A stretch of DNA of 64,000 bases from Bdellovibrionales bacterium RIFOXYD12_FULL_39_22. GTDB taxonomy: Bacteria > Bdellovibrionota > Bacteriovoracia > Bacteriovoracales > Bacteriovoracaceae. Where the stretch lies: contig MEQL01000051.1 of assembly GCA_001770205.1 (NCBI GenBank), positions 1-64,000 of the forward strand, written 5' to 3'. The notes under the pieces are model-generated. The model had not been told where the DNA came from and ran no database searches. It saw only the letters and a program-made list of their open reading frames with translations. Positions within the stretch are counted from its first letter, which is position 1. Each line of letters begins with the position of its first letter. The translations under genes were made by a program, and so were the position numbers. Of the stretch, positions 1-64,000 are shown piece after piece.

Positions 1-1
1 T

Positions 2-169
2 GGCCCACTTTTATTTTACATAATTGGTATTACCTATCCAGAAAATGATGAAGAAAATTATTCAGAACTTGCACTTGTGGTAAACCAGGCCACGGCCAGC
101 GAAATAACAAAAGATCAATTGATTGCCTGGTTCGATCTACACAAAATTCCATACGATGAAGAAGAATAA
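2..169 (+). CDS. C-terminal fragment of an unidentified protein
   Basis: An open frame runs in from the left edge and stops with TAA at 167-169, giving the last 55 residues of a protein whose start lies outside the window. The tail is acidic and ends in DEEE. It contains an aliphatic stretch (LLFYIIGI) followed by a mixed helix-like segment ending WFDLHKIPYDEEE. No family is recognised. A hairpin followed by a T-rich stretch lies just downstream, which fits a transcript ending here. The frame is supported only by its length, its acidic end and the downstream hairpin. Confidence 0.5.
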   Translation, partial: GPLLFYIIGITYPENDEENYSELALVVNQATASEITKDQLIAWFDLHKIPYDEEE

Positions 170-182
170 TCATTCCTCTGCG

Positions 183-205
183 CAAACATCGCATAAAGAT
201 GTTTG
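183..205 (+). terminator. Possible terminator after the first gene
   Basis: An 8-bp inverted repeat (CAAACATC / GATGTTTG) with a 7-nt loop begins 14 bases after the stop codon at 169. A T-rich tract follows about 10 bases after the stem. The distance to the T tract is longer than in a classical intrinsic terminator, so the call is moderate. Confidence 0.4.
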
Positions 206-322
206 ATGATTTCGATTTTTTTTAGCCAGTTGTCTGGCGAATTATGGCCACGAATTATAACCACGTCCCCGAAAATATTGAATTCTGCACAACAAAAACA
301 ACAATTCTAATCAATATAAAAT

Positions 323-377
323 TACTACCGTAGTATATACAACCACATTGACCAAGAGTACGCTTCGTGGTACTCTT
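323..377. promoter_or_regulatory. Inverted repeats upstream of the antitoxin gene
   Basis: Two dyad symmetries sit between the first gene and the antitoxin start at 398. One is TACTA-CCG-TAGTA at 323-335. The other is AAGAGTAC (354-361) paired with GTACTCTT (370-377) across an 8-nt spacer. Phd/YefM antitoxins usually bind such palindromes in their own promoter, so these are candidate autoregulatory operators. Binding is an inference. Confidence 0.4.
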
Positions 378-397
378 AAAGCGATCGGGAGGTCAAC

Positions 398-652
398 ATG
401 CAAAGTGCAAATGCAAAGAAATTTAGATCAGAGCTTAAAGATTATATGGATGCGGCCGTTGGCGAACCAGTACGCATTAACCGTCGAGATGGCCAAAGCT
501 TTATTTTGATGGCAGAAGAGATATATGATGAATTTAGAAATGAGATTCAGTCTCTACAAAGACGACTTCTTGGCATGAATGAAATTGTCGATGGAAAGAC
601 CAAGCCTATTGCCCGCGGAGAAGATCGCACCGCGCGTTTCAAGAAGAAGTAA
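398..652 (+). CDS. Phd/YefM-family type II antitoxin
   Basis: This 84-residue protein has the layout of the Phd/YefM antitoxin fold. An N-terminal segment resembles the family's leading strand and first helix (SANAKKFRSELKDYMDAA). It is followed by a turn with PVRINRRDGQSFILMAEE, equivalent to the family's P-V-x-I-x-R-x-G-x-x-x-V-L-M-S stretch, and then a long helix that would cover the toxin. The basic C-terminus ends in KKK. A good GGGAGG ribosome site precedes the ATG. The stop codon overlaps the start of the next frame (TAATG), the usual coupling in antitoxin-toxin pairs. Such proteins normally bind the promoter and neutralise a RelE-like or Doc-like toxin. The family call rests on the pattern of the N-terminal half. 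Confidence 0.65.
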   Translation: MQSANAKKFRSELKDYMDAAVGEPVRINRRDGQSFILMAEEIYDEFRNEIQSLQRRLLGMNEIVDGKTKPIARGEDRTARFKKK

Positions 653-846
653 TGGCAATTAATTTAAAGCAAACATCACAATTCGAAATAATTCGTGCTC
701 AAATCGAACAGCACCTTTACGATTCAGTATTAGAAATTGAAAAAAATATTGAACTTGCATTACGATCAGCCCGAGCAAACTTCTGGATCAGCACACGATT
801 TGTTTTAAATTCGAAGTTTATGTCATCAATTTTCCCTCGAATATAG
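652..846 (+). CDS. Small unknown protein coupled to the antitoxin, possibly truncated
   Basis: The ATG overlaps the antitoxin stop (TAATG), so this frame is probably translated with it. The 64 residues are not recognisable as RelE, Doc or another known toxin. The first 45 residues look like a normal helical protein (FEIIRAQIEQHLYDSVLEIE), while the last 20 lose that character. Downstream of about 800 the other two forward frames hold protein-like sequence: KFEVYVINFP in one and FRHIDENEGMFLVASLVGIF, ending at 918-920, in the other. That suggests a once longer toxin gene of about 90 residues broken by frameshifts. It could instead be a complete small protein. Confidence 0.4.
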   Translation: MAINLKQTSQFEIIRAQIEQHLYDSVLEIEKNIELALRSARANFWISTRFVLNSKFMSSIFPRI

Positions 847-961
847 ATTCCGCCACATTGATGAAAACGAGGGTATGTTCCTCGTTGCAAGTCTCGTCGG
901 GATCTTTGCTCGATAGGGGCCTGACGTGTCAGGAGCGTCATATGGACAATCATTGAACCAT
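847..961 (+). pseudogene. Possible out-of-frame remainder of the antitoxin partner gene
   Basis: After the stop at 846 no intact gene is present before the convergent kinase ends at 962. A forward frame stopping at 918-920 encodes a protein-like tail (RHIDENEGMFLVASLVGIF) that would complete the upstream frame after a shift near 830-845. No start codon or ribosome site of its own was seen. Frameshifted remnant is the preferred reading. A coincidental open frame remains possible. Confidence 0.25.
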
Positions 962-2530
962 CTAATTACACGGTAGACGAATTGAAAAACAACTTCCATG
1001 TCCGAGAGTAGAGGTGACATCTATCGTGCCAGAATGATTTAAAGTGATAATTCGGTGTGTAACTGCCAAGCCTAGTCCAGTTCCTTCATTGGGAGATTTG
1101 GTAGTAAAAAAAGGCTCAAAAATTCTTTTTAAAACTTTTGGCTCCATGCCCTGGCCGTTGTCTTCTATCTCTATCAATATGGCGTTTCCATCCTTTTTTA
1201 AACGCAAAGTAATTTGAGGTGGGCGAGTGCTAGGATTGGTATGCATTGCTTGCGCTGCATTTTTTAATAGGTTCAAAAAGACTTGTTCCATTTCACCAAA
1301 GATTATCGGAATTGCCGGAAGATCATTGGCAAATTCACGAACTATTTTAATGGCCTTAAAATCATACTTCTTTTTAAGACTATAATCGTTGGCAGCAAGT
1401 TCGATGGACTGTTCTATCAAAGTATCTAAGGTGATGGCTATTTTTGTATCTTTGCTATTGCGACTAAATTGTAACATGCTGTGAATAATACGAGAGGCAC
1501 GGGCCACGGCGGTTTTTATATCAGCGATAAAAGTATCAATCTCTCTACGTTTGCAATAGGCGCTAATTTTTTCTAGATCGGTACCAACCTCCTTGGCAAT
1601 GGCCAGATTTGCAGTCATTTCAGGTGAAAAACGCCGTTCAATATTTTGAGCTGCTTGTGTAATAATGCCCAAGGGATTGTTTATTTCATGGGCCATGCCT
1701 GCGGCCAAACCACCAAGAGAAATCATCTTTTCCGTTTGTAGCATGAGTGATTGAATATTGTTTTTCTCGCGCATATTTTCAATGGCCTGTGCCGAGGCCT
1801 GCTCGCGGGCCTTTTCTCCTTTGGTATAAAGATTAGAAATAATTAGCGCGGCAATAATCATTAGTGCCCATAGCACTAGATGAGAAATTGTCACAATCTT
1901 AACTCCCTGTGCAGAAACCAATTGGTGTTTGTGCAGAGGTACGGAAACACTAATTCCTCCGCGAATATCTCCTAATTTGTATCCTTGCGACTCATGACAT
2001 TTTAAACATCCTTGCTCAGTTATGACTGGACGCATATAGCGCAAATAATCACCAGAAGGGGAGGTTACAATTTCTGTCATTTCCGAACTGCCATTTTCAA
2101 AAGAAGTTAAGGCCATTTTTTCCCAAGCATCAGGCGCATTTGCCGGGCGCAGAGGGCGAAGACTGGTGATGTGTCCTTTTACTCCAAATTCGTCCTTTGC
2201 TATTTCGTGAACTTGCCTCGTCATGTAGGCCGGGTTTATCAGCGTCAATTTTTTTCCGTTGGAGGTGGAGATATCTCGTTCTTTTATATGCGCCAGAAAT
2301 GGATTGGGAGGAGTATTGGCAGTAACTTCAACATAAGTACCACCATGCTCTGCGGCCCATCGTCGGTAGGCCAAATCCTTACTGTAAGCAGCATCGGCCT
2401 CAATTTTGGCCAAGGAGAAAATATGACTGTTTTCTTCATGAATATTCCACAAAAGTGATAGTGCTGTCAGTATGGTCAATAAAATTATAGTCAGTACAGT
2501 AAGTGTTTTAGTGGAAATAAATTTCTTCAT
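962..2530 (-). CDS. Membrane histidine kinase with DUF3365/Tll0287-like heme sensor domain
   Basis: The 522-residue protein has an N-terminal membrane segment (about 10-28) and a periplasmic sensor of about 185 residues. The sensor shows the Tll0287-like (DUF3365) signature LRPANAPDAWE and a c-type heme site CLKCH at 175-179. A second membrane segment (about 217-236), a short helical linker and a HisKA domain follow, with the phospho-accepting His at 281 in MAHEINNP. The ATPase domain has an N box (NLLKNAAQAM), a G1 box (DNGQGM) and GTGLGLAV. It probably autophosphorylates in response to redox state or a heme ligand in the periplasm. Its start overlaps the stop of the upstream receiver-kinase gene by one base (TAATG), so the two are co-translated and likely work in one relay. 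No DNA-binding regulator is adjacent. Confidence 0.9.
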   Translation of the reverse strand: MKKFISTKTLTVLTIILLTILTALSLLWNIHEENSHIFSLAKIEADAAYSKDLAYRRWAAEHGGTYVEVTANTPPNPFLAHIKERDISTSNGKKLTLINPAYMTRQVHEIAKDEFGVKGHITSLRPLRPANAPDAWEKMALTSFENGSSEMTEIVTSPSGDYLRYMRPVITEQGCLKCHESQGYKLGDIRGGISVSVPLHKHQLVSAQGVKIVTISHLVLWALMIIAALIISNLYTKGEKAREQASAQAIENMREKNNIQSLMLQTEKMISLGGLAAGMAHEINNPLGIITQAAQNIERRFSPEMTANLAIAKEVGTDLEKISAYCKRREIDTFIADIKTAVARASRIIHSMLQFSRNSKDTKIAITLDTLIEQSIELAANDYSLKKKYDFKAIKIVREFANDLPAIPIIFGEMEQVFLNLLKNAAQAMHTNPSTRPPQITLRLKKDGNAILIEIEDNGQGMEPKVLKRIFEPFFTTKSPNEGTGLGLAVTHRIITLNHSGTIDVTSTLGHGSCFSIRLPCN

Positions 2531-4473
2531 TATTTTTGCTCACGATCTAGCATTTCGCGTATCTTGTAGAGAAATTCAATAGGCCGCACAGGCTTCATCA
2601 TTAATTCTAAATTTGCCTCCATTTTTCCGCGATTGTAGGCCACCTCTGAAGAGTAGCCGGTAGTAAAAAGAGCTTTAATTTCTGGCCTTATTGCTCGAAT
2701 TTCTTCATAGGCAGCAACTCCATTTTTTCGAGGCATAATGGTATCAAAAAATAGTAAGTCAACTTCATCGGCATGCAGTTTAAATTTATCGACTGCGTCT
2801 TGGCCATCTACGGCCGTGATTACACGGTATCCAAAATCGCGAAGAAAAATTTCTGCAAGACCTAACAGAGAAGCATCATCATCGGCAACCAATATAGCTT
2901 CATTGCCACCTTTGGGATATTCTTCGGCGCCAGTAGCACTTATGCCGATAATTTTTTCTTTATCCATGAGGGGAAGAAAGATTTTAAAAGTAGTTCCCTT
3001 TTCTTTATCACTTTCAACGTTGATAAAACCACCATGTTGCCGAACAATGCCATCAACAATGGCCAGGCCAAGGCCTGTGCCTACACCGACCGCTTTTGTT
3101 GTAAAGAAGGCTTCAAAAATTTTACTTTTTGTTTCCGGATCCATTCCTTCGCCGGTATCGGATACGATAAGTATGGCAAAACCATTCGGATGAGATGCAT
3201 CTCCTTTTTGTATGTCCGTTCGAATAATTATTTCTCCACCGCCAGGCATAGCGTCACGCGCATTAGATGCCAAGTTCATTAAAATTTGCTCAATTTGGCA
3301 ACTGTCTGCGTAAATAGGGACAGGGGAGTCGTGACAAGAAGTCGTCAGAGAAATATCGTCACTAAGCAATCTTTTTAAGAAGCTTTGAGATTGAGTGATA
3401 ATAGTGTTTAGGTCAACATATTTAGCAATAACTTCTTGTTGGTGACAAAAAGAGAGTAGACTGCGAGTCAATTTTTTTGCCCGATCGGAGGCCTGTTGTA
3501 CTTGCGTTAAAATTTGGGTTGAAGGGACATCACTACTTATTTTTCGGCGCAATAAATCAGAAAAACCGATAATCGCAGTTAGAATATTATTAAAATCATG
3601 CGCAACACCACCCGCCAATTGGCCGATTGTTTCAAGCTTTTGAGCTTGTCGTAATTGTTCTTCAAGTTTTCTTCGCTCTGAAATATCTTCGGTAAAAATA
3701 ATTATTGCTGGCCCCTCCGCCAAAGTTATGGAGCCGACCGTTATGTTGGCCGGAAAAGTTGAAAAATCTTTGCGCATGGCCTTTGTTTCAAATTTAATGC
3801 CATTTACAAGGAGTGCAAAATCATTTTCTGCTAATTGCTTTTGCAAATCTCGCTCAGCTCCAGACGCAAAAAGCTCCTCACTTAGTTTTCCCACCATTTC
3901 TTTAGAATTTTTAAAAGCATAGATGCGAATGGCCGCATTATTAACATAATTAATTCTATTATCTTTGATCAAAATAATTGGCAGTGGAGAGCTTTCAATC
4001 AAAGTTCGAAACTTTATTTCGCTATACCAAATATCCTTGCTTTTTTGAATGATGGCACCTTCTAAGTCTTTGACATATTTTTTATTTTCCACTCGCAAGC
4101 GGGCATGTTCCAGAGTTCGCTGTAACACAATTTCTACTTCACCAGTCTCTTGTAAAGGCTTTAAAAGATAATCCCATGCTCCATGATGAATGGCCTCAAT
4201 GGCATCTTTAATGTTACCAGTTCCAGAAACTACAACTGTGGGAATTTCCGGTGCCAATTGTTTCAGGTTGGAGATTAAAGTTAGGCCATTCATTTCCGGC
4301 ATTCGTAAATCGGTAAAGACAATATCTGGACGATGTTTAGCAAATAGTGAGAGGGCCTCTTTTCCATTGAGTGCAGAAATAACACTGTGTCCACGATCCT
4401 CTAAGAGTGCTTTGAAATTGCGCAAGATAGCTTCTTCATCATCAACAATCAATATTTTTATAGGTGCAGACAT
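2530..4473 (-). CDS. Hybrid kinase: receiver-PAS-HisKA-HATPase-receiver
   Basis: The 647-residue cytoplasmic protein starts with a receiver domain (acidic pair D11/D12, phospho-site D55 in FTDLRMP, conserved K105). A linker and a PAS domain (about 153-260) follow. The HisKA domain has its His at 292 in AGGVAHDFNN, and the ATPase shows SDTGEGMD and GTGLGLAIVDG. A second receiver (about 525-645) carries the site FFDTIMPRKNG. There are no membrane segments. The layout fits a phosphorelay hub that receives phosphate at its N-terminus and passes it through its own kinase. It lies immediately upstream of the heme-sensor kinase, which is a natural phosphodonor. A GAGAGGG site precedes the ATG. The output is unknown because no regulator or Hpt protein is nearby. 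Confidence 0.9.
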   Translation of the reverse strand: MSAPIKILIVDDEEAILRNFKALLEDRGHSVISALNGKEALSLFAKHRPDIVFTDLRMPEMNGLTLISNLKQLAPEIPTVVVSGTGNIKDAIEAIHHGAWDYLLKPLQETGEVEIVLQRTLEHARLRVENKKYVKDLEGAIIQKSKDIWYSEIKFRTLIESSPLPIILIKDNRINYVNNAAIRIYAFKNSKEMVGKLSEELFASGAERDLQKQLAENDFALLVNGIKFETKAMRKDFSTFPANITVGSITLAEGPAIIIFTEDISERRKLEEQLRQAQKLETIGQLAGGVAHDFNNILTAIIGFSDLLRRKISSDVPSTQILTQVQQASDRAKKLTRSLLSFCHQQEVIAKYVDLNTIITQSQSFLKRLLSDDISLTTSCHDSPVPIYADSCQIEQILMNLASNARDAMPGGGEIIIRTDIQKGDASHPNGFAILIVSDTGEGMDPETKSKIFEAFFTTKAVGVGTGLGLAIVDGIVRQHGGFINVESDKEKGTTFKIFLPLMDKEKIIGISATGAEEYPKGGNEAILVADDDASLLGLAEIFLRDFGYRVITAVDGQDAVDKFKLHADEVDLLFFDTIMPRKNGVAAYEEIRAIRPEIKALFTTGYSSEVAYNRGKMEANLELMMKPVRPIEFLYKIREMLDREQK

Positions 4474-4586
4474 AAGGGCCCTCTCAAGCGTTTATTCGAT
4501 AAATTAATTTAATATAAGCTATCTCGGAGTATTCTTATTTTCAATAGTAGAAATTAGAAGAGAAGGGGATAATAAAAAAATTATGG

Positions 4587-5354
4587 TTATCTTAATAGTT
4601 GTTCTAGTTCTAGTGAAGCATTACTCTTTTCATCACGATACTTTATTATAAGTGCACAATTTGTATGTAACCCCATTTTCTCTCCCCAGGAGTGAGTATC
4701 ACCCAGAGGCCTGCTACCCGGAATTACCACTGCACAAGGAGGAATTTCAGCACCACGCTCTAAAATGCGCTGATGAACGGTGTCATAAACGGTGACTCCC
4801 TTGGAGAGAATAACCCCCGGAGCAATAACCGCTGATTGCTTAACCACAACGCCTTCTACAATTATAGATCCAGCACCCACAAAGACGTTATCTTCAATTA
4901 TCACCGGCCGTTGTCCAATTGGTTCAAGCACGCCACCAATTTGGACTCCGGCCGAAAGATGGACATTTTTGCCAATTTGAGCGCAAGAACCGACCAGCAC
5001 ATTACTATCGATCATGGTACCACTGTCGATATATGCTCCAACATTTATATAGGATGGAGGCATAATTATAACGCCGGTGGCAACATAGCTACCACGCCGT
5101 ACTGCCGACCCACCTGGAACAATTCTAACTCCGCGGGCCACGCTAAAGGTCTGCGGCAGCAGAGTATCTTTGTCAATGAACCCGTTGTGTTCAATCAAAA
5201 CACCGGCACGAAACGCTGCCAAAATAGACTCTTTTATTTTGCTGTTGCTCAACCAAGATTTTGTTGACTCATTAAAATACGCCGAACGCAGCTGTCCGGA
5301 TTCAAGTTGATTTAGAACCTCCTCAAATGATTTATCTAGATTAGGAGTATTCAT
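4587..5354 (-). CDS. dapD: Tetrahydrodipicolinate N-succinyltransferase
   Basis: The 255-residue protein belongs to the left-handed beta-helix acyltransferases. Hexapeptide repeats cover about 85-200 and include VGSCAQIGKNVHLSAGVQIG and GGVLEPIGQRPVIIEDN, which closely match DapD. It transfers an acyl group (succinyl in the standard pathway) to tetrahydrodipicolinate on the way to meso-diaminopimelate and lysine. The N-terminal helical part is shorter than in many DapD proteins (about 270 residues), so an acetyl donor as in DapH cannot be fully excluded. It is the last gene of the asd-dapB-dapA-dapD operon, and its ATG overlaps the dapA stop by 4 bases (ATGA). Confidence 0.88.
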   Translation of the reverse strand: MNTPNLDKSFEEVLNQLESGQLRSAYFNESTKSWLSNSKIKESILAAFRAGVLIEHNGFIDKDTLLPQTFSVARGVRIVPGGSAVRRGSYVATGVIIMPPSYINVGAYIDSGTMIDSNVLVGSCAQIGKNVHLSAGVQIGGVLEPIGQRPVIIEDNVFVGAGSIIVEGVVVKQSAVIAPGVILSKGVTVYDTVHQRILERGAEIPPCAVVIPGSRPLGDTHSWGEKMGLHTNCALIIKYRDEKSNASLELEQLLR

Positions 5355-6259
5355 TTAGTAAACCACTTTCGAATTTCTCGGTCGCTCTCTTCGAGAAGCT
5401 CGGTACTTTTTAAATCCAAAGCAGAAAGAGGTAAACGCATCTTATTAGAACTAATTCGACCTAAACGATGTAAAATTGCTTTGGCCGGGATTGGATTGCT
5501 GGCCGTAAAAAGTGAATCAGAGGCCTTTTGCCACATCTTGCCTTCTACCGTCTCTGGAGTAATTTTTAACTCTAAAGACATTTTAGTATAAAGATTAGTT
5601 TCCGCCGGCCAAACATTAGACGCCACCGAGATTAGGCCTGCGGCACCCAAGGAGGCATGCCCTGGTAACATTCCATCGTCTCCACTAAAAATTTTAAGCT
5701 GGGGAGCATCCTCCCGATATCGACTAAATTCTAGATTGCTACCACTGGCCTCTTTGATGGCCCAAGCGTTGGGATGTTTTGCAAGTCGCTTGGCGGTATT
5801 GTGGTTTAGTGCTATCCCGGCCCGTCCAGGAATGTTATATAGCATCACCGGACGTGAAGAGAGATCCATTAGTGTTTTAAACCATTGATACTGTCCCTCT
5901 TCTCCAGGTTTTGCGTAAATAGGAGTGGGCATAAGATAACAATCGACATCCAAAGTTTCTAAATAGCGCATCCAAGCAGAACTCTCTTGGATATTGTGGC
6001 CACTAACTCCCACCATAATGGGAACGGGAAAATTTTGTTCGAGCGCAATTTTTAAGATTGTCTTTTTTTCATCGAGATTTAAATTTAATGCTTCCCCTGT
6101 ACTTCCTAGGAGCAACAATCCGTTATGGGCCGCTGCTTGCTCTTTTAGCAGAACTTGCAGGGATTTAACATCCAAGGTGTCATTTTCTGTAAGTGGAGTG
6201 ATAAGCGCTGTCCAAAGTGAAAAATCATGGATGTTTTTTTTAAGATTACTACTTTTCAT
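5351..6259 (-). CDS. dapA: 4-hydroxy-tetrahydrodipicolinate synthase
   Basis: The product condenses pyruvate with aspartate semialdehyde. The 302-residue TIM-barrel protein shows GLLLLGSTGEALNL, the active-site Tyr141 (VMLYNIPGR) and the Schiff-base Lys169 (WAIKEASG). The start is placed at the ATG ending at 6259 because an AGGAG site lies at proper spacing before it. The frame stays open 60 bases further into dapB but without a ribosome site. The gene overlaps the dapB end by 11 bases and the dapD start by 4, so the operon is tightly coupled. Length and motifs are normal for the family. Confidence 0.93.
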   Translation of the reverse strand: MKSSNLKKNIHDFSLWTALITPLTENDTLDVKSLQVLLKEQAAAHNGLLLLGSTGEALNLNLDEKKTILKIALEQNFPVPIMVGVSGHNIQESSAWMRYLETLDVDCYLMPTPIYAKPGEEGQYQWFKTLMDLSSRPVMLYNIPGRAGIALNHNTAKRLAKHPNAWAIKEASGSNLEFSRYREDAPQLKIFSGDDGMLPGHASLGAAGLISVASNVWPAETNLYTKMSLELKITPETVEGKMWQKASDSLFTASNPIPAKAILHRLGRISSNKMRLPLSALDLKSTELLEESDREIRKWFTK

Positions 6260-6935
6260 ATAAATATTCTCCTGCCAAATTAGAAAAATAATGTAGTCCG
6301 TAGGGGAGAGAAGGATCACTTAAAAGCTTTTTTGCTGCCCATATTGCGCCTTGTGCAAAAATTTTTCGATCATGGGCCACATGTTTCAAGGTAATACTTT
6401 CAAAGGGAGTGTTAAGTGTTAACTCGTGAATACCGACTACTTCACCTTCTCGATGGCCTGTAATGGAAATTTTTTTTGGGTCATCTATTATTTTTGCCCA
6501 GGCCAGTGCCGTTCCACTTGGGTTATCTACTTTCTTTGTGTGATGTGTTTCATTTAACGTATAACTGTAATCATTTAAAATATTTTTAGCATGAGAGAGT
6601 TCTTTCAGCATTCGATTGGCCAAGGCCATGCCTAGGGAAAAATTAGAAGCGTAAATCCACCTAATCCCATTGGATTTAAGTCTGGTATCTAAATTCTCCG
6701 GAAGAATAAGTCCTGTACTGCCAGCGGCCAGTGGAATTTTACTGGCAATAAGCAGATCAAGTTGGGATAAAAATATTTCTCCCGGTGTAAAATTAATTAT
6801 GACATCGTGTCCGCTCAAAGTTGTGAGGGTGGGAGGATTTTCCAGATTAAAAATAGAAAAAGCATATGACTCCTGAGTAAGAAGATCTGCAACATGATGG
6901 CCTGTTTTTCCATTTCCGATAAGCGCAACTTTCAC
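6249..6935 (-). CDS. dapB: 4-hydroxy-tetrahydrodipicolinate reductase
   Basis: This NAD(P)H-dependent enzyme reduces the DapA product to tetrahydrodipicolinate. The N-terminus has a dinucleotide-binding motif (VALIGNGKTG). The catalytic signature is ETHHTKKVDNPSGTA, with the two His, the Lys and the substrate-binding PSGTA loop all present. At 228 residues it is shorter than typical DapB proteins (240-270), mainly through a compact N-terminal domain, a size also found in some other bacteria. It begins 1 base after the asd stop and overlaps dapA by 11 bases. Confidence 0.92.
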   Translation of the reverse strand: MKVALIGNGKTGHHVADLLTQESYAFSIFNLENPPTLTTLSGHDVIINFTPGEIFLSQLDLLIASKIPLAAGSTGLILPENLDTRLKSNGIRWIYASNFSLGMALANRMLKELSHAKNILNDYSYTLNETHHTKKVDNPSGTALAWAKIIDDPKKISITGHREGEVVGIHELTLNTPFESITLKHVAHDRKIFAQGAIWAAKKLLSDPSLPYGLHYFSNLAGEYLYEK

Positions 6936-6936
6936 G

Positions 6937-7929
6937 TTATTTTCCTAAGTATTTATGAAATAATTCAAGATTTAAGATTGCCGCCCCGGCGGCACCACGA
7001 ACAAGATTATGTCCCATGGCCACTAACGAGATTTGACGAGGATCTTCGGAAACACGAATCCTGCCGATATGAGTTCGATTGTCAAAATCTGTTAAATCTC
7101 GAGTTGGGCGAGGGGAGAAATTATCAAAATGTAGTTGATAGGCCTGGGGAAATTTTTCGGCGTATGTGATAAATAACTTTTCAATCTCTTGCTTTGAAAT
7201 GTTCTCCGTGAAATGGACATTAGCAATCACTGTATGGCCGTGCTTGACAGGAATACGGTTGACATTGACGGTAGTCGTAAAAGTGGCCGGCAAAGAAGTT
7301 GATCCCAAAATCTTTTTTACCTCATTTTGAATCTTTTCCTCTTCTCCTAAAATATTAGGAATACAATCACCCAGAATATCTAGCGAAGGAAGTCCGGGAT
7401 ATCCGGCGCCACTAATGGCCTGTAGAGTTACGGCCGTAATATGCTTTATTTTATAAGTTGCATATAGCGGGAAAATGGCCATCGCCAAAAAAACAGTTGA
7501 ACAGTTGGGGTTGGTTACCATTTTGCCGGTAGTTTTTTGCTGTGCCACGATTTCTAGATGAGAAGGATTAATTTCAGGAATTAAAAGAGGAACATATTTA
7601 TTCATTCGAAAAGTAGAAGCATTACTGATTACATGAATTCCCTTACTGGCCAGATTTGGTTCAATTTCAGCGGCGACCTCTGAAGGTAGGGCCGACAATG
7701 CGTAAGGAGAGGTAATTTCACTAGTAGATTTAAAACGCATTTGAAAAACAGAGGAGGGGATTTTTGTGCGCTCAAACCAAGTGGATACTTCGCCGTAAGA
7801 CTTATTTAAGTTTTTATCGGAGGCAACAATTTCTGCGACATAAAAATGGGGATGATCAGAGAGCATGGCAATCATTTTTTGGCCAACGACACCAGTAGAA
7901 CCCAAGATTGCCACAGGGATTTTATTCAT
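6937..7929 (-). CDS. asd: Aspartate-semialdehyde dehydrogenase, archaeal/fungal type
   Basis: The 330-residue protein makes aspartate semialdehyde from aspartyl phosphate, feeding both lysine and threonine/methionine synthesis. It has the NADP-binding start ILGSTGVVGQ, the catalytic Cys143 in NPNCSTVFLA, and SGAGYPG followed by NILGEEEKIQNEVKKILG. The last segment is typical of the archaeal/fungal branch and not of the usual enterobacterial Asd. The start is set at the ATG ending at 7929, which has an AGGAG site. The reading frame extends upstream without support. It is the first gene of the operon. The 174-bp gap to the divergent lipoprotein gene must hold promoters for both. No lysine riboswitch could be recognised there. 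Confidence 0.9.
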   Translation of the reverse strand: MNKIPVAILGSTGVVGQKMIAMLSDHPHFYVAEIVASDKNLNKSYGEVSTWFERTKIPSSVFQMRFKSTSEITSPYALSALPSEVAAEIEPNLASKGIHVISNASTFRMNKYVPLLIPEINPSHLEIVAQQKTTGKMVTNPNCSTVFLAMAIFPLYATYKIKHITAVTLQAISGAGYPGLPSLDILGDCIPNILGEEEKIQNEVKKILGSTSLPATFTTTVNVNRIPVKHGHTVIANVHFTENISKQEIEKLFITYAEKFPQAYQLHFDNFSPRPTRDLTDFDNRTHIGRIRVSEDPRQISLVAMGHNLVRGAAGAAILNLELFHKYLGK

Positions 7930-8103
7930 AACAATTCTCCTAAGCGAATACGGAATATTGATGGGCAAAAGGTAACAAAGAATCCTTAAAGATTCAAACT
8001 TTAGTTTACTTCGTAGATTCCCAGGTTTTTGTTTATTTTGAAACTTTTTCAAATTGCTTACTTAAGATTTAAGAAGTTTATTCAATTGTCGAAGAGGTTG
8101 GGT

Positions 8104-9405
8104 ATGGTGCGATCTATTCTTATTCTTTTCCTGCTTTCGTTATTGCTTGCTTCCTGTCATTGGGTTGAGCAAAAACTTCCCGCAAGTGATGGCCGCATTA
8201 TTGCCTCTATTATTTCGACAGAAGAGACTGAGAAGCTTGTTGCCCACACTCTTCTGAATCAGCAGAAACTTTTTCCCAACGATAATTTCTCTTCCGCGGC
8301 AACTACCTCTTCTTTATGGAATGATGAAATTGGAAGGATTCTTTCCAACACAAGTATTAACTCTGTTGAAGCATATCTCGATGGCCTACTTGAAACTAAT
8401 AAAGGAATTAGCAATATTGCTTTTATTCTATCTGGCAAAAATGGATTGCCCATTTACTCTTATCGCTTCGGCGAAATTAATTATCCTACGCGTAAAGATC
8501 AAAGTATTCGGGAAAATCTATCCTTTGAAGCTCTAATTCCAGTAGATGCATCATCACAACTAATAACCACCATTACCGTTTTGAATTTGGTTACGAGAGG
8601 ACTGCTTAAATTGGAGTCAACTACTGGCCAATTGCTTGGATGGAAAAATTTTTCCTCCATTACCCTAGAGGATTTGCTTTCTCAAACTTCTGGACTCCCC
8701 GGACACCATCCGAAAGAAAGATGCAGCACAAATTCTAATATGGCAATTGGAGAATGCGTCGGGCGAATTTATAAATTGGCCCTAGAAATTGAAAAAAATA
8801 TTGGTGTTCCTAAGGCAAAGAAAATTTTTTGGTATGGGCCTTATCATCTACAAATTGTTGGCCGCATGGTTGAGGTTGCTCTCTCACGCAAACTCAAACG
8901 TCCACTAGTGTGGAATCAGATTTTTGAGGAATTTATCAAAAATCCATTGCAGCTAAATCCGAAAACTCAATATTATAGCGATTCTATCAAGCGTACGGGC
9001 ATTATCAATCCATCCCTCGCAAATGGCCTGCTTATTAACATGCAAGATTACTATAAGCTCATGTATTATTTGGTAGAATTAGGGAAAAGTAGTAAGTGGC
9101 ATCATTTAGTTGATAGGGTAGTGGAGTCACATAATGAGTTTTCTAAAAAAATCCAATTGCCTTCCAATATGAGTAGAAAAAACTATGATTATGGATTGGG
9201 AGTTTGGCGCAACCAAGAGATTGTCTCAGCTGAAGGCAAATTCGGCTGGTATCCTTGGTTTAACTTAAACAAAGGATATTTTGCATTAATAGGAATGATG
9301 GCATACTCCGAAAATGGAATTGGTTGTGATAATATTTTTAAAATATCTCTTGAAATCTCCTCTCGAATCAATGACATTATAGTTAAAGAAACACAACCTC
9401 GGTAA
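8104..9405 (+). CDS. Lipoprotein of the serine beta-lactamase/class C fold, catalytic motifs lost
   Basis: The 433-residue protein begins with a lipoprotein signal (LLLASC, lipidated Cys18). The fold is shown by ITVLNLVTRGLLKLESTTGQ followed by ITLEDLLSQTSGLPGH, which match the region after the active-site helix and the HTSGLP loop of the beta-lactamase/transpeptidase family. The S-x-x-K motif at the expected place reads SSQL (150-153), so the general-base Lys is missing. The Y-x-N motif appears as YGP (244-246). It is therefore probably a non-catalytic binding or regulatory protein in the periplasm or outer membrane. The start is chosen at an ATG with GAGG before it and the signal peptide after it. 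The MFS gene follows after 10 bases. Confidence 0.75.
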   Translation: MVRSILILFLLSLLLASCHWVEQKLPASDGRIIASIISTEETEKLVAHTLLNQQKLFPNDNFSSAATTSSLWNDEIGRILSNTSINSVEAYLDGLLETNKGISNIAFILSGKNGLPIYSYRFGEINYPTRKDQSIRENLSFEALIPVDASSQLITTITVLNLVTRGLLKLESTTGQLLGWKNFSSITLEDLLSQTSGLPGHHPKERCSTNSNMAIGECVGRIYKLALEIEKNIGVPKAKKIFWYGPYHLQIVGRMVEVALSRKLKRPLVWNQIFEEFIKNPLQLNPKTQYYSDSIKRTGIINPSLANGLLINMQDYYKLMYYLVELGKSSKWHHLVDRVVESHNEFSKKIQLPSNMSRKNYDYGLGVWRNQEIVSAEGKFGWYPWFNLNKGYFALIGMMAYSENGIGCDNIFKISLEISSRINDIIVKETQPR

Positions 9406-9415
9406 AACTTCCCAT

Positions 9416-10636
9416 ATGCTCCAACACAATTTTAAGCTCGTCTATTTTCTTGATGCACTTTTTTTTGCACTAATGACGGGAGCTGGAGAAGTTTATTTTA
9501 GCGCCTATGCTTTGCGCCTCGGACACTCTGAATTACAGGCCAGTCTTCTGGCAACAGTACCATTTGTTATTGGTGGACTTCTGCAAGCTGTGGCACCTAT
9601 AGGCTTAGCTAAAATTAAATCATATCGCACCTGGGCAGTTTTATGTGCATTTTCACAGGCAGTATTATTTCTTCCTCTGGTTTTCTTTCAATCTTTTTTA
9701 CAAAACAATTACAGTGTTCTGTTTTTGGTTGTAACAATGTATCACATCTTTGGCCTAACAATTTCTCCGGCCTGGGTCACTTGGCTTTCTAGATTGATAG
9801 ACAAAGAAAAAACAGCACTATTTTTTAGTGTTCGCAATAGTATTACCTCGTTTTTCATGCTGGCCGGGATTGTGGCCGTTGGTGTGCTATTACAATACGG
9901 TAAATTACAAAATATCGATTTGAAAATTTTCCAAATCGTTTTTTTTGCATGCTTTTTATTTCGAGCAATTTCTACCTTTATGCTCTTTAAACATCCTTCT
10001 GTGGAGTTTAGCGATGAGAAGAAGACCTTTCGGCAGGTGCTTTTTTTAAAAATTCCAAATGATTTTTTGAAAAAAATTACTTCATTTACAGTAATTTTTA
10101 AAGCAGGTGTTTTTATTTCTGCGGGTTTCTTTGCGCCCTACATGTTGAAGGTTCTGAAATTTTCCTATTTCGAGTACATGATAATAATTGCTTCCTCTTT
10201 TTTTGGAAGAATTATTTTTTTACAAATATTTCGCAAATATTTCTCTAACGTTGATAGAAGACGGGTCTATTTGCTATCGGCGGTAGGCATCTCGATAATT
10301 CCAGCACTATGGACTCTATCTACCAGCATAAAATATCTTTTTATACTCGAACTGCTGACAGGAATTTTTTGGGGTGCACACGAATTGTCATTTTTTCTTA
10401 TTGTCTTCAAAGAAGCAAAAGATGATTTTAAAACATCTTTTATGAGTTACTTCAATTTTTACCATACAATTGCTATTGGAATTGGAGTAGGGGTGGGAGT
10501 AATTATATTTAATTTTTTAGAAAATCAAGGCACTCCATCGTATGTCTATATTACTATCTTTCTAACTTCATCCCTTATACGTTTGGGGTCGTTTTTACTT
10601 TTTCCATCCAAAAACCTAAACCTAACATCAAAATAA
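9416..10636 (+). CDS. Major facilitator superfamily transporter
   Basis: The 406-residue protein is strongly hydrophobic, with about 12 predicted membrane helices and a basic cytoplasmic loop in the middle (about 195-215). The first helix contains LDALFFALMTGAGEVYFSAY, and the short loop SRLIDKEKTALFFSVRNS resembles the conserved loop of MFS carriers. The substrate cannot be told from the sequence. The 10-base spacing to the upstream lipoprotein gene implies one transcript. A partner in envelope or peptidoglycan-fragment handling is conceivable but not shown. A strong hairpin follows the stop. Confidence 0.8.
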   Translation: MLQHNFKLVYFLDALFFALMTGAGEVYFSAYALRLGHSELQASLLATVPFVIGGLLQAVAPIGLAKIKSYRTWAVLCAFSQAVLFLPLVFFQSFLQNNYSVLFLVVTMYHIFGLTISPAWVTWLSRLIDKEKTALFFSVRNSITSFFMLAGIVAVGVLLQYGKLQNIDLKIFQIVFFACFLFRAISTFMLFKHPSVEFSDEKKTFRQVLFLKIPNDFLKKITSFTVIFKAGVFISAGFFAPYMLKVLKFSYFEYMIIIASSFFGRIIFLQIFRKYFSNVDRRRVYLLSAVGISIIPALWTLSTSIKYLFILELLTGIFWGAHELSFFLIVFKEAKDDFKTSFMSYFNFYHTIAIGIGVGVGVIIFNFLENQGTPSYVYITIFLTSSLIRLGSFLLFPSKNLNLTSK

Positions 10637-10641
10637 TTAAG

Positions 10642-10683
10642 ATAAGCTATGAGGTATAATTCCTATTATACCTCATAGCTTAT
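10642..10683. terminator. Bidirectional terminator between convergent genes
   Basis: An 18-bp perfect stem (10642-10659 with 10666-10683) surrounds a 6-nt loop TTCCTA. The A/T-rich ends of the stem can serve as a U tract in both directions. It follows the MFS stop by 5 bases and overlaps the stop codon of the convergent protease gene, so it probably ends both transcripts. Confidence 0.8.
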
Positions 10684-12488
10684 TCGTCTTTCAAAAATAG
10701 ATTTGGCAAAAAATATCCAGACGAAATCTTCCGCCGGCCAATGATTGGGCCAACTGATGCCTGTAATATTCTCTGTCCCACTTCTGCAGAATCCATTTCG
10801 GGATTTTTTGCCAACATTATTGCCGCATAGGCCGCAATAATTGGTGTAGCATAACTAGTTCCGGAAGCGCCTACCAGCGAATCTCCGCCATCATAAAGAT
10901 ATAAGTTCTCGCTATAAGTTGCAGTTTTGATTATTTTCCCGAAAGCACGTGTTAAGATGGCATTTTCACTAATTCCACTTATTGATAAAACATTAGGCAA
11001 ATTTGCCGGAAACTCTTTCTCCAAATCTTGATTGCGTGCAATATCATTAGATGAGGCTCCCAATATAATTACCCCTTGAGCAAAGGCCCGATCGATAGCA
11101 TTTTGTAGATAGGTTCGAGACTTCTCATAGTCGCCATCAATGAATTTAAAAAAAGTTCGATAAGTTTCACTTATTCCAAAAGACATGTTAATAACTCTGG
11201 CCCCACGCAAAACAGCATAATCGATAGCGTCCGCAACGCGCTTAAAATATAAGTCATCCGATTTCCCATCAAAAGAATCAACTGTTATGGGTAGGATTTT
11301 TATAGGATGTGGCCTAGTCTCATCATAAGCAGAAATCAGTGCTACCATTGAAGCAACTCTAGTTTCGTGCAATCCATTGGCCGAATTATGTGTGCCGTAA
11401 TTAGTGCCATTTCCTAAAAACAGATTTAATCCGTTATAATCATCAACATAACCGTTACCATCATCATCAAAACTGTTGTCGGGAATTTCTTTTTTATTTT
11501 GGTCAATCATACCAAGAAAATTTGCTGGATTAATTTCTGCGCCAACTATGGCCACGGTTTGCGAGCGAACTCGACCATCTAAAACGGATTGATGACTCCA
11601 TTGTAATTTATCTAGCACTCCCCTATTTTGTTCTTCCATTTTTTTTTGCCAAGTAGAAGAATCTTTAAGTTGTCCGTCTATATCATTGGCCTGAGCATAG
11701 GCCTGAGGAGAGTTGCAAATTGGTGAGACGATCGGCAATTTTTCAAATTTTTTAGTGGCATGATTAAAAACATTAGAACTTTGCCAATTAAAACATTTTA
11801 ATGCCTTCTCCTGGCCCATTCCTTGAGGGGTACTAATCAGTGGAATATCTTCGATCTTGTAGACACAGGAGATAAATTCTAAAGACGTGTTTGTTGCAGA
11901 TTCAGCTTCTTCATAGTAACTGGCCGAGCCAGGCGTATCCCTAACATAGAGAACTGGGACCAACGGCAATTTTTGATAATACAGTGATTCGCTATCTTCG
12001 GAATAAGAACCAGCAACACTGTTCCAACGATAGAGATCATGACGAGTATGTGAAGGTTTTGTAATCAACCATGAATTGTATAGTGGATCAACATCAATGG
12101 AATCAATCACCATTTGTGGATGGATAAACTTAACATTTTGTCGTCCAAAAAACTCGCGAACCGTCCCAAAATGAAAAGAATCTTTAGTACTCTCCCACAT
12201 ACAACCCCTAATAAATTGCACAATACCAAACTTTAACAAATTATCCACGGAGTCAGTGGTATACCTTAGGTAGACGCGAGACTTAAGATTGCGTCCAAAA
12301 CTACCTTGAATATCTAAATCCTTAACTAAAATTTCAAAACTTTTAAGAGAACAACTCTGAGTTATCTGACAATTTTGATTTTGATAGATTTCACTTTGTC
12401 TAATTGTCTCGTAGGTTTTTGCCAAAAGGAAGGAAGAAAAAGAAAAAAAAGTAGCGATAAATATAATTTTTTTCACAATGAAAAACAT
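10680..12488 (-). CDS. Exported subtilisin-like (S8) protein with altered catalytic triad
   Basis: The 602-residue protein has a signal peptide (about 1-23, ending LLAKT) and an unrecognised N-terminal domain of about 280 residues with several cysteines. The S8 fold follows. The Ser motif GTSYATP (Ser545) and the His motif (His374 in GLHETRVAS) are present. The position of the catalytic Asp reads VAIVGAEIN (312-320) where active enzymes have V-I-D-T-G. An Asp-rich loop (DDDGNGYVDD, 341-350) is shared with the intact subtilase at 28063-29703, so the two are probably paralogues. The triad lacks Asp, so it may be a pseudoprotease or use the nearby Glu318. It is divergent from the kinase at 12606. 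Confidence 0.8.
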   Translation of the reverse strand: MFFIVKKIIFIATFFSFSSFLLAKTYETIRQSEIYQNQNCQITQSCSLKSFEILVKDLDIQGSFGRNLKSRVYLRYTTDSVDNLLKFGIVQFIRGCMWESTKDSFHFGTVREFFGRQNVKFIHPQMVIDSIDVDPLYNSWLITKPSHTRHDLYRWNSVAGSYSEDSESLYYQKLPLVPVLYVRDTPGSASYYEEAESATNTSLEFISCVYKIEDIPLISTPQGMGQEKALKCFNWQSSNVFNHATKKFEKLPIVSPICNSPQAYAQANDIDGQLKDSSTWQKKMEEQNRGVLDKLQWSHQSVLDGRVRSQTVAIVGAEINPANFLGMIDQNKKEIPDNSFDDDGNGYVDDYNGLNLFLGNGTNYGTHNSANGLHETRVASMVALISAYDETRPHPIKILPITVDSFDGKSDDLYFKRVADAIDYAVLRGARVINMSFGISETYRTFFKFIDGDYEKSRTYLQNAIDRAFAQGVIILGASSNDIARNQDLEKEFPANLPNVLSISGISENAILTRAFGKIIKTATYSENLYLYDGGDSLVGASGTSYATPIIAAYAAIMLAKNPEMDSAEVGQRILQASVGPIIGRRKISSGYFLPNLFLKDE

Positions 12489-12605
12489 CAGTTGATGCTA
12501 ACATTTTATAAAAACAGTGTCCTACAAAAATTTGCTAAGACATATTTTGTTAGAACAATAAAATCTTGTTAAGTTTGTTGCTTGTAATACCGATCTCTTC
12601 TTCAC

Positions 12606-13313
12606 ATGAAACAAGTTTTAGATGAAAAAAAATTTGAAGCGGAAATGGCCAATATCGGAATGGCCTCATTGTCAGTAATACATGAGATAAAAAATCCAGT
12701 AACACTAATTCACGGTTATGCGGAGATGCTTAGAGAAGGTAATTTACCAGCAGAAAAAGTGGCAAAGCTGGGAGAAAAAATTGAAAAATCTGCTCTTAAA
12801 ATTTTGGACATCATCGCCAGCGTTCGCGCTCTAATTAAAAACGAGCATAGCACAAATGAGCAGATAAAAATCTCAGAGATAATTGCCGAAGTCAGTGGCC
12901 AATTGCATTCAAAAATAATCGCTGAAAAAATTAAATTAACTACTGAGAATGATCTCAATATCTCTGGAAATAAAACCCAAATCTATCAAGTTTTTTATAA
13001 TCTTATAAATAACGCTATCGATGCCATTGCGCCTCTTTCGGAAAAATGGATAAAAATTAGTTGTCAGCAAAATGGCCCCAAAGATCTTGCTATTTATATT
13101 ATTGATTCTGGAAAAATCGATCCATCCATAATTGATAAAATCTTTCTTCCTCTTTTTTCTACCAAATTATCTTCTGGAAAAGGGACAGGAATTGGCCTTT
13201 ATCTGGTAAAGCGCATTGTAGAATCACATGGTGGCACTGTTGGGGTGGATAAATCGGCCGCCAACACCACTTTTGTTATTCGACTCATTTCCGACCAGGA
13301 TGGTCGGCTTTAG
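12606..13313 (+). CDS. Small soluble histidine kinase without sensor domain
   Basis: This 235-residue protein consists only of a HisKA domain and an ATPase domain. The phospho-accepting His is at 26 in SVIHEIKNPV. The N box is NLINNAIDAI, the G1 box is degenerate (IDSGKIDPS in place of D-x-G-x-G), and the G2 box is GKGTGIGLYLVK. There are no membrane segments and no PAS domain, so sensing must come through a partner protein. No clear ribosome site precedes the ATG. The next gene, a tyrosine recombinase, lies 58 bases downstream on the same strand. Its response regulator is not in the neighbourhood. Confidence 0.85.
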   Translation: MKQVLDEKKFEAEMANIGMASLSVIHEIKNPVTLIHGYAEMLREGNLPAEKVAKLGEKIEKSALKILDIIASVRALIKNEHSTNEQIKISEIIAEVSGQLHSKIIAEKIKLTTENDLNISGNKTQIYQVFYNLINNAIDAIAPLSEKWIKISCQQNGPKDLAIYIIDSGKIDPSIIDKIFLPLFSTKLSSGKGTGIGLYLVKRIVESHGGTVGVDKSAANTTFVIRLISDQDGRL

Positions 13314-13371
13314 ATAAGCACTTAATTCCCCTCTGCAAAATTACTTTCATCTCGTAGATAATAAAGATTAT

Positions 13372-14379
13372 ATGAGAAGCAAAGAAGTGATTGAATATCA
13401 GATTACTAAAAATGATCGACAAGCTGATTTTCAACTAATAGATAACAATCAAGAAGCACAAAAACTTGATTATGAATTTTTTAAAAATTTCCCCTCTTTG
13501 CATACACAAAAATCATATCGTAATGACATAAAGCAATTTTTAAAATTTCTAGCTACCAATTTTCCTATCGTTCAAAATATTGCGCAGACAGAAAAATTTC
13601 ATTTAGTAGCATATCGAAATTGGTTAGAAGATCAAGCACACTTTGCCCCCAAATCAATCAACCGAAAATTGGCGGCCGTCTCCAGTTATTTTGATTTTTT
13701 ATGTGAAAAAGGATTTGTCGAACACAATCCATGCGAGAATATTCGCCGACCTCGCCAAGAAGTAGTCACCGAGACCAACGATCTATCTGACGATGAAGTT
13801 CGAGAACTTTTTCGAGTAGTTGATGAAAAGGCCTCTCCCCTGCATCGAGCAATAATCTACCTATTCTTTTCTACTGGAATTCGTAAATCTGAGTTAATAA
13901 ATCTGAAGTTGAAAGATTATAAAAGTATCGATGGCCATAAAATTATAAACATCAAGGCCAAAGGTGGTAAATATCTACAAAAAGTTATTCACCCAACATG
14001 TGATGAAGTTTTACAGGAATATCTAAGCTGGATGCATAACAGCGGAAAAGATCTAGAAGATGATGATTGGATCTTTCGCCCAACTAAAAATCCTTCGGGA
14101 CATCATGCTTCCTTAGATAAAACACTACGCCCAAAATCTGTTGATTATATTGTTGCCAAATATGCTAAGATGGCCGGAATTAGCAAACGCATCTCCCCTC
14201 ACTCTGCGCGCGCTACTTATATTGGTTCAGCGTTAGAAAATGGAGAAGATTTATTTCGCGTTTCTCAAGATGTTGGACACGCTAGTGTCAAAACTACCCA
14301 GGAATATAATAAACGGCGAGCAAAACTTAAAGAGTCCCCGGCCTATAATTTGGCATTCCTTGATAAAAAAATTGCGTAA
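13372..14379 (+). CDS. Tyrosine recombinase, XerC/XerD-like
   Basis: The 335-residue protein has an N-terminal core-binding domain (about 35-120) with the SINRKLAAVSSYFDFL helix, and a C-terminal catalytic domain. The catalytic residues are visible: Arg171 in TGIRKSEL, a Lys in the beta-hairpin (KAKGGK, 196-200), H277-x-x-R280 in PHSARATY, His303 in VGHAS and the nucleophile Tyr312. The size is close to XerC/XerD (about 300) with an extra 35-residue N-terminus. It may resolve chromosome dimers or act on an integrated element. No att-like direct repeats or cargo genes were noticed nearby, which favours a housekeeping role. The exact Xer class is not settled. Confidence 0.85.
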   Translation: MRSKEVIEYQITKNDRQADFQLIDNNQEAQKLDYEFFKNFPSLHTQKSYRNDIKQFLKFLATNFPIVQNIAQTEKFHLVAYRNWLEDQAHFAPKSINRKLAAVSSYFDFLCEKGFVEHNPCENIRRPRQEVVTETNDLSDDEVRELFRVVDEKASPLHRAIIYLFFSTGIRKSELINLKLKDYKSIDGHKIINIKAKGGKYLQKVIHPTCDEVLQEYLSWMHNSGKDLEDDDWIFRPTKNPSGHHASLDKTLRPKSVDYIVAKYAKMAGISKRISPHSARATYIGSALENGEDLFRVSQDVGHASVKTTQEYNKRRAKLKESPAYNLAFLDKKIA

Positions 14380-14473
14380 TTTTTTCATTAAAGTTAATTT
14401 TTTGTTGCCACTTGACTCCATTATGACGTAATTGCACACCATGTTGATCTTTCCATCAAACAAGGAGTTTCCT

Positions 14474-14749
14474 ATGAAAACAAGTGGATTATCTTTACTT
14501 TTGGCCTCTTTTTTACTTTTTGCCCCGGCAATTCTCCAAGCTGCCGACTATGGCAGTTGTGAAGAAATGGTTTGTAAAACCATTGGATATGATTTCGGTG
14601 ATAGTTACTCTTTTGCTTTTCCTAAACAGTGCTACGAAAAATTAGAGTGCAAAATTATGGAATGGGACGAGTTAACTGAAGAGTGTGTAGCTACCGATAG
14701 TCGCTTAATTTATCAACCCATTCAATGTCGAGATATTCCGCCAATGTAG
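14474..14749 (+). CDS. Small secreted cysteine-rich protein
   Basis: The 91-residue precursor has a clear signal peptide (MKTSGLSLLLASFLLFAPA, then cleavage near LQA-AD). The mature part of about 70 residues holds six cysteines in CEEMVC, CYEKLEC and two single positions, which suggests three disulfides in the periplasm or outside the cell. No family is recognised. The start has an AAGGAG site at good spacing. The longer upstream frame has no signal logic. It converges on the FecR-like gene. Confidence 0.7.
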   Translation: MKTSGLSLLLASFLLFAPAILQAADYGSCEEMVCKTIGYDFGDSYSFAFPKQCYEKLECKIMEWDELTEECVATDSRLIYQPIQCRDIPPM

Positions 14750-14757
14750 ATATCAGA

Positions 14758-15414
14758 TCATGGCCCTGGAAGTAGTGCTATATCGAGTTTTTTATAGTGA
14801 TCTAAAACATTAGCTGAAAGCAACAGTGGGCCACTGACCTCTAGGCCAAATCTTCCTCCCAAACCGGCCCAGGCGAGCGAGGTGGCCAATACTTGATCTT
14901 TTTTTATTGCATTAGAACGTAATAGTGCCTTGCCGTTAATTACAATTAGTTCCATCTCCTCAAACATAGGAGAACTGACTACCACAAAATCTGAAGATTT
15001 ACCTCCCACGTATCCCGGGCCGGCCTGCACCACGATGAGCCTTTGAGAGATAAATTCACGTTGCGGAGAAATCCAACGAGCACTGCCACGAACCAGAGTA
15101 AAATTTTGTAAATTCTCCGCAGTTTTCTCTAACGAAATCGCTGGTGAATTAATAGATAATAGCGATAACGGGCCTATCACCAAAAAAGTTTCATCTGCTG
15201 GTAGATATATTTTTATGATTGAATCAACATCAGTTCCAATAGAACCACTGTAAGGGATTTTGTCTCCTAAAACCAATACTCGCTGGCCGTACGTTGCGAC
15301 TCCTTTGATAGCAACTACTTCCCCATAATAATCTGTAGCAAATCCCAAGGTGTAGGAAATAAAATTTAAAATAAAAACAAAGAAAAATAAAAAAATATTT
15401 CTATTGAATCTCAT
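14758..15414 (-). CDS. Exported FecR-like domain protein
   Basis: The 218-residue protein begins with a signal peptide or membrane anchor (NIFLFFFVFILNFISY). The segment from GEVVAIKGVATYG through LVLGDKIPYSG to LPADETFLVIGP resembles the FecR domain pattern of short beta strands. The C-terminal half (LVRGSARW, VVVSSPMFEEMELIVING) continues it. Such domains usually sit in the periplasm or envelope and bind or signal. The start with GGAG is used, giving a 14-base overlap with the upstream barrel gene, so both are coupled. It is the last gene of the long leftward run. Confidence 0.55.
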   Translation of the reverse strand: MRFNRNIFLFFFVFILNFISYTLGFATDYYGEVVAIKGVATYGQRVLVLGDKIPYSGSIGTDVDSIIKIYLPADETFLVIGPLSLLSINSPAISLEKTAENLQNFTLVRGSARWISPQREFISQRLIVVQAGPGYVGGKSSDFVVVSSPMFEEMELIVINGKALLRSNAIKKDQVLATSLAWAGLGGRFGLEVSGPLLLSANVLDHYKKLDIALLPGP

Positions 15415-16444
15415 GCCTATACTCCAAAGAAAATTTTGTAATTGCTTCATAATCATTGAGGTCGTGAGTCACCGCGGCTTCTACACTCGGAGAAAGATAA
15501 GACGCTACATCATAAAAAAAACACAATTTTGATTTTGAAAGAAAATTGAATCCAATTCCCATCCCAAAGGTTGAAGCGATCAACTCTCCATAATTATCAC
15601 TCTTGATTCCCTTCTCATCCAACAAACCAATCCGTTCTCCCGATGAACCACGAACAAATAAACTTAAAGCATTATGTTGATAATCGGCCGTCCAGTCAAA
15701 AACTTGATAGCTACCACTAGTATCAAGAGAATTTGCAGTTAAAATATTATGCAGTTTTAGCGAAATTTCCAAAAGATCGGTGTTAAAAAAAACAGGTCCG
15801 ACTTTGGCCTTCACATACGGTGTCATCTGCCAATTAATAAGGCCCAGATCATTTATTATTGGGTAAAAGAAATATAACCCGACCACCACTGGCCGATATA
15901 TCGCATAATCCCAATTCGAGATAAAAAGAGTACCGCTGTTAATATTGCTAGAGGGATAGGTCATTTGTCGTACTCCCACACTGTAATTAAATTTTTTGCC
16001 AAAAAAAGAGTATAGAATAAGAAGATCCAAACGAGTTTCCGATCCTTCATCCGTTCGTAGATAGGTGTGAAAATAGTCCAATTTAAAATCTAAAAGAGTA
16101 CGAGGCCTATCTGTTTGTCGTTTCCATCGCTGCACCCAAAGCGAAAAATCAGAGCCTAATGACTTATCTGCTTGCGTATCATAAAGAGAAAGTTGAAATG
16201 AAGAAATAATAGAGTACTGAATTTTAAGCGGTAAAGGATCGGGAAATTTTTTTTTCAACCAATAGTCTACATCTTTTGCCCTACCAATATTTTCCTCCTC
16301 ACTGAAAACAGTATTAGTAGGCGGGTAATAATTTAGTGGAAAATAATTACTACCATAGGGGATAAAAAACGACTCCTCACTACCACATAGATTACTTATT
16401 GTAAGTACCGTGCAGAGAACGACAATTATCCCTATCCTTATCAA
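15401..16444 (-). CDS. Predicted outer-membrane beta-barrel protein
   Basis: The 347-residue protein has a signal peptide (IGIIVVLCTVLTISNLCG). The mature part is rich in alternating, aromatic-ended strands such as LDLLILYSFFGKKFNYSVG and WQMTPYVKAKVGPVFFN, as expected for a beta-barrel. No family is recognised. The only plausible start is TTG at 16444, with a GGGGGAG site 8 bases upstream inside the last codons of the molybdenum-hydroxylase gene. The start overlaps that gene's stop (TTGA), so translation is coupled. It could be a channel for the pathway's substrate, but that is inferred from position only. Confidence 0.6.
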   Translation of the reverse strand: MIRIGIIVVLCTVLTISNLCGSEESFFIPYGSNYFPLNYYPPTNTVFSEEENIGRAKDVDYWLKKKFPDPLPLKIQYSIISSFQLSLYDTQADKSLGSDFSLWVQRWKRQTDRPRTLLDFKLDYFHTYLRTDEGSETRLDLLILYSFFGKKFNYSVGVRQMTYPSSNINSGTLFISNWDYAIYRPVVVGLYFFYPIINDLGLINWQMTPYVKAKVGPVFFNTDLLEISLKLHNILTANSLDTSGSYQVFDWTADYQHNALSLFVRGSSGERIGLLDEKGIKSDNYGELIASTFGMGIGFNFLSKSKLCFFYDVASYLSPSVEAAVTHDLNDYEAITKFSLEYRHEIQ

Positions 16445-18882
16445 TGGCCAGCTCCCCCATTTTCACTTTTCTCTAGTACGGCCAAAGCAATTTTTTCGGC
16501 AGTAATAGGCATCGATTTAATTCGAATGCCCAATGCATCTTCTACAGCATTTCCAACCATTGGTGCGGCCGGAATCATGGTGTGCTCTCCTACTCCTCTT
16601 GCTCCGAATGGGCCATCTGGCTGTGGCCTTTCCACAATAATAGAAATAATTTCTTCTGGTACATCTAAAGTGGTAGGAATTTTATAATCGGTAAAATTAG
16701 AATTTAATAACTTTCCTTTGTCATCAAAACGCATATCCTCATAAAGCACCGTGGCCAGTCCTTGCAAAAGTCCGCCAGTAATTTGGCCTTTGACTAAATC
16801 TGGGTTCAGAGCACATCCAGCATCTACGGCAAAGGCAACTTTATTAATTTTAATTTTACCACTCTCTTTATCAATGGCCAGATCAACTGCTGCAGCACCA
16901 ACCGTATAGTGAACGTTGGGTTTCCCTCCTTGTCCAGTGGCCGGATCACTCATGGCCGAAGCAAATTCTGGCATGAACATTCCTCGGCCAATAATAGGCC
17001 CTCCGCGAAAAGTACCATCTTTTTGTCCAATCCCATTGATAATAAACTCGGAAAATTTTAAAGAAAATTTTCCATCTTTCTTGGATTTTACGGCCTCATC
17101 TTCTAGATATAGATCCTCTTGTTGCATTTCCAAGGCCCGCGCAACTAATTTAAAAATTTGATCTCTCGCATCTTCTGCCGCTCGCTTGACCGCATTTCCA
17201 CAAGACCAAGTTATATGTGAGGCCACGGTTTGCCACTCATAGGGATTGCGATCGGTGTCGGGAGTTTCACAGCGAATTTTATGCGGAGGAACAGATAAAA
17301 TTTCGGCGGCAATCTGTGCCATAACAGTGAAATAGCCTTGGCCAATTTCCATGGCCGATAGCAAAATATTTAAACTTCCATCTTCATTAAATTTTAAAAA
17401 ACAAGAAGAAGAGGCATTAGGGGGCATGGCCGGGGCCTTCCAAAATAGAGAAAAACCTTTTCCATGAACAATGTTGGATTTATTCTTATTATCCTCTGGA
17501 TATTTTTTCCCCCACTCTATTGCTTTTGCTACTTTGGTTATACATTCATGTAATCCATTGGGATTCATACTAGCACCATAGGCCAATTTATCTCCCTCTG
17601 CGATCGCATTTTTTAAACGAAAATCCACAGCATCTAATTTTAATTTTTTGGCCATCTCGTTAATGTGCGACTCCAGTCCAAATAGAAATTCTGAATAACC
17701 AAACCCACGATATGGCCCACCAGGTGGCAAATTAGTATAGACACAAACTGAATCAATTTTTACGTTGGCAATTCGGTAAGGGCCAGTGGCGGAAAGGCCG
17801 GCAGCATTAACCACGTTTGCGCCATATTCTACATACGCCCCCGCATCCCAATAAAGTAACTGCTCTAGCGCTGTAATCGTTCCATCTTTTTTTACTCCCA
17901 TTTTAATTTTAGCATGCACTCCTTGGCGCTGATAGGTATTATAAAACTCTTGTGAGCGACTCCAAATTACTTTTACTGGCAGGCCGCGCACACAGGTGGC
18001 CAAGGCCGCCGCCAAAATTTCCATGGAGACTCCGGCCTTTCCACCAAAACCTCCTCCTACATAGGGAGTGATAACTCGAATATCTTTGTGGGTAAAACCC
18101 AATGGGGCCAAGGCCTCAACAAAAAGATGTCGCTGTGTATGAGGTGATTGCGATGCTGTCCACATAGTAAGACGGCCAGAGTGATCGCACAATCCAACCG
18201 AGGCATGAGTTTCAATTGCACAGTGAGCATAGCGAGGAACGGTATATTCATCTTCTAAGATATAGTCGGCCTCTTGAAAACCACTTTCCAAATCGCCCTT
18301 TCTAATTTTACGAAAATGGGCAATATTGGAGTTATCTTGCGGAAAAAACCAAGGAACATGAGTATATTCGGAGAGTTTAGGGTGAATCATATTTTTAGGA
18401 TTATGGCCAAATTCCTTCTCACTACTTCGTTTATTTTCTTTTTTACTGCTTAATCCCAAGGCATCATAAACGGACAAAATTGGTTTAAGCTCTTCATATT
18501 TTACTTCCACCAATTTGGCGGCCCTTTGGGCGGTGGCCTCGTCACGAGCGATAACTGCCGCGACTTGCTCTCCGATAAAACGCACCCGATCCTGGGCAAA
18601 AATATAGCGATCATGCATATAAAGGCCAAAGCGGAAAGGAAATTCATTTCCCGTAACTACACGAACTACTCCTGGAATTTTTTCTGCCTTTTTCGTATTG
18701 ATAGATAAAATTTTTGCATGAGCATAAGGTGATTCTACAATAGCAGCATAAAGTAGAGAATTTCCAAAATCAATATCATCGACATATTTTGCCGCCCCAG
18801 TAATCTTCTCTTTCCCATCCACTCGTTTTGTATTTTTTCCAATGTATTTGAATTTAGCAGATGCCTGATTATCTTCCTTCAC
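16441..18882 (-). CDS. Xanthine dehydrogenase family, molybdenum-binding large subunit
   Basis: The about 813-residue subunit carries the molybdopterin site of a xanthine-oxidase-family hydroxylase. Visible motifs are IGEQVAAVIARDEATAQ, the loop GGFGGKAG, GPYRGFGYSE, MEIGQGYFTVMAQIAAEIL and, near the C-terminus, GARGVGEHTMIPAAP with the catalytic Glu. The family hydroxylates purines, nicotinate, aldehydes and other N-heterocycles with water. The substrate cannot be read from the sequence. The GTG at 18882 is chosen because AGGAGG lies 8 bases before it. An ATG at 18909 has no site. It overlaps the FeS subunit by 14 bases. The FAD, FeS and Mo subunits are separate genes as in the XdhABC arrangement. 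Confidence 0.9.
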   Translation of the reverse strand: MKEDNQASAKFKYIGKNTKRVDGKEKITGAAKYVDDIDFGNSLLYAAIVESPYAHAKILSINTKKAEKIPGVVRVVTGNEFPFRFGLYMHDRYIFAQDRVRFIGEQVAAVIARDEATAQRAAKLVEVKYEELKPILSVYDALGLSSKKENKRSSEKEFGHNPKNMIHPKLSEYTHVPWFFPQDNSNIAHFRKIRKGDLESGFQEADYILEDEYTVPRYAHCAIETHASVGLCDHSGRLTMWTASQSPHTQRHLFVEALAPLGFTHKDIRVITPYVGGGFGGKAGVSMEILAAALATCVRGLPVKVIWSRSQEFYNTYQRQGVHAKIKMGVKKDGTITALEQLLYWDAGAYVEYGANVVNAAGLSATGPYRIANVKIDSVCVYTNLPPGGPYRGFGYSEFLFGLESHINEMAKKLKLDAVDFRLKNAIAEGDKLAYGASMNPNGLHECITKVAKAIEWGKKYPEDNKNKSNIVHGKGFSLFWKAPAMPPNASSSCFLKFNEDGSLNILLSAMEIGQGYFTVMAQIAAEILSVPPHKIRCETPDTDRNPYEWQTVASHITWSCGNAVKRAAEDARDQIFKLVARALEMQQEDLYLEDEAVKSKKDGKFSLKFSEFIINGIGQKDGTFRGGPIIGRGMFMPEFASAMSDPATGQGGKPNVHYTVGAAAVDLAIDKESGKIKINKVAFAVDAGCALNPDLVKGQITGGLLQGLATVLYEDMRFDDKGKLLNSNFTDYKIPTTLDVPEEIISIIVERPQPDGPFGARGVGEHTMIPAAPMVGNAVEDALGIRIKSMPITAEKIALAVLEKSENGGAGH

Positions 18883-19363
18883 AACCACATCCTCCTTTCT
18901 TCCCCTCATGTTCACACTTGCAAACCTGTGCAATAGCATCAATGATGGGAGTATATCCGGTACAACGACAAAGATTTCCGGCCAATGCCTCCCGTATCTC
19001 TTCCACTGATGGACAACAATTGTTTTCTAACAACTCATGGGCCGCAACAATAAATCCTGGAGCGCAATAGCCACATTGAAAAGAGTTATTATCCAGGAGT
19101 TTTTCTTGAATAGGAGAGATTCCATTTTGCATTAATCCTTCCAGCGTAGTGATCTCATGGCCTGCGACTTCTACCGCTAGCACTAGACAACTTTTCACAC
19201 TTTTACCATCAAGTAAAATAGTGCAAGCGCCACAATCTCCTCGATCACAACCACATTTGGGACTGGTGAGACCTAAGCGTTTGCGCAATACCTCAAGTAA
19301 AATTTCAGAAGGGTTAACTTCTAATGATCGTTTTTCGCCGTTTAATACAAATGAGATTTTCAT
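18869..19363 (-). CDS. Xanthine dehydrogenase family, [2Fe-2S] small subunit
   Basis: The 164-residue subunit moves electrons from the molybdenum centre to FAD. The plant-type cluster ligands are C37, C39 (CGCDRGDCGAC motif), C44, C47 and C59. The second cluster uses CGYC (97-100) and CRC (132-134) in the family signature LAGNLCRCTGYTPIIDAI. The C-terminus has an uncommon tail with four more Cys (CKC, CGC; 148-161). The gene sits between the FAD and Mo subunits, overlapping both (4 and 14 bases). Confidence 0.93.
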   Translation of the reverse strand: MKISFVLNGEKRSLEVNPSEILLEVLRKRLGLTSPKCGCDRGDCGACTILLDGKSVKSCLVLAVEVAGHEITTLEGLMQNGISPIQEKLLDNNSFQCGYCAPGFIVAAHELLENNCCPSVEEIREALAGNLCRCTGYTPIIDAIAQVCKCEHEGKKGGCGCEGR

Positions 19364-20256
19364 AGATGAGTGATTCCATAGTGAGGCCCATGGCCTTTTA
19401 ATCTTTCGTCTGCAATTATTAATGCACGGCCTAACATCACTTTTGACATGTGCATTCGATATTTGGCAGTAGCACGAATATCGGTAATAGGAGATATTTC
19501 TTGCTCCACCAAATCATATGCCTGTTTTAAAAGCGCAGTATTAATTTCATGGCCATTTAAAAGCTTTTCAATTTTTCCTGCGCGCACCGGTATTGGTGCA
19601 ACTGCTCCAAATGCAATTCGATATTGTTTGTTAGCAAGTGCCAACACGGAAATAGAGGCCTGGGCCAAATCCTCTCCTTGGTAGCGGCCAAGCTTTATGT
19701 AGCATCCGGCCTGTTCATTGGACGGAAGAGGAATAGTTACTCCCAGCACCAACTCTCCTTTTTTAAGGGCCGTCTTTTTGGGTGCTACAAACCATTTGCT
19801 TATTGGTACCACTCTACTTCCTCCTTTCAATGATCTTAGTTCCACCTTGGCATCATAAACTGCCAAGATGGTACCACTATCCATGGATGGAACTGCTGAG
19901 CAAATGTTTCCCACCAGCGTGGCCCGATTACGAATGGCCACTGAGGCCACCGTTTTGCTCATCTCCATTACTAGCGGTAGGCGCTTATTGATTAGCTCAC
20001 TATTAATTAAATCCGAAAAGGTAACAAGTGCTCCCAAGAAAATACTTTTTTTATCTTTTGCCAGTGCTATGGAATTGAGTCCTTTAATGTTTTTTAGATC
20101 GATCAAATTTTTGCAAATAGCGCGCTCTTCTTTTAGGTTGCAGATGAGATCAGTTCCTCCGGCCAGAGGGAGAGCATTTTTTTCTTTTGCTAGCAGGGAA
20201 AGCGCCCCTTTTAAATCATTTGGGCAATGATAAACAAAGTCTGATGTTATGGCCAT
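19360..20256 (-). CDS. Xanthine dehydrogenase family, FAD-binding subunit
   Basis: The 298-residue medium subunit has the FAD-binding signatures PLAGGTDLICNLKE near the N-terminus and IRNRATLVGNICSAVPSMD in the middle, followed by the CO-dehydrogenase flavoprotein C-terminal domain. It hands electrons from the FeS subunit to NAD or another acceptor. The start is at the ATG ending at 20256 (GGAGAG upstream), overlapping the cyclase gene by 10 bases. A frame extension upstream has no support. Confidence 0.92.
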   Translation of the reverse strand: MAITSDFVYHCPNDLKGALSLLAKEKNALPLAGGTDLICNLKEERAICKNLIDLKNIKGLNSIALAKDKKSIFLGALVTFSDLINSELINKRLPLVMEMSKTVASVAIRNRATLVGNICSAVPSMDSGTILAVYDAKVELRSLKGGSRVVPISKWFVAPKKTALKKGELVLGVTIPLPSNEQAGCYIKLGRYQGEDLAQASISVLALANKQYRIAFGAVAPIPVRAGKIEKLLNGHEINTALLKQAYDLVEQEISPITDIRATAKYRMHMSKVMLGRALIIADERLKGHGPHYGITHL

Positions 20257-21074
20257 TTGCTCTCTCCGGTCATGGCCACAATTCGGCACATTGCTGATTC
20301 TAATTCAATGCCTTTTAACGGAAAACATCCAATCCAAGCGCGCTTATTTTTTATCAAATTTATTTCTCCACCTAAGTTTTCTGCATGCACAATGCCTTTG
20401 GGGAAAAGTTTTAAATGCATTACTTGATAATAAATATCTTGTGGAAAAAATTCATCCCAACTTTTTCCATACTCACTTTTTATTTTTGCCTCTGCTTCCA
20501 AAAATTTACTTGGATGCCATTGGCGAATAATTGTATTCATGGGGTGATCCGCGCTACCACAATCTACTCCAATCCAATTAATCTCCATATCCATGCACCA
20601 CTGATGAAATTCTGGAGCAGGCCCTGGGTGTTTTACAAAATAGCGAATTTCATCACAATTTGGTTGATCCCAGGCATATCTGTTATAACCAGTATTGATA
20701 ATTAAAATATCTCCTTTTTTTACCTCTACTCGATCCGTGATCATCTTTGGTGTATATAGACTATAATCAGAAACAGCATCAGAAATATCTACGACAACTC
20801 CTGGCCCTACCCACTCATCAAGAGGAACCTTCCCAATGGCCCTTCCCGCAGAATAAAAGTGAATCTCTCCATCCATATGGGTTCCCACATGATTGGAAGT
20901 GGTAATAATTTGGCCATTGGCGCCCTGCCCCATATGTGCTCCTGCAATTCGTTTAAAATATTGAATCCCAAAAGGCATATAGGAAGGCCAGGGAGGAGTG
21001 TGAATACTCAAATCCTGTGTCAAATCATAAATGCGAAATCCATTCATCATTTCTAAAAATTTGGTTGATTCCAT
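20247..21074 (-). CDS. Cyclase-family metal-dependent hydrolase
   Basis: The 275-residue protein carries the cyclase-family (kynurenine formamidase/isatin hydrolase) motif HVGTHMDGEIH at 62-72, which binds Mn or Zn. Further family features are the N-terminal YDLTQDLSIHTPPWP and a DCGSADHP stretch that places more ligands. Members hydrolyse formamides or open cyclic amides. Next to a molybdenum hydroxylase and a ureido carbamoyltransferase, a ring-opening amidohydrolase is the most natural role, but the substrate is unknown. An AGGAG site fixes the start. The 94-bp gap upstream may hold a second promoter. Confidence 0.85.
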   Translation of the reverse strand: MESTKFLEMMNGFRIYDLTQDLSIHTPPWPSYMPFGIQYFKRIAGAHMGQGANGQIITTSNHVGTHMDGEIHFYSAGRAIGKVPLDEWVGPGVVVDISDAVSDYSLYTPKMITDRVEVKKGDILIINTGYNRYAWDQPNCDEIRYFVKHPGPAPEFHQWCMDMEINWIGVDCGSADHPMNTIIRQWHPSKFLEAEAKIKSEYGKSWDEFFPQDIYYQVMHLKLFPKGIVHAENLGGEINLIKNKRAWIGCFPLKGIELESAMCRIVAMTGESKWP

Positions 21075-21168
21075 TTTATTTCTCCTAATCAAAGTGTGAT
21101 CTTAAAAGGATAAGAAATTAGATAGAAGTACGCAATGAATTTCAGTGAGCTATATTAGATATGGATCT

Positions 21169-22578
21169 TTAATGGGATAATAACCCTTTCACAAATTCTT
21201 CATAGGCCAATTTAAAAGGCATGGCCGGTGCAGATAAGACTCCGGCACCTACCTGTCCTATCCCTGCTTTCTTGTGAGCAACTCCCGTATCAATAAAGGG
21301 CAAAATATTCTTTTCCACCACCTTAATTAGATCGATTCCCGTAGGAGTTCCTCGGAAATTTAAGTAAGGAATTTGATAAACACTGTTTTCTCCTACCGAA
21401 ATTTCATACATCTGCATCGTATAATTGATAGCATCTTGAGCTACCCCGCCCACAAATTGCACAATGGCCGGTGAGGCGGCAATCGCAAATCCACCTAGCC
21501 CGGCAGTTTCGGTTATTGCACTATCTCCAATATCTGGATTGGCATCTGCTTTTGAAAAACCGGGGAAAAAGAGAGCATCTGGAACTTCTGCCGGGCCGAC
21601 AAACCACCGGCCATTCATCGCAGATAATTGAATCCCAAAATCAGTTCCATTTCGCGCCATGGCCGTCAACATAGAACTATTTTCAATTCCGCGCGCAGCA
21701 TCCAACGAAACTTTGGAGGCCGGCATAGAAAGATTTAAAAAGAAATGATCATTACCATTAATAAAATTTAAAACATCAATTTGCGCTTGACGCTCGGCCT
21801 TGGTTTTTAAAATATGAGGAGCAATACTACGATAAAACAAGGATGTCCCTGCACGATTTCTATTATGTAATTCATCTCCCATATGCAATGCCTGAGCAAT
21901 AATATTTTTTAAATCCACTGGCCCTGCAAAAGAGATTGCTTCTTTCAATATTGGGTATAAAGTCTTTTCCATCCAGCGAAGCTTGGTGATAACTTCCAAA
22001 GAATAGGCACCATAGCGCAAAACTTTACCCAAACCTTCATTCATGGTGCAATATGCGCGATTTTTATATTCGCTATTTTCCAAAATAAAAACTGGCATTG
22101 AAAAAGAAACCACACCGGCCATCGGCCCAACAGTTTGATGTTCGTGACAAGGAGAATATTCAACTTGAGAAGAAGCGGCCAAACTTGCTGCATCCTCCTC
22201 ATTATGGGCCAACCCCTCATATAACAATGCCCCAATAATCGCCCCCCTCATAGGTCCACACATTCGTGCCCACTCAATAGGTGGGCCGGCATGTAAGATT
22301 AGATTTTTTTTCATCCCAGGAATAACCTCTCCTGCCTGGGCCAGGCCGATTAACATCGGCCTTCCTCTATTTACAATTGCTAGCGCTTTGAGATTAGCGG
22401 CCTCAATTTTACTTCGATTTTTCTCCAATAGTTCTTGAAGTTTTTTGTCAAAAACCAGCGGAGGTTTCCAATCTACGTGCAATGACTTTGCCCCATGTGC
22501 TAGTGCGGTTTGGTGAAAACTTTCAATGCCCAAATTTATAATTTTTAATTTTTCTTTTAATAATTTATTACTACTCAT
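21169..22578 (-). CDS. DUF1116 protein, AllG-like carbamoyltransferase subunit
   Basis: The 469-residue protein matches the DUF1116 family (E. coli YlbE, now AllG) through segments such as ARMCGPMRGAIIGALLYEGL, YSPCHEHQTVGPMAGV, GRWFVGPAEVPDALFF and DIGDSAITETAGLGGFA. With FdrA/AllF and DUF2877/AllH it forms the oxamate carbamoyltransferase that splits oxalurate with phosphate in anaerobic allantoin breakdown. Here the three genes are adjacent and in the order allH-allF-allG. The family call is firm. The exact substrate is inferred. A GAGG site precedes the ATG. No carbamate kinase gene is in the window. Confidence 0.85.
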   Translation of the reverse strand: MSSNKLLKEKLKIINLGIESFHQTALAHGAKSLHVDWKPPLVFDKKLQELLEKNRSKIEAANLKALAIVNRGRPMLIGLAQAGEVIPGMKKNLILHAGPPIEWARMCGPMRGAIIGALLYEGLAHNEEDAASLAASSQVEYSPCHEHQTVGPMAGVVSFSMPVFILENSEYKNRAYCTMNEGLGKVLRYGAYSLEVITKLRWMEKTLYPILKEAISFAGPVDLKNIIAQALHMGDELHNRNRAGTSLFYRSIAPHILKTKAERQAQIDVLNFINGNDHFFLNLSMPASKVSLDAARGIENSSMLTAMARNGTDFGIQLSAMNGRWFVGPAEVPDALFFPGFSKADANPDIGDSAITETAGLGGFAIAASPAIVQFVGGVAQDAINYTMQMYEISVGENSVYQIPYLNFRGTPTGIDLIKVVEKNILPFIDTGVAHKKAGIGQVGAGVLSAPAMPFKLAYEEFVKGLLSH

Positions 22579-22580
22579 CT

Positions 22581-24116
22581 TTAAATTCCTCTAATGATTT
22601 TAGTTGCCAAATGTGCGGCCTGTGCATTGGTAAAAACAACCACTACCCCACTCTCCTTGAGCATTTTAATCAACTCTTGTCGGTTTTGAGGATCACTATC
22701 AGTTCCAGTGACAAAACAGATAATGGGAATATGAGGCGCAAGTTTTTTTGCTTTTACTACCGTGGGAATAAACTCTCTTTGCGGATCTAAATTAGCTCCA
22801 TGTCCAATTACCAAGTCCAAAATTATAAGAGCGGTATCTGGCCGAGCAATTTCTTCTAAAATACGACGATTTCGCAAAGAAAAATCAATCATGGGGTGAG
22901 GTCGGCCCTTGGTAAATTCATCTTCTCCCAAATCAACAATACAATTTCCCTGCGAAATATTAGAATTGGCCAAAGTGGCAATCCCACTGGCCGGAGTATT
23001 AGAATATAGGGAGCTAATACCTGCTTCTTGTAAAATAAGTTGCGTCTCATAACAAAAAGTTCCACCGCTATATAGCGCCCGAATGTATTTGTCGCCAGAT
23101 GTTACATTTTTTATAGAGGTAACATCGTTATTGCATTCTAATTGCGCCCTAGGATCTACTAACCGACATGCCAGCAATGCTCCCTCTTCTAGCGTTTTTC
23201 CATAAATCATGTGATGTTTTTCTACGATCTCTTTTGTGGCGCCTAAAAAAACTGCCACCACCGGATACTTACAGCTGGCCACTTTTTTTCCAATTTCCTC
23301 TAAAACAGTCTGATGTGGCGGCTTGGCCACTAGCAAAATAACTTTGGTATTTTCGTCTTGTTCGAGCATTTCAAAGGCCTGCAAAAAAGAGATGCCTCCG
23401 ATTTTTTCTTTTATATCTCGTCCCCCAGTGCCCAATGCATGAGAAATTCCGCCTCCCATATTGTGAATAAGTGATGTTACTTCCTGCATTCCAGTGCCAG
23501 AGGCGCCGACAACTCCAATTTTACCAAGGCGCACGCTATTGGCGAAGGCCAGAGGAACTCCTCCAATAATTGCCGTACCACAATCTGGCCCCATCACCAA
23601 AAGCTGCCTTTTTTGCGCCAAAAGTTTTAATTTCAGTTCTTCTTCTATGGTTATGTTGTCTGAAAATAGCATCACATTCTGGCCAACGGTAAGAGCGGAA
23701 AAAGCTTGGGAATATGCGAATTTACCAGCAGTGGAGATTACTACTAAATTAGCACTTGGCATGATTTTGTATGCACTCTCCAATGATGTAACGGCAAAAC
23801 TGCCATTTTTCTCAGAGGATAATGTACCTCGTTTTTTTTTGGATTGAAGGAGTAATTCCTCTGCTTCATTTAATCTTTTGCTAGCAATTTCTTCATCACG
23901 GCCCAAGAGTACCAGTAATAAATCACTATCGGATACATTTGCAAAATCTTCGATATAAAGTCCTGCCGCCTTTAAAATTAATAAATTTTCCGCACTGCCC
24001 ATAACTACTGCAGAATCAATTACGCCCTCCATCTCTCTGATCTTCTTAGAAATGATCATCAAGGAGATGGAATCGAAATAATCACCTTTTTTTACAATTC
24101 CTTTAGTTACACTCAT
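22581..24116 (-). CDS. FdrA/AllF-like carbamoyltransferase subunit
   Basis: The 511-residue protein resembles FdrA (AllF), a relative of succinyl-CoA ligase alpha chains. It shows the phosphate-loop stretches VMGPDCGTAIIGG and GVVGASGTGMQEVTSLI and the C-terminal LVIGHGANLDPQREF. In E. coli it forms oxamate carbamoyltransferase with the AllG and AllH proteins. The start with GGAG at 24116 is preferred, giving a 14-base overlap with the upstream allH-like gene. The AllG-like gene follows after 2 bases. The length is slightly under the E. coli protein (about 555). Confidence 0.88.
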   Translation of the reverse strand: MSVTKGIVKKGDYFDSISLMIISKKIREMEGVIDSAVVMGSAENLLILKAAGLYIEDFANVSDSDLLLVLLGRDEEIASKRLNEAEELLLQSKKKRGTLSSEKNGSFAVTSLESAYKIMPSANLVVISTAGKFAYSQAFSALTVGQNVMLFSDNITIEEELKLKLLAQKRQLLVMGPDCGTAIIGGVPLAFANSVRLGKIGVVGASGTGMQEVTSLIHNMGGGISHALGTGGRDIKEKIGGISFLQAFEMLEQDENTKVILLVAKPPHQTVLEEIGKKVASCKYPVVAVFLGATKEIVEKHHMIYGKTLEEGALLACRLVDPRAQLECNNDVTSIKNVTSGDKYIRALYSGGTFCYETQLILQEAGISSLYSNTPASGIATLANSNISQGNCIVDLGEDEFTKGRPHPMIDFSLRNRRILEEIARPDTALIILDLVIGHGANLDPQREFIPTVVKAKKLAPHIPIICFVTGTDSDPQNRQELIKMLKESGVVVVFTNAQAAHLATKIIRGI

Positions 24117-24987
24117 AAAAAAACTCCAATTTATCATTGCGTTCAAGCGTCATACAAAGGCCTACCATAAAATCAACCCCGGAGGAACTTCCATAGGTGG
24201 ACAAATGATCTACGGCCGTCGATAACCTTTCTATCGGCCCTTGATTTAAGGCAGAGAGCAACTCTTTTACGGTAATAGATACTCTTCCTCTACTGGCCCA
24301 AAATAACTGCGCCGTGGAAATCAAATTTGGTCCTTGCGCCAGATGGAAAATCATTTCACCTACTTTATCTGGATTAAAACAAGTCTCTTTTCTTGTCAGA
24401 TAGATAAAACGCAATCCTACCATTACTCCCGTCAAGAAATCATCTCCTGTAGGCGTTAACCCCCCCCCCAGGCCCGCAAGCACGACAACTCCTTCTTTCC
24501 AACTGGAAGAAAAAAACAATGCAACACCTTGTACAAAATGATTCAACAAAGTGCGATCAAAGGTACTTCTTTTCAAAGCACTTATATCGCTACCACTACC
24601 CACGTCCTGCAAAAGATAAACGCTATCTGCACACTTTGCATAACTTAAAATTAATTTTTTAAACTCAGCTACCCGACATCCCCAATCCTTCTCACTCTCA
24701 ATTTCCATTTTTGAGCAATAAACTTTTCTAACGTTAGCTGGGAAATTGGGTAATATCTCAACACTAACAACAGACTCTTGGCGGTAATAATCAAGAATTG
24801 GAGGACAAACTTCAATATTCCCAGGCCCTGCGCCAATCACTGATGAAACGAGTGAAATAAGCCTTTCACTGTTTGGATCATAAAAGTTGATCACCGATGA
24901 AAAGCATGAATGCTTGAGGTAGCTACCAGCAACAATTGCGTCTCCACAACTAATAATTAAATGATTACTACTTTGACTGTTGATCAT
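24103..24987 (-). CDS. DUF2877 protein, AllH-like carbamoyltransferase subunit
   Basis: The 294-residue protein carries the DUF2877 hallmark GLGGGLTPTGDDFLTGVMVG near residue 170-190, as in E. coli YlbF/AllH. It probably completes the three-part carbamoyltransferase with the next two genes. The Gly-rich motif is encoded by a run of ten G on the coding strand (24460-24469), a likely slippage site. The gene overlaps the isochorismatase-type gene by 20 bases and the fdrA-like gene by 14 bases. Confidence 0.85.
   Translation of the reverse strand: MINSQSSNHLIISCGDAIVAGSYLKHSCFSSVINFYDPNSERLISLVSSVIGAGPGNIEVCPPILDYYRQESVVSVEILPNFPANVRKVYCSKMEIESEKDWGCRVAEFKKLILSYAKCADSVYLLQDVGSGSDISALKRSTFDRTLLNHFVQGVALFFSSSWKEGVVVLAGLGGGLTPTGDDFLTGVMVGLRFIYLTRKETCFNPDKVGEMIFHLAQGPNLISTAQLFWASRGRVSITVKELLSALNQGPIERLSTAVDHLSTYGSSSGVDFMVGLCMTLERNDKLEFFYECN
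24460..24469. repeat. Homopolymer of ten C (ten G on the coding strand)
   Basis: Ten consecutive C lie inside the allH-like gene and encode the end of Leu plus three Gly of its conserved glycine motif. Such a tract is exceptional in this A/T-rich sequence. Loss or gain of one base would frameshift the gene. In the given sequence the frame is intact. Confidence 0.9.
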
Positions 24988-25549
24988 CTTTTAAAAGTTT
25001 TACCATCTGTTTGAATTCTACCGAATCGGCCCGCTGCAAAAGATAAAATAGCAACGTTTCGGTATTTAAAATATAAGCACCGGCGCGTTCCATCAGTTCT
25101 AGGCCATTTTTCCAACGCAGCTTATTCGAGGAGAGGCAACAATCATTAACCACAACAACTTTGTATTTTTTTTTGATTAGATCTAATACTGTTTGCAAAA
25201 CACAGATGTGAGTTTCTAGGCCAAAAACAATGGCCAAGGGCCGCTTTTTTTTATTAAGTTTTTTTAAATTCTCCAAAAAAGTTGAAGTTTTGCAACAACT
25301 AAAAGTAACCTTATCTGTAAATGCTGGCCCATCCCAAATTGCCAAGATGTCCCGGTCGGTAGGGCCTAATCCTTTCACGTAATGTTCAGTCCCAATCATT
25401 GGTACTTTGAGCATTTTCAGCATCGAAATCGTTAGCAAAATATTCTTTTTTGCCACTTTTAAAACTTTCTCCTCGATGAGTGGATAAAATTTCTCCTGAA
25501 GATCGACCACTACTAAAAAAGCATTCTCTGCCTTCAACTTCTCCCACAT
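24968..25549 (-). CDS. Isochorismatase-family cysteine amidohydrolase
   Basis: The 193-residue protein has the isochorismatase-like triad: Asp16 in VVVDLQEKF, Lys80 in TDKVTFSCC and nucleophile Cys116 in GLETHICVLQT. Relatives include N-carbamoylsarcosine amidase, maleamate amidase, biuret hydrolase and ureidoacrylate amidohydrolase. It is the first gene of the leftward cluster that continues with the AllHFG-like transferase, so a role in splitting an amide or carbamoyl product (for example an oxamate-like compound) is likely. A GGAGG site before the ATG at 25549 fixes the start. Confidence 0.85.
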   Translation of the reverse strand: MWEKLKAENAFLVVVDLQEKFYPLIEEKVLKVAKKNILLTISMLKMLKVPMIGTEHYVKGLGPTDRDILAIWDGPAFTDKVTFSCCKTSTFLENLKKLNKKKRPLAIVFGLETHICVLQTVLDLIKKKYKVVVVNDCCLSSNKLRWKNGLELMERAGAYILNTETLLFYLLQRADSVEFKQMVKLLKDDQQSK

Positions 25550-25745
25550 ATAAACCTCCATGATTTGATAAATTTGTTAAATTTCTGAAATACTTTTTTT
25601 TATCCATGAAAATATTACTCTTTTTCCCTAGATCGTTAAGTAGTTTTATCAAAACAGAGCTATTTTTCTCCAAGATCTTCAGCAATCGTTGATTTGTCCC
25701 AAATAATCGTGTAGTCTCCGGTAGGCCACTTATCTCTGGGGGAGT

Positions 25746-27533
25746 ATGAAAAAAAACGCGTATCTTTTTCTACTATTTCTAGTCTCATCCATCTCTAGTT
25801 CAACTCCTCTTTTTGCCTCTTTGGAGCAAGCAAAGTCTTATCAGTTTCCCGGCAACTACCTAGCAGAAAATCTATATGCTAATCCAACTATTTTACAGGC
25901 CTTTTATTGGTACATTCCCGATCCTGACTCTGGACATAAAGGGCCAGAATCCAATCTCTGGCAATATATCTCCTACACTATGGCAGACGAATTCAAGCAA
26001 CATGGCTTTACCCACGTCTGGCTTCCACCCATGTCCAAGGCGTTTAGTCCCACCAACGAATACAACGTTGGTTACGCCGTTTACGACCATTACGACTTAG
26101 GAGAGTTTCATCAAATGGGCCGCGTGCGTACCAAGTATGGAACCAAACAAGAACTTTTGGCGGCAGTTGAGGCACTACATTCTCGCGGCATCATGGTTAT
26201 TGGCGACATCGTAATGAATCACATGTTGGGAGCAGATCAAGCCGAAAATGTCCCCTACTCTCATGGGTTCATCGTAAACAAGAACAACACAGTAAGCTAC
26301 ATCGGCAGTGGTGAAATTGCGGCCTACCTAAATTTTAATTTCCAAAATAAAAATGACCCAGATCCTCGTGGTACTCGACACTCTAGTTTTGTTTGGAACA
26401 AAGATCACTTTAACGGGCTTGAAATTTTTGACCGCTTCTATCTTTTTCAAGGGAAGTCTATAAATAAAGTAGCATATTTTGGTGATCTTTCCAGCATGCC
26501 CTCGGAAGCACAAAATATCTACAAATCTATTCGCAGCGACATAATTTTAGGCGCCAATTTAGACTTTCAAAATCCGGAAGTTCGTGAAGAAATGATTCGC
26601 TGGACAAAATGGCTCATCAACGAAGTTGGACTAGATGGTTTTCGCATAGATGCAGTCAGACACATCGATACTCCTTTTATTTCCGAATGGGCCTTTGCTA
26701 TTCAGAAGTACATGTCCGACATTGGAAAATTTGACGGTATGCTGATGTTTGGAGAATCTTGGGATGGATGGGCCGAAAGATTAAGTGCCTATCTCGAGGG
26801 AAATCCGGCCAATAATGGCCTTTTTTACAATCAAGGTGATGGCGCAACCAATTATTGCGGAATTGGTAATGCCATGTCCCTTTTTGACGTTCCACTTCAC
26901 TACGACTTTCAAAAAGTAGCAAAAGAAAATAATAGTTATCCTCCGACTCGAATTAGTGATCTACCATACCGTGGTTTATTGGCACGAAATCCTCGTTACG
27001 CCATTACTTTTGTTGACAACCACGACACTATTCCTACTCAAGAATTGGGAAGCTACATTCCTCTACATACGAAATTGCAAGCTTATACTTTTATTTTACT
27101 CAATGAATTTGGCGTTCCTACCGTTTACTACGAAGATATGTACAAAGGAAATTTTGTCAGCAATTATAAGCATGATAACTTTCACGTCTTAAACGAAGGA
27201 ATAAAAAAATTAGTCTATCTTCGACGACGTTATGCCTATGGGCCTGGAGAATATTTTATTGACTACGCCAAACCTGGCATCCTTGGATATAAGCGACAAG
27301 GACGCTCTGATCGACAGGCCGAAAGCGGATTGATCTATCTTATTCGTGAATTTAATTCCAAAGATAATGGACTGATAATACCCACTGATAATCGTAAGTG
27401 GGTATTGGCCGCAGGATCTGGCAACTTTAATAACGGACGTTTTTATCTTAACGATGACTCTGATTGGGCGGTGTGGATTCCCTCTCCTGAAAATGGAATT
27501 CCGGCCACTCAATTACCCTGGAGTTTAAAGTAA
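25746..27533 (+). CDS. Secreted alpha-amylase, GH13
   Basis: The 595-residue precursor has a signal peptide (YLFLLFLVSSISSSTPLFAS). The catalytic (beta/alpha)8 domain shows the family regions DIVMNH, the nucleophile Asp302 in GFRIDAVRH, the acid Glu337 in FGESWDG and Asp427 in FVDNHDT. It should hydrolyse alpha-1,4-glucans such as starch or glycogen outside the cytoplasm, which in a predator could mean prey glycogen. Stop and downstream gene are separated by only 16 bases. It is divergent from the heterocycle cluster. A GGGGGAG site sits close to the ATG. Confidence 0.93.
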   Translation: MKKNAYLFLLFLVSSISSSTPLFASLEQAKSYQFPGNYLAENLYANPTILQAFYWYIPDPDSGHKGPESNLWQYISYTMADEFKQHGFTHVWLPPMSKAFSPTNEYNVGYAVYDHYDLGEFHQMGRVRTKYGTKQELLAAVEALHSRGIMVIGDIVMNHMLGADQAENVPYSHGFIVNKNNTVSYIGSGEIAAYLNFNFQNKNDPDPRGTRHSSFVWNKDHFNGLEIFDRFYLFQGKSINKVAYFGDLSSMPSEAQNIYKSIRSDIILGANLDFQNPEVREEMIRWTKWLINEVGLDGFRIDAVRHIDTPFISEWAFAIQKYMSDIGKFDGMLMFGESWDGWAERLSAYLEGNPANNGLFYNQGDGATNYCGIGNAMSLFDVPLHYDFQKVAKENNSYPPTRISDLPYRGLLARNPRYAITFVDNHDTIPTQELGSYIPLHTKLQAYTFILLNEFGVPTVYYEDMYKGNFVSNYKHDNFHVLNEGIKKLVYLRRRYAYGPGEYFIDYAKPGILGYKRQGRSDRQAESGLIYLIREFNSKDNGLIIPTDNRKWVLAAGSGNFNNGRFYLNDDSDWAVWIPSPENGIPATQLPWSLK

Positions 27534-27549
27534 AAAAATGAGGTAAACT

Positions 27550-27960
27550 ATGAACAATAAAATATTACTTATATGCACTATCTTTCTATTATCTTTTGGA
27601 GCATCCTCGGCTGAGTGGAGAGTTTATGCTTCCTGCGATGATGGTTCGGCCGTACTTGATAAAAACAATTTATTAGAAGGTGAGTTTCAACTTGTAATCC
27701 GTAATAGGCAAATTGTTGACTACTTTGAACAAATTGGCGCAAACCACGCTAACGGCCGAGGAGAGGCAATTACTCTTTTAACTCAACAATCAGAATATAG
27801 TTGGTCGAAGATAAGTGATCGCAATATTGAATATCTCGTTGGGCGTTACTATAACCAACTAATTTATCAAGTATATGAGGGAACTATTTCTCCAAATGGA
27901 AAATGGATGCGTGGCCAGATGTTTGCCGATTGGATTTTCCGTAACTGTCAATTTTTTTAG
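27550..27960 (+). CDS. Small secreted protein of unknown function
   Basis: The 136-residue protein has a signal peptide (ILLICTIFLLSFGASSA) and a mature domain of about 115 residues with two Cys, one near each end (VYASCDDG and FRNCQFF), which could form a disulfide. The rest contains many aromatic residues (IEYLVGRYYNQLIYQVYEG). No family is recognised. It lies 16 bases after the amylase stop with its own GAGGT site, so it is probably co-expressed with it. Confidence 0.65.
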   Translation: MNNKILLICTIFLLSFGASSAEWRVYASCDDGSAVLDKNNLLEGEFQLVIRNRQIVDYFEQIGANHANGRGEAITLLTQQSEYSWSKISDRNIEYLVGRYYNQLIYQVYEGTISPNGKWMRGQMFADWIFRNCQFF

Positions 27961-28021
27961 TTTCTATTTGCCTCTCCCGTTCAAAATTGCCCTCTAAATT
28001 GCCTACTTGATCTGTGATACT

Positions 28022-28035
28022 CTGTTTATAAACAG
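28022..28035. promoter_or_regulatory. Perfect 14-bp palindrome upstream of the subtilase gene
   Basis: CTGTTTATAAACAG is fully self-complementary and lies 28 bases upstream of the TTG start of the protease. It is the right size for a dimeric regulator. It could also overlap a promoter. No regulator is identified. Confidence 0.4.
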
Positions 28036-28062
28036 GCAGCAAAATAAAACAAGGATGTTTTT

Positions 28063-29703
28063 TTGAGAATACTATTTTCCTCCGCATTGGCCGCGGCCCT
28101 TTTTATAACCTTAAATTTATCTCTACACGCTGATATTGTTCCCGATGAATTTATTGTAAGAGTCGAAGATAATACAAAATTTGATCTGCAAAAGGCGGCC
28201 TCTTTTTTTACTCAAAACACCCAAATTGAAGCAAAAAAAGTAGTTCCCATCAAAATAGCAAAATCTATTTTTCTCTCCATCAAACTGAAACAAAGTGATG
28301 TATTAACCTTTTTATCCAAGAAAAAAGGCCAATTTAAATATGTTGAGGCCAATTATCGATGGAAAATAATGACTCAAGACGAACTATATCCAAAGCAATG
28401 GAACTTAGAAAATACTGGAAATAACTACTCCAATCCCATCACAAATAGTGTCAAAGGGGCGGATCTGGATATTGTGCGCGCCTGGGAAATTAGCAAAGGT
28501 GATAGGCAAATTAAAATTGCAGTTATCGATACCGGAATTGATTATAATCACCCGGACCTTAGCGATAACATTTGGATAAATGGCCAAGAGTTCAGAGGAC
28601 AGGCCAATATAGACGATGATAAGAATGGTTACATCGACGATATCTATGGATATAATTTTGTAAAAAACAGTGGAGATCCGATGGATGATCAAGGCCATGG
28701 TACTCACTGTGCAGGGATCATAGGTGCCGCCCATAATAATTTTGGCATCGCCGGGGTTATGGCCAATGTCTCCTTAATGGCACTAAAGTTTATCGATAAA
28801 AATGGAGATGGAAGTACCGAAGGTGCCTTACGCGCAATTGAGTATGCTTTGGCCCAAGAAGTAGATGTACTCTCCAATTCCTGGGGAGGAGGTGAATATT
28901 CTCAGGCCCTCTTTGACGCTATTGCGGAAGCAAACAAAGAAGGAATTATCTTTGTGGCCGCCGCCGGAAATTTTGGCGAAAATAACGACAACCTACATCT
29001 CTACCCGGCCAGTTATAAACTCCCTAATATTGTCTCCGTAGGATCACATGGTGCCGACGATGAACTCTCCACCTTCTCCTCCTACGGAGAACAAAGTGTA
29101 GATCTGGCCGCTCCCGGAGAGAAAATTTTATCATCCCTTCCCAAAAATAAATATGGCATGCTCTCAGGAACTTCCATGGCCGCTCCTCATGTTGCCGGAA
29201 TGGCCGGCCTCTATCTTTCCGTTTTTGGAAAAACTCTACCTGCGCAGTTAAAAGAAGAACTACAAAAAAGCGCAATACATCATCCCTCATATCGCAAACA
29301 AACTATCTCCGGAGGACGCGCCAACGCCTATAATCTTTTGGCAAAAATATATCCACCTCGATTTATAATTCCCGAAAGTAGTTGGATTGACTATCCATTA
29401 CAAGATTCAGATGTTTTTGAAACAAAACATAACTACAACTCTTATGACTATTTATCTAAAACTTATCAAATAGCTAACGCCAGATATGTCCGGCCAATTA
29501 TAAAAAAAATGGAGTTGCGCGAATTAAGCGATATACTACAAATTAAAAATGGAAAGAATAAAACCTACGACAGACTCTCCGGAATTGCCGAAAATCTCCC
29601 AGGCGATTACGTTGACGGTGATACCATTAAACTAAGGTTTAGCTCAAAAACTGCTGGCGACAAATGGGGAATTTTGATTGAAAAGCTCCAATACATTCCC
29701 TAA
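28063..29703 (+). CDS. Secreted subtilisin-like serine protease (S8)
   Basis: The 546-residue precursor has a signal peptide (LFSSALAAALFITLNLSLHA), an inhibitor-type propeptide (about 24-100) and a full S8 domain. The triad is Asp156 in AVIDTGIDYNHPDL, His212 in GHGTHCAGII and Ser371 in GTSMAAPH. A DDDKNGYIDD loop lies between Asp and His. A C-terminal region of about 120 residues is unassigned. The start is TTG with AAGGA at correct spacing. The nearby ATG is out of frame. It is an active-site-complete counterpart of the degenerate enzyme at 10680-12488. Confidence 0.92.
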   Translation: MRILFSSALAAALFITLNLSLHADIVPDEFIVRVEDNTKFDLQKAASFFTQNTQIEAKKVVPIKIAKSIFLSIKLKQSDVLTFLSKKKGQFKYVEANYRWKIMTQDELYPKQWNLENTGNNYSNPITNSVKGADLDIVRAWEISKGDRQIKIAVIDTGIDYNHPDLSDNIWINGQEFRGQANIDDDKNGYIDDIYGYNFVKNSGDPMDDQGHGTHCAGIIGAAHNNFGIAGVMANVSLMALKFIDKNGDGSTEGALRAIEYALAQEVDVLSNSWGGGEYSQALFDAIAEANKEGIIFVAAAGNFGENNDNLHLYPASYKLPNIVSVGSHGADDELSTFSSYGEQSVDLAAPGEKILSSLPKNKYGMLSGTSMAAPHVAGMAGLYLSVFGKTLPAQLKEELQKSAIHHPSYRKQTISGGRANAYNLLAKIYPPRFIIPESSWIDYPLQDSDVFETKHNYNSYDYLSKTYQIANARYVRPIIKKMELRELSDILQIKNGKNKTYDRLSGIAENLPGDYVDGDTIKLRFSSKTAGDKWGILIEKLQYIP

Positions 29704-30284
29704 TTGTGGCATTCTGCACATTGCTTAGGTGGATTGGTATTACCCTGAGCATGCTGTTCTTTGTGACAACCTAGACAAAGTTTATGCGCAAGCGTCTTTT
29801 GCAAAACCTTATCCTCGAAAGTTTTTGGAAAACCTTCCGGAAAGTGACAGACCTGGCATTTTCCAAAGGCCATATAGGCCGAGTTAACCGAATGACTTGC
29901 ATGATCAAAAGAGACAGCTCCTCTATTATTGGTAAATTCAAATTGATCTAGGCCAGACGCTTGAGAGCCAGGAAAAGACTGCTTGCTAATCTCATCAATA
30001 TTAGAAACACCATCACCATCCGAATCCAAGGCCGAAGCAAAATCAAAATCAACTTTCCCGCCCTGTTTGACAGATTCTCGCAACGCCAATCCATAATTGT
30101 TCAAAAAATCAGCGACTAGAGGCAGATGGCAAGTGGCGCAATTATTAAGTTGTCCATTTCGGGCGTCTGGATATTTATCCATCATGGCCTGCTGATATCC
30201 TGGCGTCGCATAGAGCGCAGAAATCGGCCAGAAAATAATTGACGCAAAAAGTACTATGAGGATAAATCCGCAACTCTTTCTCAT
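29700..30284 (-). CDS. Exported tetraheme c-type cytochrome with a calcium-binding repeat
   Basis: The 194-residue precursor has a signal peptide (FILIVLFASIIFWPISALYA) and four heme-c sites: CATCH (49-53), CQVCH, CLGCH and CAECH. The last three form a C-terminal cytochrome c7-like module with the extra His ligands FDHASH and AHKLC. Between the first and second heme lies DSDGDGVSNIDE, a thrombospondin-type-3 or EF-hand-like calcium loop. It probably carries electrons in the periplasm. The stop overlaps that of the convergent protease by 4 bases. AAGGAG precedes the start. Confidence 0.88.
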   Translation of the reverse strand: MRKSCGFILIVLFASIIFWPISALYATPGYQQAMMDKYPDARNGQLNNCATCHLPLVADFLNNYGLALRESVKQGGKVDFDFASALDSDGDGVSNIDEISKQSFPGSQASGLDQFEFTNNRGAVSFDHASHSVNSAYMAFGKCQVCHFPEGFPKTFEDKVLQKTLAHKLCLGCHKEQHAQGNTNPPKQCAECHN

Positions 30285-30445
30285 TTTGTATGCTCCTTGA
30301 TTAACAATCCAATAGTTGAGGTAAAAGAATAGAGGTTTTTTATCACATGCCCTTAATCGTCGTCAATTGCTACCTGAGATCAACCACGGTCTTGATAAGA
30401 TTTTATTAAACAAGGATAATCTGCTCTTTTTTTCTGCTCACACTT

Positions 30446-30454
30446 TGCTATAAT
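30446..30454 (+). promoter_or_regulatory. Extended -10 promoter for the HD-GYP gene
   Basis: TGCTATAAT is a perfect extended -10 element (TGnTATAAT). It lies 35 bases upstream of the TTG start at 30489. No good -35 box was seen at 17 bases upstream, as is common for extended -10 promoters. Confidence 0.55.
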
Positions 30455-30488
30455 AGAGACAACTGAAGTTTTATAGGAGGATATTTTT

Positions 30489-31448
30489 TTGTCTGAATAT
30501 GTTCAATACGCTTTACTTGATATTTATCCAGATGAAGAGTTGCCTGGCGATGTCTATCTTTTCGTCAATAACCACCATCTAAAATATAAGCCTCGAAATG
30601 ATGTAATCTCTAAGGCAAAATATGAAGAATTTGTTAAACGACAAGTGACATTTGTTTATATTTTAAAAAGCGAAGAATCTCTATTTGCAAAATGGTCCGA
30701 AGGCCTAAAGCAAACTAAAAAACAAGAAATTATTTCTCGCATTGGCCCCGAAAATAGCGATTTAGCAGATGCCTATTTTTCTACCCGCAGTACGCTTATG
30801 GAATTTGTGACCAAAGAGGTCTCCAACCAAACAGTCAAGGCCATTTTGGATAGAACTCGTAATGTTATTTCTGTCATTCAATCTAAAAAAACAGCGGATA
30901 AGTTAATTGGAAAAATGTTTCTCTACGGCCAAGGGCTGGCCGATCATGGAATGAATGTGGCAAGTCTTTCTACCTATCTGGCCATAAATATCGGCTACGA
31001 ACAGCACGCTCTGCTAGAAACAATTTATACCGGTGGACTTTTGCATGATTTTGGAAAAACTCGCATTGATAAGCGTTATCTCGAAGATATTAACTCTCCC
31101 GAGTATGAAACTGCTATGAAAAAACATCCAACACTGGGAAAAACCTCTCTCATTGTAGACAATGGCCTATCCGATGAAGTTCTGAGAATTGTAGTTGAAC
31201 ATCATGAAAATGTTGATGGCACAGGCCACCCTCGTGGCCTAAATGGTAGTCGTATCTATGAACTAACCAAAATTGTTTCTATCGCCAACGCTTTTGACAA
31301 TTTAGTGCAAAAAGATGATGGGCCAATCTCCATCGCCGAAAAGCAAAAAAAAGCAATCAAACGCCTAGAGCTAGAGGTAAAATCGGGGAAAATTTTTGAT
31401 ACTCGCATCCTTAGCAAATCATTGAAAGCTCTAGATCTTATTTTATAG
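30489..31448 (+). CDS. HD-GYP-type phosphodiesterase protein
   Basis: The 319-residue protein has an N-terminal domain (about 15-65) with a PGDVYLFVNNHHLKYKP stretch, a helical linker and an HD-GYP domain. The HD pair is His186-Asp187 in LLHDFGKT. The later signature HHENVDGTGHPRG (238-250) has GHP where the canonical motif is GYP. Such proteins hydrolyse or bind cyclic di-GMP. Two longer paralogues at 53042-54379 and 61261-62598 share the same N-terminal domain pattern. The start is TTG with AGGAGG 8 bases upstream, and a TATAAT box precedes it. Confidence 0.85.
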   Translation: MSEYVQYALLDIYPDEELPGDVYLFVNNHHLKYKPRNDVISKAKYEEFVKRQVTFVYILKSEESLFAKWSEGLKQTKKQEIISRIGPENSDLADAYFSTRSTLMEFVTKEVSNQTVKAILDRTRNVISVIQSKKTADKLIGKMFLYGQGLADHGMNVASLSTYLAINIGYEQHALLETIYTGGLLHDFGKTRIDKRYLEDINSPEYETAMKKHPTLGKTSLIVDNGLSDEVLRIVVEHHENVDGTGHPRGLNGSRIYELTKIVSIANAFDNLVQKDDGPISIAEKQKKAIKRLELEVKSGKIFDTRILSKSLKALDLIL

Positions 31449-31452
31449 ATAA

Positions 31453-32922
31453 TTAAGATAAAGAATAATTAGGCGCCTCTTTAGTAATTTGCACATCATG
31501 CGGGTGATTTTCCCGCAAAGAAGCGGCAGAAATAGTGATAAATCGTGCCTTGGCCTGCAAATCCCGCAAATCACTAGCACCCACGTATCCCATTCCCGAC
31601 TTTATTCCTCCAATCAACTGATAGATATTCTGCGATAATGGCCCACGATGAGGAACTTGGCCTTCAATTCCCTCTGGAACCAATTTATTCATATCGGTAA
31701 TTTTACCTTGCCCATAGCGATCTTTTGAGCCGTGAACCATGGCACCCAAAGAACCCATTCCCCGATATACCTTGTAGGCTCGCCCTTTGTACAAAACCAT
31801 CTCGCCAGGACTTTCATCGGTCCCAGCAAAAAGCGAACCGATCATGACGCTATCAGCTCCGGCCGCTAATGCTTTGACAATATCTCCTGAATACTTAATC
31901 CCACCATCCGCAATAAGTGCCACTCCGGCCGCTTTGCAAACTTTAGAACATTCTAAAACCGCACTAAATTGAGGAACACCAATTCCGGCCACTACCCTAG
32001 TAGTACAAATAGAACCCGGGCCAATTCCTACTTTTACACCATCTACTCCGGCCGCAATCAAGGCTTGACAAGCATCGGCAGTCGCTACATTCCCGGCCAC
32101 CAATTGAATTTGAGAAAACATTTTCTTCACCTGCCCGGCCATTTCAATAACTCCACGTGAATGGCCATGCGCAGTATCAATTACTAAAACGTCGACATCC
32201 ATCTCTGCCAAAAGTTTGGCCCGCGCTAACTCATGCGGCCCAACACCAATGGCCGCCGCCACTCGCAGTCGGCCTTGTGAATCTTTATTGGCCAATGGAT
32301 AATCAATGTTTTTTTGAATATCGCTAATGGTTATAAGTCCTTTTAAATGGCCTTCTCTATCTATCACCGGCAATTTCTCTATTCGATGTTTTTTCAATAA
32401 CTGTTTGGCCTCGCTCATCGAAATATTAGGCGACGCGGTGATCAGTCGTTCAGAAGGCGTCATTACCTCTTTTACTTTTATGGTGAGGTCACTCTCATAG
32501 CGCATATCTCTATTCGTCAAAATTCCTACTAACTTTTTTTTCTCATCCACCACGGGAAGTCCCGTTACGTGATGGGCAGAGGCCAAGGCCATCACCTCTA
32601 ACAATGTAGCATCCGGGCCAGTTACAATAGGATGTAAAATAATCCCAGAAACGGCCTTCTTTACTTTTTCCACTTCAGCGGCCTGCAAGTTAGGAGCTAA
32701 ATTTTTATGAAGAACACCAATCCCTCCCTCGCGGGCCATAACAATAGCAGTGGCCGCTTCGGTAACCGTATCCATGGCCGCGGAAGAAAGGGGAATATTT
32801 ATCTCAATATTACGAGTAAATTTTGTTCGAAGTAAAACATCACTGGGTAAGAACTCGGAGTATGCGGGAAGCAAAAGCACATCATCGTAAGTCAAACCTA
32901 CATCGGAGGAGAGCGTGGCCAT
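31453..32922 (-). CDS. guaB: Inosine-5'-monophosphate dehydrogenase
   Basis: The 489-residue enzyme oxidises IMP to XMP, the committed step of guanine nucleotide synthesis. Features are [17 protein letters not shown] at the N-terminus, two CBS domains (about 90-205) and the catalytic Cys in [13 protein letters not shown]. The flap follows in [21 protein letters not shown]. Length is typical. The gene converges on the HD-GYP gene with a 4-base gap. AAGGA precedes the ATG. Confidence 0.97.
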
Positions 32923-32935
32923 ATCAACATCCTTG

Positions 32936-35287
32936 TTACTGCACTGCCGGCAGCAAAGTTAGCATTTGAGAGGAGATGATCTTCTCATCTTTAGCAAAAG
33001 TTTTCAAGTTATCCTCAAACTGCTCGATGTAATTTTCAATCTGCTCTCCAAAGTCATACATACTATGATCCACAATTCTTCGAGACAGATGTCGATGCCC
33101 TTTGTAAAGCAAAGAGAGATAACTTTGCACAATATTTTGCACCTCGTTACTTAAGGCCGCCAATTGTGTTTGTGCTTTGCCAATATCGTTAATATTTTTG
33201 GTATAGCGATCCAGCGCGTTGGCCTCTCTTGGAAGATTTAAACTCAACTCATACTCTCTTAACTGCAAGGAGGTAGGATTAAATTCTGAACCTAAAAGTG
33301 CTGCTCGCTGTCCTAAAGATCTGGCCAAGAAAAACAGATCGGTCCCCTCTACCGGTAATCTAAAAAAAAGATGCGATAGATCCACAAAACCAGTTATAAC
33401 ACCAACTCCCGGCACAGCATAAAGCAAACTTCCACCCATGCGGGCCAGCGTTTCATCTCGCACATCTCTTTTATCTTGAGTAGTTTTGGCATTAGCGTAT
33501 TCCAACGCCCCCACTGTCGCCTCCGCAAAAACGTTAAGTCCAATTAAAAGATAAAACATCGTTCCGTTTTTTATCATCTCAACAATCTTACCGTGGGTGA
33601 TTTCATTAAAACGATCCACCGCCGCCTTGGTAAATTCCGCATTAACAATTTTTTCTACCGGAGATTTTATTCCATTTAATCTCTCCGTAAAAGCAATGTA
33701 CAATCTTCCCAGCATTGAAAGTTTTTGTCCGGCAATGGTTGTTGCAGGCGGCATATTGGGAACTATTGGGACAATAGGCGAACGAGGCATGATTATAGCA
33801 CCACCTTCTCCCGCGGCCATTTTCATTCTAATTCCTGATTGAATAAGTTTGTCGATAACATTTTTATTAAGCCAAGATGAGGATAACTTAGAGGTGGCAG
33901 ATAGCGTATTTAGAATCGGTCCAGCAGTTACAGTGGAATTGGCCAGAAGGCGTAAAAAAAGCAGATCCTCGCCGGCCAAAGAGGAGATTAACATCAGTGT
34001 TGACTGCGAAAGATTTCCTTTTTCGGTAGCATATTTTAATTCTAAATTAGAGTAAGTTCCATGGCGAGTTATTCCATATAATTTGGAAAGGTTGATGCTG
34101 TAACTGCTACCTCCTTGTCCTACCTCCACAATATTTTCTTCTAATACCTGTTGCACATTGGCCACCTCGATGGCCGAAGGACTCTCTACTTTGCCAAGGT
34201 TAATTTCAATTCTGACTTTTTTTGCGAAGGCCTGCAATTGCGGATCTAATACCACCGCCCCCGGATCGGCAATTATCTGCATAAGCATGGCCTCATTTAA
34301 ATATTCGTTGCTAACTCTCTCTCGCAATTTTTCGTAATTTTGCTGCAGTTGGGCCACATTTTCGGCCACTTCAATTCCACTATCTACGATCATGCCAAGC
34401 GCTTTAATATCCTCTGGCCCAATCATCCTAGTGCTATCATTTGCCAATGATTGTGCTGCCAACACCTCGGGTTTTAACTCGACAAAAAGTCGAGGAAATT
34501 GCGGTATGGTATTTCCCGGAATAGTGATCTCTTCTCCCGTTTGCAGTTGTACTTTTTGGCCATCTTTGCGTGCCACTGGAATTTGGGGAATTCCGCCTGG
34601 GGTTTGCGGCATCTGTGGCCCAGGAATTACTGGCGTTATGGCCCTGTCCTTGCTTGATTCTAGCAGCTGATTAATTACTCCATCTTTTTCATTAGAGGGG
34701 GCAATCCTGGCCTTTTTTAAATTTTCGTCTGTTAGTGCCCATTGGGCAAAGGCATACTCTTCTACCGAAGGGTAGATAATATTGACTCGCTCCGGATGGC
34801 CTGGAGAAAAATAGTTTTTAAGTAACTTTTCAACAAAGATAATTTCCGTATCGTTGGGTACATTTATATCTATTCTCGAATCCATTAATGCTTCCGAAAG
34901 CAACATCGAAGCACGCACATAAGGCCGCTGCTTATATTGGATTGCCATTACACTATTTACCACCTTTTTAAATTGATATTCCCTAATAATATCTGCTGCT
35001 TTATCTATCTTATTTACAACCACATCGCTTAAGGATTGATCATTACGAATGACATCTCGCAAAATTTCATAAGCAACTTTCCAATTTTTTTTGTCCATCA
35101 ATAAATATTGCGCAAAGTAAATTTTGGCATTAGTCGAAAGATAAAGTGAAATATCTTCTGCAGCAACTTCCGATAATACTCCAGTAACATCTTCCGCGTG
35201 ATTATTCGGGGCGGCCAATAACGATTGAGTTATCAGCAAAAAAGATAAAAATAGAACAAAAGATTTTTTAATGTGTTTTATAAACAT
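32936..35287 (-). CDS. Large exported protein of unknown function
   Basis: The 783-residue protein has a signal peptide (SFVLFLSFLLITQSLLA) and is mostly helical. A proline-rich segment occurs near 220-260 (PVIPGPQMPQTPGGIPQIP) and another near 500-515 (MPRSPIVPIVPNMPP). Two hydrophobic stretches around 590-610 and 635-660 may be membrane helices. The C-terminal 120 residues look like a long coiled coil. No family is recognised. It lies 13 bases upstream of guaB on the same strand, but a functional link is not evident. A GGGAG site precedes the ATG. An envelope-associated structural role is possible but not shown. Confidence 0.7.
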   Translation of the reverse strand: MFIKHIKKSFVLFLSFLLITQSLLAAPNNHAEDVTGVLSEVAAEDISLYLSTNAKIYFAQYLLMDKKNWKVAYEILRDVIRNDQSLSDVVVNKIDKAADIIREYQFKKVVNSVMAIQYKQRPYVRASMLLSEALMDSRIDINVPNDTEIIFVEKLLKNYFSPGHPERVNIIYPSVEEYAFAQWALTDENLKKARIAPSNEKDGVINQLLESSKDRAITPVIPGPQMPQTPGGIPQIPVARKDGQKVQLQTGEEITIPGNTIPQFPRLFVELKPEVLAAQSLANDSTRMIGPEDIKALGMIVDSGIEVAENVAQLQQNYEKLRERVSNEYLNEAMLMQIIADPGAVVLDPQLQAFAKKVRIEINLGKVESPSAIEVANVQQVLEENIVEVGQGGSSYSINLSKLYGITRHGTYSNLELKYATEKGNLSQSTLMLISSLAGEDLLFLRLLANSTVTAGPILNTLSATSKLSSSWLNKNVIDKLIQSGIRMKMAAGEGGAIIMPRSPIVPIVPNMPPATTIAGQKLSMLGRLYIAFTERLNGIKSPVEKIVNAEFTKAAVDRFNEITHGKIVEMIKNGTMFYLLIGLNVFAEATVGALEYANAKTTQDKRDVRDETLARMGGSLLYAVPGVGVITGFVDLSHLFFRLPVEGTDLFFLARSLGQRAALLGSEFNPTSLQLREYELSLNLPREANALDRYTKNINDIGKAQTQLAALSNEVQNIVQSYLSLLYKGHRHLSRRIVDHSMYDFGEQIENYIEQFEDNLKTFAKDEKIISSQMLTLLPAVQ

Positions 35288-35399
35288 TTGGTACTCCCTT
35301 AGCTTATGGACAGATCTAAGACGATTCTACGACACTCTGCATTATCTTACTATAATCATGAAGCTTTTTGAATTTTTTACACAGTGCGCAAGGTATTGA

Positions 35400-35930
35400 C
35401 TAGGACAACTCTTCAAAGGTTCCTCTTTCCAAATTTTTACGTACTTTAGGCGCTTTAAATAGTTGATTATGAAAGGAAATATAGATAGCAGGAGCGACAA
35501 TTTTGCTAGCAAAAATGGCCTCTACAAAGTTTTGAAAGGCATCTGAGTCATCAAGTCCCAAAGGCCTCATGGCACCGGTGAAAATAACAGGATGCTTAAC
35601 ATCAACGAGACGTTCATAACAGTACTTGGCAGAATCGGCCATGGTATCTGTGCCGTGCAAAACAACCACGGGACAATCACTTTTTAGATGTTTTTTTATA
35701 CAGACACTAATAAATTCTCGGTCATCATCATCCATATAAAGAGAATCTTTGGCCAAAATAGAGTATTGAATTATCTCGGTATAAGGCAATCGCAATTTGG
35801 AAATAATCTTGTCATGAATTATGGATTCTTTATTTGATAAACTACCATCACGCTCATCATAGGTTTTTTCAATAGTTCCACCGGTAGTTAAAACTATGAT
35901 TTTTTTCTTCTGGCGCATTTTAAACCCCAT
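35400..35930 (-). CDS. Single-domain asparaginase-like protein
   Basis: The protein contains the N-terminal asparaginase domain only (176 residues against about 330). The first nucleophile motif TTGGTIEKTYDERDG and the second motif VVLHGTDTMADSA are intact. A C-terminal domain, which normally helps form the dimer active site, is absent. The frame ends normally with a stop, so this is a short family member and not an obvious truncation. It may act on a related amide. The exact start (35930 or an ATG 12 bases in) is uncertain. It is divergent from htpG. Confidence 0.75.
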   Translation of the reverse strand: MGFKMRQKKKIIVLTTGGTIEKTYDERDGSLSNKESIIHDKIISKLRLPYTEIIQYSILAKDSLYMDDDDREFISVCIKKHLKSDCPVVVLHGTDTMADSAKYCYERLVDVKHPVIFTGAMRPLGLDDSDAFQNFVEAIFASKIVAPAIYISFHNQLFKAPKVRKNLERGTFEELS

Positions 35931-36011
35931 TTTGCTGCAAAATTGTCTTATGACTAATATAAACGCAGAAATGATATCAAATTTTTTTATAAAAAGTCTA
36001 TTGCTCCACCC

Positions 36012-36039
36012 TTGACGTTAATAAATTAGACACTAGATT
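36012..36039 (+). promoter_or_regulatory. Possible sigma-70-type promoter of htpG
   Basis: TTGACG at 36012-36017 and TAGATT at 36034-36039 with 16 bases between form a fair -35/-10 pair about 50 bases before the htpG ATG. A heat-shock consensus was not recognised. Confidence 0.3.
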
Positions 36040-36088
36040 GATCTAACATTTTTTATCTACTTTTTTACACTACCAAGGAGTGTTGGCC

Positions 36089-38047
36089 ATGTCAGAAAGA
36101 AAAGGAACTATTTCCGTTGCAACTTCAGATATCTTCCCTATCATCAAAAAGTGGCTCTATTCAGAGCATGACATTTTTTTGCGAGAATTGGTGGCAAATG
36201 CTACTGATGCTATCACCAAACGGGCAACGCTAGCTCGTACTAGAAATGAAGAAATACCTACCGGAAAAATTAGTGTAGTGGTGGACAAAGATAATAAAAC
36301 TATAAAAATTTCTGATAACGGTATCGGCATGACCGAAGCAGAGGTAGAAAAATATATTGCACAGTTGGCATTTTCTGGAGCAGAAGAATTTGTAAAACAG
36401 ATCAAGGCACAAGGAGAGGCCACCAAAGACGACATCATTGGTAAGTTTGGACTGGGTTTTTACTCCTCTTTCATGGTGGCAGATAAAGTGGTTATTGATT
36501 CTCTTTCTATGGAAAAAGGGGCGGTGGCCACTTCTTGGTCCTGCGCCGGTGATACAGAGTATCAATTTTCTAGCTCTTCTCGTACTGAAGTAGGAACCTC
36601 CATCACTTTGCATGTTAACAAAGATGGAGAAGAGTTTTTAAGTGGATACAAAGTCAGCTCAACTTTAAAAAACTTTTGTGATTTTATGCCCTATCCTATT
36701 GCAGTGAGTGATCTTCACCGCATTGCTGAAGACAAAAAGCATAACGAAAAAATGCGGGCCGAAGGTAAAGATGAAAAGGATATATATCCGGTAGAGGAAG
36801 AGAGCATTGTTAATGAAACTAGACCACTTTGGAAAAAAGATCCTAAAGATATTTCCGATGATGATTATAAGGCCTTTTTTCGCAAATTATATCCAATGGA
36901 ACCTGAACCACTTTTTTGGCTCCATCTCAACGTAGATCATCCTTTTACACTCGAAGGAATTTTGTTTTTTCCTAAAATTAATCCTACAAAACCATTTAAT
37001 GACTCTAATATTAAGCTTTATTGCAAACAGGTTTTTGTTTCCGACAACGTTAAAAATATTATCCCCGAGTTTTTATCGCTACTAAAGGGAACCATTGATT
37101 CCCCTGATATCCCTCTGAATGTTTCTCGCTCTGCCCTACAAGGAGATCCTAACGTTAAAAAAATTTCTAACTACATTGTAAAAAAAGTGGCAGAATCCTT
37201 AAAAAAACTCTTTAAAAATGATCGCCCAAAATTTGAAGCGATATGGGAAGACATTGCGCTTTTTGTAAAATATGGAGCTATCTCTGATAACAAATTTGAT
37301 GAACAGATGCGCGAGCATATTCTTTTCAAAGTAGAAGATAAAACTTATAAGACAATGCAAGAATATGCCGACAGCATACCACAGGTATTTCAAGAAAAAC
37401 TTAAAGATACTATCGTATACTTTGAAAAAAATGCTAGTGATTGGAGCTTGCGCAAACAACTCAAAGATGAGGGCATTTTTGTTATAGAGACAGATGATCA
37501 TATTGACCCACATTTTTTACAACATGTAGAGGCAAAAAAATTGGGAGACAAAACGGTACGTTTTGCTTCGATTGATGCTGAATTTGGGAAAATCTTATCC
37601 AGTGAAAATTCCACCGATGAAGATATTATGATCAAAGAGCTTTTCAAGAAAGTTTTGGTGGGAGCAGAAGATAAAAAAGATGAAAAAGATAGTTTTTCTA
37701 GCTCCATGGAAGTAGAAATTGAAAAACTAAAAAACTCTAAAGCTCCGGCCTATTTTAGAATTGATGAACAGATGAAGCGCTTTAAAAATATGGCAAAATC
37801 GATGGGACAAGAAATGCATTTCCCAATGAAAAAAACTCTAGTGATTAACCCCAATAGTCAACTTATTCAAAATGCCCTGAAAATTTCCAAACGCAACAAC
37901 CAAGAAGAGCTAGTAAAAAAACTCTGCCACCACGTCGAAGATCTGGCCACCATTGCCAGCACTGGACTGAAAAACGAGGATAAGGAGGGATTTGTAATCC
38001 GCAGCCAGGAATTAATGTCAGAGTTGACTTCGCTAGCGCTAAGTTAA
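36089..38047 (+). CDS. htpG: Hsp90-family chaperone
   Basis: The 652-residue chaperone has the N-terminal ATPase domain with ELVANATDAI, SDNGIGM and GKFGLGFYSSFMVADKV, the middle domain (VSRSALQGDP) and the C-terminal dimerisation domain with MAKSMGQEMHFPMKKTLVIN. It is a cytoplasmic ATP-driven folding helper. The ATG at 36089 is chosen since AAGGAG lies 8 bases before it; an in-frame GTG 9 bases earlier overlaps that site. Size is normal (about 630). A terminator hairpin follows about 90 bases downstream. Confidence 0.97.
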   Translation: MSERKGTISVATSDIFPIIKKWLYSEHDIFLRELVANATDAITKRATLARTRNEEIPTGKISVVVDKDNKTIKISDNGIGMTEAEVEKYIAQLAFSGAEEFVKQIKAQGEATKDDIIGKFGLGFYSSFMVADKVVIDSLSMEKGAVATSWSCAGDTEYQFSSSSRTEVGTSITLHVNKDGEEFLSGYKVSSTLKNFCDFMPYPIAVSDLHRIAEDKKHNEKMRAEGKDEKDIYPVEEESIVNETRPLWKKDPKDISDDDYKAFFRKLYPMEPEPLFWLHLNVDHPFTLEGILFFPKINPTKPFNDSNIKLYCKQVFVSDNVKNIIPEFLSLLKGTIDSPDIPLNVSRSALQGDPNVKKISNYIVKKVAESLKKLFKNDRPKFEAIWEDIALFVKYGAISDNKFDEQMREHILFKVEDKTYKTMQEYADSIPQVFQEKLKDTIVYFEKNASDWSLRKQLKDEGIFVIETDDHIDPHFLQHVEAKKLGDKTVRFASIDAEFGKILSSENSTDEDIMIKELFKKVLVGAEDKKDEKDSFSSSMEVEIEKLKNSKAPAYFRIDEQMKRFKNMAKSMGQEMHFPMKKTLVINPNSQLIQNALKISKRNNQEELVKKLCHHVEDLATIASTGLKNEDKEGFVIRSQELMSELTSLALS

Positions 38048-38137
38048 AAGCTCTTTCCAAACTCAATGGTTATAACTATTAGCGCAAAGAGCACAATCCA
38101 ATTTCTATCCATATGAAGTTTACATCCTTGTAAATCC

Positions 38138-38163
38138 AAAGAAGGCCGATCCTGGCCTTCTTT
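38138..38163. terminator. Bidirectional terminator between htpG and a kinase gene
   Basis: A 10-bp stem (AAAGAAGGCC with GGCCTTCTTT) around a 6-nt loop lies between two convergent genes. The T-rich right arm and the A-rich left arm give a U tract in both directions. Confidence 0.7.
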
Positions 38164-38213
38164 TGCGTAATACTTATTAATTAAGACTATTTTCGCATTG
38201 CTTGAAATTTTAT

Positions 38214-39071
38214 TCAAGCAATAGTTGTTGGTAGCGAGATAAAAAAAGTTGTTCCTTCTCCTGGGCCGGCGGAGGAGCATGAAATCGTTCCATTATGCTC
38301 TTTTACCCATTCATAACTTAGCGTCATTCCTAGGCCCGTTCCACGATTTGGACATTTGGTAGTAAAAAATGGATCGAAAATTTTTTCCACATATTCGGAA
38401 GCAATGCCAGAGGCGTTGTCCTTAAAAATTATTTGTACACTTTTGTGATCAGGCGCATTCTCCGTAATGATGTTTAATTTTTTTGCTCTATGATCCTTAA
38501 CATTTTCAAAAGCGTCCTTGGCATTCACAATTAAATTTTCAAAGACATTTTCTAATTTTGCGCTATCACCTTTTATTGGGAAAATTTTGTTATCTAAATT
38601 TAAGTCTAATGTAATATCACAACCTTTCAGCTGAGGGCGAAGTAATATAAGTGAATTGCGGATAACGTCGTTAACATTGACAGGGCCCTTCCCATATTCT
38701 GCCGCACGAGCGTGGCCAAACTTGCTTAGCTGTTCAATAATTGTCCCCATTCGCTTAGCACTTTTAATGATAAGATCAATATGTCTTTCAATTTTCTCAT
38801 TAGTATGGGGAATCTCTCGACGTAAGATGGTAGAAAAACCTAAAATTGTGGTAAGAGGATTATTTAGTTCATGCGCAATTCCAGACATCATCGTAGTAAG
38901 TGCGGCCATTTTTGATGCCTGAAAAAATTGTCTTTGCGCTTCTAATTGCTCCATCTCCTTATGCTTTTGTCGCTCATCCAGTATTGCTAAATTATGCATT
39001 CTTCTGCAGGCAGCAACTGCAAACATGCCCGTAACGACACCAAGTAATACTCCCAATAAAAATGTGTACAT
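38214..39071 (-). CDS. Membrane-anchored histidine kinase
   Basis: The 285-residue protein has one N-terminal membrane helix ([18 protein letters not shown]), a short coiled coil (about 30-55) and a HisKA domain with its His in [17 protein letters not shown]. The ATPase domain shows [30 protein letters not shown] and [13 protein letters not shown]. There is no evident periplasmic sensor, so input would come through the membrane or a partner. It resembles the kinase at 12606-13313 in lacking a sensory domain. No regulator is adjacent. Confidence 0.88.
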
Positions 39072-39169
39072 AAAAAAATTATCTCATAGTTTATTTATAA
39101 ATCAAATCACCTTGCAATTATTTGCTGCACATTCTTATTGGAATATTTAAAAGGCCAGGCAATTGCTTT

Positions 39170-39691
39170 TTATAAGTTAACCACACTCTCCATTTTGATT
39201 TTACTCTTATTAAAGTTAAGTATTTTCTCTTTTATCAAATCTTCACCATCCCCATTTTCAGGATTAACTCCATCTCTGTTTGAGGCCAAGATATTAGAGT
39301 TGTCGAATCCCTTCCCTAAAGTGTGAGAACGGCGATTGTATGGAATATGATTTTCTGTTCGTTCTTCCTCTTCTTTACAACCAATACACAAAGTGGCAGT
39401 CGGACGTGCCAATAGTCTTGCATGTTCTATTTCTCCTCCACACTCATCGCATAATCCAAAGGTCCCCTGATTAATTTTCCGCATGGCCTCTTTAATTTTT
39501 TTGCAATAAAAATTTTTCCGTCCATCAAGTTTTAAACGCAGTACGTTGTTGCGATCTTCTACCTGCCTATCCATTTCATCTCCACCATTTTCTGGAATAG
39601 ATTCCTGCAAATAAGTTCTTTCTTCGGCCAACTGTTCATGCAATAGTTTAGAAAAAAAAGCGCGGAACTGATTTAGTTCTGATGTGCCCAT
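39170..39691 (-). CDS. DksA/TraR-family zinc-finger protein
   Basis: The 173-residue protein has a predicted coiled coil (about 10-85) and a C4 zinc finger formed by CDEC and CIGC, within QGTFGLCDECGGEIEHARL, as in DksA. DksA-type proteins bind RNA polymerase through the secondary channel and act with ppGpp. The coiled-coil tip contains GGDEMDRQVED. An extra tail of about 45 residues follows the finger, longer than in E. coli DksA (151 residues). The start has GGAG 8 bases upstream. A true DksA or a paralogue cannot be told apart here. Confidence 0.82.
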   Translation of the reverse strand: MGTSELNQFRAFFSKLLHEQLAEERTYLQESIPENGGDEMDRQVEDRNNVLRLKLDGRKNFYCKKIKEAMRKINQGTFGLCDECGGEIEHARLLARPTATLCIGCKEEEERTENHIPYNRRSHTLGKGFDNSNILASNRDGVNPENGDGEDLIKEKILNFNKSKIKMESVVNL

Positions 39692-39752
39692 ATAAAAACT
39701 CCATTTTTTATTTTACGATTTTTTCCATCCTAGAAAAAATATCGTAAAAGGC

Positions 39753-39773
39753 GATCTTCCTTCCTGGAAGATC
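39753..39773 (-). terminator. Probable terminator of the hldD transcript
   Basis: An 8-bp stem (GATCTTCC with GGAAGATC) with a 5-nt loop lies about 135 bases after the hldD stop. On the minus strand it is followed by GCCTTTTAC, a short U-rich tract. Confidence 0.5.
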
Positions 39774-39906
39774 TTGTTGTTACTTTTACTCTTTTGCGAA
39801 AAGAGTGCCAAGAAAAGGCCAGCTGTTTGTCAACAGTTAGCGACTAGGATGGATTTGTAAATGTCACCAGTGGAGCTGCTTTATCCCCAGAAAAATTTAT
39901 ACTATC

Positions 39907-40902
39907 CTAGGCAATATAATGAGGATTGGGCCTTGATAGGTAGTTGCGCACATAATCTGTGACTCCGGCCTCGAGGGTAGAGAATTTAAATTTTGGCAAC
40001 AATCGATGAAATTTTTGCATCTCTGCTTGAGTGAAATACTGATATTGGTTTTTAATTTCCTCTGGCATATCGATATATGTAATTTTTACTTTTTTATCCA
40101 TGGCCGAAAAAGTGGAACGCACTAAATCATTAAAAGAGCGGGCCTTGCCTGTGCCCAAATTATAGATTCCGGAATGATTAGATTTGCCTCGTCTTTTTTG
40201 AGTCATTAGTTCAACCATTGCACGCACAACATCTTTAACGTAAATAAAATCACGCAGCTGTTCTCCATCAGCAAAACCTTCTTTATGAGAGCGAAATAAG
40301 CGAACCTCTTGGCCACTTTGAATTTGTTCAAAGGCCTTATGTACCATTGAGCGCATACTGCCTTTGTGATATTCATTAGGCCCATAGACATTAAAAAATT
40401 TTAGGCCTATCCAAAAAGTTGGATATCGTTTCTGTGACAAAACCCACTGATCAAAAAGCTGCTTAGAAAAACCGTAGGGATTTAAGGGCAAAAGATTGCC
40501 AAGTGCGGACTGATTATCATCATATCCTAGCTCTCCATCTCCATAGGTCGCGGCAGAACTAGCATAAATTATCGGAACATTTCGCTGCGTGGCCCAAGAG
40601 AATAACCTCTTTGAATAGTCGACATTATTTCTCATTAAATAATCGACATCCATTTCGGTAGTAGAAGAACAGGCACCCATATGAAAGATAAACTTGACTG
40701 AAGAGAGAAGGCGCTCATGTGCTTTATCAAACAACTCATCGGCATGGATGTAGTCAATGGCACCCATGCCGCGCAAATTTCTCCATTTGTCGGTGCTATG
40801 TAGACGGTCAACAATAATCAAATGATTTCTGCCAGAAGAGCTTAGCTCGTGGGCCAAAACGCTCCCAATAAACCCAGCTCCGCCTGTTATCAAAATGGCC
40901 AT
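39907..40902 (-). CDS. hldD: ADP-L-glycero-D-manno-heptose-6-epimerase
   Basis: This NAD(P)-dependent short-chain epimerase converts ADP-D-glycero-D-manno-heptose to the L form used in the LPS inner core. The 331-residue sequence starts with ITGGAGFIGSVLAHEL. It has the catalytic Tyr-Lys pair in NPYGFSKQLFDQW and the HldD-type FFNVYGPNEYHKG and MRSMVHKAFEQI. Its presence shows that the organism makes heptose-containing LPS. It stands alone, with no other LPS gene beside it. Confidence 0.94.
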   Translation of the reverse strand: MAILITGGAGFIGSVLAHELSSSGRNHLIIVDRLHSTDKWRNLRGMGAIDYIHADELFDKAHERLLSSVKFIFHMGACSSTTEMDVDYLMRNNVDYSKRLFSWATQRNVPIIYASSAATYGDGELGYDDNQSALGNLLPLNPYGFSKQLFDQWVLSQKRYPTFWIGLKFFNVYGPNEYHKGSMRSMVHKAFEQIQSGQEVRLFRSHKEGFADGEQLRDFIYVKDVVRAMVELMTQKRRGKSNHSGIYNLGTGKARSFNDLVRSTFSAMDKKVKITYIDMPEEIKNQYQYFTQAEMQKFHRLLPKFKFSTLEAGVTDYVRNYLSRPNPHYIA

Positions 40903-40941
40903 CTACACACCACCGGAAAAATCTAAAAAAATGGACAATTA

Positions 40942-41478
40942 CTAATAGGCCATTGCCCCAAAAATCATCATTGAAAAATGCATTGCTAGTCCAAAACAAG
41001 CAGCTCCTTTGTAATTAAAGGACACTTGCTTGCCTTTAAGTGTGGCACTGAAAGTTGTATCTAGAAAATGGCCTTCTTGAAAATCTTTGTTATCTAAAGT
41101 AACCAGTACATCTTCATTATCAATAGAAAGCATGATCTGTTTTTGTTCAGCATTAATCCCTTTTACATAAATATTTGTTTCAACTGTACGCTCTCCGTCC
41201 ATTCTTGTGATCACTCCTCCAATGCGATTATCGACTTTTTTAAAGGTTGCTTTGATTGTTTGCTGATACTTTCTAACGATAAGCTCAGAAGTAAAAGAGG
41301 CCTCATCTAAAAATCCCCATACTGCAGAATTACCAATTGAGCCAGCAAATGCATGGTCAAATGCCTTAAGTTGCAAATTTACGCCAGTAATGTCTGTAAG
41401 AGCATGCTCTTCGTCTCCAGCATAAGCAAAAGGCATTACCAATAGCGTCAAGAGCATCATTCCTAAAATTTTTTTCAT
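40942..41478 (-). CDS. Secreted protein of unknown function
   Basis: The 178-residue protein has a clear signal peptide (ILGMMLLTLLVMPFAYA) and a mature part of mainly short beta strands (ATFKKVDNRIGG, VETNIYVKG, KQVSFNYKG). The C-terminus is hydrophobic (LAMHFSMMIFGAMAY). No family is recognised. A strong AAGGAG site precedes the ATG. It is 39 bases upstream of hldD on the same strand, so co-transcription is possible. Confidence 0.65.
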   Translation of the reverse strand: MKKILGMMLLTLLVMPFAYAGDEEHALTDITGVNLQLKAFDHAFAGSIGNSAVWGFLDEASFTSELIVRKYQQTIKATFKKVDNRIGGVITRMDGERTVETNIYVKGINAEQKQIMLSIDNEDVLVTLDNKDFQEGHFLDTTFSATLKGKQVSFNYKGAACFGLAMHFSMMIFGAMAY

Positions 41479-41612
41479 TTCAAACTCCTTTGTGTTGATT
41501 AATATTCTTTGGTAGCAATAAATACCAAACTATTCCGGTTGTTTATTTTCTGGCCGGATACTCCCGATAGTCAAGGAAAAATTTTAATTACCGAAAGAGT
41601 AGTTAGGATTAT

Positions 41613-42293
41613 ATGTATAAAAAGAGTTCATTTCTAAAAATGGCCATAATGTCTATGCTGGCCTCTTTGTTAATTGTCAGGCCAGCGGCGAGTGTGCCAA
41701 TTAATCTTATTACCTGCTTGGCATCAGAAGAAGATAGTATTTATAAGGAACACAATTTATCAGCGGAATACAAACTAAACCAGTGGTTTATAGTATATTT
41801 TGCATCTGCAACCAAAATGCAGCTACGGCCAGAATATTTTCAAAAAATATGTGGCAATAAAAGTGGTAATAAAAATATCTCGAGGGCCTTACTAAAAGAA
41901 ATTTTAACCAATGGCCCGACCATTTTTACTGTTAACAGCAACGAAAATGAGGCAATAAAACGTCTATTTCCCATCGATCGCGAAGAATTAAGTGGCGAAG
42001 TTGTTCGCCTTTTTTATCAATATCTAACAGATCTACAGGCAAAGGCCGCAACCTACGATTGTTTAGAAAAGTATATTCCAGAAATTACATATTTTTCGGA
42101 ACGTTTTAAATTTTTAGAGTCAGACTTAGATACAAAAAATCTTATTAGTAAAGAAGATTTGCCCAAAGTTTTTAAGATTTTTACCGCCCTTGATGGCATT
42201 GATGAAATTTATGCTAAATGTACCAAGGATTTTGCCAGGGAACAAAAACTCAGACGAAAAGCAGATGAGGCGGAAGCAAAAAATAATAATTAA
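41613..42293 (+). CDS. Secreted helical protein of unknown function
   Basis: The 226-residue protein has a signal peptide (MAIMSMLASLLIVRPAASV). The mature part is predicted mostly helical and contains four Cys in pairs far apart. The C-terminus is a charged helix rich in Arg, Lys, Glu and Ala ending NNN. No family is recognised. It is divergent from the previous unknown gene and convergent with map. Confidence 0.6.
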   Translation: MYKKSSFLKMAIMSMLASLLIVRPAASVPINLITCLASEEDSIYKEHNLSAEYKLNQWFIVYFASATKMQLRPEYFQKICGNKSGNKNISRALLKEILTNGPTIFTVNSNENEAIKRLFPIDREELSGEVVRLFYQYLTDLQAKAATYDCLEKYIPEITYFSERFKFLESDLDTKNLISKEDLPKVFKIFTALDGIDEIYAKCTKDFAREQKLRRKADEAEAKNNN

Positions 42294-42301
42294 TTAATCA
42301 C

Positions 42302-43057
42302 TCAATCGGAAAGTAGAGTTAAAATTTCATGGCCACTTTCCGTAACCAAAATAGTATGTTCAAATTGCGCAGAAAGTTTTTTATCTTTCGTCATAACCGT
42401 CCAACCATCTTTTTGCACAGTGCCTTGTTTTTTACCTAAGTTGATCATTGGTTCAATAGTAAATGTCATGCCTGGCCGCATGATTACTCCAGTGCCACGA
42501 ACATTATTGTGTACAACTTGTGGTTCCTCATGAAATTCCCGGCCAATTCCATGGCCACAATAATCCTCCACCACACTATATCCATGGGCATGGGCCAGTT
42601 CTGCAATGCGAGCACCGATATTTCCTAAATGGGCATTGGGTTTTACTTCCGAAATTCCGGCCATCAAACATTCAAAAGTAACCTCCACCAATTTTTTTGC
42701 TATCGGCGAAACGGCCCCAACCAGAAACGTTTTATTGGTATCGCCATGAAATTTATTCAAATAGGTTGTAACGTCGATATTTATAATATCGCCCTCTTCT
42801 AAAATATCTGAAGGCGAGGGAATTCCATGACAAATAACGCTATTTAATGAGGTACAAATAGATTTGGGGAAACCGCGATAATTTAAAGGACTAGGCATGG
42901 CACCATGCTTAATAATAAATTCGTGGCAAAGATTATTTAACTCTTCTGTAGAGATTCCTGGACGAACATAGGGTTCAATATATTTAAGAGTTTTTGCCGC
43001 TAACTGGCAGCTCTTTCTCATCAATTCAATTTCACGCTTAGACTTTATATGAATCAT
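42302..43057 (-). CDS. map: Methionine aminopeptidase, type I
   Basis: The 251-residue enzyme removes the N-terminal Met from new proteins. The metal ligands are visible in INIDVTTYLNKFHGDTNKTF (two Asp), CGHGIGREFHEEPQV (His), TFTIEPM (Glu) and QFEHT (Glu). Length is standard for type Ia enzymes. The start at the ATG ending at 43057 fits the family start (IHIKSKREIELMR). The frame extends 30 bases upstream without a ribosome site. Confidence 0.95.
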   Translation of the reverse strand: MIHIKSKREIELMRKSCQLAAKTLKYIEPYVRPGISTEELNNLCHEFIIKHGAMPSPLNYRGFPKSICTSLNSVICHGIPSPSDILEEGDIINIDVTTYLNKFHGDTNKTFLVGAVSPIAKKLVEVTFECLMAGISEVKPNAHLGNIGARIAELAHAHGYSVVEDYCGHGIGREFHEEPQVVHNNVRGTGVIMRPGMTFTIEPMINLGKKQGTVQKDGWTVMTKDKKLSAQFEHTILVTESGHEILTLLSD

Positions 43058-43135
43058 AGTAATAACTAAGAAATATCTGCTTTGCAATATACCTAGCGCT
43101 ATGTAAAATTACCAGATAATAAGTTGAGATTTTCC

Positions 43136-44080
43136 ATGAAAAACCAATACTGTTTCTACCGCACCACAATTTCTCCCTATCAAGCGGATGATTTTGCCAA
43201 ACAAGAACGGGCCAGTGTTGAGGCCATTGGCAATATAGACTATTGTTACACAATTCCGGATGATAATGATCAGAAAATAATTTTAGTAACTAATTCCCTT
43301 ACAAAAATGGACTCTCTTCAACTTGACTGGAAACGAGTGGTGCTACACATCCATCCAAATTCTGGATACGATAATTTACCTTACTCCTACGTCAAAAATG
43401 CTTCCTATCCGATTATTACGGGAAATCCTATTCGCGCTCAGGCCGTAAGCAATTATATCTTAAGTGCTATCTTTAAATATTTTACTACTTTTAATAGTCA
43501 ATCCAACTGGGATCCCAAGCGACATTGGCAGCATGATCTGATCTTTGAAAAAAAAATTTTAATTTTTGGCCTTGGCCACATAGGAAAAATTTTGCGACAG
43601 GCCCTAGCTCCGTTGGCCTTGTCTGTTGCCATCTATGATCCCTTTAAAGGATATACCCAACTGGCGCCCAATGAGTACAACGTTATTTTGCTAGCACAAG
43701 GACTCAATCCATCTTCCGCTAATTTTATCAATAAGGATTTCTTGGGCCAGTGTAAAGATGATCTTTTACTTATAAATGCTGCTCGCGGTGGATTAATTGT
43801 TTTAGATGATCTAATCATCTTTTTGCGACAAAACCCACGGGCCTATGCTTTTTTAGACGTATTCCCTACTGAACCGGCCAATTTTAGCACTCTTCAGGCA
43901 ATTGAGAATTTATCTACCACCTCACACATTGCAGGAGTCTACAATGGACTGGATATTGCTATTTTGAAGTTTGTTACAGAGGTGACAAGATTTTTTATCA
44001 CAGAAAAACCAAAGACTTTTCTGTCTCGCTATAACAACATTCATCTGCAAAATAAAATTGTGGGTGATCTTCTTGTATGA
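43136..44080 (+). CDS. D-isomer-specific 2-hydroxyacid dehydrogenase-like protein
   Basis: The 314-residue protein has the NAD-binding motif LIFGLGHIGKILRQAL and the family stretch LLINAARGGLIVLDDL. The usual Arg is seen in NAARG, a Glu in TEPANF and the His in TSHIAGVYNG. It resembles phosphoglycerate or hydroxypyruvate dehydrogenases but the N-terminal substrate domain is divergent. The reaction is not known. The next gene, aat, starts within its stop codon (ATGA), so both are co-translated. Confidence 0.8.
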   Translation: MKNQYCFYRTTISPYQADDFAKQERASVEAIGNIDYCYTIPDDNDQKIILVTNSLTKMDSLQLDWKRVVLHIHPNSGYDNLPYSYVKNASYPIITGNPIRAQAVSNYILSAIFKYFTTFNSQSNWDPKRHWQHDLIFEKKILIFGLGHIGKILRQALAPLALSVAIYDPFKGYTQLAPNEYNVILLAQGLNPSSANFINKDFLGQCKDDLLLINAARGGLIVLDDLIIFLRQNPRAYAFLDVFPTEPANFSTLQAIENLSTTSHIAGVYNGLDIAILKFVTEVTRFFITEKPKTFLSRYNNIHLQNKIVGDLLV

Positions 44081-44736
44081 ACTTTCCATTAGGCCACTCC
44101 ATTTTCCCCTCGTTGGAAAGTGCTTCGACAGATGGGATTATTGCCGTTGGTGGAGATTTAGAGATTGCGACTCTCTACGACGCTTATACTCATGGAATTT
44201 TCCCCTGGCCAATCTCGCACGAATATCCGTTGGCCTGGTTTGCGCCCGACCCACGAGGAATTTTGCAATATCAAAACCTACACATTTCCAAATCAATGCA
44301 AAAATTCATTAATAAAAACCTATATGAGGTGCGAATGAATTACAACTTCCAAGAAACCATAACTGCCTGTGCGAAAGCAAATAACCGCAAAGGCCAGAAA
44401 GGAACTTGGATTACTCCAGAAATTATTGAAGGATATTGCAAATTACATCAGGCCGGTTACGCCTACTCGGTAGAAGTTTACGATAATGAACTTTTGGTGG
44501 GAGGACTGTATGGTGTATGCATTAGTCGTTACATTTCCGGAGAGTCGATGTTTTACCTGCGTCCGAATTGTTCGAAGTTGGCACTATTTTATCTTATGAA
44601 TTATTTACAAGAAAAAATGATCAATTGGATTGATACTCAAATGATAACTCCCGTGGTGCGTTCAATGGGAGGAGAAGAGATAAGTAGAAGTGACTTCATG
44701 GCCATGCTAAAAAAATCACTCACTCATCAAAGTTAA
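44077..44736 (+). CDS. aat: Leucyl/phenylalanyl-tRNA--protein transferase
   Basis: The 219-residue enzyme adds Leu or Phe to proteins with N-terminal Arg or Lys, marking them for Clp degradation (N-end rule). Signatures are GGDLEIATLYDAYTHGIFPW, WFAPDPRG, GTWITPEIIEGYCKLHQAGY and SGESMFYL. Its ATG overlaps the stop of the dehydrogenase gene (ATGA). It converges on cheB with a 4-base overlap of stop codons. Confidence 0.95.
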   Translation: MNFPLGHSIFPSLESASTDGIIAVGGDLEIATLYDAYTHGIFPWPISHEYPLAWFAPDPRGILQYQNLHISKSMQKFINKNLYEVRMNYNFQETITACAKANNRKGQKGTWITPEIIEGYCKLHQAGYAYSVEVYDNELLVGGLYGVCISRYISGESMFYLRPNCSKLALFYLMNYLQEKMINWIDTQMITPVVRSMGGEEISRSDFMAMLKKSLTHQS

Positions 44737-45797
44737 ATTTTATACTTTAATAGATACTTACCAATGGCCTCTAAGGATAGTACCTCATCAACTCCTCCTT
44801 TCTCAATGGCAACTTTTGGCATTCCAAAAACAACACAGGACTCTTCGCTTTGCGCCAAATTAAAAGAACCAGCATCTTTCATTTCTTTCATACCAGAAGC
44901 GCCATCATCTCCCATCCCGGTGAGAATAATTCCTACGGCGTTGGGGCCTAATGTTTGAGCGGCACTACGAAAAAGCACATCTACTGACGGTTTATGACGA
45001 TTAACTGGCACCCCGTCATTTATATTTACAAAATAGCGTGTACCACTACGATTGATAATAAGATGTTTGCCTCCCGGGGCCAATAAAACTTGGCCAGATA
45101 AAATTGTGTCATCATTGGCCGCTTCTTTCACCATCAGATTAGATTCATTATTTAGACGATTGGCAAAAGAGGTAGTAAAACCTGGTGGCATATGCTGAAC
45201 AACGACTATGCCTGGAAGATTGGTGGGTAAATCTTTAAGCAAATTGGCCAAGGCCACAGTTCCTCCCGTCGAGGCACCAATTACAATTACCTTGTCAGTA
45301 GTTAAAAAATTAATACGTCCACTTTTTTGCCCGAGAACATTGTCCGTGCTATATTTTTTATCCACCTCAATCTTAGTAAGCTTAGGCCGCTTAACTTTAG
45401 AGACCACCGCTGTCTCCAGTTTTATTTTAATCTCTTCTCGTAAAGCGGCAATGGAGTCTTTTAACGCAGTAGTCGGTTTGGGGACATAATCGACGGCCCC
45501 TAAATCTAGCGCCTTTAATGCCAAATCCGAATTGTGCTGAGTCAGTGAACTTATTACCACTACTGGCATGGGCCGCAAGCGCATTAACTTTTCTAGAAAT
45601 GTAAGGCCATCCATTTTAGGCATTTCCACATCTAAGGTAATAACATCGGGTTGATGCTGAACAATTTTATCTGCACCAATATGAGGATCCGAGGCAGTTG
45701 CTACTACTTCAAAATTATCCAGGCCATTAATTAAATCGGCCAAAACTGTCCGCACCATGGCGGAATCATCAATTATAACCACCTTATATTTTTTCAT
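44733..45797 (-). CDS. cheB: Chemotaxis methylesterase/glutamine deamidase
   Basis: The 354-residue protein has an N-terminal receiver (phospho-site Asp56 in ITLDVEMPKMDG) and a C-terminal methylesterase domain with the catalytic Ser in VIGASTGGTVAL, His in VVQHMPPGFT and Asp in LTGMGDDGASGM. It removes methyl groups from the chemoreceptor when phosphorylated by CheA, resetting the signal. It is the last gene of the nine-gene chemotaxis operon. Confidence 0.96.
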   Translation of the reverse strand: MKKYKVVIIDDSAMVRTVLADLINGLDNFEVVATASDPHIGADKIVQHQPDVITLDVEMPKMDGLTFLEKLMRLRPMPVVVISSLTQHNSDLALKALDLGAVDYVPKPTTALKDSIAALREEIKIKLETAVVSKVKRPKLTKIEVDKKYSTDNVLGQKSGRINFLTTDKVIVIGASTGGTVALANLLKDLPTNLPGIVVVQHMPPGFTTSFANRLNNESNLMVKEAANDDTILSGQVLLAPGGKHLIINRSGTRYFVNINDGVPVNRHKPSVDVLFRSAAQTLGPNAVGIILTGMGDDGASGMKEMKDAGSFNLAQSEESCVVFGMPKVAIEKGGVDEVLSLEAIGKYLLKYKI

Positions 45798-45812
45798 AAA
45801 AAAATATCTCGC

Positions 45813-46475
45813 TTAAAAAAAAGTAATTTTGTCATCCGTTTTATCACTTTTTGGCTCCTCTTTTTTCTCAGCAGCTGGAGCGGCCGCAGGAGGAGTTGTC
45901 GGACGAATGGACTTATGATAACGGCCCTCTTCTTGTAAGATGGCCTGTTTTTTCATGGAATCTAATCTAAAAAGTTTGACATTCCCAGTGGCCGGTTCAA
46001 AATAGATTTTTCGCGCATGATCTTTTCCCACATCTTCACTAATAATTTTTATCTCCTCTAACGCCAAATATTTTCGGGCAAATGCAATATTTTGAGCCCC
46101 AACTGCCACTGTTTTAAACTCCTCATCCAGGCCAGCAATCGATGCATTTTTAGTGAACATATTTGCTCCACCAAATATTTTGGCCACAAAACGCTCTCGC
46201 TTGGCCCCGGCACGTAAACACTCGTTAATCAAAATTTCCATGGAATTAATTCCATATTTGGCCTTGCCAAAAACTAATGAATCATCCTGTAACACTGGCC
46301 CTGGCAACATATAGTGATTCATGCCTCCTACTTTTGCCAACGGATCCATAAGGCAAACGGCAATACAAGATCCAAGAGTGGTAGTAATGATCTCGTTACG
46401 ATTTGAAACATAAAATTCGCCTTGCCCAATAAGTGCGACCTCTACTTTAAATTTAGCATCAAAAATTTTTCTCAT
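45813..46475 (-). CDS. cheD: Chemoreceptor glutamine deamidase CheD
   Basis: The 220-residue protein has the CheD signature TTTLGSCIAVCLMDP with its active-site Cys, followed by GGMNHYMLPGP with the His. It deamidates receptor glutamines and assists adaptation. The C-terminal 40 residues are an unusual Pro/Ala- and Lys/Glu-rich tail ending DDKITFF, which may recruit a partner. The start overlaps the cheR stop (ATGA). Typical CheD proteins are about 160-200 residues. Confidence 0.93.
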   Translation of the reverse strand: MRKIFDAKFKVEVALIGQGEFYVSNRNEIITTTLGSCIAVCLMDPLAKVGGMNHYMLPGPVLQDDSLVFGKAKYGINSMEILINECLRAGAKRERFVAKIFGGANMFTKNASIAGLDEEFKTVAVGAQNIAFARKYLALEEIKIISEDVGKDHARKIYFEPATGNVKLFRLDSMKKQAILQEEGRYHKSIRPTTPPAAAPAAEKKEEPKSDKTDDKITFF

Positions 46476-47323
46476 TTTTGTTCGCCTCTACTTCCCAATA
46501 CTTTTGAATAAACAGTATTTTTCATCGGTGCAAAAAGATTTGTGTATGCAAAAAGATTCTCACTATGTCCAATTACTAAAAAACCACTATCTTCTAAATT
46601 TTGATGAAACATTTCCATAATATGTTTTTTGGTACTCTCATCAAAATAGATCATTACATTGCGACAAAAAATTATGTCCAATCTATTTTTTAAAGGATAA
46701 CGACTATCCAATAAATTAATTCGCTTAAAGGTGACCAGTCGGCGCACCTCATCTTTAACCTGCATTATCCCCTCAGAAGGTGTCTGAAAATATTTGTCTG
46801 ATAAACTTTTTGGAACCTTCTTTAAAATATCTTCTCGCCTATACTGCCCAGTCTGCGCTTTTTTTAATACATCAGTATTTATGTCGGAGGCCAAAATTTT
46901 TATATCAACCCCTCGCATCCCCTTAAAATACTCTAACGCCGAAATGGCGATAGAATAAGGTTCTTCCCCTGAAGAACAGGCCGAACTCCAAATTCGCAGA
47001 CTGTTTTTTTTACCACTTTTAATTTTTTCCTCGATGGATGGAAAGGCCTTGTTGGCCAAAAAGTCAAAATGCTGCGTTTCGCGAAAAAAATAGGTCTCGT
47101 TGGTGGTTATCTTGTTAATAAATTTATCCAACTCAGCTCCAGCATTATCTGATTTTTCCAAATAATTAATATAGTCTGAGAAAGATTCCAATTTTAAATC
47201 TCGTAACCTGGCCGACAAACGGGATATAACCAGAGTTCTTTTATGCTCTTGCAATTTTATTCCCAGAAGCTTCAGCGTCATATCCTGGAAAACTTTAAAT
47301 TCTCTATCGGTTATTTCTGTCAT
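46472..47323 (-). CDS. cheR: Chemotaxis protein methyltransferase
   Basis: This 283-residue S-adenosylmethionine-dependent enzyme methylates receptor glutamates. The N-terminal helical domain contains ISRLSARLRDLKLESF, and the catalytic domain has SSACSSGEEPYSIAI for cofactor binding and IIFCRNVMIYFDE. It has no C-terminal receptor-docking tail or TPR extension. It overlaps cheD by 4 bases and lies 23 bases after cheW. Confidence 0.95.
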   Translation of the reverse strand: MTEITDREFKVFQDMTLKLLGIKLQEHKRTLVISRLSARLRDLKLESFSDYINYLEKSDNAGAELDKFINKITTNETYFFRETQHFDFLANKAFPSIEEKIKSGKKNSLRIWSSACSSGEEPYSIAISALEYFKGMRGVDIKILASDINTDVLKKAQTGQYRREDILKKVPKSLSDKYFQTPSEGIMQVKDEVRRLVTFKRINLLDSRYPLKNRLDIIFCRNVMIYFDESTKKHIMEMFHQNLEDSGFLVIGHSENLFAYTNLFAPMKNTVYSKVLGSRGEQK

Positions 47324-47346
47324 AATAAATTTCGGCCACTATTTTG

Positions 47347-47868
47347 CTAAGCATCATGTTTGAAAATTTTATCTATATCTAAAATAATTATAAATTTTTC
47401 TCCAACCTTACCTACTCCATTTAAAAACTGGGTATCAATATTCATGGCCATTTCTGGCGTTTCTTGAATGGCCGCCTGCTCAATAGTCAACACATCACTT
47501 ATTTTATCAACGATCATACCGATGGTTTTCTCGTGCGTTTTAAAAATGATTATGACTGAGGACTTATTATACTCTACCTCTGGCATACCAAACTTAATTC
47601 GCGGGTCCATAATAGGAATAACGTTACCGCGCAAATTTAAAATCCCTTTAACGTAATGTGGCGTATTAGGCAGTGAAGTCAAAGTTCGATAGGCGGTAAT
47701 CTCCTGCACTTGCTTGATCTCTATCCCATACTCTTCTTGCCCAATGGCAAAGGTTACGTACTGATTACCACCCGAGGTAGAAGAATTTAACAGATTCATT
47801 AACGCTTCTTTAATATCTGCTTTTTTCTGTTTTACCTGTTCTTTTTTTTCTCCCAGTTCTTCGCTCAT
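47347..47868 (-). CDS. cheW: Chemotaxis coupling protein CheW
   Basis: The 173-residue protein links receptor and CheA. It contains the CheW core YVTFAIGQEEYGIEIKQVQE, the PNTPHYVKGILNLRGNVIPI segment and a C-terminal LNGVGKVGEKFIIILDIDK. The first 30 residues form a charged, probably helical extension that standard CheW lacks. AAGGAG precedes the ATG. Confidence 0.95.
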   Translation of the reverse strand: MSEELGEKKEQVKQKKADIKEALMNLLNSSTSGGNQYVTFAIGQEEYGIEIKQVQEITAYRTLTSLPNTPHYVKGILNLRGNVIPIMDPRIKFGMPEVEYNKSSVIIIFKTHEKTIGMIVDKISDVLTIEQAAIQETPEMAMNIDTQFLNGVGKVGEKFIIILDIDKIFKHDA

Positions 47869-47905
47869 TATTTTTCTCCTTTATTTGCCAGTTATCTATA
47901 ATTAT

Positions 47906-50092
47906 TTAGCGCCCTTTATCGCTGCTGTGGAAAACTAAAACGCTATCACTACTTTGACTATTTTTAAAAAGGGCAACCATCTCAGATGGATCTATGATCG
48001 CGGCAATTCGCCCATTACCCAAAATAGTGGCCCCTGAAAGGCCTGCGGTTTTTTCATAGTTTTCTTCCAAACTTTTTAAAACAACTTGCTGTTGTCCAAT
48101 AATTTCATCAACCAGCAACGAATATTTTTTGTGATCTACATCAATATTTAAAATTAATCCATTGGTAGGATCTTTTTCTGCCCCGGCCACTAGCAAAATA
48201 TCTCCTAATCGGATGAGAGAGTTAGGCTTCCCTCGCACATTAACAAACTCTCCCTTGCCTTCGATGGTTCTAATTTGCTCGCGTCTGGGCCGAAAAATTT
48301 CATTCACCGCTAAAAGTGGAATAATAAATATTTCATTGCCAACTCTAAAAAGTAATCCATCAATAATTGCTAATGTCAGAGGTAATCTAATTACAAAAGA
48401 AGTACCAACTCCTCGCTCCGTATGAATATCGATCGAACCTCGCAACTCAGAGATGGCACGTTTTACGACATCCATTCCCACCCCACGGCCAGAAACATCG
48501 GTAACTACTTTGGCAGTAGAAAATCCTGGACGAAAAATCATCTGGTAAATCTGATCGTCAGTAACTGCTTCGTTTTTTTCAATCAACCCTTTTTCTATGG
48601 CCTTTTGCAAAATTGCCTCTCGATCAAGTCCTTTGCCATCGTCCGAGATCTCGATAAAAATCCCTCCCTCTTTTTGATAGGCCTTTAAATGGACAATCGC
48701 TTCTGCGGCCTTACCTAGACGAGTGCGCTCTTCTGGCATTTCAATGCCATGATCAATACTATTGCGGACTAGATGCTTAAGAGGATTGTTAATCTGTTCA
48801 ATAATATTTTTATCCAATTCCGTTTCCTGTCCCGTTAAAACTAAGCGAATATTTTTCCCTTGTTTTTTAGAGAGATCACGAACCATGCGATGGAATTGGG
48901 AAAAAACAGAATCCACAGGTACCATGCGCGTATTCATGGCACGATCTTGCAAATCATTAACGATGCGTGAAGTCTCTTCGCACTGCGAAACCATAAGTCT
49001 GCGCAAAGTACTATCGGAAATATCTTGCGCCAGAGTGCGTAATCTTGATTCATTAATTATTAGCTCTCCAATTAAATTAACTAGGGAGTCTAATTTTTCA
49101 ATATCCACCCTTACGGTGGTTGGAATATTTTTTCGCGCATTTTCCTGATCGGCCAAGGCCTTCTGAACATCTTCTTCACTAACTTTATTTTTAGCAATTA
49201 AAATATCACCCATGCGCTGCTGAGTTTCTGCCACTGCCGCAACTGTTTCTTCATCGACCTTTCCTCGGGCAATTAAAATATCTCCAATACGTTTTTCTGA
49301 AATTAATTTTTCATGTCCGGCCTCGGTATAACGGCCAGAAACATCAAAAATTTTGATATCACTTCGCCCTTTTACAAAAACAAATACGGCCATCAACTGC
49401 TCTTCACTAACGGTTGTTTTTAAAATTATCTCCCAAGAAAGATACAATTTTTCAAAATCAAAACGATCTACTTCCGGAATCATGTCTGTATTACAGGAAA
49501 TATTAATAATTTCGCCTTGTGCCTTCAGCTCTTGGATAAGATATAAAGGATCTGTTCCGGTGGTAAAAAGTTCTGGATCTAGGCGCAAAATAAGCTGGAA
49601 ATATTTGGCCGGTTTGGGATTGCTAGAAGTAGACACTGAAGGCAGCGGCACAGCAACGGCAGACGTGGCAGTTACCATTCCCGTGCCTGACTGCAAACGT
49701 GTCACGGCATTTGCCGCTTCTGAACCAATTTTATCTGGCACATCTTTTTGATTAGTGATTAGATACGTTAAATCATTTTTTATATCACTCGTGGCCGCAA
49801 ACATTAGATTAATCGTTTCGCTATTTAGTGGAGTCTTTTTGGATTTTATCAACTCTAAAGCAGATTCCAGGGAGTGGACAAATTTGGTCATATTATTGTA
49901 CCCCAAAGTGGCCGTACTGGCCTTCAGAGAGTGAATAATTCGAAAAATATCTCCAATTATGGGATAGAGCATATCTAGATCTTGAGAGGAATCCAAAAAT
50001 TCAAAGTTTTTATCCAAGGCCGCAATAAATTCCTGCGCCTCTTCTGCGAAAACTCTTATTAGCCTCTCGTTGTAATCGTTCTGATCACTCAT
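47906..50092 (-). CDS. cheA: Chemotaxis histidine kinase CheA
   Basis: The 728-residue kinase has the Hpt domain (His54 in RIIHSLKASTATLGY), a variable middle, and then the dimerisation, ATPase (HLVRNSIDHGIE, DDGKGLD, GRGVGMDVVK) and CheW-like regulatory domains. Between the Hpt domain and the dimerisation domain two similar short repeats occur: RIGDILIARGKVDEETV (268-284) and RMGDILIAKNKVSEEDV (293-309). These resemble the N-terminal MshEN-type motif of type II/IV secretion ATPases. The start at 50092 has a GGTGAGGA site; its ATG begins 1 base beyond the receptor stop. It phosphorylates CheY and CheB in response to receptor state. Confidence 0.96.
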   Translation of the reverse strand: MSDQNDYNERLIRVFAEEAQEFIAALDKNFEFLDSSQDLDMLYPIIGDIFRIIHSLKASTATLGYNNMTKFVHSLESALELIKSKKTPLNSETINLMFAATSDIKNDLTYLITNQKDVPDKIGSEAANAVTRLQSGTGMVTATSAVAVPLPSVSTSSNPKPAKYFQLILRLDPELFTTGTDPLYLIQELKAQGEIINISCNTDMIPEVDRFDFEKLYLSWEIILKTTVSEEQLMAVFVFVKGRSDIKIFDVSGRYTEAGHEKLISEKRIGDILIARGKVDEETVAAVAETQQRMGDILIAKNKVSEEDVQKALADQENARKNIPTTVRVDIEKLDSLVNLIGELIINESRLRTLAQDISDSTLRRLMVSQCEETSRIVNDLQDRAMNTRMVPVDSVFSQFHRMVRDLSKKQGKNIRLVLTGQETELDKNIIEQINNPLKHLVRNSIDHGIEMPEERTRLGKAAEAIVHLKAYQKEGGIFIEISDDGKGLDREAILQKAIEKGLIEKNEAVTDDQIYQMIFRPGFSTAKVVTDVSGRGVGMDVVKRAISELRGSIDIHTERGVGTSFVIRLPLTLAIIDGLLFRVGNEIFIIPLLAVNEIFRPRREQIRTIEGKGEFVNVRGKPNSLIRLGDILLVAGAEKDPTNGLILNIDVDHKKYSLLVDEIIGQQQVVLKSLEENYEKTAGLSGATILGNGRIAAIIDPSEMVALFKNSQSSDSVLVFHSSDKGR

Positions 50093-50093
50093 T

Positions 50094-51770
50094 TTAAAAA
50101 TCCTCACCATTATCTAAAGATCCAGCACTACTTTGTGCTAAAATTGACTCCACTACATCCTCGCCACCACTTGAAGCTTTCTTGACGGCCTTGGAGGAAG
50201 CGGCCGGGGCAGGTACTGCCGCTTCTGTTTTTTTCGGCGCACTACTTAAAACTTCGGCCTTCACCACTACTTCCTCTTTTTTTCTTACCTCAACATGTGA
50301 CACCTTCTTTTCTTTGGTAGGCGTGGAAACTGAGGCCTTGCTCTTTTGACGTCCACCATTTTCATCTGCCAATTGCGTTGTAACTAGAATTTTCATCTGC
50401 CGCGCATCGGTGCTTAAATTTTCCGAAGAGGCAGAAATCTCTTCTACTAGTGAGGAGTTTTGCTGCGTAACAGAATCAAGCTCCATTACTGCTTTATTGA
50501 TTTGCTCAATTCCGGCATATTGTTCTTTTGAGGCCGCAGAAATTTCTCCCATAATGTCGGAAACTTGTTGAATGCTAGAAGTTATCTCTTTTAGCTTATT
50601 GGCATTATCCGTAACGAGCACTGCTCCTCGCTTTACTTTATCCAAACTATTATCAATCAAACTTTTTATATCTTTGGCGGCCTCCGATGAACGCTGTGCC
50701 AAATCACGTACCTCAATGGCCACCACGGCAAAGCCCTTGCCCTGTTCTCCGGCCTTGGCCGCTTCAATTGCCGCATTAATCGCTAAAATATTAGTTTGAA
50801 AGGAGATCTCTTCTACTAAATTTACAATTTCTGCTATCTTACCACTACTAGAAGCAATCTCACTCATGGCCTGCTGAACATTGGTAGAAAGCACATTACC
50901 ATCATTGGCCACAAGTACTGCTTGTGAAGAGAGTTGACTAGCACGCTGAGCATTATCTGTTGTCTGTTTTACAGTAGAAGTAATCTCCTCTAAGGTGGAG
51001 GCCGTCTCCTCTAGTGATGAGGCCTGCTCTTGGGTTCGTGATGATAACTCTTGATTGCCTGAGGCAATTTGTGCGGAAGTGTTTGTAATACTTTCCACCG
51101 AAGTCAAAAAAAGCTGGCCGACTTTTTTGACGGAAGAGTTCAAAAAGAAACTTAGTGCCATGGCAATAGCAAAAACCATAAATCCAAGGGTGATAATTAG
51201 CGTAATTACCTTTTCTTGCTCTTGCACTTTGGCCGTATATATCTCAATTTCTCCTTCTAATGTCTGGACAATTTTCTCTGATTTGCCTAAATATGAAGAA
51301 TAAAATCCATCTATTTTTTCATCCAAAGCAGCAAAAACTGTATTATCAGCATGTCCTACAATGGCCGCCCGCAGCTCTTGCTCAATCGTTTGCGCCAAGG
51401 AGTGAATTAGTTCCTTTAGTTGCGCAATTTCTTGTTTTTGTGCCATCTCAAATTTTAATTTATCTATTTCTTCTTCCGCTACCGTAATTCTTTTTTTAAT
51501 ATCTAAAAAATCTACATCTGTCTCCTCCCATACTTTTTCTTTCTCTTTTTTTACAATTACATCCATCGCAAGCAAAGTCAGTTCCCGGCCAATTTTTTCT
51601 AAATTTTTTAAAACAAAAATTTCATTTTGATGTTCCATCTGGACATGAAATGCTTCAATTAAACGATCAATTGACATTATGCTAATTCCCATCACCACCA
51701 CAAAAATAAAAATCATAACAAGAAAAGCGGCATTGATTTTACCGCCAACTTTCATCTTACCTACGTTCAT
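50094..51770 (-). CDS. Methyl-accepting chemotaxis protein
   Basis: The 558-residue receptor has a first membrane helix (AAFLVMIFIFVVVMGISIM), a helical periplasmic domain of about 160 residues without a recognised ligand fold and a second membrane helix (about 191-211). The signalling coiled coil has the hairpin tip EISFQTNILAINAAIEAAKA and GKGFAVVAIEVRDLAQRS. A typical HAMP domain between TM2 and the coil was not recognised. The C-terminus is a long Ala/Pro/Lys/Glu linker ending in NGEDF, without a WxxxF pentapeptide. It starts 56 bases after the cheY gene. Confidence 0.93.
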   Translation of the reverse strand: MNVGKMKVGGKINAAFLVMIFIFVVVMGISIMSIDRLIEAFHVQMEHQNEIFVLKNLEKIGRELTLLAMDVIVKKEKEKVWEETDVDFLDIKKRITVAEEEIDKLKFEMAQKQEIAQLKELIHSLAQTIEQELRAAIVGHADNTVFAALDEKIDGFYSSYLGKSEKIVQTLEGEIEIYTAKVQEQEKVITLIITLGFMVFAIAMALSFFLNSSVKKVGQLFLTSVESITNTSAQIASGNQELSSRTQEQASSLEETASTLEEITSTVKQTTDNAQRASQLSSQAVLVANDGNVLSTNVQQAMSEIASSSGKIAEIVNLVEEISFQTNILAINAAIEAAKAGEQGKGFAVVAIEVRDLAQRSSEAAKDIKSLIDNSLDKVKRGAVLVTDNANKLKEITSSIQQVSDIMGEISAASKEQYAGIEQINKAVMELDSVTQQNSSLVEEISASSENLSTDARQMKILVTTQLADENGGRQKSKASVSTPTKEKKVSHVEVRKKEEVVVKAEVLSSAPKKTEAAVPAPAASSKAVKKASSGGEDVVESILAQSSAGSLDNGEDF

Positions 51771-51826
51771 AGAATCATCTCCTAATTTTCATTTCATTAC
51801 ATGCATTTCCTCTAAATATCGCAAAA

Positions 51827-52219
51827 CTACTTTTTTAAAAATTTTAAAATTATTTTGGCAATCTCTTCTGGATCAAGTGGCTTGGTGATCCACCCTGCCG
51901 CCCCTAGATTTTTCCCTTGCATCTTAACATTAAAATCAGTCTCGGTAGTCAAAACTAAAATGGGAATATATTTGGTTGCCGGATTGCTTTTTAGTTTAGC
52001 AATAAGCTCAATCCCGTTCATATTTGGCATATTAATATCGGTGATAATCACATCGGGAATAATATTTGCTTCCACCGAATTGATTATCTGATTTAGGCCA
52101 TCTAATCCATCACTAGCGATAATAACATCGGCCTTTAAAATAGTTGCCGTCTCTTCAAAAATCATTCGATTCATTTTAGAATCATCAATTCCTGCAAAGG
52201 TTATTTTTTTTGTACTCAT
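51827..52219 (-). CDS. CheY-like single-domain response regulator
   Basis: The 130-residue receiver has the acidic pair Asp12-Asp13, phospho-acceptor Asp61 in VIITDINMPNMNG and the conserved Lys113 in WITKPLDPEE. It lacks any output domain, as does CheY. In this operon it is the obvious CheA target and likely carries the signal to the motility machinery or to the HD-GYP protein encoded upstream. It overlaps the Hpt-STAS gene by 4 bases (ATGA). Confidence 0.93.
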   Translation of the reverse strand: MSTKKITFAGIDDSKMNRMIFEETATILKADVIIASDGLDGLNQIINSVEANIIPDVIITDINMPNMNGIELIAKLKSNPATKYIPILVLTTETDFNVKMQGKNLGAAGWITKPLDPEEIAKIILKFLKK

Positions 52220-53025
52220 AATAGTCGCCCCTCAACTCCTAGTTCACGCAAAACCGTTAAAACGCTCTCTGTTTGACAAGAAATTCTAACGCTATATTGT
52301 GTAGATTTTTTTAAAGCGAGTAACCATTGAATCCCCGCGGTATCAATACTCTCCATTTTTAAAACCATATTATACTTACCACTCTCTTCTAACGTAATTT
52401 TATCCATAACCGCTTTCAATCTAGATATGACTAAATCGTCAACCACCTCCAGCACCGCACCAACCTCTTCGGTAATGGCAATTTTTTTCATTTCCACAAT
52501 CATCTCTTTAACCTTTTGCTCATTACTTTTGTCTATCTCCAAATGCTCGGCGATCTCATTATTGATAGCTTTAGCTGCATCTGTCTTTGCAAGTATTTCG
52601 ATATTGTCGCGCGAAATTTCTGTCGAAGCCGAGTGGACTACCTCTACACCTGTGCCCAGAATAGAAGAAATTCTGGCCGCAACATCTGCAACATCCGGCA
52701 TGAAGGCCAAATCTTTCCCCAATCCTTCAAGCCATGATTCCAGTGTAGTATGAACATCCAAAAATAGATCAATATGCTCACTAGATAGTTGTAACTTTTT
52801 TTCTCGCAAAAGATTTATGACATCTTCCACTTTGTGAACAAAATTACCTAATGAGTCAAGGCCCACCATTTTGGAAGACCCTTTAATATTGTGGGCATAA
52901 CGAAAAAGTTCATCAAAATCAGTCGGCACTGGATTTTGCTCTAGACGCAAACAAACTGCCTCCCACTTAGGAAACATCTCCAATACTTCCTCAAAGAAAA
53001 AATTTAGCATTTCATTATCGGCCAT
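52216..53025 (-). CDS. Hpt domain plus STAS-like domain protein
   Basis: The 269-residue protein starts with an Hpt domain (His45 in YAHNIKGSSKMVGLDSLG). A linker of about 70 residues follows, and a C-terminal STAS-like domain (about 175-268) shows SIDTAGIQWLLALKKST, as in the short STAS proteins of chemotaxis operons. It could shuttle phosphate between CheA and other receivers. A GAGGAAG site precedes the ATG. This fusion at the head of a chemotaxis operon is uncommon. Confidence 0.8.
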   Translation of the reverse strand: MADNEMLNFFFEEVLEMFPKWEAVCLRLEQNPVPTDFDELFRYAHNIKGSSKMVGLDSLGNFVHKVEDVINLLREKKLQLSSEHIDLFLDVHTTLESWLEGLGKDLAFMPDVADVAARISSILGTGVEVVHSASTEISRDNIEILAKTDAAKAINNEIAEHLEIDKSNEQKVKEMIVEMKKIAITEEVGAVLEVVDDLVISRLKAVMDKITLEESGKYNMVLKMESIDTAGIQWLLALKKSTQYSVRISCQTESVLTVLRELGVEGRLL

Positions 53026-53041
53026 GACTTCCTCTTTTAAG

Positions 53042-54379
53042 CTAAACTTTAGCTAAAACATCTAGCAGTCCCTGCAATGGGGCCCTAAAATTTCCTTTCC
53101 CATACTTTTTAGAAAAATCATTTTTTATTTTAGTCAAAAACTCCGCATTCAATTCCTGACAGCAAACTCTGTTTACAAAATCCTCGGCCACTATAAAGAT
53201 ACAGCCTATTTGCAATACGGCCGTCGGCCCTAGTCCTCGCGGAAAACCTCTTCCGTCAGGCCGTTCGTGATGAGATAAAATTATCGAACTAACATCTGGG
53301 AGCAAATCTTTTATTTTCGTTGCTAAATTAGCAGCAACAATTGGATGTTTTTTAATCTTCTCTTTTGTTTTCCAATCCAACGGAGAATTTTTTTCATCAT
53401 TTAAATCTTCTACTCGCGCCAACTCCTCACTATCTAGCGCAATGTCATGCAAAATAGCGGCAATACTTAGTTGTTGCAGTGTTGTCTTTGAATCACAGCG
53501 CATCTTATTGGCAATAAGGCCCGAAATATAAGAGATCATCAGGCAGTGGCCATAGAGATAACCCTTCTCTTTCATCATACTCATAACAGTATCTTTGAGC
53601 GCCGGGGCCTTATTGATAGTACGAATAGAGGTGGTAGAAACTTCATTTAACACGGCCACCGTACTTTGTTCCACATTTAAATGGCGAATCAGATCATGCA
53701 CTACTGCAATATCTTTTTCTGAAACATCAATCTCTTCACTATTGGCCTTCGCATCATCACGGGCCACCGCAACTGAAGAACGTAAGGTAGTGTAGACAAA
53801 ACTAGAAAAAGTGGCGAAATCACCTTCTTGCACAAAAAGATATTTTATTCCCTTGCCCTTATACTTTTCGATAATTTCCTGAGAGTACATCTCATCTTTA
53901 TTTATGATTTTAATCACTTTGTTGTCAGATAATTTAATAAAAACATCACAAGGAAGTGAATTAAATTTTTTAAAACGCTCTATACTCACCCGTACATATT
54001 TACCAATCTCTTTTTCTTCTTTTTTGGCCAGAGTGTCCTTAATGGCCTCTATCAAATCTTCTGCTGGCGCCGAAGCAGGAATATAACGATTAAGCGGATT
54101 GAGCAGATAAAAATCTTTGTCACATACCTCTTCATCGGATTTACTGGTGTACCATACAAAAACTACTTCCGAGCCAAGCTTCTCTTGAATTGATTTAAAA
54201 ATTACTGCTCCATTTCCATCTTTAAAAACAAATTCTGAAATTACTACATCGGGTATATTCCTTTGCAATACTTCCAAGGTCTCCGACACTGAAGAAGTTC
54301 TTATCACCTCAATAGCTGGATCAAGTTGAAGTTTATTAATATCTACTGCAATTCCCGCTAGCAATACCTTCATTTTCAT
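53042..54379 (-). CDS. Degenerate receiver plus HD-GYP-type protein
   Basis: The 445-residue protein opens with a receiver-like fold without the acidic pair and with Glu at the phospho site (VISEFVFKDG), so it is a pseudo-receiver. A middle domain (about 130-200) has PCDVFIKLSDNKVIK and GIKYLFVQEGD. The C-terminal HD-GYP domain has LHDIALD and HHERPDGRGFPRG, with GFP in place of GYP. Paralogues are at 30489 and 61261. It is the first gene of the chemotaxis operon, suggesting that chemotaxis and cyclic di-GMP levels are joined. The ATG at 54379 has AAGGG 8 bases before it. Confidence 0.82.
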   Translation of the reverse strand: MKMKVLLAGIAVDINKLQLDPAIEVIRTSSVSETLEVLQRNIPDVVISEFVFKDGNGAVIFKSIQEKLGSEVVFVWYTSKSDEEVCDKDFYLLNPLNRYIPASAPAEDLIEAIKDTLAKKEEKEIGKYVRVSIERFKKFNSLPCDVFIKLSDNKVIKIINKDEMYSQEIIEKYKGKGIKYLFVQEGDFATFSSFVYTTLRSSVAVARDDAKANSEEIDVSEKDIAVVHDLIRHLNVEQSTVAVLNEVSTTSIRTINKAPALKDTVMSMMKEKGYLYGHCLMISYISGLIANKMRCDSKTTLQQLSIAAILHDIALDSEELARVEDLNDEKNSPLDWKTKEKIKKHPIVAANLATKIKDLLPDVSSIILSHHERPDGRGFPRGLGPTAVLQIGCIFIVAEDFVNRVCCQELNAEFLTKIKNDFSKKYGKGNFRAPLQGLLDVLAKV

Positions 54380-54493
54380 CAAGTGAACCCTTGCAATAAG
54401 TTTATATAACTATCTGCACTATATTAATTTTACACGAGAGGTATCGGTGGAAGAAAGATAAATAATTACAAAACGATAAAAATAATATCATAA

Positions 54494-54528
54494 TTTAGTA
54501 TAGGTATTTTTATACCTCTTTTACTAAA
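54494..54528. promoter_or_regulatory. Nested inverted repeat upstream of the chemotaxis operon
   Basis: An outer pair TTTAGTA / TACTAAA encloses an inner pair AGGTAT / ATACCT around a TTTT loop. It lies about 115 bases before the first operon gene and about 100 bases after the rubredoxin gene. No T run follows on the minus strand, so an operator or an imperfect terminator is possible. Confidence 0.4.
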
Positions 54529-54626
54529 TACCCGAGGATTGACGAGGGTTATTTTTATATTTTTTATTCCTACCAATAGGCAGTACCGGATCATTTGCTT
54601 CGGATTTACTTGAAATAGAGTTACAT

Positions 54627-54788
54627 CTAATTAACCGGAGAAAATTCGCTTTTACTAGCTCCACAGTCTGGACATTCCCAATCAGCAGGAACTTCTTCCC
54701 ACTCAGTACCGGCCGCAACATCATAATCAGGATCTCCCTTTTTTGGATTATAAATATACCCACAAACATTACAAACATATTTCTTCAT
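54627..54788 (-). CDS. Rubredoxin
   Basis: A 53-residue protein with the rubredoxin iron site: [18 protein letters not shown] near the N-terminus and [13 protein letters not shown] near the C-terminus, the four Cys binding a single Fe. Typical features [11 protein letters not shown] are present. It is an electron carrier in the cytoplasm, often for oxidative-stress reductases or hydroxylases. A strong AAGGAGG site lies 10 bases before the ATG. Another reading frame covers the same bases, but this one carries the complete family pattern. Confidence 0.95.
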
Positions 54789-54825
54789 ATACGCCAAACC
54801 TCCTTACCGTTAATCGTTTAACTTA

Positions 54826-56091
54826 CTATGATCTCTTTTTATAATCTTGGGAAGATTTTTTTAGTAAAATGCCTTTAAGATAGCTTCCCTCAGGAAAACC
54901 TTTTTTAGTCGGACAATCCTCCGCTAGGCCTATAAGACGTTCTACGAAAAAAACATTTGCTAATTTTTTTTGCTGCAAAATTTGCAAAATTTTATTTTCA
55001 AACTTCTTAGCAGAAACAGTGTGAGTATTTAAAAAGATCAACAAATGGCCATCGACAGATAGCAGTTTTTCCATCTTGGGTATCATTTTTTCATAATTGG
55101 ATAACGCCGAAGATATTTTTTGGCCATCTGAAGAAGCAGAAGGAGGATCACAAACTATCAGATCAAAACGCTCTTCTTTTTTCAGTAACTCTTCTAATCC
55201 TTTTTCCACTGAAACATTTAAGCCGTTGTGGATAAAGGAAGTAGGAAAATGGTTAGCGGCCATATTTTCTTCCAACCAACCTAGATATTTGCGTGAAATA
55301 TCCACCGAGGTAATAGAGGCCACACCACAAGACGCGGCCAGCAAAGAAAATGCACCAGTATAAGCGTAAAGATTTAAAACAGACGAAGACTTTTTAAATA
55401 ATGGAATAAGTTTTTTACGAATAGAGGCCATATCGGTGTAAAGGCCAAAATCATATCCTTCCCCCAAACGAATAAAATAGTTAACAGAAAACTCTTGCAA
55501 AGAAAATAGTGGTGGTAACGGTGTACTATTTATCTGCGAGGCCGGTTTTGTCAGCTGATGCAAAACAACTTTTTTATCATGACTTCGCCGCTGAACATAG
55601 AGATAAAATTTTTTGGAAGGGAAATGGCCGGCCAAGGAAGATAACAAAAAGGAACTAAGCAAATCTTCAAACTTATACCAAAAATCAGTATAATACTGAA
55701 AAAGTAAAACCGACCCCAATTGTTGAACAAAAAGTCCGGGTAACTCATCTCCTTCTCCAAAAATTAAAAAGTAATTCTCTCTTTCTTGTGCCGCTATTAA
55801 TTCAAGGCGCCTAACTAGTGCGGACTCAATTCGAAAGGATAGCTCCTGTGCAAAATTAAAAACCAATTTCTCGTTGGATGGTAAGAATCGCCATAAACGT
55901 GCTTTTATCTGTTTATGAGAAGGAGAATTTAGTAAGAGTGCTAGTGGGCGGCCCTCTTCATCTGTGCCTTGCAAAAAATCAACGCTGACGGGAAATTTTT
56001 TGGTAAAAGAATCTTCCGTAATCCAAAAATGGCCTTGTCTTAGCGCCTTGATGGCCAGAGGATGTAATTTAACCTGAGGAATGCTACTCAC
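54826..56091 (-). CDS. RlmI-like class I rRNA methyltransferase
   Basis: The 421-residue protein has an N-terminal PUA-like RNA-binding part and a C-terminal S-adenosylmethionine fold. Motifs are VLNLYAYTGAFSLLAASCG, SVDISRKYLGWLEENM and FDLIVCDPPSAS, all as in RlmI/RlmK-type enzymes that methylate cytosine of 23S rRNA. The start is GTG, 8 bases after the stop of the receiver-PilZ gene, with a short GAGAG site. A specific target base is not certain. Confidence 0.85.
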   Translation of the reverse strand: MSSIPQVKLHPLAIKALRQGHFWITEDSFTKKFPVSVDFLQGTDEEGRPLALLLNSPSHKQIKARLWRFLPSNEKLVFNFAQELSFRIESALVRRLELIAAQERENYFLIFGEGDELPGLFVQQLGSVLLFQYYTDFWYKFEDLLSSFLLSSLAGHFPSKKFYLYVQRRSHDKKVVLHQLTKPASQINSTPLPPLFSLQEFSVNYFIRLGEGYDFGLYTDMASIRKKLIPLFKKSSSVLNLYAYTGAFSLLAASCGVASITSVDISRKYLGWLEENMAANHFPTSFIHNGLNVSVEKGLEELLKKEERFDLIVCDPPSASSDGQKISSALSNYEKMIPKMEKLLSVDGHLLIFLNTHTVSAKKFENKILQILQQKKLANVFFVERLIGLAEDCPTKKGFPEGSYLKGILLKKSSQDYKKRS

Positions 56092-56098
56092 AAACTCT

Positions 56099-56842
56099 CT
56101 ATTTTTTCGGAATAAAGGCGGTTATTTTTTTCTTCACCACAAAAGCATGAATAAATTTTCGCTCATTTTCACTTAGCGATAAGAATTTAATCCCGATTCC
56201 AGCAGGAGCATCAACAGTATCCTTTTTGCGCACCCAGGCAACTTCGCCAACTCCTTTCAAATGAGATATTTCTTCTCCTGTAAAGGAAATCTCAAACTCT
56301 ACTTTATGCCCAATTTCCACTGCTGCCGTGGTTCTAACAAAAATACCGCCCTGTCCAATATTAAGCACACTAAATGATCTCGCTTCTTCTAGTGAATCCA
56401 GCGACAGTTTTATATCCATTTCAACATCTAATCGATCATACTCTCTGGTATAAGTTGGTAACTTAGAAAGGCCCTCATTAATGGCCTTTTCAAAACTTTC
56501 AAAAGAAAATGGTTTTTTAATAAAAGAACATACCCCGCGTGCATACAAATCATCTAAATCCACATCATAGCCTGACATAAAAACTACAATTGGCTTAAGA
56601 GGATAAAACATCTTAACTCGATCTAAAAGTTCTGGCCCATTAAACTCTCCAGGCATTTCCACATCACTTATAATTAGATCAATATCATTTCCTTTTTCTG
56701 CAATGATCTTAAGTGCCTCCTCTCCATTTCTTGCATGCAAAGTGCTATGGCCTTCGTGCAATAATATTTCGGCCACTAATTCACGAACTCCATCATCATC
56801 ATCAACAATCAAAACAACTTTTTTTTGCACATTCCCATTCAT
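56099..56842 (-). CDS. Response regulator with receiver and PilZ domain
   Basis: The 247-residue protein has a receiver (acidic run DDDDG, phospho-site in LIISDVEMPG, Lys in FIKKPFSF) followed by a PilZ-type domain (about 130-240) with SVLNIGQGGIFVRT. In classical PilZ the RxxxR motif binds cyclic di-GMP. Here the equivalent region YDRLDVEMDIK has only one Arg, so binding may be weak or lost. This PilZ variety is common in myxobacteria and relatives. It could link phosphorylation to motility output. A GGGAG site precedes the ATG. Confidence 0.85.
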   Translation of the reverse strand: MNGNVQKKVVLIVDDDDGVRELVAEILLHEGHSTLHARNGEEALKIIAEKGNDIDLIISDVEMPGEFNGPELLDRVKMFYPLKPIVVFMSGYDVDLDDLYARGVCSFIKKPFSFESFEKAINEGLSKLPTYTREYDRLDVEMDIKLSLDSLEEARSFSVLNIGQGGIFVRTTAAVEIGHKVEFEISFTGEEISHLKGVGEVAWVRKKDTVDAPAGIGIKFLSLSENERKFIHAFVVKKKITAFIPKK

Positions 56843-56878
56843 GATTATCTCCCGAAATAAAAACGCATAAATAAAATA

Positions 56879-58798
56879 CTATGGCCTGGGCCAGATTCGA
56901 TCAGAACGAATCAGAAAATCATTTAAAAAAATCTTATTAATGCTATCTCGCCACCCGGCAATCATTTCATGATTTTCTGCTTGCGTGGAAAACTCCTGCC
57001 AAATATCATGTTCTTCCATTGGATCATTCTCTAGATGGTAGAGTAACTCCTGTCCACTTTTTTGTCGATAAAGATATTTATAGGGTGGGGTTATTACCCC
57101 CAAATATCTTCCGCCATAAGGCTGAACGACAAAGAGCGGCCCCTTTTTAGGATAAAACAAAGAGTCTCCCAAAAAATGATTTGGTACTGATAATCCTAAA
57201 ATTTCTAAAATAGTTGGCGCGATATCTAATTGGGAATGATACTCTTCAATCTGCTCTGGCACAAAGGCCGGGTTATTTTCCCATAACATCAGAAAGGGAG
57301 TCCGAAAGGTGGAATTATAATATCCGATATGCGTAGAATAACTTCCCTGCTCGCCAGCTGGATGTCCATGATCCCCAGTTACTATCACCAAAGAGTTTTT
57401 AAGGTAATCTCTTTTTTCCAGTTCCGTAAAAAAAGTTTTTAAATATTCATCAGTAACTCGAATAGAATTGGCCATAAATTCATGAGGAGAACTTTGTTTT
57501 TTGTAGATATATCGCTCATTTTCTGGAACTTCATTAAATGGCCCATGATTAGAGATGGTGGTAAGGGCCGCGAAAATTTTAAGTTCTTTTTTGCTTTGCT
57601 TTTCCTTATCTAAATATTGGAAAAATTTTTTATAAAAAAGAGAATCTGGAATCCCCCACCCCCAACGACTACTCTTGCGCTCACTTTTTTTCACAAAAGT
57701 ATTATCCATTGCATGAACATGCCTAAATCCAATATTAGAAACAAATTGCCCTGTATTATCAAAATTTATATTTTCAAATGCTTTAAAAAACATCGTCTCA
57801 TATCCGGCCTTATTTAAAATTTCAGGCAGACAATTTAAAGAGAGATTAGGAAAATTTGTAAATACCTTTCCGCGGGTGAGGGGAAGAATTGAACATAAAA
57901 TGGCCAACTGCCCCTTAGAAGTCTGCATCGAAGGCCCATAGAAATTTTTAAAATAAACACTTTTTTTAATTTTGCTATTATAAAAAGGAGTATACTCCAA
58001 TCCCGCCAAATTTTTATTTTGTACAAAATTAGCATTAAAAGATTCCACCATAATAATAAATATGTGCGGAGCTGCAATTTGTGGATAGCGAGGTCCTGTT
58101 ATTTTTTTTCCATCTGCAACTATTTCTTCTTTTTGGTAGGGATATGCCTCTTTGGCCAACAGCTCTACTTGCTGAGCGGATGGAGGAAAATAGTACGCTT
58201 GCACCGACTTAACAAAAAGGCCTATTTCGTCATAAGCGTATGCTGGAACAATTATCATCAAAAAATAGATGAATATTGATGTACTTAGCACTTTTAGCGA
58301 AACAGACCAACTCTCGCTACGATATTGAGAAAATTTCTTATATTTTACCTGCAGAAAAACAAAAACCAGTAGGGCAAAAAAAGTGATAACTAAATCTTTT
58401 GTTTTAAAAATGGCCAAAATCACAGAAAAACTCTCTGCCTGTGTCAAAAGGCCAAAATTATCTGCCGCTACCGAATAATCAAAATTCCAGGCCGTGCGCA
58501 AGTGATAATGGCCGGCAAAAATATAGTAAAAAAGAAAAAAAATATTAAGCCCGGCCTGCAGTAGAGGCAATTTGACGGTAAGCTGCTCAAATAGACGAAT
58601 AAAGCAAAAAAGCGCGGGATAAGCGGCCAACAATAAAAAAATTGAGGCCAAAGAAAAATCAATAGACCCAATCTCTCCTTTTAATTGCAAGCGCAGTAAA
58701 AAAAATGTGTATAAAATCCAGGCCAGCTTGATCGAAAAAGTAATTGGCCATGAAAAAAAAGATCTACTAAAGCTCTTAATCTCCACGTTAATACCCAC
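56879..58798 (-). CDS. LTA-synthase-like membrane sulfatase-fold phosphotransferase
   Basis: The about 639-residue protein has around five N-terminal membrane helices and an extracytoplasmic sulfatase-fold domain with FIIMVESFNANF, a probable catalytic Thr in GPSMQTSKGQLAILCS, and metal-binding VIVTGDHGHPAGEQG. Relatives transfer glycerol phosphate in lipoteichoic acid synthesis or modify periplasmic glucans and LPS in Gram-negatives. The product here is not known. The GTG at 58798 is preferred since AAGGA lies 8 bases before it. An ATG at 58807 is too close to that site. It overlaps deoC by 11 bases. Confidence 0.8.
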   Translation of the reverse strand: MGINVEIKSFSRSFFSWPITFSIKLAWILYTFFLLRLQLKGEIGSIDFSLASIFLLLAAYPALFCFIRLFEQLTVKLPLLQAGLNIFFLFYYIFAGHYHLRTAWNFDYSVAADNFGLLTQAESFSVILAIFKTKDLVITFFALLVFVFLQVKYKKFSQYRSESWSVSLKVLSTSIFIYFLMIIVPAYAYDEIGLFVKSVQAYYFPPSAQQVELLAKEAYPYQKEEIVADGKKITGPRYPQIAAPHIFIIMVESFNANFVQNKNLAGLEYTPFYNSKIKKSVYFKNFYGPSMQTSKGQLAILCSILPLTRGKVFTNFPNLSLNCLPEILNKAGYETMFFKAFENINFDNTGQFVSNIGFRHVHAMDNTFVKKSERKSSRWGWGIPDSLFYKKFFQYLDKEKQSKKELKIFAALTTISNHGPFNEVPENERYIYKKQSSPHEFMANSIRVTDEYLKTFFTELEKRDYLKNSLVIVTGDHGHPAGEQGSYSTHIGYYNSTFRTPFLMLWENNPAFVPEQIEEYHSQLDIAPTILEILGLSVPNHFLGDSLFYPKKGPLFVVQPYGGRYLGVITPPYKYLYRQKSGQELLYHLENDPMEEHDIWQEFSTQAENHEMIAGWRDSINKIFLNDFLIRSDRIWPRP

Positions 58799-59486
58799 GG
58801 CCACCATCCTTAGAAGAAGAAACGTCTGCAGAGACAATGGCCACGCTGGCCGAGGCACCAATACGATTTGCTCCGGCCGCAATCATCGCCTCTGCCTCCT
58901 GACGTGTGCGAACTCCACCTGACGCCTTCACTCCCATTTTCTCTCCCACCACACGTCTCATTAGGGCAACATCATGAGTAGTAGCTCCCCCTTTACCAAA
59001 CCCGGTAGAAGTTTTCACAAAGGCGGCGCCCGCGGCCTTAGATAAAGCGCAAGCAATAATTTTTTCATCATCAGAAATATTGGACGCTTCAATAATTACT
59101 TTTGTTAGTGCCGGGGCGGCAGCAACAACTACCGCTTCAATATCTTCCAAAACACTTCTGTAATCGCGGGCCCTAAGTTGATCAAGATTAATAACCATAT
59201 CAATCTCTAACGCGCCCGCCTCTTTGGCCATTTTGGCCTCTTTTACTTTTTCCTCCGTAGCAACAATCCCAGTAGGAAATCCTACCACTGCAATAGGTAA
59301 AACTCCGCTCCCCTTAAGTTTTTTTGCCACAAGAGGAATGTTTTTGGAATAAACACAGACCGTCGCAAACTTATACTCAATGGCCTCCTCACAAACGGCC
59401 AAAATCTCCTCTTCGCTAGCGGTAGGCCTTAAAATGGTATGATCAATCATGCTGGCCAATTTTTGATTAAATAGCACTTTAGACAT
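58788..59486 (-). CDS. deoC: Deoxyribose-phosphate aldolase
   Basis: The 232-residue TIM-barrel enzyme cleaves 2-deoxyribose-5-phosphate to glyceraldehyde phosphate and acetaldehyde in deoxynucleoside breakdown. The Schiff-base Lys is in AAFVKTSTGFGKGGAT. Other signatures are MIDHTILRPTASEEEI, EIDMVINLDQLR and VKASGGVRTRQEA. AAGGA precedes the ATG. It fits a lifestyle that salvages DNA, and complements guaB and the purine-type hydroxylase cluster. Confidence 0.96.
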   Translation of the reverse strand: MSKVLFNQKLASMIDHTILRPTASEEEILAVCEEAIEYKFATVCVYSKNIPLVAKKLKGSGVLPIAVVGFPTGIVATEEKVKEAKMAKEAGALEIDMVINLDQLRARDYRSVLEDIEAVVVAAAPALTKVIIEASNISDDEKIIACALSKAAGAAFVKTSTGFGKGGATTHDVALMRRVVGEKMGVKASGGVRTRQEAEAMIAAGANRIGASASVAIVSADVSSSKDGGRGY

Positions 59487-59602
59487 AGAAAATATCCTTG
59501 ATAAAAATGTTATATAAAATTTTACTCTTCACCTCTAAGAGTACCTTGCCGGCCATCTATTGCCAATCACGTTTTTTGTAGATATTTATACTCTTCTTCA
59601 CT

Positions 59603-60190
59603 ATGAATTTTGAACAAATAAAATTATTTCTATACCAACAAGAAAAACTTCCACTTCCTGGCGTGCGCAGAGAGTTACTGATTGAAAAAATGGGCCAACT
59701 GGCACAACAAGGATTTGATTGTCAGAAGTGCTCTGGAAGTTGTTGTTCCTTTGAAAATAACTCCATGCAAATTGACCTATTGCAGGCCATCGACATTATT
59801 GATGATCTCAAACAAAAAAATCTTTTAACCAAAACACTTCTTGATAAAATAAATAATTCCATTGTGCAATACCGCTTAGACTACAATATCTCGACCAAGG
59901 CAAATTCACTGTTGAGAAAACGCTATACCTGCCCTTTTTACACTCATAACATTTGTGGATGTCTCCTTGGCCTTGAATATAAACCATATGGCTGTCTGGC
60001 CTTTAATCCAAATTCGGCCAATCAATGTCATTCTGATTATCAAACACAGTGCATACGCGACAATCTATTTGCTTCCGCCGAGGCCTTTGCCAACCAAAAA
60101 TTAGAAACTATTTTAAAATTCCATTTTCCCAAAAAAACAATTCCCGAAGTCGTTTGGTTTGTACTTACAAAACTTAACGGACTATGTTAA
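59603..60190 (+). CDS. YkgJ-family CxxC metal-binding protein
   Basis: The 195-residue protein has a Cys cluster typical of the YkgJ/UPF0153 family: FDCQKCSGSCCSF early and YTCPFY, NICGCLLG and YGCLAFNP later. The family is thought to bind zinc or an iron-sulfur cluster. Its reaction is unknown. The next gene, truD, starts 9 bases after its stop, so the two are co-transcribed. No clear ribosome site was seen. Confidence 0.82.
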   Translation: MNFEQIKLFLYQQEKLPLPGVRRELLIEKMGQLAQQGFDCQKCSGSCCSFENNSMQIDLLQAIDIIDDLKQKNLLTKTLLDKINNSIVQYRLDYNISTKANSLLRKRYTCPFYTHNICGCLLGLEYKPYGCLAFNPNSANQCHSDYQTQCIRDNLFASAEAFANQKLETILKFHFPKKTIPEVVWFVLTKLNGLC

Positions 60191-60199
60191 ATCAACACA

Positions 60200-61264
60200 A
60201 TGTGTAAGCAACTGCAAACTTCTTCTTTTTCTCTACCTTATGTTACCTCCTCCCATTTGAAGCTCTCTGCTACTTTTAATAAATCAGCTTCCTCTTTCAT
60301 TGTAGAAGAACTGCCACTTTATTCTTTTTGGGGATCAGGCCAACATTTAATTTGTAAAGTGATTAAACAAGGAAAAAATACTCAAGAAGTTGTTCAGCTT
60401 ATTGGCCAGCATTTCAAATTACACTCAAAAGATATCGGCGTGGCCGGACAAAAGGATAAAGAAGGATTAACGTCTCAATATATTTCCCTCTCGGTCGGGG
60501 CAAAATTCCCCTTGGAAACGGCAAAAAAAATCGCGGCGGCCATATCTTCTGGCCCTTCTCTTCTAGTTACTCCTATCGGTTTCCATAATAATAAAATTCG
60601 CACCGGCCATTTAGCAGGAAATAAATTTATAATATCTTTAGAAAATGTAGCGGAAGACGATCTCTCTATAGCTCAACAGCTAATTGCCGAAATTGCTCAA
60701 AATGGCGTACCTAATTTTTATGGAAAGCAACGCTTTGGAGTTGAGCATAAAAATATCAAAAGAGGATTACAATTTTTATCTGGAGAAAGAAAAAATAATG
60801 GCCATTGGCAAAATAAATTTATCTCCAGTGCCTATCAATCATATCTGTTCAATCGATGGCTGGCAGCGCGAATTTCTGATGGACTATACAATAAAATAAT
60901 TCCCGGTGATATTTTTTTTAATATTGGCAAGAGCAGACCACTTACAACAGAAATTATATCCGATGCTCACAGAGAATTTGCCGAACATAAAATTGTCTAC
61001 ACTGGCCCCATCTATGGGCCACAAATGCTATCTCCAAAAGACGAAGCACTGGCCCGAGAAGAATCCATTTTGCTAGAAGAACAAATTGATAAATCACTCT
61101 TTAACACCAAAGAAACTCCAGGTGCTAGACGCGAGGCCTTGCTCTATCCAGCTATTAACGTTACTAATTATGATAAAGGCCACCAAAAATTACAATTATG
61201 CTTTACGCTACCACCAGGTGCCTATGCGACCATTGTCTTACGAGAGTTTTTAAAAAATGACTAG
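60200..61264 (+). CDS. truD: tRNA pseudouridine-13 synthase
   Basis: The 354-residue enzyme modifies U13 of tRNA-Glu. It has the TruD motif GVAGQKDKEGLTSQY with catalytic Asp86, VPNFYGKQRFGVEHKNIKRG and SAYQSYLFNRWLAARI. The size is typical (about 350). It converges on the HD-GYP paralogue with a 4-base overlap of stop codons. Confidence 0.94.
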   Translation: MCKQLQTSSFSLPYVTSSHLKLSATFNKSASSFIVEELPLYSFWGSGQHLICKVIKQGKNTQEVVQLIGQHFKLHSKDIGVAGQKDKEGLTSQYISLSVGAKFPLETAKKIAAAISSGPSLLVTPIGFHNNKIRTGHLAGNKFIISLENVAEDDLSIAQQLIAEIAQNGVPNFYGKQRFGVEHKNIKRGLQFLSGERKNNGHWQNKFISSAYQSYLFNRWLAARISDGLYNKIIPGDIFFNIGKSRPLTTEIISDAHREFAEHKIVYTGPIYGPQMLSPKDEALAREESILLEEQIDKSLFNTKETPGARREALLYPAINVTNYDKGHQKLQLCFTLPPGAYATIVLREFLKND

Positions 61265-62598
61265 GGATATGGTACTCGTTCTAGCATTGAGAGCATCTTG
61301 CGAAATTTTTCTTTGGTATACTTAGAACGCAATTTGATCATCGTCTGCAGGAGGTCAAACTTTCCTTCCGGTGCATTTAAAATTTCATGGACATAATCTT
61401 CGGCAATCATAAACATGGCCACTAGCGGAGATAGATTGGCCTGAAGATTGGAAGTAAATCCTATCCCGTTTAACTCACCATGATGTTGCCTGATTAATTG
61501 ATCGACTCCTAACGGCGCTCGCGGATATTTGGCGACTAGTTCTGCCGCGTCAAAAGCATGTCGACCAACTTTTAATTTATCATTATCCGAAATCGTACTA
61601 CTATCCAATTCGGCCTGAGAATTGATGCAAACTAGTTCATCACGATCTAAAGTTATATCATGGAAAAAGGCCAAAAAACCTAACTTGTCAGCTTGCTCGG
61701 AAGATCCCCACTCCACCTGTTTGTTTAAAAGATTAGTTATATAGGTAATCAGCAAACTATGTTTAAAGGCAAAAGATGATTGATTCTTCAAAAGACGAGC
61801 AAGCAACAATTTGAGTGTGGGGGAATCATTAATGCAAGTAACAATCGATTGAATGGTTACATCACAAAGCTGCACCACTTCTAGTGTTAATCCATCATTG
61901 TTAATTTTAAAAGAGGCCAGCTCCATTCCCACTTCTGTGGCCGATAAACGATCATCCTTATCTAAGTTTTTATCCGTTAAGCGCTCAAAAAGGCCCGAAG
62001 TTACTGCCGCCGTCACTTTCAAGCGATCGGCCTTATCGACATAAAAATCCATTGTTCCTTTCTCGATAAAATCATTAATCAAGGTCTCCTCAAATTCCAG
62101 GCCAGCAAAGAGCACTTTGGTATAGATAAAATTTCCCGCCGACTCTTTATGTCTTATGTAAACATCACAAGGCGCAGTATGAATATTTTTAAAATAAGAG
62201 GTGGGCATCGGAAAATAGTGCGGCACCATCTGCGTGGCCATATCTAGCGCCGTCACTCCAAGGGTCTTTGCCGCTAATTGCACCACATCACGCATTTCAG
62301 CATTTTCTTCCAAAAAATCTACATGCAAATCATTAATTCCTTCTTCTTTTCCTAAGACAATCATAGGAATAGTGCGCGAACTACCTTTTAAATCGGTGTA
62401 AAGTTGAAACGCCACATCTTTAGTGGCCACTTTAGCATAAGTAATGATCAGGGCAATTTTATCAATTACTTTTAAAACTTCCTGGGCCTTATCCAGACTA
62501 TTTTTTTTTATAACCCCCGCACCGGAATACATCTCCAAATTTAAAGAAAACATATCCTGCCTTTTTGCATTGTCATCCACGAGTAAAATAAGATTCAT
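61261..62598 (-). CDS. Receiver-like plus degenerate HD-GYP protein
   Basis: The 445-residue protein begins with a receiver-like domain (LILLVDDNAKRQDMF) whose phospho-Asp position is not conserved (IALIITYAKV). The middle domain has APCDVYIRHKESAGN and FYVDKAD, matching the paralogue at 53042-54379. The C-terminal domain keeps FFHDITLD but has HHGELNGIGF where active HD-GYP enzymes show HHE, DG and GYP. It is therefore probably a cyclic di-GMP sensor without activity. The ATG at 62598 has AAGG 8 bases before it. Confidence 0.8.
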   Translation of the reverse strand: MNLILLVDDNAKRQDMFSLNLEMYSGAGVIKKNSLDKAQEVLKVIDKIALIITYAKVATKDVAFQLYTDLKGSSRTIPMIVLGKEEGINDLHVDFLEENAEMRDVVQLAAKTLGVTALDMATQMVPHYFPMPTSYFKNIHTAPCDVYIRHKESAGNFIYTKVLFAGLEFEETLINDFIEKGTMDFYVDKADRLKVTAAVTSGLFERLTDKNLDKDDRLSATEVGMELASFKINNDGLTLEVVQLCDVTIQSIVTCINDSPTLKLLLARLLKNQSSFAFKHSLLITYITNLLNKQVEWGSSEQADKLGFLAFFHDITLDRDELVCINSQAELDSSTISDNDKLKVGRHAFDAAELVAKYPRAPLGVDQLIRQHHGELNGIGFTSNLQANLSPLVAMFMIAEDYVHEILNAPEGKFDLLQTMIKLRSKYTKEKFRKMLSMLERVPYP

Positions 62599-62695
62599 CG
62601 CTAAAACCTTCCTTATCCAAAAACCGGCAACATCCAATAACTTATTATCGGCCGAGCATAAATTTAAATCAAGTAAGAAAAATTAAAGAATTTAA

Positions 62696-64000
62696 CTACG
62701 ATATTTTTTGTTTTAGAATATCATTTAACTTTTTTATTAACAGATCATCTATTTTAGGAATAAGTGCGTCTGGCCCTTTTTTCAAAACAAATTTTTCCTC
62801 TTTTGAGTAGATCTTAGAAAGAGCACTCAAATTACCGGAGTAAATCTCTTTAATCAGTGATTCATCCTCACCCTCAAAAAAATAGGCCAAAATTTTTGCA
62901 GATAATGTTGGTAAAAAAGGACGCATCATCACACCGAGTACAAAAACCAGTAGCGCACTTTGAGCAATGGTCTCCTTGGCCGCACTCTCATCGGACTTTA
63001 TTTGTGCCCAGGGAGCACGATCAGAAAAAAAGTTATTGGACATATGGCCAATTGCCATTACTTCCTCTAATGCCTTTCTAATATGATAACTGTCCAAATC
63101 ACTATTAATTTTTTTTATTGATTCTAGAAGTTGTGCATTAATTGGCAATGAGGCAAATTGGGAAAAATAGCGAGACTCAATTCCCTGTGGCCAATTTTTT
63201 TGCCAAAACTTCAAAACGCGATTGACCAGATTCCCAACATTATTGGCCAGCTCATTGTTGATCTTGGCATGAAAATGATCCCAGGCAAAACTAGAATCAG
63301 CACTTTCCGGAATAATGGAAATCAGATAGTAGCGCAAAAAATCGGCCTCAAAATCATCTAATGCTGCTTTTGCATCAATGTACCAACCAGTTGATTTAGA
63401 AAATTGCTTACCCTCTAAATTAACATATTGATTGGCCGGAAGATCAGAGACGGCCTGAACACGGCCTGAGGCCAGCGACATTACAGGAAAAATAATTCCG
63501 TGAAAAATAATATTATCTTTTCCCACAAAATTAACAATAGTGGTATTAGCATTATCCCACCAATCATTTAAGTAGTGATCGGAACTTCCAATGGAGCGCA
63601 AATATTCCTTAGTATTAGAGACGTAACCAATCGGGGCATCAAACCAAACATAGAGTTTTTTGCCGGCGGCCTGCGCCAGTGGAACATCAATTCCCCAATC
63701 TAAATCGCGGGTAATGGCACGATCATGCAAATTTTCATTGGTTAGAGAATCTACAAATGGATAGACTGTTTTTCGCCAACTCTCTTTTTTGGGTTCAAAC
63801 CAGTGCCGAAACTCCTTATGAAATTTAGACAGCAGCAAGTAGTATTGCGAAACAGAGACCAGTTCAATATTATGACTGCCACAAATTTTACAAACAGGAT
63901 TTTTCAAACGAGAGGCCTCAATCCATAACCCGCAGGCCGGACACTCATCACCTCTGGCCGCACTATATCCACAAGAATAACAAACACCTTCCACAAAACG
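62696..64000 (-). CDS. metG: Methionyl-tRNA synthetase, C-terminal part (cut by window edge)
   Basis: The frame runs out of the right edge, so the N-terminal Rossmann half with the HIGH motif lies outside. The seen 434 residues hold the zinc knuckles CYSCGY, CPACG and CKICG, the catalytic FVGKDNIIFHGIIFP, the KMSKS-type loop EGKQFSKSTGW and the anticodon-binding ELANNVGNLVNRVLKFW. It ends soon after that domain with KQKIS, without the fused EMAP-like RNA-binding tail some MetG have. Confidence 0.95.
   Translation of the reverse strand, partial: RFVEGVCYSCGYSAARGDECPACGLWIEASRLKNPVCKICGSHNIELVSVSQYYLLLSKFHKEFRHWFEPKKESWRKTVYPFVDSLTNENLHDRAITRDLDWGIDVPLAQAAGKKLYVWFDAPIGYVSNTKEYLRSIGSSDHYLNDWWDNANTTIVNFVGKDNIIFHGIIFPVMSLASGRVQAVSDLPANQYVNLEGKQFSKSTGWYIDAKAALDDFEADFLRYYLISIIPESADSSFAWDHFHAKINNELANNVGNLVNRVLKFWQKNWPQGIESRYFSQFASLPINAQLLESIKKINSDLDSYHIRKALEEVMAIGHMSNNFFSDRAPWAQIKSDESAAKETIAQSALLVFVLGVMMRPFLPTLSAKILAYFFEGEDESLIKEIYSGNLSALSKIYSKEEKFVLKKGPDALIPKIDDLLIKKLNDILKQKIS

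Follow-up and report, generated by a model that had tools for sequence, protein, structure and literature searches.

Which ring compound is broken down by an operon that joins a molybdenum hydroxylase to a carbamoyltransferase of the AllFGH type? The question is raised by a locus of Bdellovibrionales bacterium RIFOXYD12_FULL_39_22, found in a 64,000-nucleotide stretch of DNA (contig MEQL01000051.1, positions 1 to 64,000; the window). A sequence-only reading had described there a heterocycle-breakdown cluster and had suspected that its substrate may not be a purine. The analysis indicates that the operon very likely serves an oxidative, energy-conserving breakdown of uracil, with phosphorolysis in place of urea release. 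Thymine is probably handled too.

Layout of the operon and its recurrence in other phyla

The eight contiguous leftward genes named in the sequence-only reading were all found on the minus strand, with the expected Pfam-supported families and in the expected order: isochorismatase-AllH-AllF-AllG-cyclase-FAD-FeS-Mo, from 25561 to 16441. Families were called by Pfam matches above curated cut-offs, and NCBIfam models were also scored. The features are:

24968..25561, minus strand: MAR1/ISOC-like amidohydrolase of the isochorismatase family, a candidate malonamate amidase in this lineage (PF00857, 78 bits)
24103..24987, minus strand: AllH-like (DUF2877) carbamoyltransferase subunit (PF11392, 71 bits)
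22581..24146, minus strand: AllF-like (FdrA) carbamoyltransferase subunit (NCBIfam PRK06091; likely start ATG ~24116)
21169..22578, minus strand: AllG-like (DUF1116) carbamoyltransferase subunit (PF06545, 323 bits)
20247..21092, minus strand: cyclase-family metal-dependent hydrolase, proposed barbiturase (PF04199, 119 bits; likely start ATG ~21074)
19360..20289, minus strand: FAD subunit of the xanthine-dehydrogenase-family molybdenum hydroxylase (PF00941, FAD_binding_5, 150 bits; PF03450, 69 bits)
18869..19363, minus strand: 2x[2Fe-2S] subunit of the molybdenum hydroxylase (PF01799, Fer2_2, 98 bits)
16441..18942, minus strand: catalytic Mo subunit, proposed to hydroxylate uracil at C6 as a uracil dehydrogenase (MoCoBD_1/2: PF02738, 253 bits; PF20256, 227 bits)
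14758-15456 and 15401-16444: two unrelated downstream ORFs with secreted-looking N-termini, outside the conserved block elsewhere

The interval first assigned to the cluster, 14758-25549, does contain a real operon, but its start was misplaced, as it took in the two unrelated ORFs, which gave no match in Pfam or NCBIfam; the cluster proper spans 16441-25561. The junctions had been described as mostly overlapping by 4-20 bases. Overlaps do occur, but in the ORFs as first called they range from 4 to 74 bases, and other junctions are gaps of 2 and 76 bases. Several overlaps become shorter if the downstream ATG of the homologues is taken as the start (e.g. that of the cyclase or of AllF).

The same gene order was sought in other genomes, and the block recurs in Bdellovibrionota, Cloacimonadota, Bacteroidota, Elusimicrobiota, Verrucomicrobiota and Bacillota, which makes at least six phyla. 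This conservation excludes chance as the origin of the gene cluster. The orthologous clusters of Cloacimonadota are ~65-70% (Mo), 60-69% (AllG) and ~70-75% (cyclase) identical to the window. The cyclase gene is present in 33 of 125 Cloacimonadota genomes and in 31 of 349 Bacillota genomes, the latter an evenly drawn sample.

Proposed reactions and candidate enzymes

All the reactions, and the substrate, are inferred, and at that level the order of chemistry proposed earlier (ring hydroxylation, ring opening, phosphorolysis of the ureide, hydrolysis of the amide) is supported. The Mo/FeS/FAD hydroxylase would oxidize uracil at C6 to barbiturate, which the cyclase-family metal hydrolase, acting as a barbiturase, would open to ureidomalonate. 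The AllF-AllG-AllH complex would then convert ureidomalonate and phosphate to malonamate and carbamoyl phosphate. Malonamate would be hydrolyzed to malonate and ammonia by the isochorismatase-family enzyme or, in related clusters, by malonamidase-E2-like or nitrilase-fold amidases instead. Carbamate kinase, predicted to act in trans here and encoded in-cluster in Bacillota, would obtain ATP from carbamoyl phosphate, and clusters with a class III CoA transferase would go on to convert malonate to malonyl-CoA.

Concerning the hydroxylase, its Mo, FAD and 2x[2Fe-2S] subunits all carry xanthine-dehydrogenase-family domains, and the Mo subunit scored under all NCBIfam equivalog cut-offs, its best match being XdhA (535 bits versus a cut-off of 780). 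In all the cyclase clusters examined, the Mo subunits share the signature GGGFGGKAG....E and RGFG..E. The residue after GGGFGGK is taken to correspond to the purine-contacting Glu802 of bovine XDH; at this assigned position, Ala is found in the window and in all the cyclase-cluster Mo subunits examined. This active-site comparison, together with the XdhA score, agrees with the earlier suspicion of a non-purine substrate.

The ring-opening candidate of the operon belongs to PF04199 and not to PF09663 (the AtzD/Bar family), and it is proposed as a candidate barbiturase unrelated to that family. Its HxGTHxDG motif, which includes the metal motif HxGTHxD, is conserved in homologues. Its AlphaFold model (pLDDT 82; four rows from plasmid records were left out of the prediction) has structural matches to KynB, to isatin hydrolase and to further hydrolases of the cyclase fold.

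The three AllFGH subunit families are adjacent in the operon (PF06545, PF11392 and FdrA above cut-off), and AllA-E and AllK were not found adjoining them. AllF, with Ligase_CoA/CoA_binding domains, scored 466 bits on PRK06091 (FdrA; cut-off 433) and is 41% identical to E. coli AllF. AllG is 43% identical to its E. coli counterpart and 65% to that of the Cloacimonadota locus L036. In the AllG tree, the window falls in a cyclase-linked clade of 75 rows, and E. coli AllG lies apart on a long branch. Besides the substrate of the pathway, the sequence-only reading thus lacked the point that this transferase, from a different AllG clade, is probably not equivalent to the E. coli oxamate carbamoyltransferase; its predicted substrate is ureidomalonate, not oxalurate.

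The catalytic triad of the isochorismatase-family enzyme was found by inspection to be complete, with Asp (VVDLQ), Lys (TDKVTFSCC) and Cys (ETHICV); a pattern search recovered the motifs in the closest orthologues and incompletely in more distant ones. Its nearest solved relatives are 8rkz and 2b34, and its gene adjoins AllH in five Bdellovibrionota genomes. A BiuH-type role in biuret or triuret hydrolysis was rejected (21 bits on the BiuH model versus a cut-off of 370), and BiuH-type proteins were found in other AllG clusters, those without the cyclase. The enzyme is proposed as a candidate malonamate amidase.

In Cloacimonadota and Bacteroidota, amidase and CoA transferase genes follow the Mo gene. 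The best solved relative of the amidase is malonamidase E2 (170 bits versus 150 for GatA), a match that came after the route from ureidomalonate to malonamate had been predicted. The amidase keeps Lys62, Ser131, Ser155 and Arg158, and G[TS]QTxxSxxRPA is present in 28/28.

Pyrimidine context and alternative substrates

What was observed is which genes are present, their conserved synteny, the type of permease, the catalytic motifs and the co-occurrence of genes. Linkage was counted in 92 loci, each with the cyclase adjoining AllG. A UraA/RutG-type uracil permease is present in 25 of them and a purine-type one only in L077. Cloacimonadota clusters run on into a UraA-type permease in eight loci (L036, L048, L124, L133-L136 and L142), the L036 permease scoring 256 bits to the solved uracil permease and 70 to UapA. 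Among the Bacillota clusters, 13/20 have a uracil-type permease, and the L150 copy is 62% identical to E. coli UraA. With the exception of L077, all the site-covering NCS2 permeases of bacterial cyclase-AllG clusters have Glu at UraA position 290, as do UraA and RutG; in XanQ and UacT of E. coli the residue is Gln. The search for a linked transporter or carbamate kinase, suggested by the sequence-only reading, thus led to uracil-type permeases in homologous loci and to carbamate kinase genes within the Bacillota clusters.

Cytosine deaminase (CodA) and cytosine permease (CodB) genes lie beside the permease, cyclase, AllFG and carbamate kinase genes in two Bacillota loci (L166, L167), where no Mo hydroxylase was found within the 19.5 kb examined. 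In an actinomycete (L146), ~31 kb of sequence takes in AllHFG, carbamate kinase, CaiB and CodA together with a permease of the RutG type and enzymes of the XDH and AtzD/barbiturase families; the cyclase was not found there, and the Mo subunit carries the motif KIVHPWP, unlike the cyclase-cluster Mo enzymes. In haloarchaea, L112 and L113 combine a Mo enzyme with an adjacent cyclase (46-49% identical), and L113 also has CodA and CodB. The haloarchaeal clusters (L112-L114) were not counted as proof: the permeases of L113 and L114 are purine-type, and L113 has a CODH-like Mo subunit.

Uracil or thymine is proposed as the substrate because homologous loci link these genes to such permeases, to cytosine deaminase, to a malonamidase-like enzyme and to a barbiturase-family one. 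The uracil permease and cytosine deaminase were seen in related clusters, not in the window's own operon. The latter has no permease, and the only NCS2 gene in the source genome is AzgA/GhxQ-like and not UraA-like, with no uracil permease found, which counts against the uracil reading. Absences in this genome rest on targeted searches; those for PF09663 and cytosine deaminase returned nothing but were run without positive controls and carry no weight.

The operon does lack a carbamate kinase, as reported, but the genome encodes one elsewhere, its sole copy being inside a separate yqeA-ygeW-ygeY-xdh-ssnA operon, which apparently handles purines. Carbamate kinase co-occurs with AllG (9/9 AllG+ versus 7/107 AllG- relatives, p = 1.5e-9), a statistic confounded in part by purine catabolism, because the organism's own kinase sits in the ygeW operon, and also by shared ancestry; as proof of linkage it is weakened accordingly. 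A classical allantoin pathway elsewhere in the genome, the case named earlier as refuting, was not found: two allantoinase-like matches (262 and 218 bits) lie below the 358-bit cut-off, and the pathway was rejected. The separate purine operon and this result favor, by inference, the earlier view that the substrate is perhaps not a purine.

A purine route, in which the Mo enzyme would be an ordinary xanthine dehydrogenase and the cyclase and AllFGH would finish urate or xanthine breakdown, agrees with the xanthine-dehydrogenase-family subunits, with XdhA as the best NCBIfam match, with the PucR-type regulators linked to the Bacillota clusters and with the L077 permease. It is nevertheless highly improbable, since the XDH equivalog score is far under its cut-off, Ala occupies the assigned purine-contacting position, the same genome has its separate ygeW/ssnA/xdh operon, and AllA-E and YgeW occur in 0/92 loci; it was rejected on permease type, Mo motif and that operon. 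A C2 ureide route is unlikely. It would lead from a hydantoin-like or purine-derived ring to oxalurate, which AllFGH would convert to oxamate and carbamoyl phosphate, with the amidase then giving oxalate and CaiB oxalyl-CoA. The sole characterized AllFGH activity is on oxamate/oxalurate (PMC11326118), and this route keeps some probability because CaiB scores best on the CoA:oxalate CoA-transferase model (374 bits versus a cut-off of 522). Against it stand the malonamidase E2 likeness of the linked amidase, the uracil-type permeases with Glu290, the cytosine deaminase/permease linkage, the separate AllG clade and the lack of AllA-E in the 92 loci. That another ureide-yielding ring (e.g. a plant or humic N-heterocycle) is degraded, with incidental uracil permease linkage, fits a source genome without a linked or UraA-type permease and the catalytic versatility of these enzyme families, but it is hardly to be expected when uracil-type permeases, found in several phyla and belonging to several sequence groups, point to one substrate together with CodA/CodB and malonamidase.

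Uracil breakdown is the preferred reading, and the enzymes of the operon, not assigned to it before, very probably serve it. A search of the open-access literature found no description of the pathway. It seems likely that a widespread pyrimidine pathway exists, with a dedicated Mo hydroxylase, a cyclase-fold barbiturase and a ureidomalonate carbamoyltransferase, in which pyrimidine breakdown yields ATP. If so, the oxidative pyrimidine route has a second, largely anaerobic form, with a gene candidate for uracil oxidation, a new barbiturase family and a second substrate for AllFGH, and it would be explained how uncultured anaerobes obtain nitrogen and ATP from the bases of RNA and DNA.

Comparison with known systems

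The oxidative pyrimidine pathway, dating from the 1950s, converts uracil via barbiturate and ureidomalonate to malonate and urea by means of the barbiturase Bar and ureidomalonase; it has been called rare, with AtzD/Bar homologues in ~3% of surveyed genomes (PMC3758960). The route proposed here would share its first two intermediates and the C3 end product. It would differ in that an enzyme of PF04199, and not one of the AtzD/Bar fold, opens the ring, and in that the ureide undergoes phosphorolysis to carbamoyl phosphate, and hence ATP, rather than hydrolysis to urea; the operon adds a gene candidate for the uracil-oxidizing enzyme.

In E. coli, allantoin degradation has an oxamate branch (AllFGH-AllK; PMC11326118) with the same three-subunit carbamoyltransferase family and a carbamate kinase partner, found here in trans and in the Bacillota clusters. 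In contrast, the operon has no allantoin genes, would oxidize and open a ring first, encodes an AllG of a distinct clade and has a predicted substrate, ureidomalonate, one carbon longer. An isochorismatase-family enzyme also lies beside AllFGH in the BiuH + AllFGHK clusters of ammonia-oxidizing archaea and comammox (PMC12625717), but those clusters are BiuH-type, carry triuret/biuret genes and have been proposed for purine products, whereas in this operon a MAR1/ISOC-like enzyme is combined with a Mo hydroxylase and a cyclase. Finally, the reductive uric-acid pathway (YgeW/YqeA/SsnA/XdhD; PMC12507026) likewise combines a carbamoyltransferase and an XDH-family enzyme in one cluster, but with an unrelated transferase (YgeW), reductive dearomatization and a purine substrate, and in the source genome it corresponds to a separate operon.

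The eight-gene operon and its occurrence in other genomes

The operon of the window, in which adjacent genes overlap slightly or are 2 or 76 bases apart, is the following:

16441-25561, leftward: eight genes, encoding an isochorismatase-family protein, AllH, AllF, AllG, a cyclase-family protein and a xanthine-dehydrogenase-type hydroxylase (FAD, FeS and Mo subunits)

The sequence-only reading had placed it at 14758-25549. The eight genes are indeed there, while 14758-16444, directly 3' of the Mo gene (4-base overlap), lies outside the block conserved in other genomes and contains two overlapping ORFs that match no family and whose N-termini look like those of secreted proteins. The operon is flanked in the window by genes for a subtilase (10680-12488), an alpha-amylase (25746-27533) and a second subtilase (28063-29703).

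With the AllG protein as query, 80 loci were recovered from 84,980 genomes. The same reading had proposed a search for the gene order elsewhere, and the order AllH-AllF-AllG-cyclase-FAD-FeS-Mo was found repeated in Cloacimonadota, Bacteroidota, Bdellovibrionota and Verrucomicrobiota. The block was present in 28/28 fetched Cloacimonadota loci, as far as the sequence reaches, and the cyclase in 33 of 125 genomes of that phylum. Elusimicrobiota mostly retain the same genes but arrange them differently, and a nitrilase-family gene separates Mo from AllH. Bacillota retain AllHFG-cyclase, often with an adjacent Mo operon; a cyclase of the L074 locus type occurred in 31 of 349 of their genomes (even draw). 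In the AllG tree, the window protein falls inside a supported 75-row clade, its nearest named relatives being Bdellovibrionota, and the E. coli oxamate-carbamoyltransferase AllG lies elsewhere on a long branch (identity to E. coli, 41% for AllF and 43% for AllG). A cyclase-free variant is found in a cultured organism, on a Peptoclostridium acidaminophilum plasmid (L108:5709-16312), with PucR, two permeases annotated as xanthine permeases, a BiuH-like hydrolase, AllHFG and carbamate kinase.

Permeases, hydroxylase and the proposed ring opening

Gene content and context are observed directly, and the operon is best read from them as an oxidative, ATP-yielding uracil pathway, which would run through barbiturate and ureidomalonate to malonamate plus carbamoyl phosphate, and then to malonate. 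Genes for a class III CoA transferase and for an amidase-signature enzyme come after the Mo gene in Cloacimonadota and Bacteroidota; 8 of the Cloacimonadota loci then have an NCS2 permease. The permease of locus L036 scored 256 bits against uracil permease structures versus 70 against the uric acid-xanthine permease. Position 290 of UraA, a functionally important site, is Glu in UraA and RutG and Gln in XanQ and UacT; Glu occurs in all site-covering permeases of bacterial cyclase-AllG clusters, with L077 as the sole exception. Glu290-type permeases were present in 13 of 20 Bacillota loci, one of them sharing 62% identity with E. coli UraA. These loci are not statistically independent, but their permeases sort into several sequence groups that differ visibly. 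Cytosine deaminase and cytosine permease are additionally found in Bacillota loci L166 and L167. The uracil reading has weak points: the best-scoring model for the CoA transferase is oxalate-specific, and no uracil permease was found in the window's own genome (3.95 Mb, 62 contigs), whose single NCS2 gene is AzgA/GhxQ-like.

On haloarchaeal plasmids (L113:3705-18715 and L112:3583-12789) the cyclase adjoins an XDH-family Mo enzyme and XdhC; that of L113 also carries cytosine deaminase, CodB and a xanthine-type permease.

The Mo subunit scored 535 bits on the XdhA model, below the cut-off of 780. The cyclase-cluster Mo subunits inspected share, with minor variants, GGGFGGKAG....E and RGFG..E, and carry Ala at a site that is Gln in E. 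coli XdhA and XdhD and presumably corresponds to Glu802 of bovine XDH. An XdhC maturation factor was found in the window genome. Since actinomycete Mo subunits carry a different motif, KIVHPWP, uracil oxidation may have arisen by more than one recruitment.

The cyclase-family protein conserves HxGTHxDG, and its model (pLDDT 82) matches cyclase-fold hydrolases, KynB and isatin hydrolase among them. A stretch of about 31 kb in the actinomycete Embleya (L146) encodes AllHFG, a RutG-type permease, an XDH-family enzyme, carbamate kinase, CaiB and cytosine deaminase; the locus has an AtzD/barbiturase-family gene, and no cyclase gene was found in it. This replacement supports, without proving, the cyclase-family enzyme as a putative barbiturase.

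Another AtzD-family gene occurs with AllFG, AllH, carbamate kinase and a BMP (nucleoside)-type ABC transporter on the conjugative plasmid pSR8 of Aminobacter sp. SR38 (L109:8394-20813), where the AllFG set adjoins a mercury-resistance region. Its product exceeds the cut-off of the cyanuric acid hydrolase model, so it may serve in cyanurate use.

Proposed amide hydrolysis, and carbamate kinase

The malonamate route was set down before the amidase was compared with solved structures. The best solved relative of the cluster amidase was malonamidase E2 (170 bits; GatA, 150), whose Lys62, Ser131 and Ser155 (its catalytic triad) and Arg158 are kept. The motif G[TS]QTxxSxxRPA was found in 28/28 cluster amidases, and the same site reads GTDTAGSGRVPA in two amidases from cyclase-free loci. 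The amidase position is occupied by the isochorismatase type in Bdellovibrionota, by nitrilase-fold proteins in Elusimicrobiota, by a second nitrilase-fold subtype, nearest to yeast YLR351C, in Bacillota, and otherwise by the malonamidase type. The occurrence of unrelated or distant enzymes in one position suggests a single reaction, amide hydrolysis, carried out by interchangeable enzymes across lineages. In two Cloacimonadota (L134:3340-5560 and L136:6101-7977), CoA transferase and amidase give way to a thiolase (PRK06064) and a protein of 231 aa that matches no NCBIfam model; in L134 a small downstream protein weakly matches the BbsA thiolase subunit.

Carbamate kinase was present in 24 of 26 cluster-bearing genomes, and within the cluster in 11 of 20 Bacillota loci. 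Among 116 relatives, it was found in 9/9 AllG-positive versus 7/107 AllG-negative genomes (Fisher p = 1.5e-9, shared ancestry ignored). The kinase of the window genome, of yqeA type, lies inside another operon (G000:C35:61799-69276; L116:6800-14277) with ygeW (72% identical to E. coli), ygeY, an XDH-like Mo enzyme and ssnA. By gene content this is a predicted anaerobic purine/urate degradation operon, separate from the eight-gene one; yqeA-ygeW-ygeY-xdh-ssnA is an anaerobic purine cluster (PMC12507026). Given this location, the kinase would act in trans in the window organism, and its correlation with AllG may in part reflect joint nucleobase catabolism.

Relation to known pathways

In the open-access journal literature, no paper was found that links uracil and barbiturate with both AllFGH and an enzyme of the cyclase family, which in itself does not establish priority. 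Oxamate/oxalurate was assigned to AllFGH in 2024 (PMC11326118), and the adjacency of AllFGHK and BiuH in nitrifiers was pointed out in 2025 (PMC12625717). The oxidative pyrimidine pathway through barbiturase and ureidomalonase, giving urea and malonate, is biochemically known and has been described as rare (PMC3758960).
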